A model generated the notes under the pieces. The model did not search any database and was not told the DNA's origin. It worked only from the letters and a program-made list of their open reading frames with translations. Below are positions 1 through 64,000 of a stretch of 64,000 nucleotides of DNA, one piece after another (within the stretch, counting starts at the first letter, position 1; each line of letters opens with the position of its first letter). The position numbers and the translations under genes are program-made. The DNA is from Antedon mediterranea (taxonomy: Eukaryota; Echinodermata; Crinoidea; Comatulida; Antedonidae), in NCBI RefSeq assembly GCF_964355755.1, contig NC_092676.1, positions 7,112,288 to 7,176,287 of the forward strand. The letters are read 5' to 3'.

Positions 1-78
1 CCTGTTTTCCTCAAGGGCCTCATAAGCTCAGGGGCCCCTGAGTTTAGCCAGTGAGCGCTCATAGACGCTACGCCACTG
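1..78. repeat. 3' end of a hAT-like MITE (fragment)
   Basis: This stretch matches the right part of the complete element at 28204-28320: both share GTTTAGCCA, TGAGCGCTCATAG and the terminal CGCCACTG. Its left end lies outside the window. The rest of the leader up to 417 shows no coding signal I can support. Confidence 0.6.
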
Positions 79-417
79 TCGGTGTTGCAAACCAAGGATA
101 GTTCAGTCTTTATTTAAAGCAATTGCCTACTCAACGGGTAAGCTCAGCACATTTTTTTACAATGTAGGCTCTGATCCCCTAATCATTGCGGATCCGCATA
201 TAGCAGAGACGATCGCTTAGTCATGCATTCCGACCGTGGATGAAAAACCATGGATTAAAGAATAGAACGCACTGTATTTTGGAATACACGGACAGCTGCA
301 ACGTTGGCAATTAGGTCACAGTCAGTTACCCCACCTATTAGCCTACATGCCAATGTACACCAATAATACGCCCAAAAAATATCTGTTTATTAACTCTTAA
401 ACGTTATTTATTTTTAG

Positions 418-2060
418 AAAGTTTCGAAGACAAAAACTAGATTCTTTAACACAATTCGAGACGATCCAAAACCAATATTCAAGGGGGCACCGGTGACACG
501 TGAAAAGCACAAGATAGAAATGAAGATCATTTGTGAAATAAAAGGACTTGGTGTGTCTGATGTCTATTTCAAACCAGCTGCAGCTTTGAAACCGAAGAAG
601 TACAAAGCTACTGGAGAGTTTCAGACTTATCTTAGAATGTATGAAGACAGCACCTTCAGCAAGCAGATCAGTGGAACTGCCGCCGTGGAACTTAAAGAGA
701 AGTTATACTTTGCTGCGCACGCAACTACTCCTGGGAAAGAGGTTGCCATAGAAAGTTGTAGAGCAATGGCTAAGCATGGAACATGTACAGAGAATGACAA
801 GAAGTACACTTTCATCAAAGACGGGTTTGTTTTTACATCTAAATGTTCATTCTAATTCCATAAAGTGTATTTTCTAGTAAAAAGGCGGCCTGATCTAAAG
901 CTTGATTTCCAGTAAGAGGCAACGCAACAAATCACAAGCGATGAATTATGATGTCGCACGGTCATTGGTCAACTCGTATGTGCCGTACCGTTTGCTTAAA
1001 GATATACTGTCCCCCTAAAAACGTTTTTTTTACAAATTTTTAATAAGCCTTTTTAATGTCGCATAATAGTGATTCACTTGATCAAAAACTGGATCAACAC
1101 AAAATTATTTACCTGAAAAAATGTAATTTAAAGCAAAACAATACAAATTGTCAGACAACGGTTTTTGGTTAAAGTTAAACGTTTCTTTTGTCTTTTTATA
1201 AGTGAAATAATATTTTTTTTTCTTTACAGAAGTGAATAACTTTATTAAAACTGCAAAATGGCCTATTTAAAGTCTGATTTTATTAATCGTCATTTTCCAT
1301 GTTAAAGGGGAAAATACATCTTTAAATATATTCAATCTCCGTTTTCATCAAGTTTCTTTATTATCCTCAGGTGTGCAGTCGATTCTACGGCGTCCATTAG
1401 TTCTGATTTCACTGGCATAGGCCATAACTTCCTCATCGACTCGTTTGGATTTCTCCAATATGGTTTGACCAATGAGGTATGTATATTATGCTACAGGCAA
1501 ATTAAAGTACTTCGATTATTAATAATTAGAGAGAGTTTGTACTGTAGCCCAGACAAATTGATGATATATATAGGGTTTATACATAGGCCTAAGACTAGGC
1601 CATGATTGCGACCAAACTCATACGGAGAAGTATATGTGACGTGTATGTACCAGGTGATCGTTTTAGAGCATGCGCAGATCCAAATTGTAATAAATCTTAA
1701 TCTTTACAAACCACGAAGAGGCGAGTTAGTACACTTATTTTATTTTTTGCCGATACACGCATACATTCTTGTGATAACTTTTTTTGAAAGGGGGTGTATG
1801 TACGTGTGATGGGTATATCAATAAATTGGTAGCGTCATTTGAGGTTAACAATACACGAATATAAGGCAGACATTTAGTTTTATTCTTGTTTCATTTTTTT
1901 TTTATAGATCTTGGTTAAATGTAAGATGGTAACGTGCGATCCTGGGGTTAACGACTCGCGTTGCTCTGAGCTTAAACAAGGAGGATGCGTTCCTAGAAGT
2001 CGAAGAAGTTTATCATTTGAAAAGGAAACCGATGCATTTATGACATTAACAATTGAATAA
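418..2060 (+). CDS. Zona pellucida (ZP) domain protein, 3' part (three exons; 5' end outside window or not found)
   Basis: Three exons join in frame: 418-824, 1371-1476, 1908-2060 (stop TAA 2058-2060). The first reads K-V-S-K-T-K, then a stretch with the ZP-like words RDDPKP and VTREKHKIEM, and later VELKEKLYFAA and VAIESC. The 825 GT donor joins GG to G at 1371, giving IKDGCAVDST, the conserved ZP-C 'DGC..D.T' junction. The second exon gives FLIDSFGFLQYGLTNE and the third ILVKCKMVTCDPG with paired cysteines, then the basic site RSRR, a likely furin-type consensus cleavage site as in other ZP proteins. The frame ends 18 residues after that site without a transmembrane segment, so I predict a secreted or cleaved extracellular matrix protein. 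Upstream exons (signal peptide, N-terminal domains) are not visible. A polyA signal AATAAA lies at 2072-2077. Family is well supported; exact role (egg coat, cuticle, other matrix) cannot be told. Confidence 0.82.
996..1325. repeat. MITE family B, complete copy in ZP gene intron
   Basis: The ends are inverted: TTAAAGATATACTGTCCCCC at the left and a degenerate GGGGAAAATACATCTTTAA at the right. The family consensus end appears to be TTAAAGATGTATTGTCCCCC, seen again at 11388, 27160, 35224, 48277 and 49465. There is no coding capacity. Confidence 0.6.
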
Positions 2061-2936
2061 TGGCATTTTATAATAAATAATTAAAAGTATAAAACATTTA
2101 TATCTCACAATAATAATTATGATGGCTGTTACGTTAGTTTACGTCAGAGCAATGTCTTTTCTAATATGAACTATAATATAGTTTTCTTAATATAATATTA
2201 AGCACTGATTTTAAATAAATTTGTCAATTTTTATAATTTGCACACAATTATTATATTAATAAGAAATTGAATAATATTTATATAAAGACTCATTAGATTT
2301 TTCAATTATAGTCTTTAGCCTCAATTGTTTTGTTATGAAATTATAGTTGTTGTTGCTGGTGGAATAAATACATTTATAAATAATGAATAAAAATAGTTTC
2401 TTTTTATTTAACCACAAATTTATATGTTACCGTATATCATCTAGGCCTATATAGTGGAAACACATGGGTAATATTATTAAACGAAAACGTTTGTTGTGTG
2501 CATGCGTGTAATGTTCGTGTTGAGTGCGAAAACTGGTAACCGACAAGTAACTTATAAAATGATAAAGTATATTATTACGTTTCAATTTGGTAATCGCAAA
2601 TCATTGCGATAACTTCGGCCTGAATCCTTCCTGAATAAAATATCTGTGTTTGAATTTTCCATTTTAACTATATTTTTGATAGATGATGCGGTTTTAATTA
2701 AATATGTATTTACATATCAAACATAAAATTATGCCGGAGGTTCAACCCAGTATTATTCATCACTTTTGTTGTATTTAATTGGCTCTAAAAAAAAACACAA
2801 AAAACTACAGATCTATCTATAAATAGCATATATAGGTTTATAATTCTATATAAGTTGTATACGGTATTTCACAAAATCATTCAACCTGTAAGAGTAGTCT
2901 AGTTCATTGCAGCTCAAGAGATCTAGACAATTCACC
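2061..2936. other. Intergenic DNA between the ZP gene and CHMP2B-like copy 1
   Basis: AT-rich sequence carrying the polyA signal of the ZP gene (2072-2077) and, at its right end, the promoter of copy 1. I see no other gene here. Confidence 0.6.
2847..2854 (+). promoter_or_regulatory. TATA box of CHMP2B-like copy 1
   Basis: TATATAAG lies 90 bp before the ATG at 2937. Copy 3 has the same octamer 89 bp before its ATG, followed in both by a GTACGGTAT- or GTATACGGTAT-type word and ending in CTAGACAATTCACCATGTGG. The shared block is the likely core promoter and 5' UTR. Confidence 0.55.
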
Positions 2937-5900
2937 ATGTGGAATTTTTTAAAGAAAAAAGGTATGTACAATTTTGTTATTGTATGTTTATATTAGTATT
3001 GTATAGGTTAGTCGACCTAACATTGAAACATAGCATTATCTGCAAAAATAATAATGCGATTGGCTTCCATACTTAAAGAAGAAATTTAAAATTACGGAAA
3101 AAATTGCTAAATGTTATGATGGCTATTCTATCAAAAAGATTTTTGTATAAACACAAATATTTGTATTTTTCAGAACAACAGACAGACGGTAGGAGGAGAA
3201 GAGAAGAAAATAGGGTTTGTTTTAGAATCAACTTAAAACTAAAAAATGATAGTTAAATGTAAACAATTTGTAATAAGATCGTTTCATTGATTTTGTTATG
3301 GTTTATGTTTTTTTGTATAAGTCTCTGTAATGGATTACTTGATATAAAAAACCTAATGCGTCAATTGTATAATTGTATGGGATTTTCCATGTTTTGTAGG
3401 AGAATTGTTCATGTGTATTTTTAACGCATTGATGTATGATTGATTTATGTTGTATTTATTGTTAGGGTGTACAAAGTCCTGCGGTAAGGTCGACACAGAA
3501 AAACCAACGTGAAATAAGAAAACAACAAAGAAAACTGGTAAGTAGTATTTTATGATGACTATTTTCCATTACTAGTAAATTCAGTCAGTTCCAACACAGT
3601 TCTAACGAAATCCGACATGAAATGTTGCTTTAAACAATGTTTATCAATTGTGTCACGTCAGTAGTTTGTTTATTTGAAACATGTAACAGAGTTTTTGTAA
3701 ACAAAACTATTTTGCAGAAAAGAGAGAAACAGAGAGCAGAAAAAAGAGAAAATAGAAAGGTTGGTTACGTTTTTATTACGTAGAACTCGGAATTTGATAA
3801 TAACGCTCCATGAAATGTGTTATGGTTTAGGCATAAGCCTATGTGTTGTTTTTTGTTTTGCAAATGAAGTATTTGTGTGTTGCCTAACAATGTCGAACAT
3901 CTTAATTATCAGGTACAGAGAGACCTTAAACGTGAAATAAGGAAGCTTGAAAGAGAAGAAAGAAAAATCGTAAGTAATTCACACAGCTCCGCACCAAAGC
4001 CAATAACCACCCTTCAAACCCCTTCCTCCTCAGCTCTAACGGAACTCAACATTAATACATTGCTTGTAGATTTAATGTATCATGTGTCTATAATCTGTGT
4101 CTATTTGAAAAAATATAATTTTGTGTGTAGGCTTTTTAAAAGAGAAAAATGTAAAACTAAAATATTTGTATTTTACAGGAAAAAGAAATGCGGAGATCGG
4201 ATCGAAGAAACTATACAAAGGTTTGTTTCGTTAATCAACTAACTCAAAATAAATAGCTACATTCTGCAATTTATTTTTGTTGTACAAAGTCAACCATCCG
4301 TTATCAGTTGAATTCTTGTGAATAAATTTTCCAATCGGAGTATATTTATATTTTAAATTTTCCATTTCTGATTTAAAATTAATATTTTGATGAGATCTAA
4401 CAGTCCCAAACTAGGTTAAAGGATGATTTTCCAGTTCAGTAATATTGCCCTGTGTTCCGAACATTTAATGATGCGTGTCTCGTCAATAGGTTCTTGACGT
4501 AAATCAATATTTTGTAGAGGGGTTTTCCATGTTTATTTTTGGACCATCGATTTACTAATTGTTATGGTTAGAAGTGCCTTTATAGTCGTATTGTTCTGTC
4601 ATACTGGTAAGCATTTAATAGATAAATAATGCGTACAGTTTGTCTAATAAGTAGAAGAAACTTTAAAAAATGGCGTTCTGCAAGAAAGCGTTTGATCTTT
4701 TTTTCTTTTATTTATAAAAACAATCTCGCCAGTCAATATAAATAAATAAAATAAGTGGCATAAGGATAACTATTTATAGAGATACAGAAAAACTAAAGCT
4801 ACAGCGATAATGGATAGAAGGAAATGTTGACGCCACGTATTATGAGCTGTATTATAGGCTATTGAGAAGGAATTATATCAGAATAGGAAAATCAGCGTCT
4901 TGTATGATCTCACACCACAGAGCTTATACTGTAGACGACCGACCTTGATTGTAGACGTCTGTCACCATTACCCCTATTCCAAAATGTTGTGAATATTTCA
5001 AAAGATATTAAACCCAATGTTAGAGTATGAGTAGACCTAATTGTGTCATATTATTACTGAAGTCTCTATTTGACAAAAAAAAATCAGATGGAACGGTTAC
5101 TGAGTTTTAGCGCGACCAGCTGATAATCAATGATCAATCAGTCTTGAATGAATTCTTTATAACATAAATAATTTAAAATATTTTAATTTCAGACAAGTGC
5201 AACTTTACAACAACATCTTGTAAATTTGCTGAAAGTAAAATCAATATGTAATGCAGTGAGAGCACAGGCAAAGGTGAGTTTTATTTTTCTCTGGAAATGA
5301 TAATTGATTATTGTTGTTATACAAATTAGATATAGTTGATGCAGAGTAAACATTTTCCAGAGACTATAACCGCCTATGCTGATTTTGGTTGAAATAGTTT
5401 AGATTTCAAAACTACTTTGCTCTGTACAGTAGGCCTAAGTATTATTATAGTTTTGCGAAAATTATCAACCGGGCGTTACCAAAGTATTGAACCGACTGCA
5501 AGAAAATACTGTAAATTCACTCATCGCCGTATCCCCACCTCTTCTCTACATTGCTCTTTTTACTAAACTATTATTTTACAGGAAAACGAAAAACGGAGAG
5601 CGACAAGAAGAGGGGATAGGCCTCCTACACAGGTTTGTTCTGTGGATTATTACTGTAACTGAAAACTTTAAAAATGTGATACATTTTTTCGATCCAGAGC
5701 ATTAATATTGTTTTTGTTTTGTTGTAAATATGACTTATTTGTTTTGTTGTTGCTTAATGTCAAACATCTTAATTATCAGGTACCGTGACTTGGGGTTTTC
5801 CATGTGTATTTTTGCAACCATTGATGATTCATTGTTGGTTTAGAAGTGCCTAGTCGTGAATCATTCTTTCATATGTATTCTTTGTCTAAAAGTAGAAACC

Positions 5901-7036
5901 TTTGTGTTCTGCTAGATAACTAATATCTCACCTTCTGACGTCAGTTATGAAAAACTCACTATTTTTTTCACGTAATTTTGAATACAATTACTATTAAATA
6001 ATCATTTCAAAACAAATTTGCATAAAATAATCTAACATGATAGTTTTGTAAAATTATAAACTGGGCGTTACCAAAGTTTGAACCGACTGTGAGGAAATTC
6101 CAAAAACAGTTAACTACACGCAGATGATAACATTATTATTATTATTATATGTCAATTAACTTTGGATTATATTTAAATTTCAGCCTACAGAATCACTTGT
6201 CACATTATTGAGAAACGCATCTGAGGTAATTTAAAAACATAATATCATCATCAAATTTCTACTCTAAATCCATCAAATCTAGTCTTTTAAATATCTTACC
6301 ATTTTTTATAAAGCCGAAACAGTATATAATACCGGCTATTGAACTTGCTGCTCCGGACTGGAATTATACAATAGTATGAAAACTAGACCTTCCATTTAGA
6401 TACAGTACACTTGGCATACAAAGTGTATTCATATAGTTGTGTTACTATATTCCCTTTCTGCTTTTAGGTAATGGGTGCAATGCATAAGAAGATGCCACCT
6501 GAACAGTTGGCCAACATCATACAGGAGTTTCAGACAGAGTTCGAAAGAATCACCGAGGCACAACAATTAGGTATGTTTAATTATAATCCTGATGCTATGG
6601 TTTTATTACAGCATCGTACAGGTTAAAGCATTCATTGCATGATCAATATTCGAACTGAAGTAAATTAAAGCGACCAATATGAATTGACACGACGGGCACG
6701 AGGACTAATGGAGCGGCTGATCCAGGATGTTAAATAAGAAGAGAGGAAAAGGGCCTAAACATGATAAATAATGAATTAAATAAAGTGTTCAATTAACTCT
6801 ATCAATGTCCTATTTTAGCTTTGTAATTTCAAAATCTGAAAATGTACATTGCTTTAGGGGTCACACAATTTACGTGAATTGGAATTTGTTAGACACTAAC
6901 ACTTTTTTTTAATTAATTAATCTCATGGATTTTCTTAACTTCAATTAATTGTATTAATTTCCACATAATTTTTTTTTAAAGTCATGGTTCATTCTTAGAA
7001 GAACTTCTAGAGTCTGGAGATAAGGAGGAATGGTAA
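2937..7036 (+). CDS. CHMP2B-like ESCRT-III paralogue, copy 1, C-terminally truncated with basic N-terminal micro-exons
   Basis: Predicted exons: 2937-2961, 3174-3214, 3466-3537, 3718-3759, 3913-3969, 4179-4220, 5193-5273, 5582-5632, 6184-6225, 6468-6570, 6999-7036; all phases match and give 197 aa (180 if the out-of-order exon 5582-5632 is skipped). It begins MWNFLKKK. Residues ~9-93 come from short Lys/Arg/Glu-rich exons (for example REIRKQQRKL, KREKQRAEKRENRK, REIRKLEREERKI). The core is recognisable against canonical CHMP2B exon by exon: ATLQQHLVNLLKVK (TILAKQLVNMRKAK), and VMGAMHKKMPPEQLANIIQ (AMGAMNKQISPQQIAQTMQ). The exon at 5193 is seven codons shorter than its canonical equivalent. 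The frame ends LLESGDKEEW-stop, so the C-terminal helix and MIT-interacting motif are absent. It could be a functional divergent subunit or a decaying duplicate; intact splice sites in all 11 exons favour function. The parental family polymerises on endosomal membranes and recruits Vps4. Confidence 0.66.
5441..6100 (+). repeat. Intragenic duplicated segments inside copy 1
   Basis: Intron text around GGGCGTTACCAAAGT and GAACCGACTG occurs at about 5470 and again at about 6063. The text CATCTTAATTATCAGGTAC at 3898-3916 (acceptor of exon 5) recurs near 5763-5782, where the following exon has decayed. These pairs explain the second ELEIQRA-type exon (5582-5632) lying downstream of the core exon 5193-5273. 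Confidence 0.55.
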
Positions 7037-7142
7037 TTCAAGTTTCGGAACTGCTGGTAGCAATCAGAAGAAATTTAATATTATTAAATTCGATCGTCAT
7101 GCTTTATCGTGCAGCTAATTATCATTTAATTAATTAATAAGT

Positions 7143-7390
7143 TAAAGGTGTTTTATATAAATTTTACTAAAAATGAGTATTTGAATTAAATATAATAAAT
7201 TAGGGGTGTTTTATATAATTCAGTAAAAATAAGCCTTTTAATTAATCATAAAAATTTAGGGGTGTTATATATTAAATCTAATAAATGTGGGATGTTCTAT
7301 ATAATTTCACTAAAAATGAATATTTTAATTAAATATAATGAGTTAGGTTTTTTATATAATTTCACAAACAGTGAGTATTTTAATAATATG
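7143..7390. repeat. AT-rich tandem repeat, about 60-bp unit, about four copies
   Basis: The unit contains a GGTGTTTTATATAAtTT word, then ACTAAAAATGA and TTTTAATTAAATATAATA. It repeats with drift from 7143 to about 7390 directly 3' of copy 1. Confidence 0.6.
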
Positions 7391-7649
7391 CCTTTTTTAA
7401 CAGTTTATTTAACCATGTATTTATTTATGGTATTTAGTTATGGTATTTATTTATTCACACAATTATAAAGAATACAAGTCAAGGCCTACAAGTAAATGGT
7501 GTGTGAGGAAGACACGTCACATGGCCAGATGGCTTTAGGCTTGGTCCTCAATAAATGATATATAATATTTTGTTGAAAAGAGTTTAGCAAAGTAAATAAA
7601 GTAAATATTAAAATTGATGCAGTCTCTATATAGATGTACATTTTTTTGT

Positions 7650-7870
7650 AAGGGTTTGTATTTCAATTTCAATTTAATTTATTTCCACAATATTATAACA
7701 TACATACAGGATAATAACAGCAAGGAAGTAATCATGTGGGGGGAGGATCATATAAGTCAGAAAGACTTTAAGTTTGACCCACCCAAGGATATAACATTAA
7801 ATACGAATACACGAAAAAGAAAAAAATATACACATATTAACTAATAATAAATATAAGGTTCTTTAATCTA
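7650..7870 (-). mobile_element. Possible 3' end of a non-LTR retroelement
   Basis: Read on the minus strand the block ends in repeated AAATTGAAATTGAAAT, similar to the simple-repeat tails of non-LTR elements seen elsewhere in the window (25266-25279). No reverse transcriptase sequence is left. Confidence 0.25.
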
Positions 7871-8206
7871 AATAATTTCCAATAAGAATTCGATTGTATA
7901 ATGTAGTTATAGCAACTAGTCAATACGATAAAAATAGACGTCCAGTAGCGATATTGATTAATACAGTTTTAACAAAAGGCATGCGTCTGATGGACGAGAA
8001 CTATAAGATGAATCATCAGTGCATTGTAGATCACATTCACACATTCTAAAAATAGTAATTACTATAAATACATTTATGTCGTAACACATAGCGTCACTAT
8101 TACGTCACAAACTCATTCAATTGTTATAATAAATAACAGTGTATGTCTAGCTTACATTCTATATCTCACAGTTTTTGCTGAACGTTTTCGGTCTAGATAA
8201 TTCAAA

Positions 8207-11121
8207 ATGAGTGGACGAAATAAAGGTTTGTAAAATCATTGCATTTATTGTAGGTTTCATCATAACTAGATTACCCCACTGTCACTATCATTTATAGAGA
8301 TATCTAACCAAGGTATAGGACACAATTCGCTTTAGTTTAAAAACGCTGGACACAGACATAACCATTAAGGCCAAAACAAAAAGTTCAGATAGAATAGTAA
8401 ATATATTTAATGGAAACATGTCTTGAAAAGATAAGATAAATCATATTTAATACATTTTTAAATACTTAAATTTGTTGAATTAAAAATACGAATTAGGTAT
8501 AATACTGATGAACTTCTAAAACACATAGTCGCAATTGAACCAAGCTTATTTATTCATTCCACATCACATAAGCTTATGCCATGTCTGATGAATATAATAT
8601 CAGCAACAAAAATAAATAGTTATATGAGTCTTAATTTAAATTTTCGGATATTCTGACAGAAATGCGAAAAAATGGCAAAGCACTAAACAAAACTCATAGA
8701 GAAATGGAACATGAACGCGAAAAACTTGAAAAAGAAGAACACAATTTAGTAAGTCAGTGTCAAGTTATTTCATCATCCTCCTTAAAACAACATAGGCCTA
8801 AAGGATTGCTTTCTTTTAAAATGTGTAAATTTATACTGTTTTTATTTTAAGGAATTGGCAATACAAAGAGCAGCAAAAAAAGGAGACAAACAGGTTTGTT
8901 TTGTTATCTGCATTAAACGTAATGATTTTTATTTACATTTATATATTTTTAAGTCCAGTATTGTTGCTTAAACTACTTAATTATAGGATGCAAGATTTCT
9001 CAATATGTACTTACTTCTATAATCGATTTTAAAATCTGTAGAATAGATGTTTTGGATTTCCCATGTGTTTATTTTTAGAACCACGTCGATGATGGCACGT
9101 TATATTTTTTTACTTACTTACATTTTGATCATTCATCCGTACTGCAACAAATAAACTTCTTTTAACTTGTTAAAAGCAATGACCTCATAAACAGTGACAA
9201 AGTATTATATGAATAATAACTCTAAGTGTTCCCTCGCCATTCAACTATTTTGTAAAGAAACAAAAGTCTTTTCATATTACGTGTTTAGTAACTGTAATTC
9301 TACCCTAACAATGCATAGACTAGCCTGCCGACTGATATCGTGAATGAATATTTGTAATTTCAGACATGTACAATTTTAGCAAAACAACTTGTAAATCTAA
9401 GAAAAACAAAAACAAGATCTTATGGAGCATCAGCAAAGGTATCAGCGGTGAAAACACAGGCTAAGGTGTGTTTCTTTTCTTGAGTTGCTGTTTTCTCATG
9501 GCATGATGATTAGTTATTTTACATTACCGCACTATTAGGATTTTGTTATTCGATTTGACTTTTAGAGTGAACTAGGAAACAAGGGGAAGTATAGTATAGT
9601 AACACGTAACAAACAAACATATACTATAGTACCGAGTAAAACTAGCATGTCTACGATTATCTAACTTTGCGCCTTTGTTTTACATTTCAGACAATGCAAT
9701 CTACAAAGACACTGGCCACAGCAATGGGAAGCAAAACTAAGGTACAGTATTACATTATACATTCATCATATTTGTTTATAGTAATAAGGTGTGTAATGTT
9801 TTCTAAAAACTGGAAACGCAAACTAAGTTATCAATGCAAACAAGACAATGTTGTTCAATTGCTTTGATACAAATAAAGGATATAAACACAACTCAATGGT
9901 CATTTTCCATTTTCATCTAACCTTATAAATTCTGGAAATTATAACAAAATCTGATTTAATATTAATGTTTGCCATAATTTAAGGGGAAATCTCACCTGTT
10001 GTTGGTAACTACAACGTTAACTTTGGAGTGGAGCTGTGGCTTGGTGGTTATGATGCTTGGCTACCAATCTAAGGGTCCTGGGTTCAAGTCCTGTCATATG
10101 TCAGGGTTTTTTTCTCATGACAATTTACAACTCCACTCCCAAAGACTTAATAATAAGTCTTTGTCTATGTAGAGCATCTTGTGTATATGTTTGTCTTATA
10201 TGTTCTAGTGCAGTATATGGAGAGCCATCTCGATAGTGCTTTGCACTCATGGCAATCCTCAGGGTGCTGCACCGCTGTGTTGTCATGTATGTTTGCCTGA
10301 AAATTAAATAAAATAAAATAAAATAAAATAAAATAAAATAAACTGAAGCCTGTCTTGCTAACAAGATTTACCAAGATAATGAACAAATATCCATTATAAG
10401 TAGGAGTAGGCAATAATAGACTTAAATAAATTAAATAAATCACAAAATATTGTAACATTTAAAACACACTCTCTCAATTAGTAAAGTGTATTAAGGAGTT
10501 GGTCATGATTATTTGTTTTGTTTTAAGGGAATGGTGGCCATGAATAAGCAAATGTCAACTGAAAAGGTAGACCAGATAACGCAGAAATATGGAAGCGAAT
10601 CTGCCAAGTCGGATAGGAAACAAGAATCAAGTATGTTTAATTGTATTTTACCACTATTACTATGGGTATGGTTTGAATACATTCATTTGAAAGGAAATTT
10701 TTCATTAAAAAAAAATTGAAATAGTAGAAGTGGAAGTCAAACTGTAAAGCATGAATCAGGGAGTAATCCTGATGTGAGGCATCCAGTTACTTTTATCCAA
10801 CTGTTATGATCGATGATAATAACAGAAATGATTCATATAATAGGTGCAGGGCATTTTTTATATTTAGGCCAATTGCCAAAGATAAAGATAAGCGAATTCA
10901 TTCACTATATTTCTTAAAGGTGCCAATCCTTTTCACAAGACAAATTAGCCATAACTCAGGTGTATAGCAACTTTACTATAGACAGTAAATATTTTAAATA
11001 ATTGTATTTACCTAATGTTGTTTTTTAAGTGGATGATACTTTAGAAGATCTTCTTACCGAGTCTGGAGACGAAGAAGAGGAAACGAGAGCAATCGTAAGC
11101 AAAGCATTAAAAGACCTTTGA
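8207..11121 (+). CDS. CHMP2B-like ESCRT-III paralogue, copy 2, C-terminally truncated
   Basis: Seven exons join in frame: 8207-8225, 8660-8748, 8852-8893, 9364-9465, 9691-9741, 10528-10630, 11030-11121 (498 nt, 165 aa). Exon structure and phases match the first seven exons of canonical CHMP2B. Starts MSGRNK; residues 7-36 keep the helix-1 pattern EMRKNGKALNKTHREMEHE; 37-50 ELAIQRAAKKGDKQ; 51-84 are almost identical to the canonical gene (TCTILAKQLVNLRKTK, SYGASAKVSAVKTQAK). Residues 102-135 have drifted from the canonical NFEKES...MTEEL helix. The last exon begins MDDTLEDLLTESGDEEEETR, then reads AIVSKALKDL-stop, so the frame ends about 47 residues early and has no MIT-interacting motif. This is the copy closest to CHMP2B. 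Upstream is TTACGTCAC, a CRE-like word, at about 8100. A SINE sits in the intron before exon 6. Role is inferred: an ESCRT-III subunit that could co-polymerise but not be released by Vps4 in the usual way. Confidence 0.78.
10026..10342 (+). mobile_element. tRNA-derived SINE in intron of copy 2
   Basis: The head carries pol III promoter boxes: A box TGGCTTGGTGG (10037-10047) and B box GGTTCAAGTCC (10081-10091). A non-tRNA body follows and the element ends in a (AAATA)n tail at 10302-10342. Part of the same body is present in reverse at 41106-41194, showing dispersal. Confidence 0.82.
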
Positions 11122-12064
11122 GCAGCATTGTAGTACTACTGTAGCAATCGTACAAACAAACATTAATTTATCGTGGATTTTTATTTAGTTATGTTTTGTT
11201 TTAACATTAGGTCTACTGCTTTTGTTAAAATTACTCTTTTATTTTTGTTTTTATATAAGTAAAATAATAATTTTGTTGGATTTTTTCTACAGAAGTGAAT
11301 AACTTTATTGAAACTGCAAAAATCGTTTATCAAAAGTCTGATTATTAATCTTCATTTTTCATGTATTTGGGGGACAATACATCTTTAACGATAAAGTTAT
11401 AGTTTAAAAACTAAATTCTGTCTTTAATAAAACAACAAGAGATCGAGAACATAACAAAAATAGGTCGAGTATAAAGATAAATTTACGTATAAAAACTCAG
11501 CAATATTACTTATACTTATATTAATATAAAAGTTAAATGATATAAAGACTCAATCGAATTTTCTTTATTGTTTTGTTGGGGAACAATTCATGGCTATTTG
11601 TTGCTGGGGAATTAATAAATGTAATGAATATCATGTACAATAGGCATTATGGTGATCTAACCGTGTGACATGCAGTATTCGTATTACGCTCGAGAAATAC
11701 TGTTCCTAAGGTCCTTAGGCTTTTTCAATCCAAAATTGAATTATCATCATGATGCAAGACTCGGCAATAGTTTTGCCTCGGAATCGTTTAGAATAATATG
11801 TATAGGCCTATCTTTTGGATTTTCCATACCAGATCTATTTTTATCGATGATACGGTACAATATTTGTTTACATTTACATATCAAAACATAAAATTAATGT
11901 ATGTTTAGACGTTCTAAAAATAGCACACCAAAAACTACACACATTTACATATTATTGATTTATTTCTTCACATACTATATAAGTAAGTACGGTATGTCAC
12001 AACCTCACTCAGTGTTTGGTGAAAGTTGGATATACGAGGTATTCCTTGGTCTAGACAATTCACC
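11122..12064. other. Intergenic DNA between copies 2 and 3
   Basis: Contains a partial family B MITE with right end GGGGGACAATACATCTTTAA at about 11369-11388, then AT-rich DNA and the TATA promoter of copy 3. No gene seen. Confidence 0.5.
11976..11983 (+). promoter_or_regulatory. TATA box of CHMP2B-like copy 3
   Basis: TATATAAG lies 89 bp before the ATG at 12065, matching the placement and flanks of the copy 1 promoter. Confidence 0.55.
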
Positions 12065-15000
12065 ATGTGGAAATTTCTAAAAAAATTTAGACGAAAAAAG
12101 GGTATGTACATTTTTATTTATTGTATGTTTTTTTGTGGTAAGTTACAACCGTTATTTTATAGACCTGGCAGTTAAACACAGTATTTTGCTGATATTTTTA
12201 GAGATTTTATGAAGAAACATGATAATGACAACAGTAACTGCAGACCCAGTACTTAAACACTAATAGAATTATTTTCTAATACGTATAAAGAAAGAAATTA
12301 AAATATAGAACTAGTAGCAATTCATTCACCGTCATAAATGTAAAGTTTTTTCGAATATTGTCTTCATTGGCAAGTATGATAGAATAGAGATATAATTAAA
12401 ATACACAGGACTAACAGTATCTAACAACTTGTGTGTTGCTATAGATATTCATTTATCTAAATAGTTTTATATTTGAAAGAGACAAATTTAACACAAAAAA
12501 AAACATACCGGTATTTTTCAGGAAAAGAAAAAACTGTGAGAAGAAAAAAAGGAGATGATCAGGTTTGTTTCGTTGATTCAGTTCAAAATTCAAAACTTAA
12601 TAATACCCTTGTATAAATGTTATACAATTAATTATATAATCCGTTTATTTGTGATGTGTGTATGACTTATTTATTTTGGTATGATTATTGATTAACGGCC
12701 TATAATTATCATAATGATATGATGTGTTATTTAGGCAATTCTTTTAGGTTCTTGTGAATCAATTGTGCAATCTACGAATATTTTGGAATTTCCATTATGA
12801 TTATTTTAATAATAGATAATACATAAAATCGTTTAAATTATCTAACGATGGCCTTAAGGGTCTTTCACACCTGTTCCGTCTCCACTCGGCTATGCACCAA
12901 TCGATATGCGCTTAGCCGCGTGAAAACGAAACATTGACGTTCGATTGAATTTTCCGGCGCCGGACCGAAACCGTGCCGGAACAGGTGTGAAAGAGCCTTT
13001 AAGTGTATGATATAATGATGCAGGACAAATAATGTAAGACTTTTAATGGGTTTTGTATTTAAATAAATTTTACAAGCTGTTATACTTTTACTGGGATTTC
13101 CATGTGTAATTTTTTGGCGGATTTCCCACATTTAGTTTAACCACCCATTGATCTTATATTGTTCTGCATTGTTTACTTTTATAGTCTAAAGGTGTACAGA
13201 ATTCTGCGACAAGTGCTTTGGCGACACAAAGAAAATTTAAACGCGGAAAAAGAAAAGAACAACACACCGTAAGTAGCATTGTCCTGATAACTATTTTCTA
13301 TAAATGAAAATTCTTTCAGCAGTTTCCCTTCCCAACTGAGTTTCGAACCTAATAAGAAAAAGTTTTTGCTTTTAAAATTGATTTGTTTATCATGTGTATT
13401 AATATTTTAATACACATTGGTATTTTGTAGGAAAAGCAAAGAGCAGAAATAGATAAAAAGGCTTGTTTTGTTGATTTTTACTGTTTTAACTTAAATTAAT
13501 AACATTTATCAATTTTATATCTACTGTATCAATTGTTTGTTGTTAACGATGTCAATTATCAGTATGATATGATGATGATAAGGACCACATTATAGTTCTG
13601 GCGAATCAATTATGCAATAGAGAACATTTATATTTTGGATTTTACATTACTAATTAATAACAATTTGCTTTCCTTTGGTTTCTCTTAAATGACATTTCAA
13701 GACAACTTAATGATGCATAAGAGATGATGCAAGACTTTTTGGGGTTTTTTTTTCAATTTATTTTTATTGGGATTTTCCATCATGTATATTTTGAACCCAT
13801 TAATGATACAATAATTGGTTGACATTTTCTTTATTATCCATTATCTACGTTAGTTATCCGATTCTACGATGAACTCAATAGAGAGAGGCCTTGAACGTGA
13901 CAGAAGAGAACTTAAAAGAGACGAACAAAAAATCGTAAGTTGTATGCCTAAGACTAAAACGGAATGTCATTGTTTTTTTTTTTAAATACGTACAAAAATA
14001 ATATTTTGCTTTACAACTTGATTTGTAACATAAATGTATATGTATATTTTTAAAAGACAGATTTAACACATTTATGTGAAAAAAACTACTTGTGTTTTTC
14101 AGGAAAATGATATAAAGAAAGCTGAAAAGCGAGGGGATAAACAGGTTTGTTCCTTTGATTATTTACCGAATAAATTTACAACTTGATAATACATTTTATA
14201 AATTATTTTAATAGCTCGCCAGTCAATAATTGCAAATGGAAGTTGTGACGTAGTCCGTAGCGTTGGTAATTCAGTTATTGAGGCTTATTTACATACAAAC
14301 ATATAGAAATACATACAATATTTGATGCAAAGATAACTCTGACAAAAAAAAAATTGATGTGCCCATTTATGGACATGATTATGTTATATCACCACCATAT
14401 TTAGGCACATCACAGTTTTTGTTGTTGTCTAGTTTGATAGTGTTGAGAACCTTACATCACGGTACAAAACTAAATGTATTTTAAGTGAACAACAAATATT
14501 GGTATTGAGTTGTACAGTATATTCCTATTTTTCCTGTTTATTTGTATTTTTTGTGAATTACAATGCTAAATTTAATAGATGAAATTATTCAATCTAATGA
14601 AGCATAGTACGTGTTTTAGGCCTACTGCAGTTATCTTAGTAGTCCTCTTCCAGAAGAAATAGATGGAACTAACATTAGTTAGATTGGCCCTTTTTACACC
14701 GACATGTCGTGTTCGGATTCCTTTTCGCATCTGATTTAGTGACCCTAGTATTATCCTCGGGTACTCAATTCCGGATCAAACACCTTTGCCTCCATTTCAT
14801 AATTACGTATGGTACTTCTCTTTAGATTAAATGAGCCTTTTCAATTTCAGACATGCAAATCTTTACAAAAACATCAACAAGTTTTGAGAACAGCAAACGC
14901 GAACTCGCATAAAACATCAGCAAATGTGTCAGCAGTAAGAACGCAAGCTAAGGTGAGTTGTTTTCTCTGGCAATGATGATCGATTATTTTAGGCCTACTA

Positions 15001-15900
15001 TTTCCTCTCACATGTAAAATTATTATGGCGCCTGTTGTTGAACGTACAATTCAGAATGATATTGTGGATACTATTATAGAATGCCCGTTTCTTGAAAATT
15101 ATTATAGGCCTATTCCCTCCAGAGTAAACCATTGGCTTTGATTGCAAAACATTGCTAAATATTTTGATTGCGGCATTTAATGCTGAGACGTATTTTAAAT
15201 TTCAGACAATGCAATCTACAAAGACAGTTGTCACAGCAATGGAAAACACTACTAAGGTATTTTAATTTTTATCATCCATTAATATTATTAGCAGGTATAA
15301 TTATTCATTCGTGTGTTTTTTTTATAAACGACAATTAGCTCCCGAGGAGAATTAAAATGGTTGAAAATTAATTGTCAGTATTGAATTGTCCAAAATTAAA
15401 TAATTATTATCGTTTCTAGGCAATAAAAGCAATGAATAAACAGATGCCGTGTAAGCAGATAGCCAATCAAATGCATGCGTTTGAGAGAGAAAGCAACGCA
15501 ATGACCGAGGCACAAGAATTAAGTATGTGTATTATATAATTATATTTTCAACTGGTGCTGTGGTGGTGTTATTACAGCACATGTTAAAGCATTACATGAT
15601 TGGTCAATTCACCACCTGAAGTCTACCATTTAGCCATAAGTTTGGCTTGCAGAAAACCGTTACAACCCATGATTTTACTTAAGTCAAGATAGTAAAAAGT
15701 GCCTAAGTGAAAAGATAGTATCTTTTTAGCTTAAGCACTTTTTACTATCTCGACTTAACTCATGGATAACCATCCCCATAATATCCTATAATTTTTGCCA
15801 TATTTCGAATTATTCATGATTTCTGCCTCACTTAATTAATTAATTGTATGTTTCTCCTTTTTTTTAAGTGGATCTTCTAGAATCTGGAGATGTCGAGTAA
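12065..15900 (+). CDS. CHMP2B-like ESCRT-III paralogue, copy 3, C-terminally truncated with basic N-terminal micro-exons
   Basis: Predicted exons: 12065-12101, 12522-12562, 13185-13268, 13431-13460, 13884-13934, 14103-14144, 14851-14952, 15206-15256, 15420-15522, 15869-15900; total 573 nt, 190 aa. Starts MWKFLKKFRRKK. Residues ~13-95 are short basic exons (GKEKTVRRKKGDDQ, QRKFKRGKRKEQHT, LERDRRELKRDEQKI, ENDIKKAEKRGDKQ), paired one for one with copy 1. The core follows: TCKSLQKHQQVLRTAN (canonical TCTILAKQLVNMRKAK), TMQSTKTVVTAMENTTK and AIKAMNKQMPCKQIANQMH with MTEAQEL. The final exon reads MDLLESGDVE-stop, so the C-terminal helix and MIT-interacting motif are missing. The donor after 13460 is GC (AAG|GCTTGT), and the acceptor of the 13884 exon is a little uncertain. 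Copies 1 and 3 form a sub-family separate from copy 2. Function is inferred only: a membrane-binding, Vps4-uncoupled ESCRT-III-like protein. Confidence 0.68.
12857..12998. repeat. 142-bp MITE, PIF/Harbinger-like
   Basis: Terminal inverted repeats AGGGTCTTTCACACCTGTTC and its complement at the right end differ at one of the first 20 bases. TTA flanks both sides (12854-12856 and 12999-13001), a 3-bp target duplication typical of PIF/Harbinger. Confidence 0.65.
14340..14455. repeat. MITE family A, partial copy (intron of copy 3)
   Basis: Contains GTGCCCATTTATGGACATGA and the right-end TAGTTTGATAGTGTTGAGA. See the entry at 42360 for the family. Confidence 0.6.
15667..15775. repeat. Foldback hairpin element
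   Basis: CCATGATTTTACTTAAGTC... at the left is repeated inverted as ...CGACTTAACTCATGG at the right, with GATAGTAAAAAGTGC inside both arms. A fragment of it recurs at about 25594-25640. Confidence 0.65.
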
Positions 15901-16889
15901 TGGTGATTCAAGTATTGGTTAACTTGGTCATTCAGAAGAAGTTTATTATTTTTACCGTGTAGATACAAATATTTAATTATAATAAGTAGGGTTTAAACGA
16001 GTCGAAATGAGACTTCTACTATAGGCCTAGGTTTATTAAAACAGGGTAGATAGTTAAAAGTTAAAGTTCACACAACATAAAACAAGTTAAAAGTAAAACG
16101 TAGTGTGAGCAGATTATGTGAGATTAAGTTAACAGGGCTTTTGTTCTTTAACCCTTTCAAGACGTGGCCCGTATCCCATACAGGGTAATTTACTGTACCA
16201 GGACGAGAGGCCTGTATATTTACGGGTTGACTTTTTGGGGTCACTGAATTGCACTTTATGAGCATTTGACCTACGCAATTTTTTAGAAGGCCAAAACATT
16301 CCCATAGCAATAAAACCAACAATTGCAGAAAGTTACATAAAAAATGTATTTTGGATTTTCCTAAGCTTTTTAAAAATACCTTCTTGGGGTTCGCGTATTC
16401 AAAGGGTTAAAAAGATAATAGGCCTATAATATCTTGTTACAAAATTATGAAGGGTAGGACTAAGGTAAAAAACAAATATGTTTCCTTATTTACAAAATTA
16501 GAGAATACATAATGGTACATCTTTTGCTAGTAGTACACAACAAATAATAATGTTTGCTTTGAGGTTATTTGTAGGCTAAAATTATAGTAAAATAAACATT
16601 AGTATAATACTGGTAACTGGTTGTAAAGTTAAACATAAAAGACACTTTCCCTGAAATTGTTGATGTTTTGTAAAAATAATGCATATACTGTATATTACTT
16701 TAAAAAAGTTGTATAGGCCTAGTTGGTAAACAGCGGTAACATACGAACATCGTACGCTTCAGATCTTTACTGCTTAAAGATGGAAGAAAATTATTGTAAT
16801 AGGCCAGTATAGTATTTAATGAAAAGCAGCTTAAAATAGATGAAAAAAACATAAAGGGAAAAGTACATTCATAAATGCATTTTGTAAAT
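15901..16889. other. Intergenic DNA between copy 3 and the minus-strand chromodomain gene
   Basis: Convergent 3' ends of two genes. The only structured sequence I see is the TTAA-flanked MITE at 16152-16406. Confidence 0.5.
16152..16406. repeat. piggyBac-like MITE with TTAA target duplication
   Basis: The element starts CCCTTTCAAGACG and ends CGTATTCAAAGGG, an imperfect 13-bp inverted repeat. TTAA flanks it on both sides (16148-16151 and 16407-16410). No transposase is present. Confidence 0.7.
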
Positions 16890-19800
16890 TTAAATCCTCA
16901 AATGTTCTGGAACATTTGCTTCTGGCTCCCAGGTAGGTTTTTTGAAGCCAACCCACTTTACTTGGTACATAAATTGTCCTTTCTTCTTTTTCTTTTTTAA
17001 TATTTTTTCAAATGCATAAAATCCTGAAAAAAAAAAAGAAGCAATTTTTACAAGCATGCAAATAAGTTAAACAAACTGTGTTTCCAAAACAATATTTGAT
17101 TATTATCAGGGTTGTAATATTATGTCTCTGCATCTTACCTTCTTTCAACTCAGTTTTCTTACTGGTATGCCCAATCTCCGAACAAATGTTTGCTAAATCT
17201 GTATTTTTTTCTGGGAAAAAAAACAGTTAAGCATTAATTGTTAAAACATTTTGGGGTTCCCTGCTCTCTAATTTGAATGTATGTGCTGTTGCTATTTGAA
17301 AAATTTCTTTGAATTTAATTATGCACAAGGACACTTTATTGAGTAAAAACTTAGTCTAGTGTATATTGTTATGTTAAGGTCAATTAACTGTCAAATAATT
17401 TTTTTAATTTTATTTTTTTTAAAGCACTATAACACTGTATTGCTCATAGGTCATTCCATATCCTGTCACGTCTTTAACACAATTGTATTCATTGTATGTG
17501 TTGCTGTTTAAAATTTAAGTAGGTTTGCTAAATGTGTTACTCACCAAAATCAATTAACACTTCGTGAGGCCTAATGGTAACTTCAATTTCAGCTGTGGAA
17601 GAATTATGTTCATTGTGAAGAATATCACAAAGAAAAGTAAATACTGTATAAACATTTTGATTCACACTAAATACACATTTTCAATATATCAACAAATATA
17701 ACATCAAATATCAAGTAAATGATGTTTAACTTACCATCAGTAATTACTGTTTCATTTTCTGTAGCTGTGGATGAATAAATTGCAATAAATAATATTTTGT
17801 TCAATGACTATATCATATAATAGACTCGAACACCTTTTTACAACAAATTGTTTGGTTGCATTAAATATCAAGTAAATGATGTTTAACTTACCATCAGCAA
17901 TAACTGTTTCATTTTCTGTTGCTGTGGATGAATAAATTGCAATAAATTATATTGTATTCAATATGCAGATGTAATTTATAGTGAAATACAGTAGTACTGT
18001 TTACCTATATTATTTAAGAAAATAGTCTTGTGCCTTAATATACTACAGTATATATTAACCATGCACAAAATGTTAAATTAGATACTGACTATAGAATTTC
18101 AAATTCAAAGATATTGTAGATCTCTTAGATTTAAATATCATCCAAAAAACTACTTTCTGTCATGACTGCAGATGATTAATTGACATACACTAGAATTGCA
18201 AAATTAATTTTAACAAAACCAAAATCTGAAAGGCCTCAAAATGTTTATTAATTACTGTAAATGTTCTTAAGCGATTAATGTTTGCTTTTTGATTTTGTGT
18301 CCGTCGGCACATCATCGCGTCCGTCGGCAAACAAAGGTGCCGGGGACAAAAATAAACTATTATTCTGACAATAATTGAACTGTAAACATAATTCTTTTGA
18401 GTGTTTGTTTATTTACATATCATATCATCGATCCCTTCAGATCAACTATTTTTTATTTTCATTACATCTAACGAAACACGTAAAAAATGTGTAGCACGTA
18501 CGTACAGCCGTATGCTGTAGATTTTTTACTCAAAAGTCTTTGACCTTACCCTATTCAACCTTGTTTTTGCAGTTGAGCCTCTCATGACCTGGGATTTGTA
18601 TGTCTTCCTACGCTAAGATTATATAGTTCCACATGCCATGTGCTTTTTTGTCTAAGATATATTTATTATAAGTGCCAAAAACCCGTTTTTTTTTCTCGAT
18701 ATGAGGCCTTTATTATTCAAAATTTTTTAAGAAAAAGCACACATACCATAAAAAATATCCATGTATTTCATTTTTGGAACAGAATATTCCGTGAGGATCA
18801 ACTACAAAACCACCATTTTGTGATATGATGTCATCGTAAGCCAATCAAAGCTGAGCTTTCTCGCGATTGGCATTGCTCACGGTTGAATATTTTGGATTCT
18901 AGCTGATTTGATTGGTGGATGCGAATCACCCGCAGCGGAATGTTTTCTCTCGCGCGTGTACCATGAATCTCTCTGATCGTTACTACACAAAGTTAGAGCA
19001 ATGAATTTTCCCGAATTCCGTTAAGTAAACAACTTTATATATTTTATAAGCATTTAATTACATGTTTTATTGATATTTCCAATGGTGATATATAAAATAA
19101 ATTACTAAAAAACGTAATTATATGTAATTATTTTAACCAAAAATGGCGTAGTTAATAGAATTGTCGACTGAGGCCGCAAATTGTTTTACTTCTTTCGTGG
19201 CTAAAAACGATCATTTTCGGCGATGTTTTAGACCCTATATTTCGAAAACTACAAGTCAGATTTTCCTAATTCTTTCTTTATTGTAATATGAATGCAACAT
19301 ACTAACAGATAATGTTGGTTTGGTTTTAATTTTGCATCGTTATCCCATATAAGACAATATGACTATGTTATCCTAAAACATATATTTATCAGGTGTATGT
19401 ACAGATAATGACACCAATTTTGTCGGCAAATTGGCAATCCCGCCCCCCCCCCCAACTTCAAAATCCTGGATACGCCACTGAGTTAGGTGGCATGCTGATT
19501 AATGAGGGTAAACTGTGGTATGAAATAGTTTGATAATTCGAAAGTTGGATATCATTGATGCATGCGACTGTGTGTCAGTCTAAATTTTCTGAAACACATT
19601 TATTTTAGTTAAAACTTGCCTTCAAATTTAAGGTGATTGCTCTTTTCAATAATGCTTTCAAGTTCTTGGTAAGTGTACCTTCCTATTGGCTTAAAGCTAA
19701 TAGGATCGAGGCCACAAACTCGCCACTTTCCGTTCATCACCTCCTTGTAAGGCACCCTATCTTTCCCCGATGCTTGTTCTGAAAAAACATCCCAGAGTTT

Positions 19801-20209
19801 AACAATTTAGAGTGAAGTGTAAATTTATAATAATGAGTGTACATATAAATTATTAATACAGTAATAGTTAGATAAAAACTCTAGATGATTGGTATAGACA
19901 TAGGATACTTTATTTGTCAAAAATGTAATATTTTTGAAAAGATAAGATGTTAAAATACATTTAAAATTCTTGTAAGAAAATATTTAAAATACATTAAATT
20001 AAATATGAAAATTGCAATATTCAAAATACTGTGGATATATCGCATTAATAATATAAAATAATTTAAAATGCGTTTGACTTTGATAACATTTTTGGTTCAA
20101 AACATCCTTTATTAAAAAAAAATTGTGAACTTACTGAATTTGTTATTTAACAGCTCCTGCACTTCTCGTCTGAGCTTTTTCTTCTTATTTACTTGTTTTG
20201 CATTTGGAC
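16890..20209 (-). CDS. GTF2I-like repeat plus chromodomain protein, 3' part (5' end not found)
   Basis: Seven minus-strand exons, in order of transcription: 20209-20135, 19778-19620, 17921-17892, 17764-17735, 17592-17545, 17210-17139, 17023-16890. Every internal junction is phase 1, and they join to one open frame. The first two give LRREVQELLNNKF, VPYKEVMNGKWRV, GLDPISFKPIGRYTYQELE and IIEKSNHLKFE, which fits the GTF2I repeat pattern (LR.eV..L...kf, vPY, GLp..i.F, L..Il....i.F). Two near-identical 10-residue exons (ATENETVIAD, ATENETVITD) and a linker follow. The last exons encode YAFEKILKKKKKKGQFMYQV, KWVGFKKPTWEPEANVPEHL, then RI-stop: a chromodomain with the aromatic Y...W...W pattern and the TWEP motif. 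The donor after 19620 is GC (AAG|GCAAGT, a strong GC-type site). A chromodomain usually reads methylated histone tails, so a nuclear role is inferred. It could also be a domesticated or old transposon-derived gene, since many retroelement integrases end in a chromodomain. The N-terminus is missing. Confidence 0.68.
17704..17962 (-). repeat. Tandem duplication of a 30-bp exon with its flanks
   Basis: About 95 bp (AATATCAAGTAAATGATGTT to ATGAATAAATTGCAATAAAT) is present at about 17704-17800 and again at about 17864-17958. Each copy contains the complete micro-exon with both splice sites, and each exon is 30 nt and phase 1-1, so both can be used without breaking frame. Confidence 0.8.
18000..19619. 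other. Long intron of the chromodomain gene
   Basis: About 1.7 kb without an exon I can support. A degraded relative of the duplicated micro-exon may lie near 18160-18180. A poly-C run occurs at 19442-19453 beside a degraded repeat ending ATACGCCACTG. Confidence 0.4.
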
Positions 20210-20265
20210 CTGTATGGATTAAAATCAGATTGTAAGCATAAATATAAATCATGTTTTTACAGTAT

Positions 20266-21638
20266 TGTAATATAATGTTGTGTTGAGGTACTAATGAAGA
20301 CTCTTACTCGCTTGACTGTCGTAACACATATATTGTTTATTCAGTATAATATTTCAGTACAATAATGATTCGGTACAATATACTATTAGGATAAGGATAC
20401 AGAGGATCAGTGATGCTGTCGGTGAGGTGTGAAGTGTGTAGGTCTGCTTCTGGAGAAGTGGCTGTAAGGTGTAGATGTTCTTCTGAAGAAGTGGCTGTAA
20501 GGTGTGTGCTCCGTGAAGTGGCTGTAAGGTGTGTCTGGGCTCTTCTGAAACTTGAGGGTTTATTGCTTTGGTTCATTTACATATGTCACTACGTAATCTT
20601 AGAGGTTACTGATTGGTCCTAAGTTGGTCCATGGGTGTTTAAGTGGGAGTGATTGATCTTATCTGGGGAGGTTACAATGATGAATTGGCCCTGTCGAATC
20701 TCTGCTTAAAAACTGTCAATATCTAATTGTTTTACGATGGGAACAGTCACGAAATTAAGCTAAGTGTTTTCTTTAGGGATTCTATTATAAACTAAATGGT
20801 CATTAAAACATATGGACAAACTCTCCTCTGGACTTTCTGGGTCAAGTTTGTGAACTTATTTGAATTCCGATACAAAGGTCAATTTCTTAAATATAAAAGT
20901 ATATCGTTATATTACATCCCTCTGTTTCCCTTTTTTTTTCTTCTAATCTATTTTAATATAATGTAATATAATGTTGCGTTGTTGAAGTACTAATGAAGAC
21001 TCTCACTCGCTTGACTGTCGTAACACATATATTGTTTATTCAGTATAATACTTCAGTACAATAATGATTCGGTACAATATACTACAGTATTAGGATAAGG
21101 ATACAGAGGATCAGTGATGCTGTCGGTGAGGTGTGAAGTGTGTAGGTGTGCTTCTGGAGAAGTGGCTGTGAGGTGTAGATGTTCTTCTGAAGAAAAGGCT
21201 GTGAGGTGTAGATGTTCCGTGAAGTGGCTGTAAGGTGTGTGCTCCATGAAGTGGCTGTAAGGTGTGTCTGGGCTCTTCTGAAACTTGAGGGTATATTGGC
21301 TTCGGTTCATTTGCATATGTCACTACGTAATCTGTGAGGGTAACGATTGGTCCTAAGCTGATCCAGGGGTGTTTAAGTGGGAGTGATTGATCTTATCTGG
21401 GGAGGTTACAATGATGAATTGGCCCTGTCGAATTTCTGCTAAATTCTGTCAATATCTAATTGTTTTACGATGGGAACAGTCACAAAGTTATTCTTTAGGC
21501 ATTCGATTATAAACTAAATGGTCATTAAAACATCTGGACAAACTCTCCTCTGGACTTTCTGGGTCAAGTTTGTGAACCTATTTGAATTCTGATACAAAGG
21601 TCAATTTCTTAAATATAAAAGTATATCGTTATATTACA
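20266..21638 (-). mobile_element. Collapsed LTR retrotransposon: two LTRs with only about 45 bp between them
   Basis: Left LTR 20266-20916 and right LTR 20962-21638 are direct repeats with high identity. Each starts TGTAATATAA and ends TTATATTACA, a perfect 10-bp inverted terminus with the TG...CA rule. The 4-bp target GTAT flanks the whole element (20262-20265 and 21639-21642). A polypyrimidine run directly follows the left LTR (20917-20944), which on the minus strand is a polypurine tract next to the 3' LTR, so the element lies in minus orientation. All coding sequence and the primer-binding site are gone. Inside each LTR is a small tandem array of GAAGTGGCTGTAAGGTGTG-type units that makes short meaningless frames. 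Confidence 0.85.
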
Positions 21639-21708
21639 GTATGTATTGTAAATTTTATTGCTGATATATATTCAGCTGCTCTTTGATCTTAAAGTGCATA
21701 ATTGTTGA

Positions 21709-21784
21709 AGATGAAATGAAAATCAAGCAATGAATATGACTATAATTGATTAATTATAGTCATCGCTTGATTTTCAATTTTTAA
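21709..21784. repeat. Short hairpin
   Basis: GAAAATCAAGC..TGA..ATGACTATAAT is repeated inverted as ATTATAGTCATCGCTTGATTTTC around a TGATTA loop. Confidence 0.6.
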
Positions 21785-21845
21785 GTTAAATTAATTAATT
21801 GAAATGGTTAAAAAAAGACAGAAGTCTAAAATGAAACCTGGGCTA

Positions 21846-22487
21846 GTAATTTACCTCCGCCAAGGAGGTGTATGTGTCTGTTTGTTTGTTAGCAGGATTA
21901 CTCAAAAAGTAATTACAAGATCTTTAAATTACCAAAATGAATGTAGAGATAGATATGTGGTCAAGGACCATTCCATTAAATTTTGGGACCATTTCGGACC
22001 ACGGTCCCAATTCTGGACCACTTTTTAGTATACTTTTTTAGACCTGCTAGTGTTAAAAGATAGGACAGAATTTTTCAAAAGCCGGCTAGCAGTCTTAAAG
22101 TAACAAGTAAACTGAAATTGCATTTTCTCGAGAACTACTTGTCCAAAAAACTTCATTTTTGAACAAGAGCCAAGAGTTATAATTTGTGATTTGTAATTTT
22201 AAAACATAATTTGATTTAATGTGCACGTTTTTTGATGCGAGTAGTTTAAAAAACCTATTTCTTTTCAAATTCACTTGTTTGATTTTCGCGTTGCTGTTCT
22301 ATTGTTAGTCAACTGAAGCTATTGTTAATTGAAAGGCTTGTTACATAACCATTACACCAAACTCGCAATCACAAACAGCATTAAGACACACACAAATAAA
22401 TATATATTTTTTTTTTACCGGAGAAATCTTATGTAGGAGAATTTTACAGTAGGCGGAGGTATGCACTCTCGGAGTGGCTTTCTAGTT
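21846..22487. repeat. Dispersed element with CCTCCGCC ends
   Basis: Begins TTTACCTCCGCCAAGGAGGT, then GTTTGTTTGTTAGCAGGATT and ACTCAAAAAGTAATTAC, and ends GGCGGAGGTATGCACTCTC.. CTTTCTAGTT. From memory, closely similar text is common in genomes of marine animals. The ends CCTCCGCC/GGCGGAGG are inverted. Non-coding. Confidence 0.5.
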
Positions 22488-23444
22488 AAGTTCTAAAATG
22501 TAAATGATACTTGGACTACTGTGTTTAACACCATTCATTAATATATGATATAATATAAGTAAGTGTCAGATCAGTGTGTGTGTGTGTGTGTGTTCCGTTG
22601 TAAATCTGCTACAATGCTTACTTTTGTCAAATTTATTGTGAAGAGGATGAAAGAGGTAATTTCAATTAAAATAATATTCAATTTTAAAGTCCTTATATAA
22701 AACTATATTTAAAATGTTGTAAAATGGTGCAGTCAATTCTAAATAAGTTCAACTTGCATTGAAAGAAGTTACACATTTTCAATTTATTGTATATAAACTT
22801 GATTTTTGCATCAAATTTAAGTTTGTTATCAATTTGATCATCTAAATGCTTGTATGTTTTAACTTCTGATAACCTTTAATAACAATTTGGGGAAGCAAGT
22901 ACTTATATTAAAAAGCCAAGCAATGCACATTGCAAGAAAATTAATTTGATTAACCTTCTTTTCAATTTCCTTGGCTTTTCGTGCTATTGCAATTTTATTC
23001 TGGCCTCTGTCATTTGCGATGGTGTTGTTGGCAGTGGCAAAGCCAGTCTTGCCCGTTCTTCATAACTGGCAGATTCATTGTACAAAAGACAATTTATTTT
23101 TAATTATTATTATTATTATATTTTTTTCATTGTTGTTTATTTTATTTCCAATAAAATGTAATACTGTAAAATATAGTTTGGACTTTTCATTTATTTTTAA
23201 TAGTGTCACGCAACATAATTTCTGAAAACTAAAAAAAAAAAAGTTTTAAACTCTATAATTCTAAAAATAACCGTATGACTAATTGTTATTGATTGATGAT
23301 CGATTCCCGATGCGCGCGTCTGATTGATCACTCATGTTACGTCATACAAGACGTCACATGAAACAGACTCATCATCATTCAAAGATCGGTCGGTCATAAT
23401 ATATCCCATCCATATCATTTTATTTATGTTGAAAGTTTCACACC
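22488..23444. other. Region upstream of canonical CHMP2B
   Basis: Contains a (TG)n run at 22575-22592. A minus-strand segment (about 23037-22968) reads in frame GFATANNTIANDRGQNKIAI then ARKAKEIEKK before a GT; it could be a remnant of an upstream exon of the chromodomain gene but its phase does not fit. Near 23337-23360 are TTACGTCAT and GACGTCAC, CRE-like words, about 90-110 bp before the CHMP2B ATG. Confidence 0.35.
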
Positions 23445-26400
23445 ATGAATGTATTTAGGAAACCAAATGAAAAAGGTTTGTTGAACGTTCTATTATTAAA
23501 ACTACTATTTATGATTTTCTATAGGCTACTAAAACTATTACAATAGTCTAATAGAGTTAGACTAGGCTATACTATTGTATTAATAAATAGTGCTAGGCCG
23601 CCTAGTGTAGCTAGGCTGAGTGTAGCAGCAGCAGTGGTTGACCGGCTAGGCTAGTCTGGCCCTAGCTAGCGGGTATCCTAGCTAGGCCTAGTCTAGCTAG
23701 GCCGAGATTAGCTAGACCCAGAGTAGCCGGTCAACCACAGCTGCTGCTGCTGCTACACTCAGCACAGCTGAGCAGCTACGTTTTTCCAGCAGCCAGTAGA
23801 GGCCGTGAGCCTAGACTTGACTGATACAGACAGTACTGTAGTTTAGTAGGCCCCTTTTGTCTTTCTTTCTCTAACTCGTAGCTGTAGTTATTCTTGCTAG
23901 GTCGCTTAATTAAATCATAAACTTAATTTATCCATCCCCTGGTCCTGCGTGTGCTGACTAAACTATAAAAGTATGATAATAATTAAATTATGCCTGGCCT
24001 ACCAGCCACAAGATGTTTTTTAATCATACTGTCAAATTATAGAAACAGTGCTCATATTCGGAACATGATCTTATAATCGCGTCGAGCATAGCTCATCGGC
24101 GAAGTTTCCATATTTTTAGTTGTATGAAAAATTCTTTGGCAGGATTCGAACCAGAATGTATCTGGTGGTTGAAAATCTGTCATAATACCAATATGGTCGC
24201 AGGTTTGAATCCCGCCAAAGACATTTTTTCATACTAAAAATATGGAACTTTCGCCGATGAGCTATGCTCGACGCGATTATAAGATAAGATTCTATAATTT
24301 AACAATATGATTTATATATAAATTACACAGTGCTATGCAACACAATTGATTTATATACAAGATGTTTTACTTTTAGTCTCATCATTGCCTCATCCTGCAT
24401 GTTAATGATTGGTGGTTCTCTTTTTACTCCCTATATATAGGCTAGCCTAATCATTTATCTACATACTAAATTAAGCCCTTGTCCAGTCCTAATAAATGTC
24501 AGTATTTATTAAACAGTATTTCTTAATACTTCAATTCAACAGAAATTATGCGAAAAAATGACAAAGCACTACGAAAAACACAAAGGGACCTGGAACGTGA
24601 CCGAGGAAAACTTGAAAGAGAAGAAAAAAAATTAGTAAGTACTCCATTATCATGATTGCTATTTGAAATTCATTCACACACATTCTCCGATGTCCCTCCT
24701 TCTTCCTTAAAACATAAACAATCTCTTGCTTTTACAAATTTTGTAAATTAATTAAAAAAACTTTTTTTTTGATTAGGAACTGGAAATACAAAGAGCAGCA
24801 AAAAGAGGAGACAAACAGGTTTGTTCCTTCTTTAGTTATCAAGATAAAATAAATGAAAACCTTGTTATAATTGCACCAAATTCACTATCAAACTTTATGA
24901 GACAAAAATATCACTACCATATCTGGGCATATCACTACCATATTTGGGCACATCATACTTTTTTTGTCAAACTAGTTTGATAGTGTAGAGACAGAGCTTA
25001 AAGCAATATATTTCGTCCCTGCCGCTATACGATTATATAATGAATGATAATATCATTCATTATATAATCGTATAATCGTATTTTATGCGCTAGTTTTATT
25101 TTTTGTAGTATTTTAAATCGACTTTTTAGGATTTTATATGTATATTTTGTATGGCTTTTTTTATTGTATTTTATATTTTATGTACTGTATCCATTTTATA
25201 TTTGTATGTACTGTACTTTTGAAAAGGCCAACAGAGTTTCCCCATGGGGATAATAAAGTTTTAATTGAATTGAATTGAATATTTATTTTAACTTTATCAT
25301 TGATTCTCTAAATTTCAGACATGTACAATTTTAGCAAAACAACTTGTAAATATGAGGAAAGCAAAAACAAGATCTTACGGAGCATCAGCAAAGGTATCAG
25401 CGGTAAAAACACAGGCTAAGGTGAGTTTTTCTTCTGCTAAATTTGATTTCCCCTTGACAATATTTGTTTAAATTGTTTAGTTAGAATATTTTATTATGAC
25501 AACTTAACTTTGTTTTACATTTCAGACAATGCAATCTACAAAGACACTTGCCACAGCAATGGGAAACACAACTAAGGTAAAGAATTAATTTTTGAGATAG
25601 TAAAAAGTGCTTAAAGTGAAAAAGACTAGGATAAGAAGATAAATATTTGCTTAGGTTATTTTAGAAAAAAAAAAGTTAAGATAATTGTCTTTGATAAATC
25701 CAGCCACACGTGTTCTCTTGAAATCTTTTGTGGTGATAGAAACAGAAGTTAATATTTCAGATAATGGAGCCAATAAGTACAGATTTATGAATTTTATTAT
25801 TATTTTATTTATTTATACTGGCCTCTTCAGTAAAAGCCTGACCTCCCAGATGGCCCAGTTATGATCAGTGGCTGTGATGGATAGAAGTATATATAGTTAA
25901 GTTATTATAGAGAAGTTAATTATCATGATTACTTTTGTTTTATTTTAGGCAATGGGTGCAATGAATAAACAAATATCACCTCAACAGATAGCCCAGACAA
26001 TGCAGAACTTTGAGAAAGAGTCAACCAAGATGGCTATGACAGAGGAATTAAGTATGTACAATTGTACTGGTGTTGCCAGCCGTGGTCTTATTTGCATACG
26101 TAACAAGTAACAAACTCTTGTCTTGTTCGGGTTACTATGTTGCGTTGCGGATTGAAAAAAAATAAATATCAGTAAAATTATCTTTTTTCACAATGATCAC
26201 CTATAATTCAAGTTTATTTATTTATTCTTTGGGTGATCTCTTCAGTCAAAAACTATTCTCCCAGAGGGCTGTATGATGAGTAAGTTGTGTGAACTAGGAT
26301 GTTGAAAGATGTACTAGGCTGATGAGCCAGATATGTACACTGGACCTTATACAAGAAGACTCTTTCTACCACCAGAACCATGTAAAGAGTGATGCAGGCC

Positions 26401-27488
26401 TTGTCTTTTGAAAATTGCACTCCTCAATCAGGGATGCTCTAGATGTGCTGTATTTTGGTGTGTTGAAGTTTACCAAATTTAAGCATGTTGTAAATCACAC
26501 TCCTCAAGGGAAGTTTAGGAGTGTGTTAAGTGGGTGATCGCACTTGCTCGCCTTAAAAGACAAGGCCTGTGATGTTATGGCTACGTACAGTATTATGGTT
26601 CCACTGTCTTACTGCTTGGCCACTCACTCATTTTTTTTAAAACATAAATAACAACCCGACATAAAAGATGTATTTATTTTTGTTTTTTAAGTGGATGATA
26701 CTTTAGAAGATCTTCTTACGGAATCTGGAGATGAGGAAGAACAGGAGGCAATTGTAAATAGAGTTTTGGATGAAATTGGCATTGAAGTTTCTGGCAAGGT
26801 AGGATTGAAAGTGTTGATCAAGTTCAAATCATAAATAGTCACTTTTCTATTTGCTGTATTCATCAATCACATTTCTTAAATGAGATATTTCTCATTTTTT
26901 GAGTCAATACATATTTAAGGATTTTACTTAAGTGGTATGCACATAGATGTGATAGATAGATGATAAATGTTTGAATACTGACACTCTTTGACGGCCTCAA
27001 TGTTTTTGAATTTTTTATTTTAAATACTGTATTAAATACAAAATTTGGAACCGATGTATTGTCCACCTGAAAAAACTGTAAAATAACCTATCGTAATTTG
27101 ACTTCACCCGATTTTATTAATCTTAATTTTTTATGTTTTTGGTGGACAGTACATCAAAAAATTTGGATTTAGGAAAAGTTTTCGTTTTTAGGGCATCTGA
27201 TGTCAGTTGACTGTATTCATACTACTGTACAAAATATTACAAGACGTAATAATCAATGTATAGTAAAACTCAAATGGCTTCGTCATTGCCTGAATATCTG
27301 TCATTAATTCTGTTAGAATTCTATTTTTTATCGATTTTAATTAATTAAAAATAATTTAATTTTATGTTTTCTTGCAGCTTGCAGAGGCACCATCAGCTCA
27401 TAAAGGATCATTGGCCGATAGTAATGCAGCCAAGGATGCAGAATTAGAGGCAAAGCTAGCAAAATTATTACAAGTGAATGATGATTAG
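23445..27488 (+). CDS. CHMP2B: CHMP2B, charged multivesicular body protein 2B (canonical copy)
   Basis: Eight exons join in frame: 23445-23475, 24543-24634, 24777-24818, 25319-25420, 25526-25576, 25949-26051, 26692-26798, 27378-27488 (639 nt, 212 aa; human CHMP2B is 213 aa). Matches the family throughout: EIMRKNDKALRKTQRDLERD (helix 1), KLEREEKKLELEIQRAAKRG, TCTILAKQLVNMRKAKTRSY, AMGAMNKQISPQQIAQTMQN, MTEELMDDTLEDLLTESGDE, IVNRVLDEIGIEVSGKLAEA. The C-terminus AELEAKLAKLLQ fits the MIT-interacting motif that binds Vps4. It is an ESCRT-III subunit that polymerises on endosomal membranes for multivesicular body sorting, cytokinesis and membrane repair. A polyA signal AATAAA is at 27582-27587. 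This copy keeps all family features and is presumably the parent of the three copies upstream. Confidence 0.95.
23616..23762. repeat. Palindromic segment in CHMP2B intron 1
   Basis: CTGAGTGTAGCAGCAGCAG and TGGTTGACCGGCT at the left return inverted as AGCCGGTCAACCA and CTGCTGCTGCTACACTCAG at the right. The loop is made of repeated GCTAGGCC words. Confidence 0.75.
24070..24283. repeat. Long foldback element with tRNA-like arm tips
   Basis: The left arm (24070-24152) starts CTTATAATCGCGTCGAGCAT and the right arm (24201-24283) is its near-perfect complement. The inner ends read GGCAGGATTCGAACC and GGTTTGAATCCCGCC, which look like T-arm / B-box sequence of a tRNA. Confidence 0.75.
24889..25002. 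repeat. MITE family A copy (CHMP2B intron 3)
   Basis: Both ends are present (CACTATCAAACTTTATG; AGTTTGATAGTGTAGAGACA) with an internal duplication of CATATCACTACCATAT. See 42360. Confidence 0.7.
25120..25279 (+). mobile_element. 3' end of a non-LTR retroelement
   Basis: TTTCCCCATGGGGATAATAA followed by AGTTTTAATTGAATTGAATT, a typical 3' UTR with a short tandem tail. No open frame remains. Confidence 0.45.
26395..26569. repeat. MITE with CAGGCCTTGTCTTTT ends (CHMP2B intron 6)
   Basis: Starts CAGGCCTTGTCTTTTGAAAA and ends CTTAAAAGACAAGGCCTG, an inverted repeat of 15 bp. Confidence 0.65.
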
Positions 27489-27740
27489 TGCACATATTTT
27501 TGTTTTGGATGTGAAACAGAAAGAAAAAGAGATTAAGGACTATGGCAAGACAAAGGATTCTACTGTAGTTGATAACTTGCCAATAAAAAAAATGCATATT
27601 TCTATTTCTGCTGGGTAGCTTCTTTAGTACAGAGACTGTTCTCCTAGCAGAGGGCCAAGTATGACTCACAAAACATTACAATGCATAAAATTAACAAGGA
27701 TAAAAACACTACAATTTTTCTCTATCACCTTCCTCAAACC

Positions 27741-27868
27741 TCTCTGCCTACACTATCACACTTATGTGACAAAAAATGTTATGTGCCCAAATATGAACAT
27801 GATGATGTCATATCACTACCATATTTAAGCATATCACTGCCTAGTTTGATAGTGTAGACAGACTTTTA
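27741..27868. repeat. MITE family A copy
   Basis: Left end CTCTGCCTACACTATCA; right end TAGTTTGATAGTGTAGACAG. See 42360. Confidence 0.7.
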
Positions 27869-28203
27869 AAATAGTTCCTCAACACAGTAAACTTTATTTA
27901 TAGATTTAGTTTGAAAAGCAAGGGTATATGCCATCCTGTGATTAGTGACATTTATTTCGTTGGATGTGCTTTAAATGATAATTTTTAGTAAATATATATT
28001 AAGCTCTAAACACAAAACATGTTTGTATAAATGAAACTATAAATAATAATTTTGTATTTCTATGTACAGGTATATATAATTATAGTTCAAATTTTAGTTA
28101 ATTATCAAATATATAGATGTAAATAAATAGTTTGTTTAATTGAATATATTATAACACTGCTACTGTACCTTACCCAAAACGCCATACTTGAATATGTCTT
28201 GTT

Positions 28204-28320
28204 CAGTGGTGTAACGTAGAGACCTTAGGCCCATCCATGGTTTAGGAACCCTAAGGCACCCCAATAAGCTCCAGCGCCCCTGGGTTTAGCCAATGAGCGC
28301 TCATAGCCGTTACGCCACTG
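28204..28320. repeat. Complete 117-bp hAT-type MITE
   Basis: Starts CAGTGGTGTAACG and ends CGTTACGCCACTG. It is flanked by a perfect 8-bp direct repeat GTCTTGTT (28196-28203 and 28321-28328), the target-duplication size of hAT transposons. Confidence 0.88.
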
Positions 28321-29049
28321 GTCTTGTTAAGTTATGGTTTAATATATAGAAGGATCTATGAAAGTATTCACCTGGACTCATCAAGATGTCAAGTTTAACA
28401 CTCACCCACACATGACCACTAGTAAAAATATTGTTAACATACCAGATATTTCAAGAAATTGAATTCATAACTTTTTTTTAAATAAAAGTTCAAAATTTGT
28501 ACAGTATTTTTTTTTATTTCTATCTTTTTTTACAATCATAATTTTAATAGTCTAACATCTCATTTGATTTCTATATAAATATATATAATACATTTTTCTT
28601 CCAACACGTTAAAACATACATGTACATGTATTAATAAATAGTATTTAATTTTCACAAAGTATAATAATTAATGATATCTGCTAAAACATCATCCGATAAC
28701 GTATTGCTCAGAAACTCTTGATTGGGTTCAAACATTCAACTATCTGGCAACGTGGTTAAAAAAAACATAGAGGGCCGGCTCCGGAGATTGTTTTAGTAAG
28801 TAAACCCTGTTGATTCGGATGTTATGCTTAAAAACTATTTTTTTCTCAGTATATGAATGAATAGAATACACAATAATATTGTCAGGTAATATTTCTATCT
28901 CATTTTTTTCAAAATCTTAAATTGTAACTTATAATAGGGATCGAATGTCCGTTTTTAATGCGCAAAAAGGGCTAGGGCCTAGGCCTAGTAGGCCTCTAGC
29001 TAGGCCCTATATATGGATTCCCGGCCCTATCTATATATAGGCTAGGCTA

Positions 29050-29148
29050 GTAGTAGTAGTACTGGGGTAGGCCTAGGCTATACAGTAGTAGGCCTATAGT
29101 ATAGGCCTACTACTGTATAGCCTAGGCCTACCCCACTACTACTACTAG
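29050..29148. repeat. Near-perfect palindrome with about 48-bp arms
   Basis: TGGGGTAGGCCTAGGCTATA and CAGTAGTAGGCCTATA return inverted immediately around a single G at 29099. It is embedded in a cluster of GCTAGGCC/TAGGCCTA words from about 28970 to 29420. Confidence 0.85.
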
Positions 29149-30278
29149 GCCTCTCGCTAGCTAGGTCTAGGCTAGCCTACTAGACCAGGCAGATCCATCT
29201 TTCTTACATGCATAAACAAAAGGTGAGGCTGGCTGGCCGGACAGGGCAGGGCCCTGCTAGCCTGGCCTACTGTGGTAGACATTTTTCTTTTCTGTCTAGG
29301 CCTACTGTATAGGCCTAGTTTTGAAACTTATTTATATAGTCCTAGGCTTATGAGTATAAAATGCACGTGTAAGTTTATAGCCCTACTCCTTCCTGAATCC
29401 TAGCTAGGGCTAGCTAGGCCCTATATTAAATTAAAAAAGCAACAAGATAATATAAAATAAACAAATTGTATTAAAAAGAGAAGATACCCAGCCATCAGGA
29501 GGAGGCAACACGTTGCACACCTCGATTTTTAATTGATTTTTTTTTTCATTTAAGTTTAATAATATTATAATTAATTAATAAAGACGCCTTATTGTTTAGA
29601 TTTAGTATTTTATTATATTTTTTAATAGTTTACTCAGTAAGAAAAAAGAAATTTACTATTTTATAATTTTTAGAATAAATGGGATCCCTTAATTGTACAA
29701 CAATTAAATCAAAAATATATCTCAGCCAGCTGTACCAGTTTTAATCAAAATCAATAGAGAATATTGATCTTGCAGTATGGCAGTTCATGCTGTATATTAC
29801 ACAGGTTCACTGTAATTAATAATCCTATCTGTACAGTAACTGTCTGTGATTACACTTAAACAGAACAGTGATATTCTTTACCAATAGATAACGAAATGTA
29901 TGCATAAAATTAAACCAAAAAATAACAATTGCATTGATTAAACTACTGTATAAGCATTGTATTATCAAATGGTGATGTGATTGTTTTAATTCATCAATCT
30001 AATATGTCGTTGATCCATAATCAATCATCATTCTCAAAACTTGTTGATAAACTGTTAAATTTACATTTCAACAATAGTTTCTGGAATTTGAGTTGTTATT
30101 GTTTTCACACCAAGATACAGTTGCAGCTATAATTGCAGCCTGAAAATAATGTACAGAAAAATACAGCACAATTTTATAGTACGTATACGTCTGTCAAAAT
30201 CTTCCAGATGCCTCTCAATTTAATCACACCAAAAAACTATTGCTTTTTGGCTCCAGTTTCTCTCGAGCTTTCCCAATT

Positions 30279-30939
30279 TATCCGTAAAAGCTCTGTCTAC
30301 TGTACACTATCAAACTAGTTTGACAAAAAAGTGCAATAAGATAAGATAAGATAAGATAACTTTTAATTTATTGATCCTCAAAAAGGAAATTCATTGCTCG
30401 TCATAATAACAAAGAAAACACTATAAAAACAAATATAGCATAAAACCATTCATATAAAAACATATAAAAAATTACAATATATAATTATCTTCTTGACTTC
30501 CTGTTGTACTGGATGATACCGGAGAGAATAAAGGATTTAGCAAATCGATTTGTTTTCACACTAAGGAGCCTCAATCTACCACTTGGATTAAGTTGGTCTA
30601 TGATCACTTTGTGGAGAGGATGAGAGGCATCCGACTCAATGCGTTCGAAATCTTTCTGGAGGTGTTCTAGGTGCACATCGGTAAAGGAAGGCAGTTCCAG
30701 ACCAATCATTTTACCAGCCCGACGGATGAAAGTTTCAAGGCGTCCTTTATTCCCTCCGGTAACATTACCAGCCCAACAGGAGAGGCAATACGTCCAAACA
30801 CTACATATAACGGATCTATAGAACGAAAGTAACATCAAATTAATGTGCCCAAATATGGTAGTGATGTGACGTCATCATGTCCATATAAGGGCACATCATT
30901 TTTTTGTTTATATGAAGTTTGATAGTGTAGACAGAGCTT
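30279..30939. repeat. MITE family A copy split by a retrotransposon insertion
   Basis: The left half (30287-30334) runs AAGCTCTGTCTACTGTACAC to GACAAAAAAGTGCAA. The right half (30840-30939) resumes AATGTGCCCAAATATGGTAG and ends TTTGATAGTGTAGACAGAGC. The insert between them is the non-LTR fragment. Confidence 0.8.
30335..30839 (-). mobile_element. 5'-truncated non-LTR retrotransposon with reverse transcriptase C-terminus
   Basis: On the minus strand an open frame (30838-30485, 117 aa) reads LSFYRSVICSVWTYCLSCWA, ETFIRRAGKMIGLELPS, and SGRLRLLSVKTNRFAKSFIL, the C-terminal block of reverse transcriptases of non-LTR elements. The 3' UTR contains TTTTTGAGGATCAATAAATT and ends in a (TTATC)n tail at 30335-30361. 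The 5' part is absent, as expected of target-primed insertion. Its frame is intact to the stop, so it is fairly young. Confidence 0.85.
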
Positions 30940-31944
30940 GTCTCCAGTTAGCAACAGATAAGAAGAGAGATACTGTACGTTTCAAATCGAAAAGTTTTTA
31001 TAAGTAGCTACATTTTTATTGTATGCCAGTACACTACTTCAAACATTTTTTTTTTTTTTCTTTTTTCAGTGATTAATAAAATAATAATAATATCTATTTC
31101 ACTTTGTCGTTTGCGACAGACGTCTGCCTACCGCTACTACAGTACTAACTACTACATCATTTTAATATTCTTTATTTACGTTTTCATGTAAATGTTTACT
31201 AACATATAATAACAAACATAGACAGCCTACAATAAGATAACATCATGTTGTTTATAATCAATTATTCATAAATTAAAGTACAACTGTCTTGACATTTTCA
31301 ATGAAGTGCTCAGGCAAAAATTATATGGACACATTTTATGTTCAAATTAATTGGTCTTTCAGTATTCATTAATTACTAGAATAGAATAATTATCCCCATG
31401 GGAGAAGATTTCCAGAAAACCATGTCTCCCAGAGCCTCAAGCGATTCTTACGAAATCGTTATTATCTAATTAATTACATACAATGCGAGTGAGTGTACTG
31501 AGTGAAAACAATTTCATCTGGTAATGTTAATATACTGAATAGTAATATATTACTGTATACAGTAAACTCTGGTATCATCCCAAACCCCTAGAACACAAAA
31601 TTGGGCCGACTTTGCGGGGTTGGAAACAATACCCAGGGAAAGCGCGATTCAGGAAAAAAAAAGTGATTGGTAGGCCTACAGTGTAAGCATTTCTTGTAAA
31701 AACTCATCTGAACTGGCTAGAGAGAGGCCTACATCTACTGTAGGTAGACCAAAAGTCAATACTGGGACTAAACCTAGGTATATGCTTGCTTTATGTAGGG
31801 TGAGGGATTAGAACAGAAGTGGGATTATAGTATACCAAAGGATATACAGTAATTGAATAGTAACTGTAATATACAGTACATGCTCACTGTATCACATTCA
31901 CATACCATTGGGAATTTCCCACACAAGTAGAAATAGTAACAACT

Positions 31945-32261
31945 GTTGGGTCCATTGTATGGGCGGCCATTAGGGCCAAAATAGAAAAACGTTGCCGTAC
32001 GAACAATTCCGCTCCGGTAAGCCAAAAATGGCGTTAAAGACATAATTCCTCGATTGACAAACAAATATTGCTGTACGGACACACACATTTCCGTATGAAC
32101 ACATTGGTGAAAGAACAAATTGCCGTACTGTTTGGTTAATTTGACGTATGGTTAAATTGTCGGAAGGACAAGATTTGGTGTAAGGACAAAAATTGGCATA
32201 AGGACAACATTGCCGTTTGTCTATTTTGGCCCTAATGGCCGCCCATACTATTGTACCCAAC
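31945..32261. repeat. 317-bp foldback transposon remnant with about 40-bp inverted ends
   Basis: Left arm GTTGGGTCCATTGTATGGGC plus GGCCATTAGGGCCAAAATAG; the right arm is its complement with a few changes. The interior holds degenerate repeats of a GCCGTACGGAC / AAGGACAAA kind. Confidence 0.8.
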
Positions 32262-33429
32262 ATCACAGAAGGGATAGATACACTACATGCAAATAATGAG
32301 TACTGTGTACTGACTGTGCTTGGGAGATGCTTTATCCAAAAGTTAAGGGTGATAAATAAAGTGAAAAATAAAGCTTCTTAGTCTCATTTTATTTGCTGGT
32401 GCCATTAAATACTGTTTGTACTGACATATGGTGTTATGCTTGAGTGATTTCCTTTTTTTTTTAACATTTGTACTGTATACAGTACAACTTTATATTGGTG
32501 TGTGTTTGTCCATATTATTATCATTTAGAAATTTGATGGATTTTTATTAAGGAAATATATTTTAATTTAATATTGAAAACGTTAATGTTTGCCATACGTA
32601 ATAGTACAAAACATTATTTGTTTAACCGAGTATACATACAATGGTGGATATGTGTGTATAGCCAACCACACTGTACAGTATGTATTATTAATGATTATAC
32701 TTGGTGGTGATTGTTCTGTTCTCATTCCAACAATGTCGATTAATATGGTAAACAAAGCCCATGACATTCTTGATAAATTCTACAAATCATATCTTAAGAA
32801 AGCATGGGCCTTTAGACAACGTATAAAGTCTAACATTATCGAATGATTTTTTTGTTTATATTGTATGTACTGTAATTTGGTTTAGTTATCTTACTTTGTT
32901 CTTTTTCTTTTTTTTATATATCAATTCTGTTTACAGTCATCAAATAATTCACCACATCTGAAATAATTTAATCTATGCTTTCCTGTTTATTGATGTCCCT
33001 AATTTGGGTTCCTATTGTTCCTTATCATTTTCGCTGGGTGTATCAAGAGTGTGTATATCTTAACATAGATTCTAAGTACTGTATATTCCTTTGTTCATAC
33101 TGTATACTAATTGATGCTAATTTAGTGTCCAAGCTTATGTATGTGTGTTGCATTTAATTGGTATTAGTATTACAGTTTATTTTTAATTTGGTTTTATCGA
33201 ACTTCTGTTTTATCTGAGTATTATCTGTTTTAATCTAGTCTATCTTCATTTTTATACTCATATATTTTTATATTGTATGTTTAATTGTTTTAAGGATGCA
33301 CCATTATTATGTGTGCCGCTGTTCAAAAAGCGTTTTCCAAATAAATTATATATTATATATATTATATATTCAGAAGGAGTCTAAGTACAATAGCCAATCC
33401 ATGAGGCTCTTTATTTGACTCACAAATAC

Positions 33430-33588
33430 GCTCCAGCTCTATCTACACTGTCAAACTACAGTAGTTTGACAAAAAAAGTGTGATATGCCCAAATATGGTA
33501 GTGATGACATCATCGTGTCCAGTCAGTAAATGGACACATCACATACTGTATTTCACATGAAGCTTAATAATGTACTGTAGATGGAACG
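33430..33588. repeat. MITE family A copy just upstream of DOP1
   Basis: Left end AGCTCTATCTACACTGTCAA; centre GTGATATGCCCAAATATGGT; right end decayed (AAGCTTAATAATGTACTG). See 42360. Confidence 0.65.
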
Positions 33589-33637
33589 TAAGAGCAGAAA
33601 TGTTTACAAACTTTTTAATGTTTTTTTTTCTGTTTAG

Positions 33638-33732
33638 GTATTTCAATCAAACTTTTATGAACTGATAGTACTGTAGCCTAGCGATGTTGGCAAATTGTAA
33701 CTTCACACCCGACTCTGCACATAACTGACAAA
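33638..33732 (+). other. 5' UTR part of DOP1 exon carrying the start codon
   Basis: A pyrimidine tract and TAG acceptor at 33637 precede this non-coding stretch, so at least one untranslated exon lies upstream. The coding sequence begins at 33733. Confidence 0.55.
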
Positions 33733-36700
33733 ATGAATTTAGATGAAGCTGAGTTACTGCAAGACTCCAAGTACAAGACTTATTCATCTGCGGTTGAGAA
33801 AGCTCTCAAAGGCTTTGAGTATTCCAGCGAGTGGGCTGATCTTATCTCAGCTCTTGGAAAGTTAAATAGGGTAAGCTAATTTATAAGTTATGCTGGTATG
33901 GGCTATACAGTAGCATGGTAATCACCTAAAACTGTAATGTAACCTCTATATCTAGTCTAAAGTTTAAATGGCCTTCCACCAGTCTTTGTATTAATTATTA
34001 TACTCTGCAGCCACAGGCAGTAGAAGCCAGCAATTTAGTTTTTTAATACATTTGCATATTTTCTGATCTCGCCTTTAATTTGATGTACTTTCATATTTTA
34101 AGATTTTTATGATATAGTTTTAAACTAATAGTTACTGTATGATTCTTCAGTACGGTATACTTCTTAAGCTCTGTTGATACTATTAAACTAGTTTGACAAA
34201 AAAAGTGTGATGTGCTCAAATATGGTAGTGGTATGGCCAAACATGGTAGTGATATATGACATCATCATGTCCTTATATGGGCACATCACATTTTTTTGTC
34301 AACAGAAACTTCGTTAAGTGAAGACAATTAAACTTTTAGAAAAAAAAATCATTAAAGCCCCTTGTGTTTTACATAACGTTGGTGTCCCTTGATGTACTGT
34401 AGATTACTATTTATACTACTACTGTATTAAACTGTTAATCTGGCAATATTTAAATTCTATTGTGAGAATTCAGATCCAGCATGCATAAAAAGAATGCATT
34501 TAAATCAGGTCACATATTGTTATTTTATAATACCTAAAAAAACCTTTTTATGATAGAGATAATTCAAATGTCATGAACTTTATTGTTCAGATATCAATTT
34601 TAGTAAAAATATTCAATATCGTTAGTTAATTAGTTAATTTTACTTTTAGGTATCAAAATTTAAAATACTTTATTTGCCATCACAATTTAAAGATTTAAAC
34701 CCTTTTATTAGACAGACACAAAAAAATAAATGTCAAAATATTTTAAATTTAAATTGGCCGTATCAAAGTAATATTAAAGTTATTAACTTTAAGTCGAAAA
34801 TTCGAGCCAAAAACAACAAGTTTACAGTACGTAATAAAACGAGTAAATTAGGTTCGTCTGGAAAATGTTGCGAGCGAAAGTAAACAAAGATTTCAAACCA
34901 TGAGTATGCATTATACAGTATGCAATGCTAATTAGGATTGTTTACAACTCGTCACGGTTGAGAAGGTGTTTTCACACATATCGCGAGGAAGTTTTATGTT
35001 TATGCATACAGAGTAGCCAAGCAAGCGCATTGCATTATGAGATACAGTATGTTTGATCGAAAACTTTGACTGGAAGGAAGTCAAAGTTATTTTTTGAACA
35101 AAAAAAAACGTCTGTATTTCAGTTTAATTTTTTTTTTTTTGCCTAATTTTTGCTGAAAGTTAATAACTTTTTATCGAAATCTTTTATTTTTTTAAAATTT
35201 GTCAAAGGGACAATACATCTTTAAGCATACGTATATTTAAAACATTAATATCCAAACATATTGACAGCTCCAATTGGTGTAAACAAGATCACGTTAACGG
35301 CTTCCTGCCGGTTCATATACAACATCATGATAAAGAAACTCACGGTAATTTCTGAATGTGAACTAGTAGTAGTTAATAAGGCCTTAGCCATTCATCGCAA
35401 CAAACCATCATTTGTGGTCTGAGAGCATCAAATGAGCTAAAATTGTTTATCTGATTTTCACTTGTGTGTCCTGCTGCCTTTTTTTAATTTTCTTTGTAAC
35501 ACCCTGTATGTCTAAATTGTTAATATCTCATATACAGTACATACTTATAAATAGAATGTAGTTTTAATTGTCTGCCTTTGGAATTATTGATCATTCCTGA
35601 TGATGATCAAATACAGATCGAAACGTTGAATCATGGCTTGCCTCTCGTTATTTAGAGTTTAATTATTTCTAATACTACTGTATGTTATTTAAATATGATC
35701 AGTGCATCTATTGGTTTATATCGTACTGTATGTCCTTTTTAATTTGAAAACAGTCAAATATCCCATTAATGTATGTACTCCCTGAAACTAAACATTGTTA
35801 TTACTATGATAATATGTTATTTGTCATTGTAATAATTGTTTCTTGTTCACCCTACAGGCTCTGCAATCAAACAACTCTCGTTTCCGTGTTATTCCGAAGC
35901 GTTTAACAATCGGCAAGCGGCTTGCACAATGCACCCATCCGGCGCTTCCAAGTGGCGTTCATCTCAAAGCTTTAGAGACGTACGAACTAATCTTCAAGAT
36001 TATCCCTCAGCAGACACTATGCCAGGACATGTTTATTTACAGTTCTGGTATATTTCCTCTACTTGGCAACGCAGCTATGTCAGTCAAACCGGTTTTGCTA
36101 AGCCTCTATGAAGAGTATTATTTACCGCTAGGTGAGCACCTGAAACCAGCTCTTACAGGGCTTCTGCAAGGCATCCTACCAGGCCTAGAAGAAGGTTCAG
36201 AATATTATGAAAGGTTCGTATGTGGATTGGGTTTCCTAATAATTCCCTTTATATTTATGTGCGAATGAACAAATCCAGTTTACACATCTAGCTCATGCAC
36301 TGTGCACTTTAAAGAACCTAGTACATCTTTTGTACACACACACAGCCATTGTCTCACACAGCCACTGTGCAATTGGGACTGGACCTTTTTAGAGGTGTAC
36401 AGTTGTATACCACTTGTTGGTCCCATCCTCCACTAATTTACATCTGTGTGAGAAGTTGAATAAATAAAAAAGTGTGTTAAGGTTTGATCATCAGTTCTTT
36501 GGTGAAAAAAATATGGTTTTTTTTAATAGCTTTTATTCTGTACATTTTAAAAACAATAACAAACATATTCCATCTTTTCTTTCAATCTCTGTCTAAACTA
36601 TCAAACTAGTTTGACAAAAAAAGCATGATGTGCCCAAATATGGTAGTGATATGCTCAAATATGGTACTGTATGACGTCATCGTGTCCATATATGGGCGCA

Positions 36701-39700
36701 TCACATTTTTGTTGGCACATAAAGTTTGATGGTGTATAGACAGAGCTTATAACATTTCTTTCCATTGTTCTATTCCTAGACACAAGTCTTGTCCTTATTG
36801 AATATTCCTTATAGTACTACTTAATGTATCAAAGTCAATATATATTTTCTTTAAATGTTAATTTGCTATGTACTCAATAACTGCTGCTAAATTTGAACAT
36901 GGATAAATATGTGTAATAAAAGATGAATTTAAAAATTGTAAAATAAAATTTTATAAAAGTTCTTTTTTCAATTTTTTATACAAGTCTACAGTATTTGACA
37001 GTAGTAGTCTTTGTTCCTTTTGACATTATCAGTTCTAAAAATAAAAGAGAATTGTGACGTTGCCGAAGCCTGATTGACTTAAAATTTAAAAAAAAAAATG
37101 TTTTCGCTTTAAGGGTGAAAAAAAACTATACAGTCCAAAACGGAAAAATAAATTATAAATTAATATTGTTTGAAACGTCGAGAAACTTCAATGTTCTTTT
37201 CAGAACCATACATGGTGTACCGCAATCTTTATATCAACATCAACGAATACAAGTTAAAAACTATTATAATTTCAACTTGCAATTGAACCACATTTTTCTC
37301 CACAGAACACAGAAGCTGTTGGAGCAGCTTTGCTCAGGAATGGATAAAGCGTCGTTCTACTCGGCACTTTGGGACTGTGTGCTAATAAGTCCTGGAATTC
37401 GTTTACAAGCGATTTCATTTGCTCTCTCCCAAGTGGACCGCAAAATCTCATTTCAAGAACAGCCTTATATAATGGGACATAATTCAGTTAAAATGGTAAG
37501 CACTGATGTATGCATAATATCTTGTATTTAATCGTCTTGAGGAAATCCCTAGGTATCAAATCTTTGTTTTTTGGAAAAGATTTTTTTATTATTATTATTT
37601 CTTTTAAATAGATTGTACTACTCTACCTGAAGTTTCTGTCTTTAATTTTCCATCATCACTGTAAAGATGTTCAATCTAAGGATCATTCACTAAACCCTTC
37701 CTTCCACCTTCGTCATATTCCTCTCATCTCCATTAGCATGCTAAGACCTCCCGCTTCCTCCACTGTACCCATCCCTCTTGTTTATACTGTATGGTCAATA
37801 TTTACCCCCTTTCTACCCTCCCGAATAATATTAAGATTGCGCTCAATTGTAAATAAGTTTTTTCTCAGTATGTAATGATTGTCTGTTAATGCGGATATTT
37901 GCCCTTGATGGCATCAAAATTGAATTGCACACATTTATCTTTATTTTTTATTTAGATACGAGCAATTAGTGAGTCCTTAGAAGATGCTGTAGTGCTGGTT
38001 CAACGAAGTGCGTTAGACCTGTTACTTCTCTGCTTCCCGCTTAACCTGACCACAATAAAGCAAAGTGAAATAGTAATGATGATGACGTCTGCATTGAACG
38101 TGCTACTACGACGCGACATGTCATTAAACCGTAGACTTTACGCATGGTTTCTTGGTAACAGTATGAACGGTACGGTCGGCGGTAAGAAACCGGTTCAGCA
38201 GGTGCTACGGTCAGATAGCACTGTTAGCACCGATGATGACCCATCTTCAGAGTTTTTTGAAAAGCATTCAAAAGAATTGCTCATTCAAGCATTGAAAAAC
38301 TGTCTGCACGCCGACCCAGACTCCAACCCGCTTGCGGAAGATTCTCCAAGTCGGCGTAAACTAGGCTTACTGCGTCCGTACCGTATTTTAATCAGTTTGT
38401 TGGATAAACCGGAAGTGACAACTCCCATCATTGACGAAATTTATCTGGAAGTCTTTCGTGCACTGTACAACCGCTGTCACGTAATAGCGGTCCAACAGGG
38501 CGCGGGAACACCGTTAATACACGCAACGAGAATGGGTAATATAGTATTTTCTGAAGGTGTTCGTCCGCAAGAATTAATTAAAACTGCTAATTTATTATTT
38601 GGGACATTTGAACCATATTTCATGTGGGAATATATAGCTAAAATGTATGACGTCTGCTGTCAGCAAAAAGTTTTAACCGAGAATACTGGTGGAATTGACG
38701 ATGATTCAAGGGTGACGATATCAGAATTATGTATGCTTGTGGAATTTCTGCTTGACATTGTATCTCTGGTAAGCAGATTCTATTTTGATTTATCATAAAA
38801 ACACAGAAATGTATTGTCTTGAGGATTAGGTTAAAAAAAAACCTCATGTTTGTGGCGTATTAAAGGGAACAAAAATCAAGAATAGACAACATACAAAAAT
38901 TTTAAAATTATACCGTACCAACTCAGTTTCAGGTAAATATAAAATAATAAATAAAAATAACTGTCTATTACTACTACTAGCAGATTTATTTACCTGTGTC
39001 AATAAGGTATTAAAGGGGTTTGATAACATAATGCAAGGTTAATTGTTGTCACAATGGTACCCGTTTAAAACCTCACAATTGGCCAAGATATAGGCAAGTG
39101 GAATATTGAATTTATTAAAAAACTTGTTTCTCTTTAATTTATTCATATAAACTTTCTTTCAAATGTAAATATCATAACTTTAAATATTTGCTTTATTATA
39201 GGAGACTTATGTTGAAATTCCAACAGAGCATTTGCCACAGTTATTGTGTAAAGTGACCATGTCCATGACTAACTATTGCGATTATTTAAGCCCTGAAGAG
39301 CTAAAGAACAGCTTGCAGCTGTGCACCAAACTACTAACTAAGGTCCAACCATCAATGGTCACTTCACCTCTTACCGAAGATGACCTGAGAATATCTGACG
39401 ATCGGATTAATGATAAAATTGAGAAAGATCGACCTTTACATCAAATGAATGGCGAGGTTTCTAGTCGGCAACTTCCGGGATTACCGTCATCTGTGAAGTC
39501 GCTAGATCGTCTTGTGTCGGAGGATCACGACGATGGAGATCGAAGTCGAAGAAAAAGTCATTCGTCTTCTTTTACAAGTGATACTAGCTCCGATTCCACC
39601 GCGCAACCAGATGTGCGATCTTCTCGTGGACTGTCCCAGCTCAGTTTGTCATCGGATACCAGCTTTTCAGAGGAGAAAACCCCACCAGTGTTCCTCATGC

Positions 39701-42700
39701 AGGCATGCGTACAATGTTTTCAATCATTTTTCGCAAAGTTTGTTGGATCTAGAGTTCTACCAAATCCAGAATTATCCACATTTATGGAAAAGTTAAGAGT
39801 ATCTCGTAGCTACTTTGGTGAAAATAAAGTAAAGTCAAAGAAAAAGGAAATGGTCCGACAGCGAAATGCAGAGACCAGACCCGAGTTAAAAGAAAGTAGA
39901 ATGGTTGAACAATTTGAAAAAAGAAGAGAAATTTATGAAAAGAAAGGAGAGAAATCTGAGGTAGGAAATCGAAAGAAACCTACATCTCCCGACAAAGTAC
40001 AAAAGAAAAACAGTCTTAAGAAAAAAGCAGATAGTATCAAAGAAAGGGCGCTTAGCCCTCGGTTGAAGCGGCAAAACTCCAAAATTGATCAGGAACGAGA
40101 AAGAAGGGAAAGAGAAATAGAAGAAAGCAGACAAGCTATGATAATGAAGTTGGAGATGGAAGAAAGAATAAGTGAAGAAAAGAAGAAAAAAGAAGAGGAA
40201 GAACGTTACCTCATTGGACTTGTCGTCAGAGATGATACCAGCCGAAAAGTAGATGCCAATCTAATGTCTGATCAATCAACTCAAAAATATTTAAGTAAGT
40301 TCAACATTCAATAATGAAATATGGTTAAAACCGATCTTATTCCTTACAAAGTTACACAGCATATCTCTGTGAAACTACTAAAGAAGACAGGTTGCAAGCT
40401 GACATCTGCAAGTCCAACAAAAGAGTGGTTTTAGTAGAAAGTCGACAAACAACAAATGGAACTTATTTAGGTAGTAGTAACTGCTGTACAAACCTATAAT
40501 GCTTCTTTGCATGTAGTCTTTAGCCCACAAAGCTCTCAGAAAATATTGCAATTCAATTTGTTATATAGTATTGTATATTGTTTATTCTATAGGTGAAGTA
40601 ACAGTAGATTGCGATAGGGCTAATAAGATCCATCAGGCTTTCTCTATAGCATGCCATCTATTGGTAGAATACACCTGCTTTCCTATGTACTGTAATGACT
40701 CCACAATTGCATCAAGTCTGTGTACACCAAAAGGTAAAGGTTAGTGAACACTCTCATACAAATATCATACAAGACAACACCACTCCTCATGTAAATGTGA
40801 CTTTCTATGAAAATCTTTGTTTCATCTTTTTTAACATTTTTTTTCTTGTTGAAATCACATCAGATATTGATTTTGATTTATCAAAAGGTAAGAAAATTAT
40901 AAAACTACATGCCTTTTCTTTGGTCTAGAATTTCATTTTCTAATTACTGGATGTTTTTATTTTTGGTTGCATGCATTGTTTTTAATAAAGAGCAACTTTT
41001 TATTTTACTGTGCTTTGTCAAATGTCCGCCATTATTCTAATTTTGTTTTAATATTTGTCAATTCATAGAAAAGGAAATTCAGTGAGTTTTTTTTTTGCTG
41101 ATTATTAGGGACCCTCAGAGGTTCACAAGACAAACATATACACAAGATGCTCTACATAAACAAAGTCGTATTACAAGTCTTTGGGAGTGGAGTAATTTTT
41201 GTACTGGGCTGTTTTCAATTTATAGTATTTTAAATTGAAATATAAAATCAATAACTGACAAATATCAGTTGTTACAGTAGCAGTTAAAATATTGATTTTC
41301 TTTGCTATGCTTCTGTCACTCGGTCATAGGTATATAACCACTATTTCATTAAAACATTTTTAAACCAGGATTTACTGACATAGCAAAAGTGCTATTATTT
41401 TTATGTTTGGGCACATCACACTTTTTTTTGTCAAAATAGTTTGACTTGTTTAAATTACATAGACTTTCATTAGGATTTAAGGTGTTGAAAGGTTACTGTC
41501 CCCATTCTTTCAATGAGTATATTAAAACTAGTGAAAGATGTCCGGGTAGGCTTTTACGTTGGAATTCGAAAGGCAATACTTTTCATAATTCTGTATTTGT
41601 TTCCTTTCCTAGACTATGGGAGCAAATACCAAATGACATAAAAGATTCACAAACAATTTCAATATTTAAGGCTGCTCTAACAAAACACTATATTTCATGT
41701 TATGTATAATTTATTTGTATTTTTCTTGTATATGGTTTTATCTTTAACTGATTGTATTGTATGGAGTGAGTGCAGAATCTGTTTGGGCTTTAGCCAATTC
41801 TCATTCCTGGTTATTTTTACATTGATGACCGAATAAATATTATTATTATTATTATTATTATTATATGAATTTAAAATTTAATTGAATGGTTAAATTGTTT
41901 TTTTGTTTTGTTTATAAGGGTCATCTCGTGACAAGTGCTTTTGTACTTCTTGACATGTTCCTGACTAAATTTTCCTTATTACTTTTTTTATCGGTTGAAA
42001 TAAAATAAATGTTGAGAATGAACATTAGATGACAAAATTATGCAAATAAAATTAATCCTGTTGAGAGATTCATTTGTACAGTATAATGTAAAGGTACAAA
42101 ATTTACAAATCTTGAATGATAAAACAGCAAATAAAATTATATTACATTTTGTTGGAGCTCTAGCTTGATGCTGCTTGCTTTCACATGACAAGGTCTTGGC
42201 CATGGTTCCTGCTCATTTGTCTACTACCTCTGTCGTAACTGATGAGTTATTTGCTCTTAGATGTGTGTCGGTTTTCAGCAGATTATCCTCGATTGCTCTA
42301 GCAGTCAATGAGATTAACTCACTACAAGGAGTTTACAAGACGTTTGCGAGTGACCAGTCTAAAGCTCTGTCTGCACTATCAAACTATTTTGACAAAAAAA
42401 GTGTGATATGCCCAAATATGGTAGTGATATGCCCAAATATGGTAGTGATATGACATCACCATGTCCATATGGGCACATATTTTTTTTTCACATAAAGTTT
42501 GATAGTGTAGACAGAGGTTTTTGATAGTGTAGACTTTAATACACTTTGATATTAATGTAGACAAGGCTTGAATACACTTTGGAAATAACAACTGTTATCA
42601 TTTCAGGAGCCTTAGATCATCTACCAGATTGGTTACAAACCCTCATCACAACTGCTTGCTTTGTCACAAACGTTGACCATCAAACAACAGCAGTGGGAAC

Positions 42701-45700
42701 ACTCCTCGAACTCATCGGCCTAACACGATCCGTCACATCCGGAACGAGTAATAAACTGGTTCTTCCAACTCCGCCAACAATTCCCGGAAGTCAAAGTGAA
42801 ACCGTCTCAGTTGTATTAATTCCTGCAATAGCGGTCAGCCATCTTGAATGTTTAAGCTATGAGTCCAGCTTTTTTCAGGTAGACAATGCATATTGTTATC
42901 TCTCTTAAGTTATACTGTAAAACCTTGAAAAAAAGCCCACTGGGCCTCTTTTCACAAATAAGTTAATCTCAAAAAGAAGCCCACCCAATAAGAGTTCTCA
43001 AAAAGCAGCCCATGGGCTTCTTTACAAGGTTTTTTAGTATATTGATAGTGTAGCCAGGTGGTAAATAAGTCCTTTTTTTTCCTTTTTTTTTTTTTTTTTT
43101 CTTCTACTTGGAACTAGTTTTGTTAAACAAGTTTTAATTCATTGTGTGCATTGAAATGTGCTCACTTAATTCCTCAACGAAGTTTCAGTGAATTCGAGAC
43201 TGTATAAAATAGACTAAATATACTATTACTAATGATGTTTTATGATTAGTTTTAATATCCTTATTTAATTTTCTTCTTTTCTTACTTTGTGTACATAGAG
43301 AGTTTCAGTGAATTTGTGGGGACATATGAGTTCCAAGACGCCTGAACTCCATCATAAGAGTGCAGAGTTACTACATCATTTGCATAATTCAACACCTGAC
43401 GTATATCTATGTGAAGATGTGATCGGTCATTCTCTGGTGCATTCAAACAGGGTAAGTATTAAGCCTTGTCTGTACTATCGAACTTTATGTGACAACAAAA
43501 TGTGATGTACCCATATGAATGAATGTCATATCACTACAATATTTTGTCATATCACTACCACATTTGGTCATATCACTACCATATTTGGGCATATCACTAC
43601 CATATTTGGTCATATCAAACTTGACAGAGCTTTAGTTTGGTTTATTACTGTGTATCATTTTTCTATTTTGTCCATCTTAATTGATTTTCGAATAACATTC
43701 AAATTATAATATTAATAATAATATCTTATTATTTCAGATAATATCTTTAGAAGCACATAACCGCTTTTCATTGCTCTGGCATTTGATACGGCCGCAGATT
43801 TTGACCTCCAGCCCAGCAAGCGGTGTCAAAACATTTGATAGGTGAGTAGAGACTTATTATATTAAACAGCATCTCCATTTAATGGCAACATTGGTGTAAT
43901 TCATTTTGTCGCCATGGATATGATATATGGTATATTGTTATTATTATATATATGGTACCGTGCCCTTAAAACCTAACCCTCTAAATAATCTCTCTCAAAC
44001 TAAAAAAAAAAGTTAAGTAAAGAATCGAACCCTAACCCATGGACCAATAGCCTCACAAGAAAACTATTGCCATAACCTATTAGGTTAACATCTATGCTTA
44101 CATAGCGCCCTCTATAATTACCCTACCTTTAGTTTTTAGAAGTATGTATACGTACCGTATCTTTAGACTTAATTTTATATTTCTGTTTTTATTTTGTCTT
44201 TCTTCTTTGTTGGAAGATATATCTAATTACAAAATCGTTTTAATGCTTTCACAGATCTTTATTAGTCATGTTGGATAGTCTACAACATCCAGACAGTGTT
44301 ATACGATCCGTGACACAAACCTGGCTTGCTCATGCAATTGAACGTGGAGATATCGCCCGTCTGTTGGAACCGGTTCTGCTAATTCTACTTGACCCCAAAA
44401 CGTCAAGAGTTTCTGCCCAATTCCTGTTATCCCATTCCCAAAAGAAAGGAAGACCAGCAAAGTTGGAGGAAAAAGCTGAGGACATTGAAGCGAAGATCTG
44501 TAGCATTAGTGGTGTGAACGGAGAGGTAACATATCATGTCACAAAAGACGGAAAGAAACCGGTTTTTCTACCACCAGAACGTGGTGACCCCATATTCGCA
44601 TGTACCACTATCGGAGATGAATTCCAGTGTGTTACCAAAGTTAACCCAGAACTGCATTATCAGATTCCTTCAGAGACTTTGACAAAACCTTTGAAACTCA
44701 CGGTAAATCCTATGAGCCATGCTTCTTTCAGCGATTCTGAAAGCGACCCTGTCACGCCCTCTGCTAAACGAGGATCATTAGACAAACGAAGCTCCACACC
44801 CGAAAGCTTCAATAGCGATTTTGATAGGAATTTAAGTTTTTCTACCAGTGATCTTAGCGTGACCGGTATCGGTAGCATTTCAAACCTAATGGAAGCTGAG
44901 CAATCATACGTCTTCAATGAAGATGCCACTGAATCCATCGAAGAAATTGTCCAAGATGTTTTAGAGGCCATTATAGACCAGGTTGTACTACAGCTAGATG
45001 ATAGTTCAGGTAGTGACGATGAGAACAGTCAAATATATTCAGGAAGGGGTAGCAAACAAGGAACACCAAAATTTAGTAAATCTGGAAGAGCAAAAGTAAT
45101 GCCTTCATTGGAGGCAGTATTTTCTGACGATACATTTATTGATGATCTTGAAGGAGTACTGTCTGGAATGGAGACTGATGGAGACCCAGATTCACCAAAG
45201 AAGGATTGGAGTCCAAAGAAAGGGAAACTTACAGCTATCCAGAGTGCCAATCAGTCTACTCTTAATACATTGCAACATCATATTTTACTCTATGTTCAAG
45301 TGTTCGATGCACAGCGATCTCTATACGTTCTGTCGCTTCTCAAATCCGTGCTAACCACTAATCCACGTCCGTTTGTCTGTGCAATGTCATCCACGAGTTT
45401 GAGTAGCGCTAACACGACACAATTGATACGACTGCAGCATCTTCTGGCAAGACACAAGGCCAGCATATTGGGACGAGATTTCTTTTCTGAAATTCCTCAA
45501 GACTCTATTTCTTCCTTCCGAAGCAGTACGTACCTTGACATCGTACTTTCTGTCTGTGTATATTTCATACGTAGTTACTATCCCAAAGATTCAAAAGCCA
45601 CTGACTTTGATGTTACAGGAAATCGAGACGTTCAGATAGCCAGTATGGATATCCTGCGACGTATTCTGAATGAGTTAGTTGAGGTGGTGAAAGTTAATGG

Positions 45701-48700
45701 ACGTGGGTTCGCAACTTTCATCAGTGATCTCTTACAGCGATGCAAAGTGCAGAAGGCGGTTTCTTACGGGTTGTTAGCATCGGTCTTTAACAGTCGCAAA
45801 CAGTACAAGAAAACAGATGCCTGGAGAGACTCGCAGCTGATAAAAGAGTTAAACAATCGTGACAGCCAAGGAGGTGCTCAAGCGTTCCAGTCACAACTCC
45901 TCCGTCTCATTCTGGTTATTATTATTCTTGAGGATCAGCTGTTCACGTTGAAAGATGACACCGAGTTGCTAACACCCATCAGATCCAGTGAGTGGGACCA
46001 ACGTATAAGGGTGCAGAGACAAGGAGGTTCCTCATTATCCTTCCTGCGCTCAGAGAGGTTGTGCTGCCAAGGAATGCTGCTCACTGCCATACTGTTTGCC
46101 TTGAGGCAGCAACACATCTGCCATATGCATCGTCATTGGATTACCGTGGTTACAGATGCTCTGCCATATTTGGATAAAGGTCTACCAAAGATAACCGTTC
46201 CAATGGCCACTCAACTGTGTCGTAATTTGGAGCTTTTAGCAACACTCTATGAAATTTCAGATGACAAGAAAAAGTGAGTGTTAATAATAATAATCTATTT
46301 GTGTTGTGTGTATACTATTGAGAATCTGTGAACATTAGTATACAAATATTTGCTTCGCTCAGGGGCATGGTTACAAATATAGCCCAGGGTGGTCTGGAGA
46401 CTATACAGAAGTTAACTATCGTACTTGTAGGCTAGGGCTAGCTACACGCAATTGTCGCCTTGATTGTATTTAAGAAGATAGAGGAAACAGACATGCGCAG
46501 TTTAGCCGGTCTATAGTTCGATGGCATGTACTATAGACCAGCGATTAACCAATCAGATGCTGTGAATTGTGCCAGTCCCAGTATATATAAATACTATACT
46601 ACTACTAATAGTAATACAGTACTATATTTTATGCTGACTCACTTTCTAACAGAATACTTTTTTATTAATTGCAGCACTGTTAAAGAGTTAAGTAACGTGC
46701 CACCAGACCACGTAATCACTGTTTTGGAAGGACTCACTACAATGTGCCACTACAGCCTTCTAGAATCTACGGCTAGCCTGTCCACGATGACAAGTAGACA
46801 CACTACCGGCGGCTCAACAGAAGCTGAAAACAGCTCAAACACTCAGATTTTCTCTTCCATATTTGGTGCTTTCTCAAGAGACAAAACCAAGGTTTTTATA
46901 AATATTTATAAGACCAAGGCAATCTATCAACAGGATGTTGAGCTTGCCTTGCCAAGATAGGAACTTGTATTACAGTCATTTGATCTTATGTCTGGCTGCG
47001 ACAAATTCATAGTAGATGTGGTTACAGTACCACAGTACCAAGTACATAATTCCATAGTTTCTGTTTAGAGGCATGGAACTGATTGTGTTGCAGCCATACA
47101 TCAACCATTGATCTAGCAGAGCTCAGCATCCTGTTATGTTGTTAGATTGCCTTGATAAGACTGATTGTACTAAAGTCATCATAAGACTTTGTATAAAGAA
47201 ATTGTTAATGCATTCCAAGTAAATCCCAATTTCTAATTGTTGAGACGAGTAGGGGGTTACGGTTTACCCCAGTGTACAAGCTCACACATACACTGTCGTG
47301 GATAGACGAATAAGTCCACAGCGCCATGAGCAATGATTGTTGAAACGGCGCTATATGAATTGAAAATAATATTATTATATTTGGGAATTTACAGTACTAT
47401 TATTTATATATTAATGACTTTAAATTTTAAATACAAAGCTGAATTACAGATTGAACTTATTTGGCAGTAAATAACATCACATAAATGAATTAAAAGGGAT
47501 AGATAACATTTAAATTTTATAATCTCATATGACAATTTTCGCTGATTTAAAAAGTTATTAGTAGTTTCGCTTAAAGTTACTTCAAAGGCATTATGAACCG
47601 CATTCCAATCAAATCCTACATTGATCAATAATTCTGTAATTGTTTCAGGGTAATTCCAGCCAGCCAGCCCAAGCACACAACCCTAAACACGAAGCCAGGA
47701 AAGGCCTACTGGTTATGCTGCCACGAATCGTAACAAGTATCGCTACGCTGTGGAATGTGGTCCAGCAGTGCGAGAGATTACGAGAGAACGTCAGTAAACC
47801 TACAGAGTTGCCTGACTGGAGTATTGGCTCACCTAAGGTAAAATGGAGCTTTTTTGATTTGGGATGACTGTTGATGGTGGTGGTAATAGTAATCTGTTCT
47901 AAGGCATGCATCCTATACAATTGTGTTTGTATGGATGTAATTGTTTGTAGAGGAAGTCATCCACCCAGCCTTAAGCTCTGTCTACACTATCAAAATGTGT
48001 GATGTGCGCAAATATGGTATTGGTAGTGATATGCCCAAATATGGTAGCGATATGCCCAAATATGGTAGTGATGCCCAAATATGGTAGTGATATGACATCA
48101 TGTTCATATATGGGCACATTACATTTTTTTTGTCACAGTTTAATAGTGTACACAGAGCTTTAAGCTTACTTTTCTATAAAAGAAAAGCTTTTAAACCAAT
48201 CTATTTACAAAACAGAGCTCACACAAGAAACCTCTTGAAACATGAAAGTACTGTTTAATATTTGTTTCACCAACCCTTAAAGATGTATTGTCCCCCAAAA
48301 ACATTAAAATCAAACTTTGAATAGTCACTTCCATAGGGAAAAAACACAAATAATAATGTTTACACTTATAAAATAAATGGTTAAATTCAACCAAAAAACC
48401 CTAACCCTAGACGTCTCCAGCCAGACAACACCAAATCTCTGCTTCTTCAATTAAGAAAACACAGCATGTTAATTTGTTTTTTGTTTTAGGCTGTTCGGCA
48501 ACAGATTTTGGAGTTACTAAGTCCTATTGCATTACATCATAACACAAACCTATTGGCAGCTATTGGTGTCGTATGGAGCAACTTGAGAAACAAGGCAAAA
48601 ATTGTGACCAAGAAGGTACGTATACCTTTGATTTGTTATAAAGCTTCGTCCTCTCTAAAATAGCCATCTTTTTAAGACATTGCGATAGTCACGGACTTAC

Positions 48701-51700
48701 TGTTGTTATTCGTGATGAAATGGTTTTTGCTTTAATTGAGTGATCACCATCAAAATGTAATTTTGTTAGATTTCTTTATGGAGAAATTTGAGAAACAAGC
48801 CAAACCTAGTAATAGACAAAAATACAGTAATATTCCTCATTTTGGACAACCCTATTAAGGAACATCACTATTGAGGGTATACTTTTCTCTAAGTGAGGGA
48901 CAATGTGTGTTTTAACACTACGGCCAACCCTACTTTGAAGGTGACACTTCAGGATTTTGAGAATAGTGTGGGTTAAAAGTGGTGAAATCAAGTGCAGAGT
49001 TTAATTTGATGTCCCATCTTCACTTGAATCCGCCCCTGCTTTTTTGGTCACCTAAGGGGTCCTCTTTATTAGGAGTTCTACTGTTATGTATAAATACATA
49101 CATATATTTATAAACTTAACAGGCACAGATCATATATTTCATTTAATTTTAGGCATTGCCCCAGGCAAGTGATGAAGATCAATCATTATTTTATTTTGTA
49201 TCCGTTGAGATCCAGCCACTGATAACCACAGTATTGTCATTTTTTCAGTAATATGCCTATATATACATATACATATATTTTTCATTTATTTTTAGGCCTT
49301 GCCTCAGGCAAGTGATGAACAGCTAACGTTAGTTGACCTCATTACAGCTATCCGAGCCCTTCCAACTGACACGTTAATACAAACAATTAAACAGGTTTTA
49401 AAAGTACCTCCGTTCACCATTAAGAATAAGGTAAGTAGTAGTTATTATTTTTATTTTCTTTTTTAATTTAAAAGATGTATTGTCTCCCAAATACATGAAA
49501 AATAAATTAAAAAAAAACAGATTTTGAATAGGCCGTTCTGCAGTTTTAATAAAGTTAAAATGTGAAAGGTGATTAGGTGAATTCTAAAAATATGTCTAAA
49601 GCTCTACACTATCAAACTACTGTAGTTTGATAAAAAAAAAAGTGCCCAAATATGGTCGTGATATTCCCAAATAATATGGTAGTAATGACATCATCATGTC
49701 CATATATGTCCACATCAGATTTTGTTGTCACATAAAATTTGATAGTGTAGACAAAGCTTAAGTGAATACAAATCATATCCTTGAGATATTTATTGAATAA
49801 ATAAAAATTATGTTTATGTTTATGTCGCCTAAGGTTTATTGGTGAGTACAGCGACCAGCTCTTTTAAGGAGTTTTAAATACACAACAAAAAACAAAGATA
49901 TAATACTGTATAACCAGGGAAGAGTTGGTATAACATAGATTTTATTTTTGTTCATGCTAATACAAAAAAATAAACAACAAAGTAGACTTATATTTGATTG
50001 GATATTATTCAGTCAGATGATTGATCAATACTTAAATCAGACTGCCTGTGACGTATGTAATCTGCTATCTTTTTCAACCACCACCATTTAAACTTATTTT
50101 AATTTTAATTTTAACCGGTGGCCATGACTTAAAGTTTGTTTAACAAACTTATTTTTGGCCTCCATCCACACGCCACCTTATCCTAATTTTGTTATTTCAG
50201 TTTAACGAATACTATATTATATTATCATGTGATTGTATTTATTTGTGTGTGGAAAATCAATAAAACAAACAAACAAACAATGTATTACAGTTAATATTAC
50301 ATTATTATAACAACATTAATATATGTATGAGTATATTATTATTGTTATTGTTTATATTGAAATACTAATCATTATGTGAACACATTTATTTCAATATCTG
50401 TAAAAACTCAATTTAGTTTATAAAGTGCTTTAATTTGTTATGCTGAATAAAGCAGATAACCTGAAAATGTACAGTAATGATTACTGGAACTATAGTACTC
50501 ATTATAGGCCGAACTAAGGGGTTGTGTCCAGACCTCATCACCTGTTCCTAAACTAAGAACTACCAGGTTGCTGGCAGAGCTAGAGTATATGCCATTCCCA
50601 TATGAAGAAACCATAGTGTCCCCATTCTTCTTGATAATAGTTCCCATATAGTTTCCACTTTTAACCGCTTTCTTCTGAGATGTGTAATGAAATATGTAAG
50701 TGCCTGGATACTGACAAACAAACTTTCCTGTTTTCTTATCATAGTGATTGCCTATGTTTGTGATAACATGGTTGTATTTCATCGGATCGCTTGCAGAAAG
50801 CTTTCCTGGGGTTGTTTTATAAACGACGGAGAATGCCGATTTCTTCTGGATTATAGGAGCAGCGTGTTCTCCTTTATCTCCTTTTCTCCCTAGATCTCCC
50901 TTTAATCCTTTATCACCAGTAAGACCCATTGCACCTTTTTCGCCATGATGCCCTTTATTTCCTGGTAACCCTTTGTTACCGGTAAGACCCACTGGACCAT
51001 ATTTACCATGGTGTCCCGTATCTCCCTTCTCTCCTTTTGGACCGTCAATCCCTGCATCTCCCTTTAGACTTGTCAATTGCTCTGCCTCTCTTTTTTCTCC
51101 TGTTACCTCTTGGATTTCTTGTGGAGGACAAATACATTCTTGAGTACCAGTTGATTGAATAGCACAGATAAGACTGAGTTCTATCAGAATTGTAACGTAC
51201 AACATCTTGGAACTTATCTGAAATCGGTAATATTTCCCGAAAATGAATCCAATTGTAAATTTTCAAACAAATTATTCTTAAAACAAATAAACCAAGCCCT
51301 TTGGAAAGTGACTGCAGAAATCAACAGAGGATGCACTATCAATGGAGAACAAAAACTTGTATCCTGAATTTTAAACAGGCTTTTATAATCCACTAAAAAC
51401 TAAATAAAAAATATTCACCATTCACCACTGCGACTAAATCAATTGACAATTTTCATCATGCGCCATCAAGGACAAATAATTATCTTGTTCATTTGGCAGC
51501 AGGTGGAAAAACTACCCAAAGAAGAACAAAAAAATATATAATTTCTACTTACTAGGCACTGAAGAAGGTAAACTTTTGTCTTGTAAGTTGTTAATACAAC
51601 AATACTTAAATGTGTATTGTTTCTCAATGTGAGCGAGCCGCACCACACCGATTCTTTTATACACTTTGGTGTGCATTATTTCCGTTTGTAAATTCAATGC

Positions 51701-54700
51701 CACATTCCACAAAAATTCCCTTTTAAATCCAAGCTCTTTCACACAGTTCCTTATTCTGGGAATTGTTTTCCCAAGGAAGAGTAGGATTTATCTTGGTCTT
51801 CCTTGTTTTTCCAGATGAAAGTTTTTTTCCTGTCAAAATGTGTGCTTTAAAAGTTCTTGCGGATAATATTTAAACAGCAGTTTTGTTTCCTTAATAAGTT
51901 CAGGTTACAGTAGTTAAAATAATTAATGTAAGATAACTGTACAAATATATATCCCATAAAAGCAAAAGAAATGAAAGTATAAATTTATTATATATAAAAT
52001 TATAACTCATGAATAAGATATTGTATCTCATTAAAAAGATTCATTCGGTTGGTATTACAAATAAAATATAATAGTTAATTATATCTTAATAGTAATAGTA
52101 AATAACGATTATTTTATTTACCTGACGTTTCGCCAACTATCAGTTGGCTTTCTCAAAGTGTAGTGACACGTATGTCACCGTTGACCTCTCGATGATGTTT
52201 AGTAGTCAAGTGTGGACCAATGTGTTGACCACGTCATCTAGAAGTCAACAGTGACATACGTGTCACTACACTTTGAGAAAGCCAACTGATAGTTGGCGAA
52301 ATGTCAGGTAAATAAAATAATCGTTATTTACTATTACTATTACGGGTGAGATATAATTAACTATTATATTTTAGATATTGTACCTCTTGCAATAATGATC
52401 ATAAACATTGTTGATCTAAGCTGTATTTATGAATTTTGTTTATAAACTCTCCGAGGTGTTAATTATTTGCGAGGGGTTTAGCGGGGCGTTTATCCGAGTC
52501 ATTTATAGATGTGGAAGTCAATGAATTTTACTAAATATATAAATGTGTTATAATACAATATTGTGTGTAATGCATGTGGTGGGGCGTTTATTTGGAAGAA
52601 CAAAATTAGGACCATGGGGCGTTTATTCCAAACGATGTTCTATGCCGGGAAGGATGTGTTTATTCAAAGCGGGACGTTTAATTTAATAAATGTAGTATTT
52701 GTATTCCTATTAAACGGTTAATGCCTCTTTTTTTTTATTTTAGAACCAACCCTCTTTAGAAGTTAGTATGCTCCAATTTCTGTATGCCTATGTGCAGCGT
52801 TCTGGTATCGTTGGAATACGAGATTCCTGGCCTTCATTGTTGTCTCTGTTGAGAGACGGACTACAGTTGACCCTGTCTCCTCCTGGCCAGTTTATGCTGT
52901 TTGGGTAAGAACAAAATATGGTGTATTTTTGTTAATTTTTTGATGCGAAAACGAGGCCTGGGTTCCATTGTAATTTTCTTTTTTCATTTCGTTAATTAGG
53001 ATTCTAAATGAGTTTGTGCATCGTGCTCCACCTTTCGAGGAAAGAAAAGACATCCGTGATTTACAGGACATTACGCAAAAACTCATTGAAGCCTGTAACC
53101 TGATTGCTGGATCATCGCTCGAACCCACGACTTGGCTCAGAAGGAACGTCTCTGTCAAGTTTGAGCCACAGAAAAATGTAATTGGCGACGGTAAGTTAAA
53201 ATATTGTATTATAAAGAAATAATGAAAGAGAATGGGGAGAATATTTTTTTAACACATCTATTGTTATATAGAAACGTCTTTTTGAAAAAGCCGTCTTTAT
53301 AACACTCTGTCTACACTATCAAACTTTATGTGACAAAAAAATATGTTGATGTGCCCATATATGGACACAATGATGTCATAACACTACCACAAAAAATATG
53401 TGATGTACCCATATATGGACACAATGATGTCATATAACTACCATATTTGGGCATATCACTACCATATTTACTTACTTCTTCTTTATTGTATCAAACAAAA
53501 AAAACATTTTTTCCTTTGAATAATTATTTTTTATGACAATAAACACAAAACTTGTTTTCTTAGGAACTGATGACGAAGATGGTGATAACTTGAAAGACAC
53601 GACAGCCAGTGTAAATGCTAAGAATAAGCTGTATTCACAGTACAGTGTACATGCTCTTACAATATTAGCCGAAGTATGAATTTTGTTTATATTATTATTA
53701 TTTTAGTATTTGAAATAAGAAATAAATATACAAAAATGAAAATATCTGTTTATTGTGTATGAACATGCTGTAAGTAAACTTGTCTTTCTGTCTGTCCCAT
53801 AGGCGGATTCAAGTTGGGGTGGGGTTAGGGGATTCGGGGTGGGGTAGTGTGTGTTCCCAGTCAGCTGCTAATTGTAATGAAAATGATAGGACACTAATTT
53901 CAGTTGGACACCTACAAATTTGCCATTTTTAGGTCCTGTGCCCCTTTTTTAAAATCCTGGACCTGCCATTGTGTCTATGCCTGGTCATTTCATTGGCATT
54001 ATAGGCCGATGGAACAATATATTTAGTTTTTTGGGCCTAAACTGGGTGTATTATAATTAAAAAATGAAACATTGTCTGCTTATTAAGTAGAAAATTATGG
54101 TTGATAATATTTGTGTGTTATTTATTGACTCTTTTTATAATACAATTTTGTTTGTACTATAGTTACTTGCACTGTTACTTGATCTAGTATACGGTAGTGA
54201 TGAGAAGGATAAAGTGCTCCCTCTATTAACATCCATCATGCATAACGTTACACCTTATCTGAGAAATCACAGGTAAAGATCTAGACAATGCTCAGTCATA
54301 TCAGTTATACAGATTATTAGTTTGGCCCAATGTACAGAAATGTAGATTGTTAATGGAAAATATATACACAAAAAAATTGACGTACCACAGAATATGAACA
54401 GTTTTGAAGAAGAGCTGCGAAACGGCTTGAGAAATTGAAAAAAAAAATAAACTTTCAAACTATTTGTTGTTTTGTCAACTCTCCTAATACCGCACTCTCT
54501 TAAAACCAGAAACTCTCCCAATACCAGGAGTCCAAACAGTCACAAATTTCTATTTACTATTAAAAACACATTCCGAATACCAGACTTTCCGGAAAAGTGC
54601 TATTTTGATATAGCTATTAAAATTGAATGTACTAACATTGAATAAACTGATTGCGAACTTAGTATCGTTATGTATTTTTTCAGTGCACAGAATGTTGCAA

Positions 54701-57700
54701 GTTTCCGTGCCTGTACCAATCTGGTGGCGAGTCTGAGCGGTTACCAATACACGAGGCGTTCTTGGAAAAAAGACGCTTTTGAATTGTTACTTGATCCAGC
54801 CTTCTTTCAAATGGATGCTGTTTGTGCCAATGGGTAAGTTATTCATTTATATCATTTACAATAGAATTCGTCACAGGAGCGTATCTACACGCTTCCTCTT
54901 TTGACAGCTAAATAAAATTCTTTACTAAAGCTCTGTTTACACAAACTAATGCATAAAATTAACAAGGATAAAAATTTTTTTGTCAAACTTGATTTGGTAT
55001 TGTAGACAGCTTAAGATCAAATTAAATCAAATATTCTTTATTCATCAAACATAACACATTGTGAAATACAACAATATATGAATACATTTAATATAAAGAG
55101 ACTATTGATAGTGTTATATTTATTCATGATCGCTTTTACATATCTAGATGGCGCTCTATCGTTGACAATCTTATGACGCATGATAAGACAACATTCAGAG
55201 ATTTAATGGGTAAGTTTATATATTATATATAGTTATATATAAAATTAAGCACAAACTATTTTGTTGGGGATTTCCTACTTGGTTGCTCTTTGACTGCTAT
55301 GCACATTTTCTGTTCCTAGAACATATCAATAGAATGTTTGTTTAGTATCGTTTTGCTATTTAATAAATTAACTCCAAAACACCCATTATTGTAATCCTAT
55401 AAAAAATATATAACGGTGGATTTAAAAATATAATGTATTGTGGCCGAGTGCTTAAAATTAATTAAAATAAGTTTGTTCAATGAATTTTAACATCAGTCCA
55501 GAGCCCTGTTTTTTTTAGAAGGGTGTTTTTTTTATTATTACCTTTTTTTCTATGTTTATGAATTTTCGTATTTTTATTTTTAAGGTCGTGTGGCTGCCAT
55601 ACAGAACACCTCCTTAAATCTTTTCACGAGTCGTGAACAAGAGATGGACCAACGTGCGCAACTTTTGAAACGGCTCTGTTTCACACTTTTCTGTAGCGAG
55701 ACTGACCAGTATGTACGTTTGCTACCAGACATACAAGAACGACTTGCAGAGTGCCTGCGATTGGTCAATGTGCCCGTCGTCCACGAACAGGTGTTTGTTT
55801 GTTTTAGAGTTTTGCTGCTTAGGATTTCACCACATCACCTCACAGGGCTTTGGCCGACGATGATGTCAGAACTTGTAAGTTGTTATAGCTAATTGAATTA
55901 ATCATTAGGGAGGTTTCGCAACCTTACGAATACGATAACGAAAACGGATACGTCACACATTTGTGAAACTTTTGAGCTGATCCCCATTTTATATACGTAA
56001 ATCGTATTCGTGTTGACGAATATCGCCAGTCATATTCGTGCCTACAAAACGAGTATAGTTTTTGATCCATTTTGCATTTGAATCCGGAATGATTCATGAT
56101 TATAATATAATTATAGATTTATTGAAAGTAATTTACTAAAGTAATTTACTAAAATGCCAGGTAAATTTTGATAAATTGCAGTTTTTAAAGTCCTCACTCG
56201 CTTTGATGTTACGCTAGGCCTAGACAGCTGGCCAAGCACCAAGCAACACGTACCTGCGCTTCGCTCTAATTTACCGCAGTCATATTTTGGACGGCGCTCT
56301 CAATATTTTGTTGCCATGCGAAAAAGATTTTTACTGGCTTCCGAAAAACGAATACGTGTGCGTAACGTATCCGTTTTCGTTATTGTATTTGTAAGATTGC
56401 AAAACCTTTCTATTGTATATTATGTTTTACTATAAATGTTTAGAAAGGACTGTATGAACAATTAACTACAGATGCTAAGATATTCTTTTACTTTCCCACG
56501 TTTATGTTTTAGTTTCTTTTTCTAAACCGTTTCCTTAACTTGTAAAAAAAAAAATTCAACTTCCTTTTGCTGGTAATTTGTACATTTCTAAGTCAGAGTT
56601 CAGTAAACTTGGCAAATTGCCAATATTGTAACCAACAAAACTCTGGTGTCTGTGTTTAACAGAACTAAATTGTAGCAATTGTAATTATATAGCAACCTCT
56701 AGTGTTTGGTGTAACTTGTGTTATCAATTGTAATTAATATATAGCAACCTCTAGTGTTTGGTGTAACTTGTGTTATCAATTGTAATTATATAGCAACCTC
56801 TAGTGTTTGGTGTAACTTGTGTTGTTAATTGTAATTATAGAGCAACCTCTTGTGTTTGGTGTTGGTTGTAACGTGTGTATGAATTGTAATTATATAGCAA
56901 CCTCTTGTGTTTGGTGTTAGTTGAAATGTTTGTATCAATTGAAATAGTACTATAGACTTAGAATTTGGAGTTGATCACTTACTAAATTACAGTGGAAAAA
57001 TGAAAGTATTTCTTTAACATTAGGAATTTCACTATTTTTTAGAATGTTAATCTTTTTGTTTGTTTTTTTTTTATTTAGGTTCAGGTGTATTTACATATGG
57101 AAGAACAGTTAAAAGCTGTACAACAAGAGCAGGGTAAGCCATCAACTATGAGACGTGTTGCAAGCGAGTTTTCTATATTTGGTAATAACCAAGTACGTAT
57201 TACAAGGGAATGGCTTGGCTGTTATTTGGCAGCCTGCAAGTTCTTGGACATGGCGCTGTCACTTCCAACTGAAATGCTGCCGCAATTTCAAGTGTAAGTT
57301 GTAGGATAGAGGAACTATCACAATACTGGTATAGTAATATGAGTATTGATACAAATATATGCAGTACCAGGTAGGCTGCCTAGCTTTTAAAGCCATGAAC
57401 AATATTGCCCCTCGATACATCACCCAACGATTTTCCACTGTTCCGATACACTCTATGAGGACTAGGACTGCTTCCAGGGGAGACTTGCTGGTACCCAAAG
57501 TTAAATTGGAATGTTTCCGGCGCTCTTTTATTTATTCTGCTTGTATTTTATATAATGTATTACCTTCTGTTTTGAAAGAATGTACCAATATTAACTCGTT
57601 TAAATTTAATTTTAAAAAACACATTTTATCGTAATTGTTTAATTGAATTTTTTTGGATAATTATTTTTTTATATAATAGTTTTAAATTTAAATGTATATA

Positions 57701-59083
57701 GTAGATTCGTATTAGTTAAGTATAGTTTTATATATTTTGTCATTTTCAAGAGGGCCCCCGAATATCAGCTGGCCTGCGGGTTCAGCTGGAAGGGTTACCC
57801 TCTATAAATAAAGTTGAAATAAAAAAAATAAATAAAAATATGTAGTTTACAGTTCCTTAAAAACATAGGAATAAAGTTAATAAAGTTTTGGCAAAAATGT
57901 AGCATTAAATAGACGTGAACCATAGAAGGGAAAATATAGAATTGGAACGGGAGAAAACGTTTTTAAAGTTATAGCAGAAAGAGAAATAGAAAATCACCAT
58001 ATGAGCTTATTAAATAGTTTATAATAACATTGGTGCCCTCTATACTCATCATCATTGTGGTAGCTTCAGTTAATACCAATTTCTAAACATGCAGAACATG
58101 TATGATCATGTGATCCTTTTTTTGTCTTTTAAAGCACTGTAGGCCCAGAAGATTTCGTAAAATGTGCGAAGAAAAATTGACATTTATTTATTTTATTTTT
58201 TCTCCAACAGATATAAGTGGGCATTTATTGGAACAAAAGAAGGAGTTTCCAAGAAAGATTTCATCCCTCATATTACTAGAGTTTCTAATATGTTAAATAA
58301 TCGTCGAAAGGTAATTATATTAGTGGCGCTACCAATTTTGTAATTTTCCAAGCTACTGTCGTTGAGAAGAAAATTATTTTGTGTGTGGTAGTACTGTATA
58401 TTGTCCTATCTATTTATTTGTTCGTCTATCCAAAAATTGAATGTTATTTTCTTTGTTTTATCTTATAATCTAAACTCAATACATAGGGGTTGCTGATACT
58501 CACATGTTATGCCGCATTGTTGCTTTCGCAACCCCTTGAACGAAGAAGTAAATGAAATAACATTTTCAAAAAGATTACAATTAAATGATGAAATAAACAT
58601 TGCAATATTTTTTATTTTGAATTTAAGTTTAAAAATTGCTGTTTTTTTTGTAAGATTGAAATATCATATAAAATTTCATCTCATACTCATAATACATGGT
58701 TACAAGATCATTGTGAGATTCGAGCCGTGCGCATGCATAGATCAGTGAGCCAGCGTTTGTGGCGATCATTGTTGTTTGTACCGATTGATTAATCTTTCCA
58801 TTTTTGTTTAATTTCATTGTTGTAGGGAGGAATTCAACCGGAAAAATCATTTTTGAAAAGAACTCCAGGAAGACCACTCCTTAGTATGTATCGGATCAAA
58901 TCATTGGACCAACTTTTACCTTTTTTCAATACAATCTGTGATTTTAGCCAATTGAATGAGCCGTTAGAAAATATGACTTCCAAGAAAGCCTATTCAACCA
59001 GCAAGCAAGATGATCAGCGGGCAACGCCTAAGGAATATATCGAACGGCTGATGGAACGAGATTTCCTGATACCTCTTTCCTAA
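33733..59083 (+). CDS. DOP1: DOP1 (Dopey) family protein, complete, 24 coding exons, 2530 aa
   Basis: Coding exons: 33733-33870, 35858-36213, 37306-37495, 37956-38768, 39202-40294, 40593-40733, 42607-42878, 43299-43451, 43738-43841, 44255-46273, 46675-46891, 47649-47837, 48490-48615, 49296-49430, 52744-52904, 53000-53190, 53564-53673, 54163-54272, 54684-54833, 55148-55209, 55585-55874, 57079-57293, 58211-58310, 58826-59083. All phases agree; total 7593 nt. Human DOP1A is about 2465 aa. The N-terminus ([69 protein letters not shown]) is the conserved Dopey domain. Exon 10 (2019 nt) holds CEDVIGHS[23 protein letters not shown] conserved blocks with the preceding exons. The family works with MON2 and a Neo1/ATP9-type flippase in endosome-to-Golgi traffic, and DOP1A also links cargo to kinesin-1. 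Residues ~705-850 (exon 5) are a Lys/Glu-rich coiled-coil-like stretch. The donor after 46891 (GTTTTT) is weak. A polyA signal AATAAA is at 59452-59457. Whether it is the single pre-vertebrate DOP1 or an A/B type cannot be told. Confidence 0.95.
34166..34322. repeat. MITE family A copy (DOP1 intron 1)
   Basis: Left end AAGCTCTGTTGATACTATTA; internal duplication of CAAATATGGTAGTG; right end degraded. Confidence 0.65.
34323..35857. other. Rest of DOP1 intron 1
   Basis: AT-rich. A family B MITE end GGGACAATACATCTTTAA lies at about 35207-35224. At 35588-35625 is CCTGATGATGATCAAATACA then GATCGAAACGTTGAATC, resembling the CTGATGA...GAAAC words found in Penelope-like element ends. No exon seen. 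Confidence 0.4.
36589..36750. repeat. MITE family A copy (DOP1 intron 2)
   Basis: TCTCTGTCTAAACTATCAAA at the left and TTTGATGGTGTATAGACAGA at the right, with the two-fold GTGCCCAAATATGGTAGTGA block. See 42360. Confidence 0.75.
41106..41194 (-). mobile_element. SINE body fragment (DOP1 intron 6)
   Basis: The complement of this stretch matches 10130-10200 of the SINE in CHMP2B-like copy 2 (CTCCACTCCCAAAGACTT, TATGTAGAGCATCTTGTGTA, ATATGTTTGTCTT). Confidence 0.75.
41395..41444. repeat. MITE family A fragment
   Basis: Only one end remains (GGGCACATCACACTTTTT, GTCAAAATAGTTTGAC). It abuts the retroelement fragment that follows. Confidence 0.5.
41446..41866 (+). mobile_element. 5'-truncated non-LTR retrotransposon (DOP1 intron 6)
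   Basis: An open frame to 41709 reads [36 protein letters not shown] and [26 protein letters not shown], the usual C-terminal end of non-LTR reverse transcriptase ORFs ('P..WN.LP..I......F...L'). A short 3' UTR with GACCGAATAAATATTATT and an (ATT)n tail at 41841-41862 follows. Confidence 0.8.
42150..42360 (+). other. Unidentified open segment in DOP1 intron 6
   Basis: From about 42175 a frame reads [58 protein letters not shown] and then runs straight into a MITE at 42360. Composition looks protein-like but I recognise no family, and its ends do not fit the phase of the flanking DOP1 exons. It may be an old coding fragment cut by the MITE. Confidence 0.25.
42360..42517. repeat. MITE family A, representative copy (DOP1 intron 6)
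   Basis: Starts AAAGCTCTGTCTGCACTATC, continues TTTTGACAAAAAAAGTGTGA and TATGCCCAAATATGGTAGTG (twice), then CATCACCATGTCCATATGGG, and ends TTTGATAGTGTAGACAGAG. The family has inverted ends of about 25 bp (AGCTCTGTCTACACTATCAA) and lies between TA/TTA-like flanks, suggesting a Tc1/mariner-type mobiliser. At least 15 copies or fragments occur in this window, nine of them in DOP1 introns. The internal CATATTTGG/CATATCACTACC block varies in copy number. Confidence 0.8.
42911..43040. repeat. MITE with ATACTGTAAAACCTTG ends (DOP1 intron 7)
   Basis: Left ATACTGTAAAACCTTGAAAA with AGCCCACTGGGC; right GCCCATGGGCTTC and TTTACAAGGTTTTTTAGTAT, an imperfect inverted repeat. Confidence 0.65.
43462..43632. 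repeat. MITE family A copy (DOP1 intron 8)
   Basis: Left GCCTTGTCTGTACTATCGAA; the CATATCACTACCATATTTGG block is repeated four times, more than in other copies. Confidence 0.65.
47972..48162. repeat. MITE family A copy (DOP1 intron 12)
   Basis: Left TTAAGCTCTGTCTACACTAT; right AATAGTGTACACAGAGCTTT; four tandem CCCAAATATGGTAGTGATATG-type units inside. Confidence 0.75.
48277..48372. repeat. MITE family B left part (DOP1 intron 12)
   Basis: Starts TTAAAGATGTATTGTCCCCC, the best-preserved end of this family. The right end is lost or degraded. Confidence 0.55.
49153..49197 (+). pseudogene. Decayed duplicate of the start of DOP1 exon 14
   Basis: GCATTGCCCCAGGCAAGTGA directly after a TTTTAG acceptor mirrors the real exon start GCCTTGCCTCAGGCAAGTGA at 49296. 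The similarity stops after about 36 bp. If the GT at 49198 were used it would be an in-frame 15-codon exon, but that donor is poor. Confidence 0.6.
49465..49760. repeat. MITE family B fragment followed by MITE family A copy (DOP1 intron 14)
   Basis: 49465-49570 begins AAAAGATGTATTGTCTCCCA (family B). 49598-49760 begins AAGCTCTACACTATCAAACT and ends TTTGATAGTGTAGACAAAGC (family A). Confidence 0.65.
50438..51205 (-). CDS. Collagen-C1q domain protein (C1qDC), nested antisense in DOP1 intron 14
   Basis: Single-exon frame of 255 aa. Residues 1-20 are a hydrophobic signal peptide ([20 protein letters not shown]); CICPP at 24-28 could form inter-chain disulfides. Residues 49-114 are 22 Gly-X-Y triplets ([20 protein letters not shown] and on), a collagen helix for trimer formation. 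Residues ~119-255 are a C1q globular head: [31 protein letters not shown], then [11 protein letters not shown] and [11 protein letters not shown], all conserved family positions. The protein is expected to be secreted; C1q-domain proteins act in innate recognition, matrix or signalling, and the ligand cannot be read from sequence. A minus-strand polyA signal AATAAA is at 50390-50385, 48 bp after the stop. The gene is transcribed opposite to DOP1 and has its own promoter, probably in 51210-51800. Lack of introns in the coding part fits either the family's common simple structure or a retrocopy. Confidence 0.93.
   Translation of the reverse strand: MLYVTILIELSLICAIQSTGTQECICPPQEIQEVTGEKREAEQLTSLKGDAGIDGPKGEKGDTGHHGKYGPVGLTGNKGLPGNKGHHGEKGAMGLTGDKGLKGDLGRKGDKGEHAAPIIQKKSAFSVVYKTTPGKLSASDPMKYNHVITNIGNHYDKKTGKFVCQYPGTYIFHYTSQKKAVKSGNYMGTIIKKNGDTMVSSYGNGIYSSSASNLVVLSLGTGDEVWTQPLSSAYNEYYSSSNHYCTFSGYLLYSA
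52065..52375. repeat. Foldback element with about 130-bp arms (DOP1 intron 14)
   Basis: Left arm runs AATATAATAGTTAATTATAT to GTGTAGTGACACGTATGTCA; the right arm repeats it inverted from TGACATACGTGTCACTACAC to TAATTAACTATTATATTT. Each arm contains the hairpin GCCAACTATCAGTTGGC beside GACGTTTCG, a motif pair recalling Penelope-like element ends. Confidence 0.82.
52440..52690. repeat. Degenerate GGGGCGTTTATTC repeats
   Basis: GGGGCGTTTAT(T/C)C-like words occur at about 52482, 52580, 52617 and 52670. The complement (AATAAACGCC-like) reappears at 63655-63850. Confidence 0.45.
53303..53470. repeat. MITE family A copy with internal duplication (DOP1 intron 16)
   Basis: Left CTCTGTCTACACTATCAAAC; GTGCCCATATATGGACACAA occurs twice; the right end is lost after CATATCACTACCATATTTAC. 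Confidence 0.7.
54930..55012. repeat. MITE family A fragment (DOP1 intron 19)
   Basis: AAAGCTCTGTTTACACAAAC at the left and TTGTCAAACTTGATTTGGTA TTGTAGACAG at the right; the centre is mostly deleted. Confidence 0.5.
55910..56408. repeat. About 500-bp non-autonomous DNA transposon with 40-bp-plus inverted ends (DOP1 intron 21)
   Basis: Left AGGTTTCGCAACCTTACGAA, TACGATAACGAAAACGGATA; right end is its complement (TATCCGTTTTCGTTATTGTA, TTTGTAAGATTGCAAAACCT) with few changes. No transposase frame. Confidence 0.8.
56678..56946. repeat. Five tandem copies of an approximately 50-bp unit (DOP1 intron 21)
   Basis: The unit is CAATTGTAATTATATAGCAA CCTCTAGTGTTTGGTGTAAC TTGTGTTAT with growing divergence to the right. 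Confidence 0.8.
57365..57840 (+). mobile_element. 5'-truncated non-LTR retrotransposon (DOP1 intron 22)
   Basis: The frame to 57634 reads [40 protein letters not shown], and [34 protein letters not shown], the C-terminal end of a non-LTR reverse transcriptase ORF. The 3' UTR holds a GC-rich hairpin-like block and ends TATAAATAAAGTTGAAATAA with an A-rich tail. Confidence 0.82.
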
Positions 59084-59480
59084 AAATATTTATGATGATT
59101 GAGGGACCAATATTTATCTTTCAAATTCTGCCAATTTATGTGAACTTATAGTTAAACATTTCTCATATGTGTTTAATGGACACTAAAAACGTGACATAAT
59201 ATGTGGAGTTTCGCAAAATTGATCAGCATAGTTTTAACGTACCACACTTATATGAAAGTACATGTGCACCAATTAATATTTTTTCTGTTAAATATAGAAA
59301 GACTGAACAATTTTAATTAAAAGGTAATGTATAAAACTCCATTTTTTTTAGTTGGAGTAAAAGATTATTTTTTAAAGTATACCAGATTTTTCTGAATTAG
59401 TAAAGTTTATTTGTGTTTGTGGTTTCCTGATGTCACAAAATTTACAAGTGCAATAAAGTTTGCATATTAATGTAATGTAT
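59084..59480 (+). other. DOP1 3' UTR
   Basis: AT-rich sequence from the stop codon to the polyA signal at 59452-59457. Confidence 0.6.
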
Positions 59481-59689
59481 TATGTTTTTTTTTTAAATAT
59501 GGACAAAAATATGAAGTACTTTTAATTTCCTGTGATATAAGCCGTTTTATATTTTTATTTAAATTGGTATCATTGTAACTATATACATAAATACAAAAAA
59601 AAACATTTTCTATTCTAACTATAATTACAGTAGTAAATTTAGTTGGTGTTTGATTAGGAGACAAGAATGATAATACAAAATGCTATGGC

Positions 59690-60262
59690 ATGCATGCCTG
59701 TAGGGTGGCACGGCTGTAGTATGGCACGCCTGCAGTATGGCACGCCTGCAGTATGGCACGCCTGCAGTATGGCACGCCTGTAGTATGGCACTGCTGTAGT
59801 ATGGCACGGCTGTATTATGGCACGGCTGTAGTATGGCACGCCTGCAGTATGGCACGCCTGCAGTATGGCACGCCTGCAGTATGGCACGCCTGTAGTATGG
59901 CACTGCTGTAGTATGGCACGGCTGTAGTATGGCACGCCTGCAGTATGGCACGCCTGCAGTATGGCACGCCTGCAGTATGGCACGCCTGCAGTATGGCACT
60001 GCTGTAGTATGGCACGGCTGTAGTATGGCACGGCTGCAGTATGGCACTCCTGCAGTATGGCACTGCTGTAGTATGGCACTCCTGCAGTATGGCACTGCTG
60101 TAGTATGGCATGCCTACAGTATGGCACTCCTGTGGTATGACACTCCTGCAGTATGGCACTCCTGCAGTATGGCAATCCTGCAGCATGGTACTCCTGCAGC
60201 ATGGCACTCCTGCGGTATGGCACGCCGCTGCTGTATTGCATGCCGCTGCTGTATTGCATTCT
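59690..60262. repeat. 15-bp minisatellite, about 37 units
   Basis: The unit is CTGCAGTATGGCACG with variants (CTGTAGTATGGCACT, CTGCAGCATGGCACT). Fifteen bases is a multiple of three, so all frames stay open on the minus strand and give pentapeptide repeats up to 201 codons; this is an artefact of the repeat. Confidence 0.95.
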
Positions 60263-60383
60263 GATATTAAGTAGAATATATAAATACAGTAATATTGTGT
60301 ATTTGTTTGTGTTTTCAGTATATTTTTCTTAAAATTGAGATCATTTTAAAATCTTTCGTGGTTTACATTATTGCTATTATATA

Positions 60384-60560
60384 ATAATAATAATAATAAG
60401 ATTTTTATAGCGCACATACCACTCCAGAGTGCTCAAGGCGCATTTAAAAATAAAAAATAAATAAATCATACAAATTCCTGACAAATAAAATGCAATTTCT
60501 TTGGAGGGTCCCCATCCGTTGTCATTCTGTCGCGGTCCCGGACCCCGGATAATGATTGAT
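60384..60560 (-). repeat. 3' end of a dispersed retroelement with (ATT)n tail
   Basis: On the minus strand: GCGCCTTGAGCACTCTGGAG, then GTGCGCTATAAAAATCTTAT and (TTA)n. A related GGCGCTATATGAATTG end is at about 47345. Confidence 0.45.
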
Positions 60561-60772
60561 AATGATAATGATTGATTATCGTTTGTAATATCTGTTATTA
60601 ACAAACTGTTTCTGTGATGAAATTTGTACAACTCAAATTTGACCAAAATGTTTTGGGACCGCCATAATGGCTTTGTAATTCATAATAAACCAAAATCACT
60701 TTAAACATTTTTATAACCGTGAAATTCAAGGGCTGTTAATTTCGAGCATCTAAAAAATCTGGTTGAGACCAA

Positions 60773-60918
60773 GTGTGTGCCTCATTTTTATGGTGTAACT
60801 TGGGTACAACTTGATACCCTAAAGCTCTGTCTACACTATCAAAATGAGTGTGTGCCTCATTTTTATGGTGTAACTTGGGTACAACTTGATACCCTAAAGC
60901 TCTGTCTACACTATCAAA
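60773..60918. repeat. 76-bp tandem duplication next to MITE family A
   Basis: GTGTGTGCCTCATTTTTATG through CTCTGTCTACACTATCAAA occurs at 60773-60843 and again at 60849-60918; the duplication includes the left end of the MITE. Confidence 0.85.
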
Positions 60919-61028
60919 CTTTGTGATAAAAAAATGTGATGTGCCCATATATGGACATGATGATGTCATATCACTACCATATTTGGACACATCACACTTA
61001 AACTAGTTTAATAGTGTAGACAGCTTAA
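60891..61028. repeat. MITE family A copy
   Basis: CTAAAGCTCTGTCTACACTA at the left; AACTAGTTTAATAGTGTAGA at the right. See 42360. Confidence 0.75.
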
Positions 61029-61803
61029 GAACTTTTTTCTAATTATTCAAATTTTTTGATCAAATTTGTTTTATTACAGTACATATTTATTTACCTTTTT
61101 TTAAACATTTTTTTTATAGTTGACTGTTTATATTTATTCAGTATCTTTATGTATTGTATTTTAATTATAATATTAACAATGTTTACTGTAATAATCGGAT
61201 TTAATATATAGGTGCAATGAATAGATTGTAATTTTCTTTTCTAACTATTGTTATTGTTTCGTTCAAATTTAAATACAGAACAAAGATATTTTCTTCTGGT
61301 AACAAATTGGTCTTAAGATGAGTAATGTTTTATTTTTATATAGATTAGATTCATAGTGTTGGTTATTAAGATATGTTAAGTTAGGTGCTATCCTTCAATC
61401 TAGATGGAATGTACTTTGTATATTAGAGAACTTTTAAAGATTTATTTCATGCATGCGTAAATATAAGCCTATATGCAACTGATTATTAATTATATTGATA
61501 GTATTAATGAGGTATGGTATATAAATATTTAAGAATTTGGATGTGTTTTGTCTTCGAAATGTTAGGTTTAAAATAACAGGACAAAAAAAGCTGGCATGTT
61601 TTAAAACATGGCAATTGGTACACCTTTATTTTATTAATATAATTTTGAAAATTATAGCTTGTATCCGGGGAAAAACCTGAAAGTTTGTTCTGTACCTTGA
61701 ATTAATTGTAATTTGTCACTTTAAAATCATTAGCTGCTAACTCTACACTTAATAGGATCAGACTGTCCTTTAAATTAGCTTATACATTTTCTCAGGAAAT
61801 AAT
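61029..61803. other. Intergenic AT-rich DNA
   Basis: I see no coding exon, RNA gene or clear repeat in this stretch. Confidence 0.4.
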
Positions 61804-61968
61804 ACAGTGGAAAGGGACACCTTTGGAACCCGAAAAAAAGTGTCCCCTTAGTAAGGGGTTGGCTAGTGTTAAAACACATTTTCCTTCACAGAAATTTCAC
61901 TTGACATTTTCCCTGTTCTATTTCACAGATTGAAACTGTCCCTTGCATAGGGGTGTCTCTCTACTGTG
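61804..61968. repeat. MITE with ACAGTGGAAAGGGACACC ends
   Basis: Left ACAGTGGAAAGGGACACCTT; right AGGGGTGTCTCTCTACTGTG. A degraded relative lies in DOP1 intron 13 (about 48835-49085). Confidence 0.65.
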
Positions 61969-62541
61969 AAATTTACTAGTTAAATACAGGTGCACGCCTC
62001 ATTCCTCGACAATGTAGATAACATGTTTTTCAATATTGGTTCTGGGATTCGGTTGTTGTACATATTATATTATAATAATGGAAAATATGTTGGAATATGA
62101 CTGCTCAATAAAAAACTAATCTTGTAAAATATTAATCTTCACATATTTTTATTTCTAAAAAAAATCTCATGTTTTTCTCTGTCTTGCAAATTGAAGATAT
62201 ATCACAGTCTGTAAATCACAGACCATTGCTTTGTCAATTTATAATACTCTATTCTCAACTCGCATCACCAATAATTAGACTTGCTCAAAGTCTGTAGATT
62301 GTCTTTTTTATGTTAGTCCACCAGTCAGCATTTTGATTTTTGTCTGAAAGCTGTGCTCAAGTATTATACATATGAAACGCCATATGTGCCAAAATATTCA
62401 TCTTTTTACTAATTTCAGTCTGGAACCTAGACTACGCCAATATTTCCAAACGTTTAAAAAGTTTTATTAGTTGTATAAGTTGTATTTATGGATGATGACG
62501 ATGACTTTGTGTGTTCATGTGCGTTTAATGCTTTTTTTCTA

Positions 62542-62655
62542 TCATGTTTTTTCATCAAGAACTTCTTTTGTAATTTCATCAAAACTAGTGCTGTCATCTG
62601 GATTTCGTTTTATTTGCGGCGCAACAGATTGGAATTTTAGTTTGAATTCTTCAAC
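62542..62655 (-). CDS. Probable 3'-terminal exon of an unidentified minus-strand gene
   Basis: After a pyrimidine-rich AAAG acceptor (62656-62659) the minus strand reads VEEFKLKFQSVAPQIKRNPD then DSTSFDEITKEVLDEKT-stop, 37 residues with protein-like composition and no stops. A minus-strand AATAAA (about 62468-62463) lies 75 bp after the stop. Upstream exons would be beyond 62.66 kb, either past the minisatellite or outside the window. I do not recognise the family. Confidence 0.4.
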   Translation of the reverse strand, partial: VEEFKLKFQSVAPQIKRNPDDSTSFDEITKEVLDEKT

Positions 62656-62877
62656 CTTTAAAGAGAAAACAAAAATTGTATTATATTATTATTTCGTATT
62701 TGTACTGAGATAGATGATTCTATTAAAGAACGCAGTTCCGTAGCCAGCAGTACGGTTGGTAAAGTTTCAACCTGACCACATTTTTACAGAGGCCTTTGAT
62801 AACCCAGTGGCTTGAACAGAGATTGTTCTCTTTTCCTGAAAAAACTGGACCACTTTATTTTTTGTGACTCGTATCCG

Positions 62878-63262
62878 GATATTCACCCCCTGGACATTTA
62901 CCCCCCGGACAACTACCCCCCGGACAACCACCACCTGGACCACTACCCCCTTAGGACAACTACCCCTTTAGGACAACTACCCCTTTAGGACAACTACCCC
63001 CCGGACAAATACCCCCAGGACAACTACCCCCCCGGACAAATACCCCCCCGGACAAATACCCCCCCGGACAAATACCCCCCGGACAACTACCCCCTTAGGA
63101 CAACAACCCCCTTAGGACAACTACCCCCTTAGGACAACTACCCCCTGGACAACTACCCCCTGGACAACTACCCCCCGGACAATTACCCCCTAGGAACAAT
63201 TACCCCCCGGACAATTACCCCCCGGACAATTACCCCCCGGACAACCACCCAGAAAACTATCC
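62878..63262. repeat. C-rich minisatellite, about 14-17-bp unit, some 24 copies
   Basis: Repeats of ACAACTACCCCCCGG with unit-length variation (GGACAAATACCCCC, AGGACAACTACCCCCTT, GGACAATTACCCCC). Strong strand asymmetry: almost all C on the plus strand. Confidence 0.93.
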
Positions 63263-64000
63263 CTTTAGAACACCCTAACCACCCAGACCATTCAACAACC
63301 TGACTCTGCAACAGTGTATAATAGGAATTAATAACTATATTTTAATTTGTTACTTTGACGAATTACTATTCATTATTGTAAACAAAAGTAAAAGATTGAA
63401 CATAAATATAGCCTGGTATAAACTGAAGATTGTCACACATGATCATAGGATAGTCGAACGAATTATATAGTACTCCCTGTATTTACTGTAAAGACTGGGT
63501 TCGCTAATAATAATAATAATTTTTGCGTCAGGACAATGCTTCGATAACCACTGGTCTTAAAAGAATTAATTTTTGTCTCAAATTTGTCATATATGTATTT
63601 TTGTACACTTGAAGAATAATATCACTTTTGATATTTGACCTCAATGTTCACTCACCGAATAAACGTCGATCTTTAAATAAATTCCCCTCAAATAAACGGT
63701 GACCATGTCACTCCCATGAAACATCATATGGAATAATCGGCGTCTATTTCCATTAGATTATACCCCCTCCCATTGAATAAACAACTTTCTTCCAATAAAT
63801 GTCCACCTAAAAACCACCTAAACAATAAACAGCCCAGGCCGTTTTTTCAATAAATACGGTACTTTAAATCTAGCACATCTAGGGTCTAGCGTACTGTTAA
63901 ACAGAATAATCGGTTAAAAACGGGTGTTTCAAAACTAGAGACCCGAGACCAGAGACCAGAGACCCAATACGAAAAGGGAGACCTAAATATACGAAAAGGG
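63263..64000. other. Right end of window
   Basis: Degenerate AATAAACG-type repeats at 63655-63850 and a short GAGACC(A/C)GAGACC repeat at 63938-63975. No gene supported. Confidence 0.4.

Follow-up and report, generated by a model that had tools for sequence, protein, structure and literature searches.

A tandem family of tail-less CHMP2B paralogues beside an intact CHMP2B gene in the crinoid Antedon mediterranea

Results

Four CHMP2B-like genes lie at one locus

The window, by which we mean the whole 64,000-nucleotide stretch of Antedon mediterranea DNA that was analysed, carries three CHMP2B-like genes (A, B and C) in tandem on the forward strand, followed 7.5 kb past C by a canonical and intact CHMP2B gene, P. 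Their exon chains are as follows.

2937-7036, forward strand: A, tail-less CHMP2B paralogue, 11 exons, 197 aa
8207-11121, forward strand: B, tail-less CHMP2B paralogue, 7 exons (8207-8225, 8660-8748, 8852-8893, 9364-9465, 9691-9741, 10528-10630, 11030-11121), 165 aa
12065-15900, forward strand: C, tail-less CHMP2B paralogue, 10 exons, 200 aa
23445-27488, forward strand: P, canonical intact CHMP2B, 8 coding exons (23445-23475, 24543-24634, 24777-24818, 25319-25420, 25526-25576, 25949-26051, 26692-26798, 27378-27488), 212 aa

In the rebuilt gene models, homologous exons of A, B, C and P have identical phases, and this bears out the first-pass annotation of positions 2937-15900, which had read the region as three spliced, tail-less CHMP2B-like genes in tandem. 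It had also described them as adjoining canonical CHMP2B; the intact parent does exist, but P falls outside that region and is separated from C by other sequence, which includes minus-strand ORFs, one of them chromodomain-like.

16890-17066, minus strand: chromodomain-like ORF (QVKWVGFKKPTWEPEANVPEHL), between C and P

Near this ORF, a further minus-strand ORF (19609-19806) has a weak likeness, below cutoff, to a GTF2I-like repeat, and 20255-20916 and 20951-21638 form a 700-bp tandem duplication of 88% identity. The locus is flanked, immediately 5′ of A, by exons of a ZP-C (zona-pellucida) domain gene (418-2060, forward strand; 418-855 scores 25.3 bits against Pfam Zona_pellucida) and, 3′ of P, by a DOP1/Dopey gene that begins at 33733-33870 and continues onward on the forward strand (Pfam Dopey_N, 39.8 bits). 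A dispersed repeat is common to an intron of the ZP gene (1164-1330), the B-C intergenic sequence (11220-11393) and an intron of P (27114-27155).

Each tail-less copy begins with a 5′ leader, tctagayaattca..ATG (2917-2939 in A, 8187-8209 in B and 12045-12067 in C), which was not seen in P; the body exons of B are nearest to those of P, whereas its leader resembles those of A and C. An upstream box, TATATAAG, is common to A and C.

With each of the four genes as query, genome searches found no more CHMP2B copies elsewhere and returned only distant other CHMP genes, with the limit that weak matches can be missed. That the copies are intron-bearing and confined to one locus agrees with the origin by tandem duplication that had been proposed for them. 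In a tree that includes the four genes the branch of P is very short (0.016) and those of C (0.35), B (0.36) and A (0.61) are long; three rootings lie within 0.6 log-likelihood units of each other (AU p 0.24-0.71) and fit one or two losses of the tail alike. The tree, like the tail search described below, made use of a human CHMP2B sequence.

The C-terminal tail is missing from A, B and C

The C-terminal MIT-interacting motif (MIM) of ESCRT-III proteins recruits Vps4, and is typical of most, though not all, members of the ESCRT-III/Snf7 family. In P, exon 7 spans the autoinhibitory helix alpha5 and the motif lies on the tail exon, exon 8 (27378-27488), the protein ending in AELEAKLAKLLQVNDD. 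The motif is absent from A, B and C: A and C stop before alpha5, and B stops midway through it.

The three endings given in the first-pass annotation (LLESGDKEEW, SKALKDL and LLESGDVE) are all present, although that of A requires a shifted acceptor. When the acceptor just 5′ of 6999 is used, the last exon of A is 6999-7036 and the protein ends in EELLESGDKEEW; this acceptor, which yields LLESGDKEEW, lies 17 nt downstream of the site that aligns with P exon 7. Use of the aligned site gives the ending LVMVHS instead, and A is tail-less under both. B ends in EEETRAIVSKALKDL, with exon 7 retained up to TRAIVSKALKDL and a stop inside the exon after SKALKDL; as SKALKDL aligns to NRVLDEI, about half of alpha5 is present in B. 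C ends in MDLLESGDVE, after deletions within exon 7. The earlier statement that the stops precede both helix and motif therefore stands for A and C, and for the motif in all three, but has to be corrected for the helix of B.

11030-11175, forward strand: truncated exon 7 of B and downstream sequence, which still aligns in part with the remainder of exon 7 of P, with in-frame stops

Splicing to an undetected tail exon, a possibility that the annotation itself had raised, is ruled out: sensitive tblastn of the window and 20 kb upstream with the P and human tails found a tail exon in P only and none near A, B or C.

The alpha1-alpha4 core is retained in B and C and damaged in A

All four genes score above the curated cutoff of Pfam Snf7 (27.3 bits), P with 145.3 bits, B with 97.2, C with 67.2 and A, marginally, with 27.8. 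The best PDB match of P is CHMP2A (1.2e-24). B aligns to residues 8-144 of 7zcg_B, a 147-residue CHMP2A polymer chain, and C to residues 12-137, that is, alpha1 to alpha4 of CHMP2A. In the CHMP2A-CHMP3 polymer 7zcg, then, almost all of the CHMP2A chain is matched by B and by C, so that the putative polymerising part has been kept and the part that serves release has been lost.

The claim that the core exons were kept holds for B and C and fails for A, in which exon 4 is shorter by 7 codons, a replacement stands in the position of exon 5 and an additional exon-3-like exon is present. With its core damaged in this way, A may have ceased to work as a normal ESCRT-III subunit.

5582-5632, forward strand: exon-3-like exon inserted in A
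6184-6225, forward strand: exon-5 replacement in A (PTESLVTLLRNASE), homology to exon 5 uncertain

A and C have a basic N-terminus built from repeated exons

A and C carry a very basic N-terminal extension, encoded by duplicated exons, which is lacking in B and had gone unmentioned in the first-pass annotation.

3174-3214, 3466-3537 and 3718-3759, forward strand: extra exons of A, like CHMP2B exons 2 and 3
3913-3969 and 4179-4220, forward strand: regular exon 2/3 pair of A, 3′ of the extra exons
12522-12562, 13185-13268, 13431-13460, 13854-13934 and 14103-14144, forward strand: repeated exons of C, matching those of A

The extra exons derive from exons 2 and 3, as seen from DNA self-similarity within A (3097-3269/4107-4272 and 3692-3921/5558-5788) and within C (12436-12618/14006-14203 and 12500-12624/13409-13519), and from their type-specific donors, which are gtaagt for the exon-2 type and gtttgt for the exon-3 type, with one variant gttggt. 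The fourth exon of C (13431-13460) has a GC donor (gcttgt), and the frame is preserved if this exon is skipped. A has a pI of 10.5 and a net charge of +20, and C a pI of 10.2 and a net charge of +22, compared with a net charge of +2 for P. The two proteins start with MWNFLKK and MWKFLKK respectively, a hydrophobic start (MWxFLKK) that appears suited to membrane insertion.

Frames and splice sites are preserved while the proteins evolve fast

Every exon chain of A, B and C is open, and all differences in exon length between A and C are multiples of three. Because the gene models had been chosen for openness, we examined donor positions +3 to +6, which had not been used in exon choice: these are 92% identical among homologous exons, compared with 32% at positions +15 to +40, which is about chance for this AT-rich sequence. 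We also simulated neutral evolution of each coding sequence at its observed synonymous distance. With d at 0.17-0.34, a simulated copy on average acquired about 3-7 stops and had 3-9 of its splice sites broken; none of 3000 simulated copies stayed wholly intact for A, and none of 3000 for C, while for B the intact fraction was 0.0007 without indels and 0 with indels. The simulation and the donor conservation together speak against the copies being neutral pseudogenes. The real copies show no stops, frameshifts or broken splice sites, their only blemishes being the GC donor in C and the shifted acceptor in A. These results support the view that A, B and C have been maintained as coding genes against neutral decay.

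Constraint on the amino acids is weak, with dN/dS values of 0.46-0.61 that are weakly below neutral. For A-C, dN/dS is 0.61 (bootstrap 0.38-0.94; dS about 0.68), marginally lower than under neutral simulation, where the mean lies at 0.70-0.90 and p, which varies with kappa, is about 0.03-0.28. For P-B it is 0.46, which we do not count as support because a value near this is expected even when a constrained parent is paired with a neutral copy. When changes were polarised, the B branch received N 28 : S 10. The replacements cluster in two exons, 2 and 6, with N 23 : S 5, whereas exons 3-5 and 7 are conserved, with N 5 : S 5. Intact frames and splice sites thus go together with a fast-evolving protein.

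A high CpG observed/expected ratio in invertebrates usually marks a gene without germline gene-body methylation. The ratio is 0.53 in P, 0.55 in B, 0.80 in A and 0.89 in C; if this genome, like those of many invertebrates, methylates the bodies of germline-expressed genes, then expression of B would follow that of P, and that of A and C would be restricted or absent.

Discussion

Several kinds of truncated ESCRT-III protein are on record: disease mutants, laboratory tools and mammalian retrocopies. CHMP2B-intron5, a human splice mutation of FTD-3, loses 36 residues. Certain primates and mice carry retroCHMP3, a CHMP3 retrocopy that has no introns. Like CHMP2B-intron5, the three copies are CHMP2B proteins without the C-terminal Vps4-binding motif, but A and C have lost more (the whole of alpha5), and each of the three is a gene of its own next to an intact parent. 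Like retroCHMP3, they are paralogues in the genome of an ESCRT-III protein of the CHMP2/3 type, minus the C-terminal autoinhibitory and MIM region; unlike it, they are three tandem, intron-bearing copies of CHMP2B with 7-11 exons, two of which have extra N-terminal exons. They would have arisen independently of either system. Compared with CHMP2B orthologues (Vps2-type, Pfam Snf7), exon order and phases are the same and B and C keep the core of helices alpha1 to alpha4, whereas the MIM is gone, alpha5 is absent or halved, evolution is much faster and the N-termini of A and C are more basic. A literature search found no description of a CHMP2B tandem array.

Helix alpha5 folds back on the ESCRT-III core to cause autoinhibition, and truncation of CHMPs leads to enlarged endosomes and blocked budding (PMC7618577). 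CHMP2B-intron5, without its Vps4-binding motif, acts dominantly (PMC11871287), and ESCRT-III proteins with C-terminal deletions that remove the MIM block HIV-1 budding (PMC10748027). Set beside these findings, our results lead us to favour, tentatively and at somewhat less than even chances, the explanation that CHMP2B was duplicated in tandem together with its introns, and that the resulting A, B and C have been kept as coding genes and act as tail-less modulators or poisons of the ESCRT-III filament. Their transcription and polymerisation, their effect on Vps4 and their biological role are what we infer from the genes. B and C, with helices alpha1 to alpha4, could join or cap ESCRT-III polymers of CHMP2B, CHMP3 and CHMP4; folding into the closed state would be impaired fully in C and partly in B, and Vps4 would be unable to pull either out through a CHMP2-type MIM. 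Both might thereby tune ESCRT-III or poison it locally, in the manner of retroCHMP3 and of human CHMP2B truncated at its C-terminus. The first-pass annotation had proposed always-open modulators, perhaps for defence; we keep this as a conjecture, and B still has half of alpha5. The basic N-terminal extension and MWxFLKK start of A and C may in addition allow stronger binding to membranes, or to RNA.

The copies might instead be expressed and fast-evolving proteins, no longer part of the ESCRT-III polymer, that act via basic N-terminal helices, in nucleic-acid binding or as a charged structural helix, the tail having been lost as unneeded. We regard this as possible but doubtful: the very basic character of A and C relative to P, their additional basic exons, the marginal Snf7 match of A and the long branches of all three copies relative to that of P would fit, but B is without a basic extension and its core is still a strong match, and the core of C matches CHMP2A across alpha1 to alpha4. 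It is unlikely, in our view, that A, B and C are dying or were silenced recently, as duplicates that lost constraint lately, retain their frames by recency and are now drifting. Such a history would account for the weakly constrained dN/dS, for the shifted last acceptor and disrupted core of A, for the weak GC donor of C, and for CpG ratios in C and A that are high compared with P; yet at the synonymous distance that separates A from C both frames and nearly all splice sites are intact, no simulated neutral copy of A or C stayed so, the donors are conserved and the introns are not, and the CpG ratio of B is low like that of the parent.

That the copies are antiviral decoys like retroCHMP3, tail-less subunits which block ESCRT-dependent budding and have been retained and diversified by conflict with viruses, seems to us very unlikely. 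The truncation is of the same kind as in dominant-negative ESCRT-III (PMC10748027) and in retroCHMP3, and the faster replacement in exons 2 and 6 on the B branch is in keeping with such conflict, but no dN/dS above 1 is supported and relaxed constraint explains the rate heterogeneity equally well. The fuller proposal, of a standing family of dominant ESCRT-III modulators made from CHMP2B by loss of the tail, in which A and C would have gained a new membrane-binding N-terminus from repeated basic first-helix exons, for antiviral defence or for a special membrane task, we consider improbable as a whole.

If our preferred reading, of tail-less filament modulators or poisons kept as genes, is true, then a spliced, tail-less tandem family beside an intact parent would represent independent evolution of truncated ESCRT-III in another animal. 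One could then test whether regulators of ESCRT-III, or inhibitors of virus budding, have been made repeatedly by such truncation in animals, and how cells cope with subunits that Vps4 is unable to recycle via the usual motif.

Exon 5 of P (25526-25576), B (9691-9741) and C (15206-15256) is unusually conserved as DNA, including its acceptor, with a dS to P of about 0.09, hinting at gene conversion or at a splicing enhancer.
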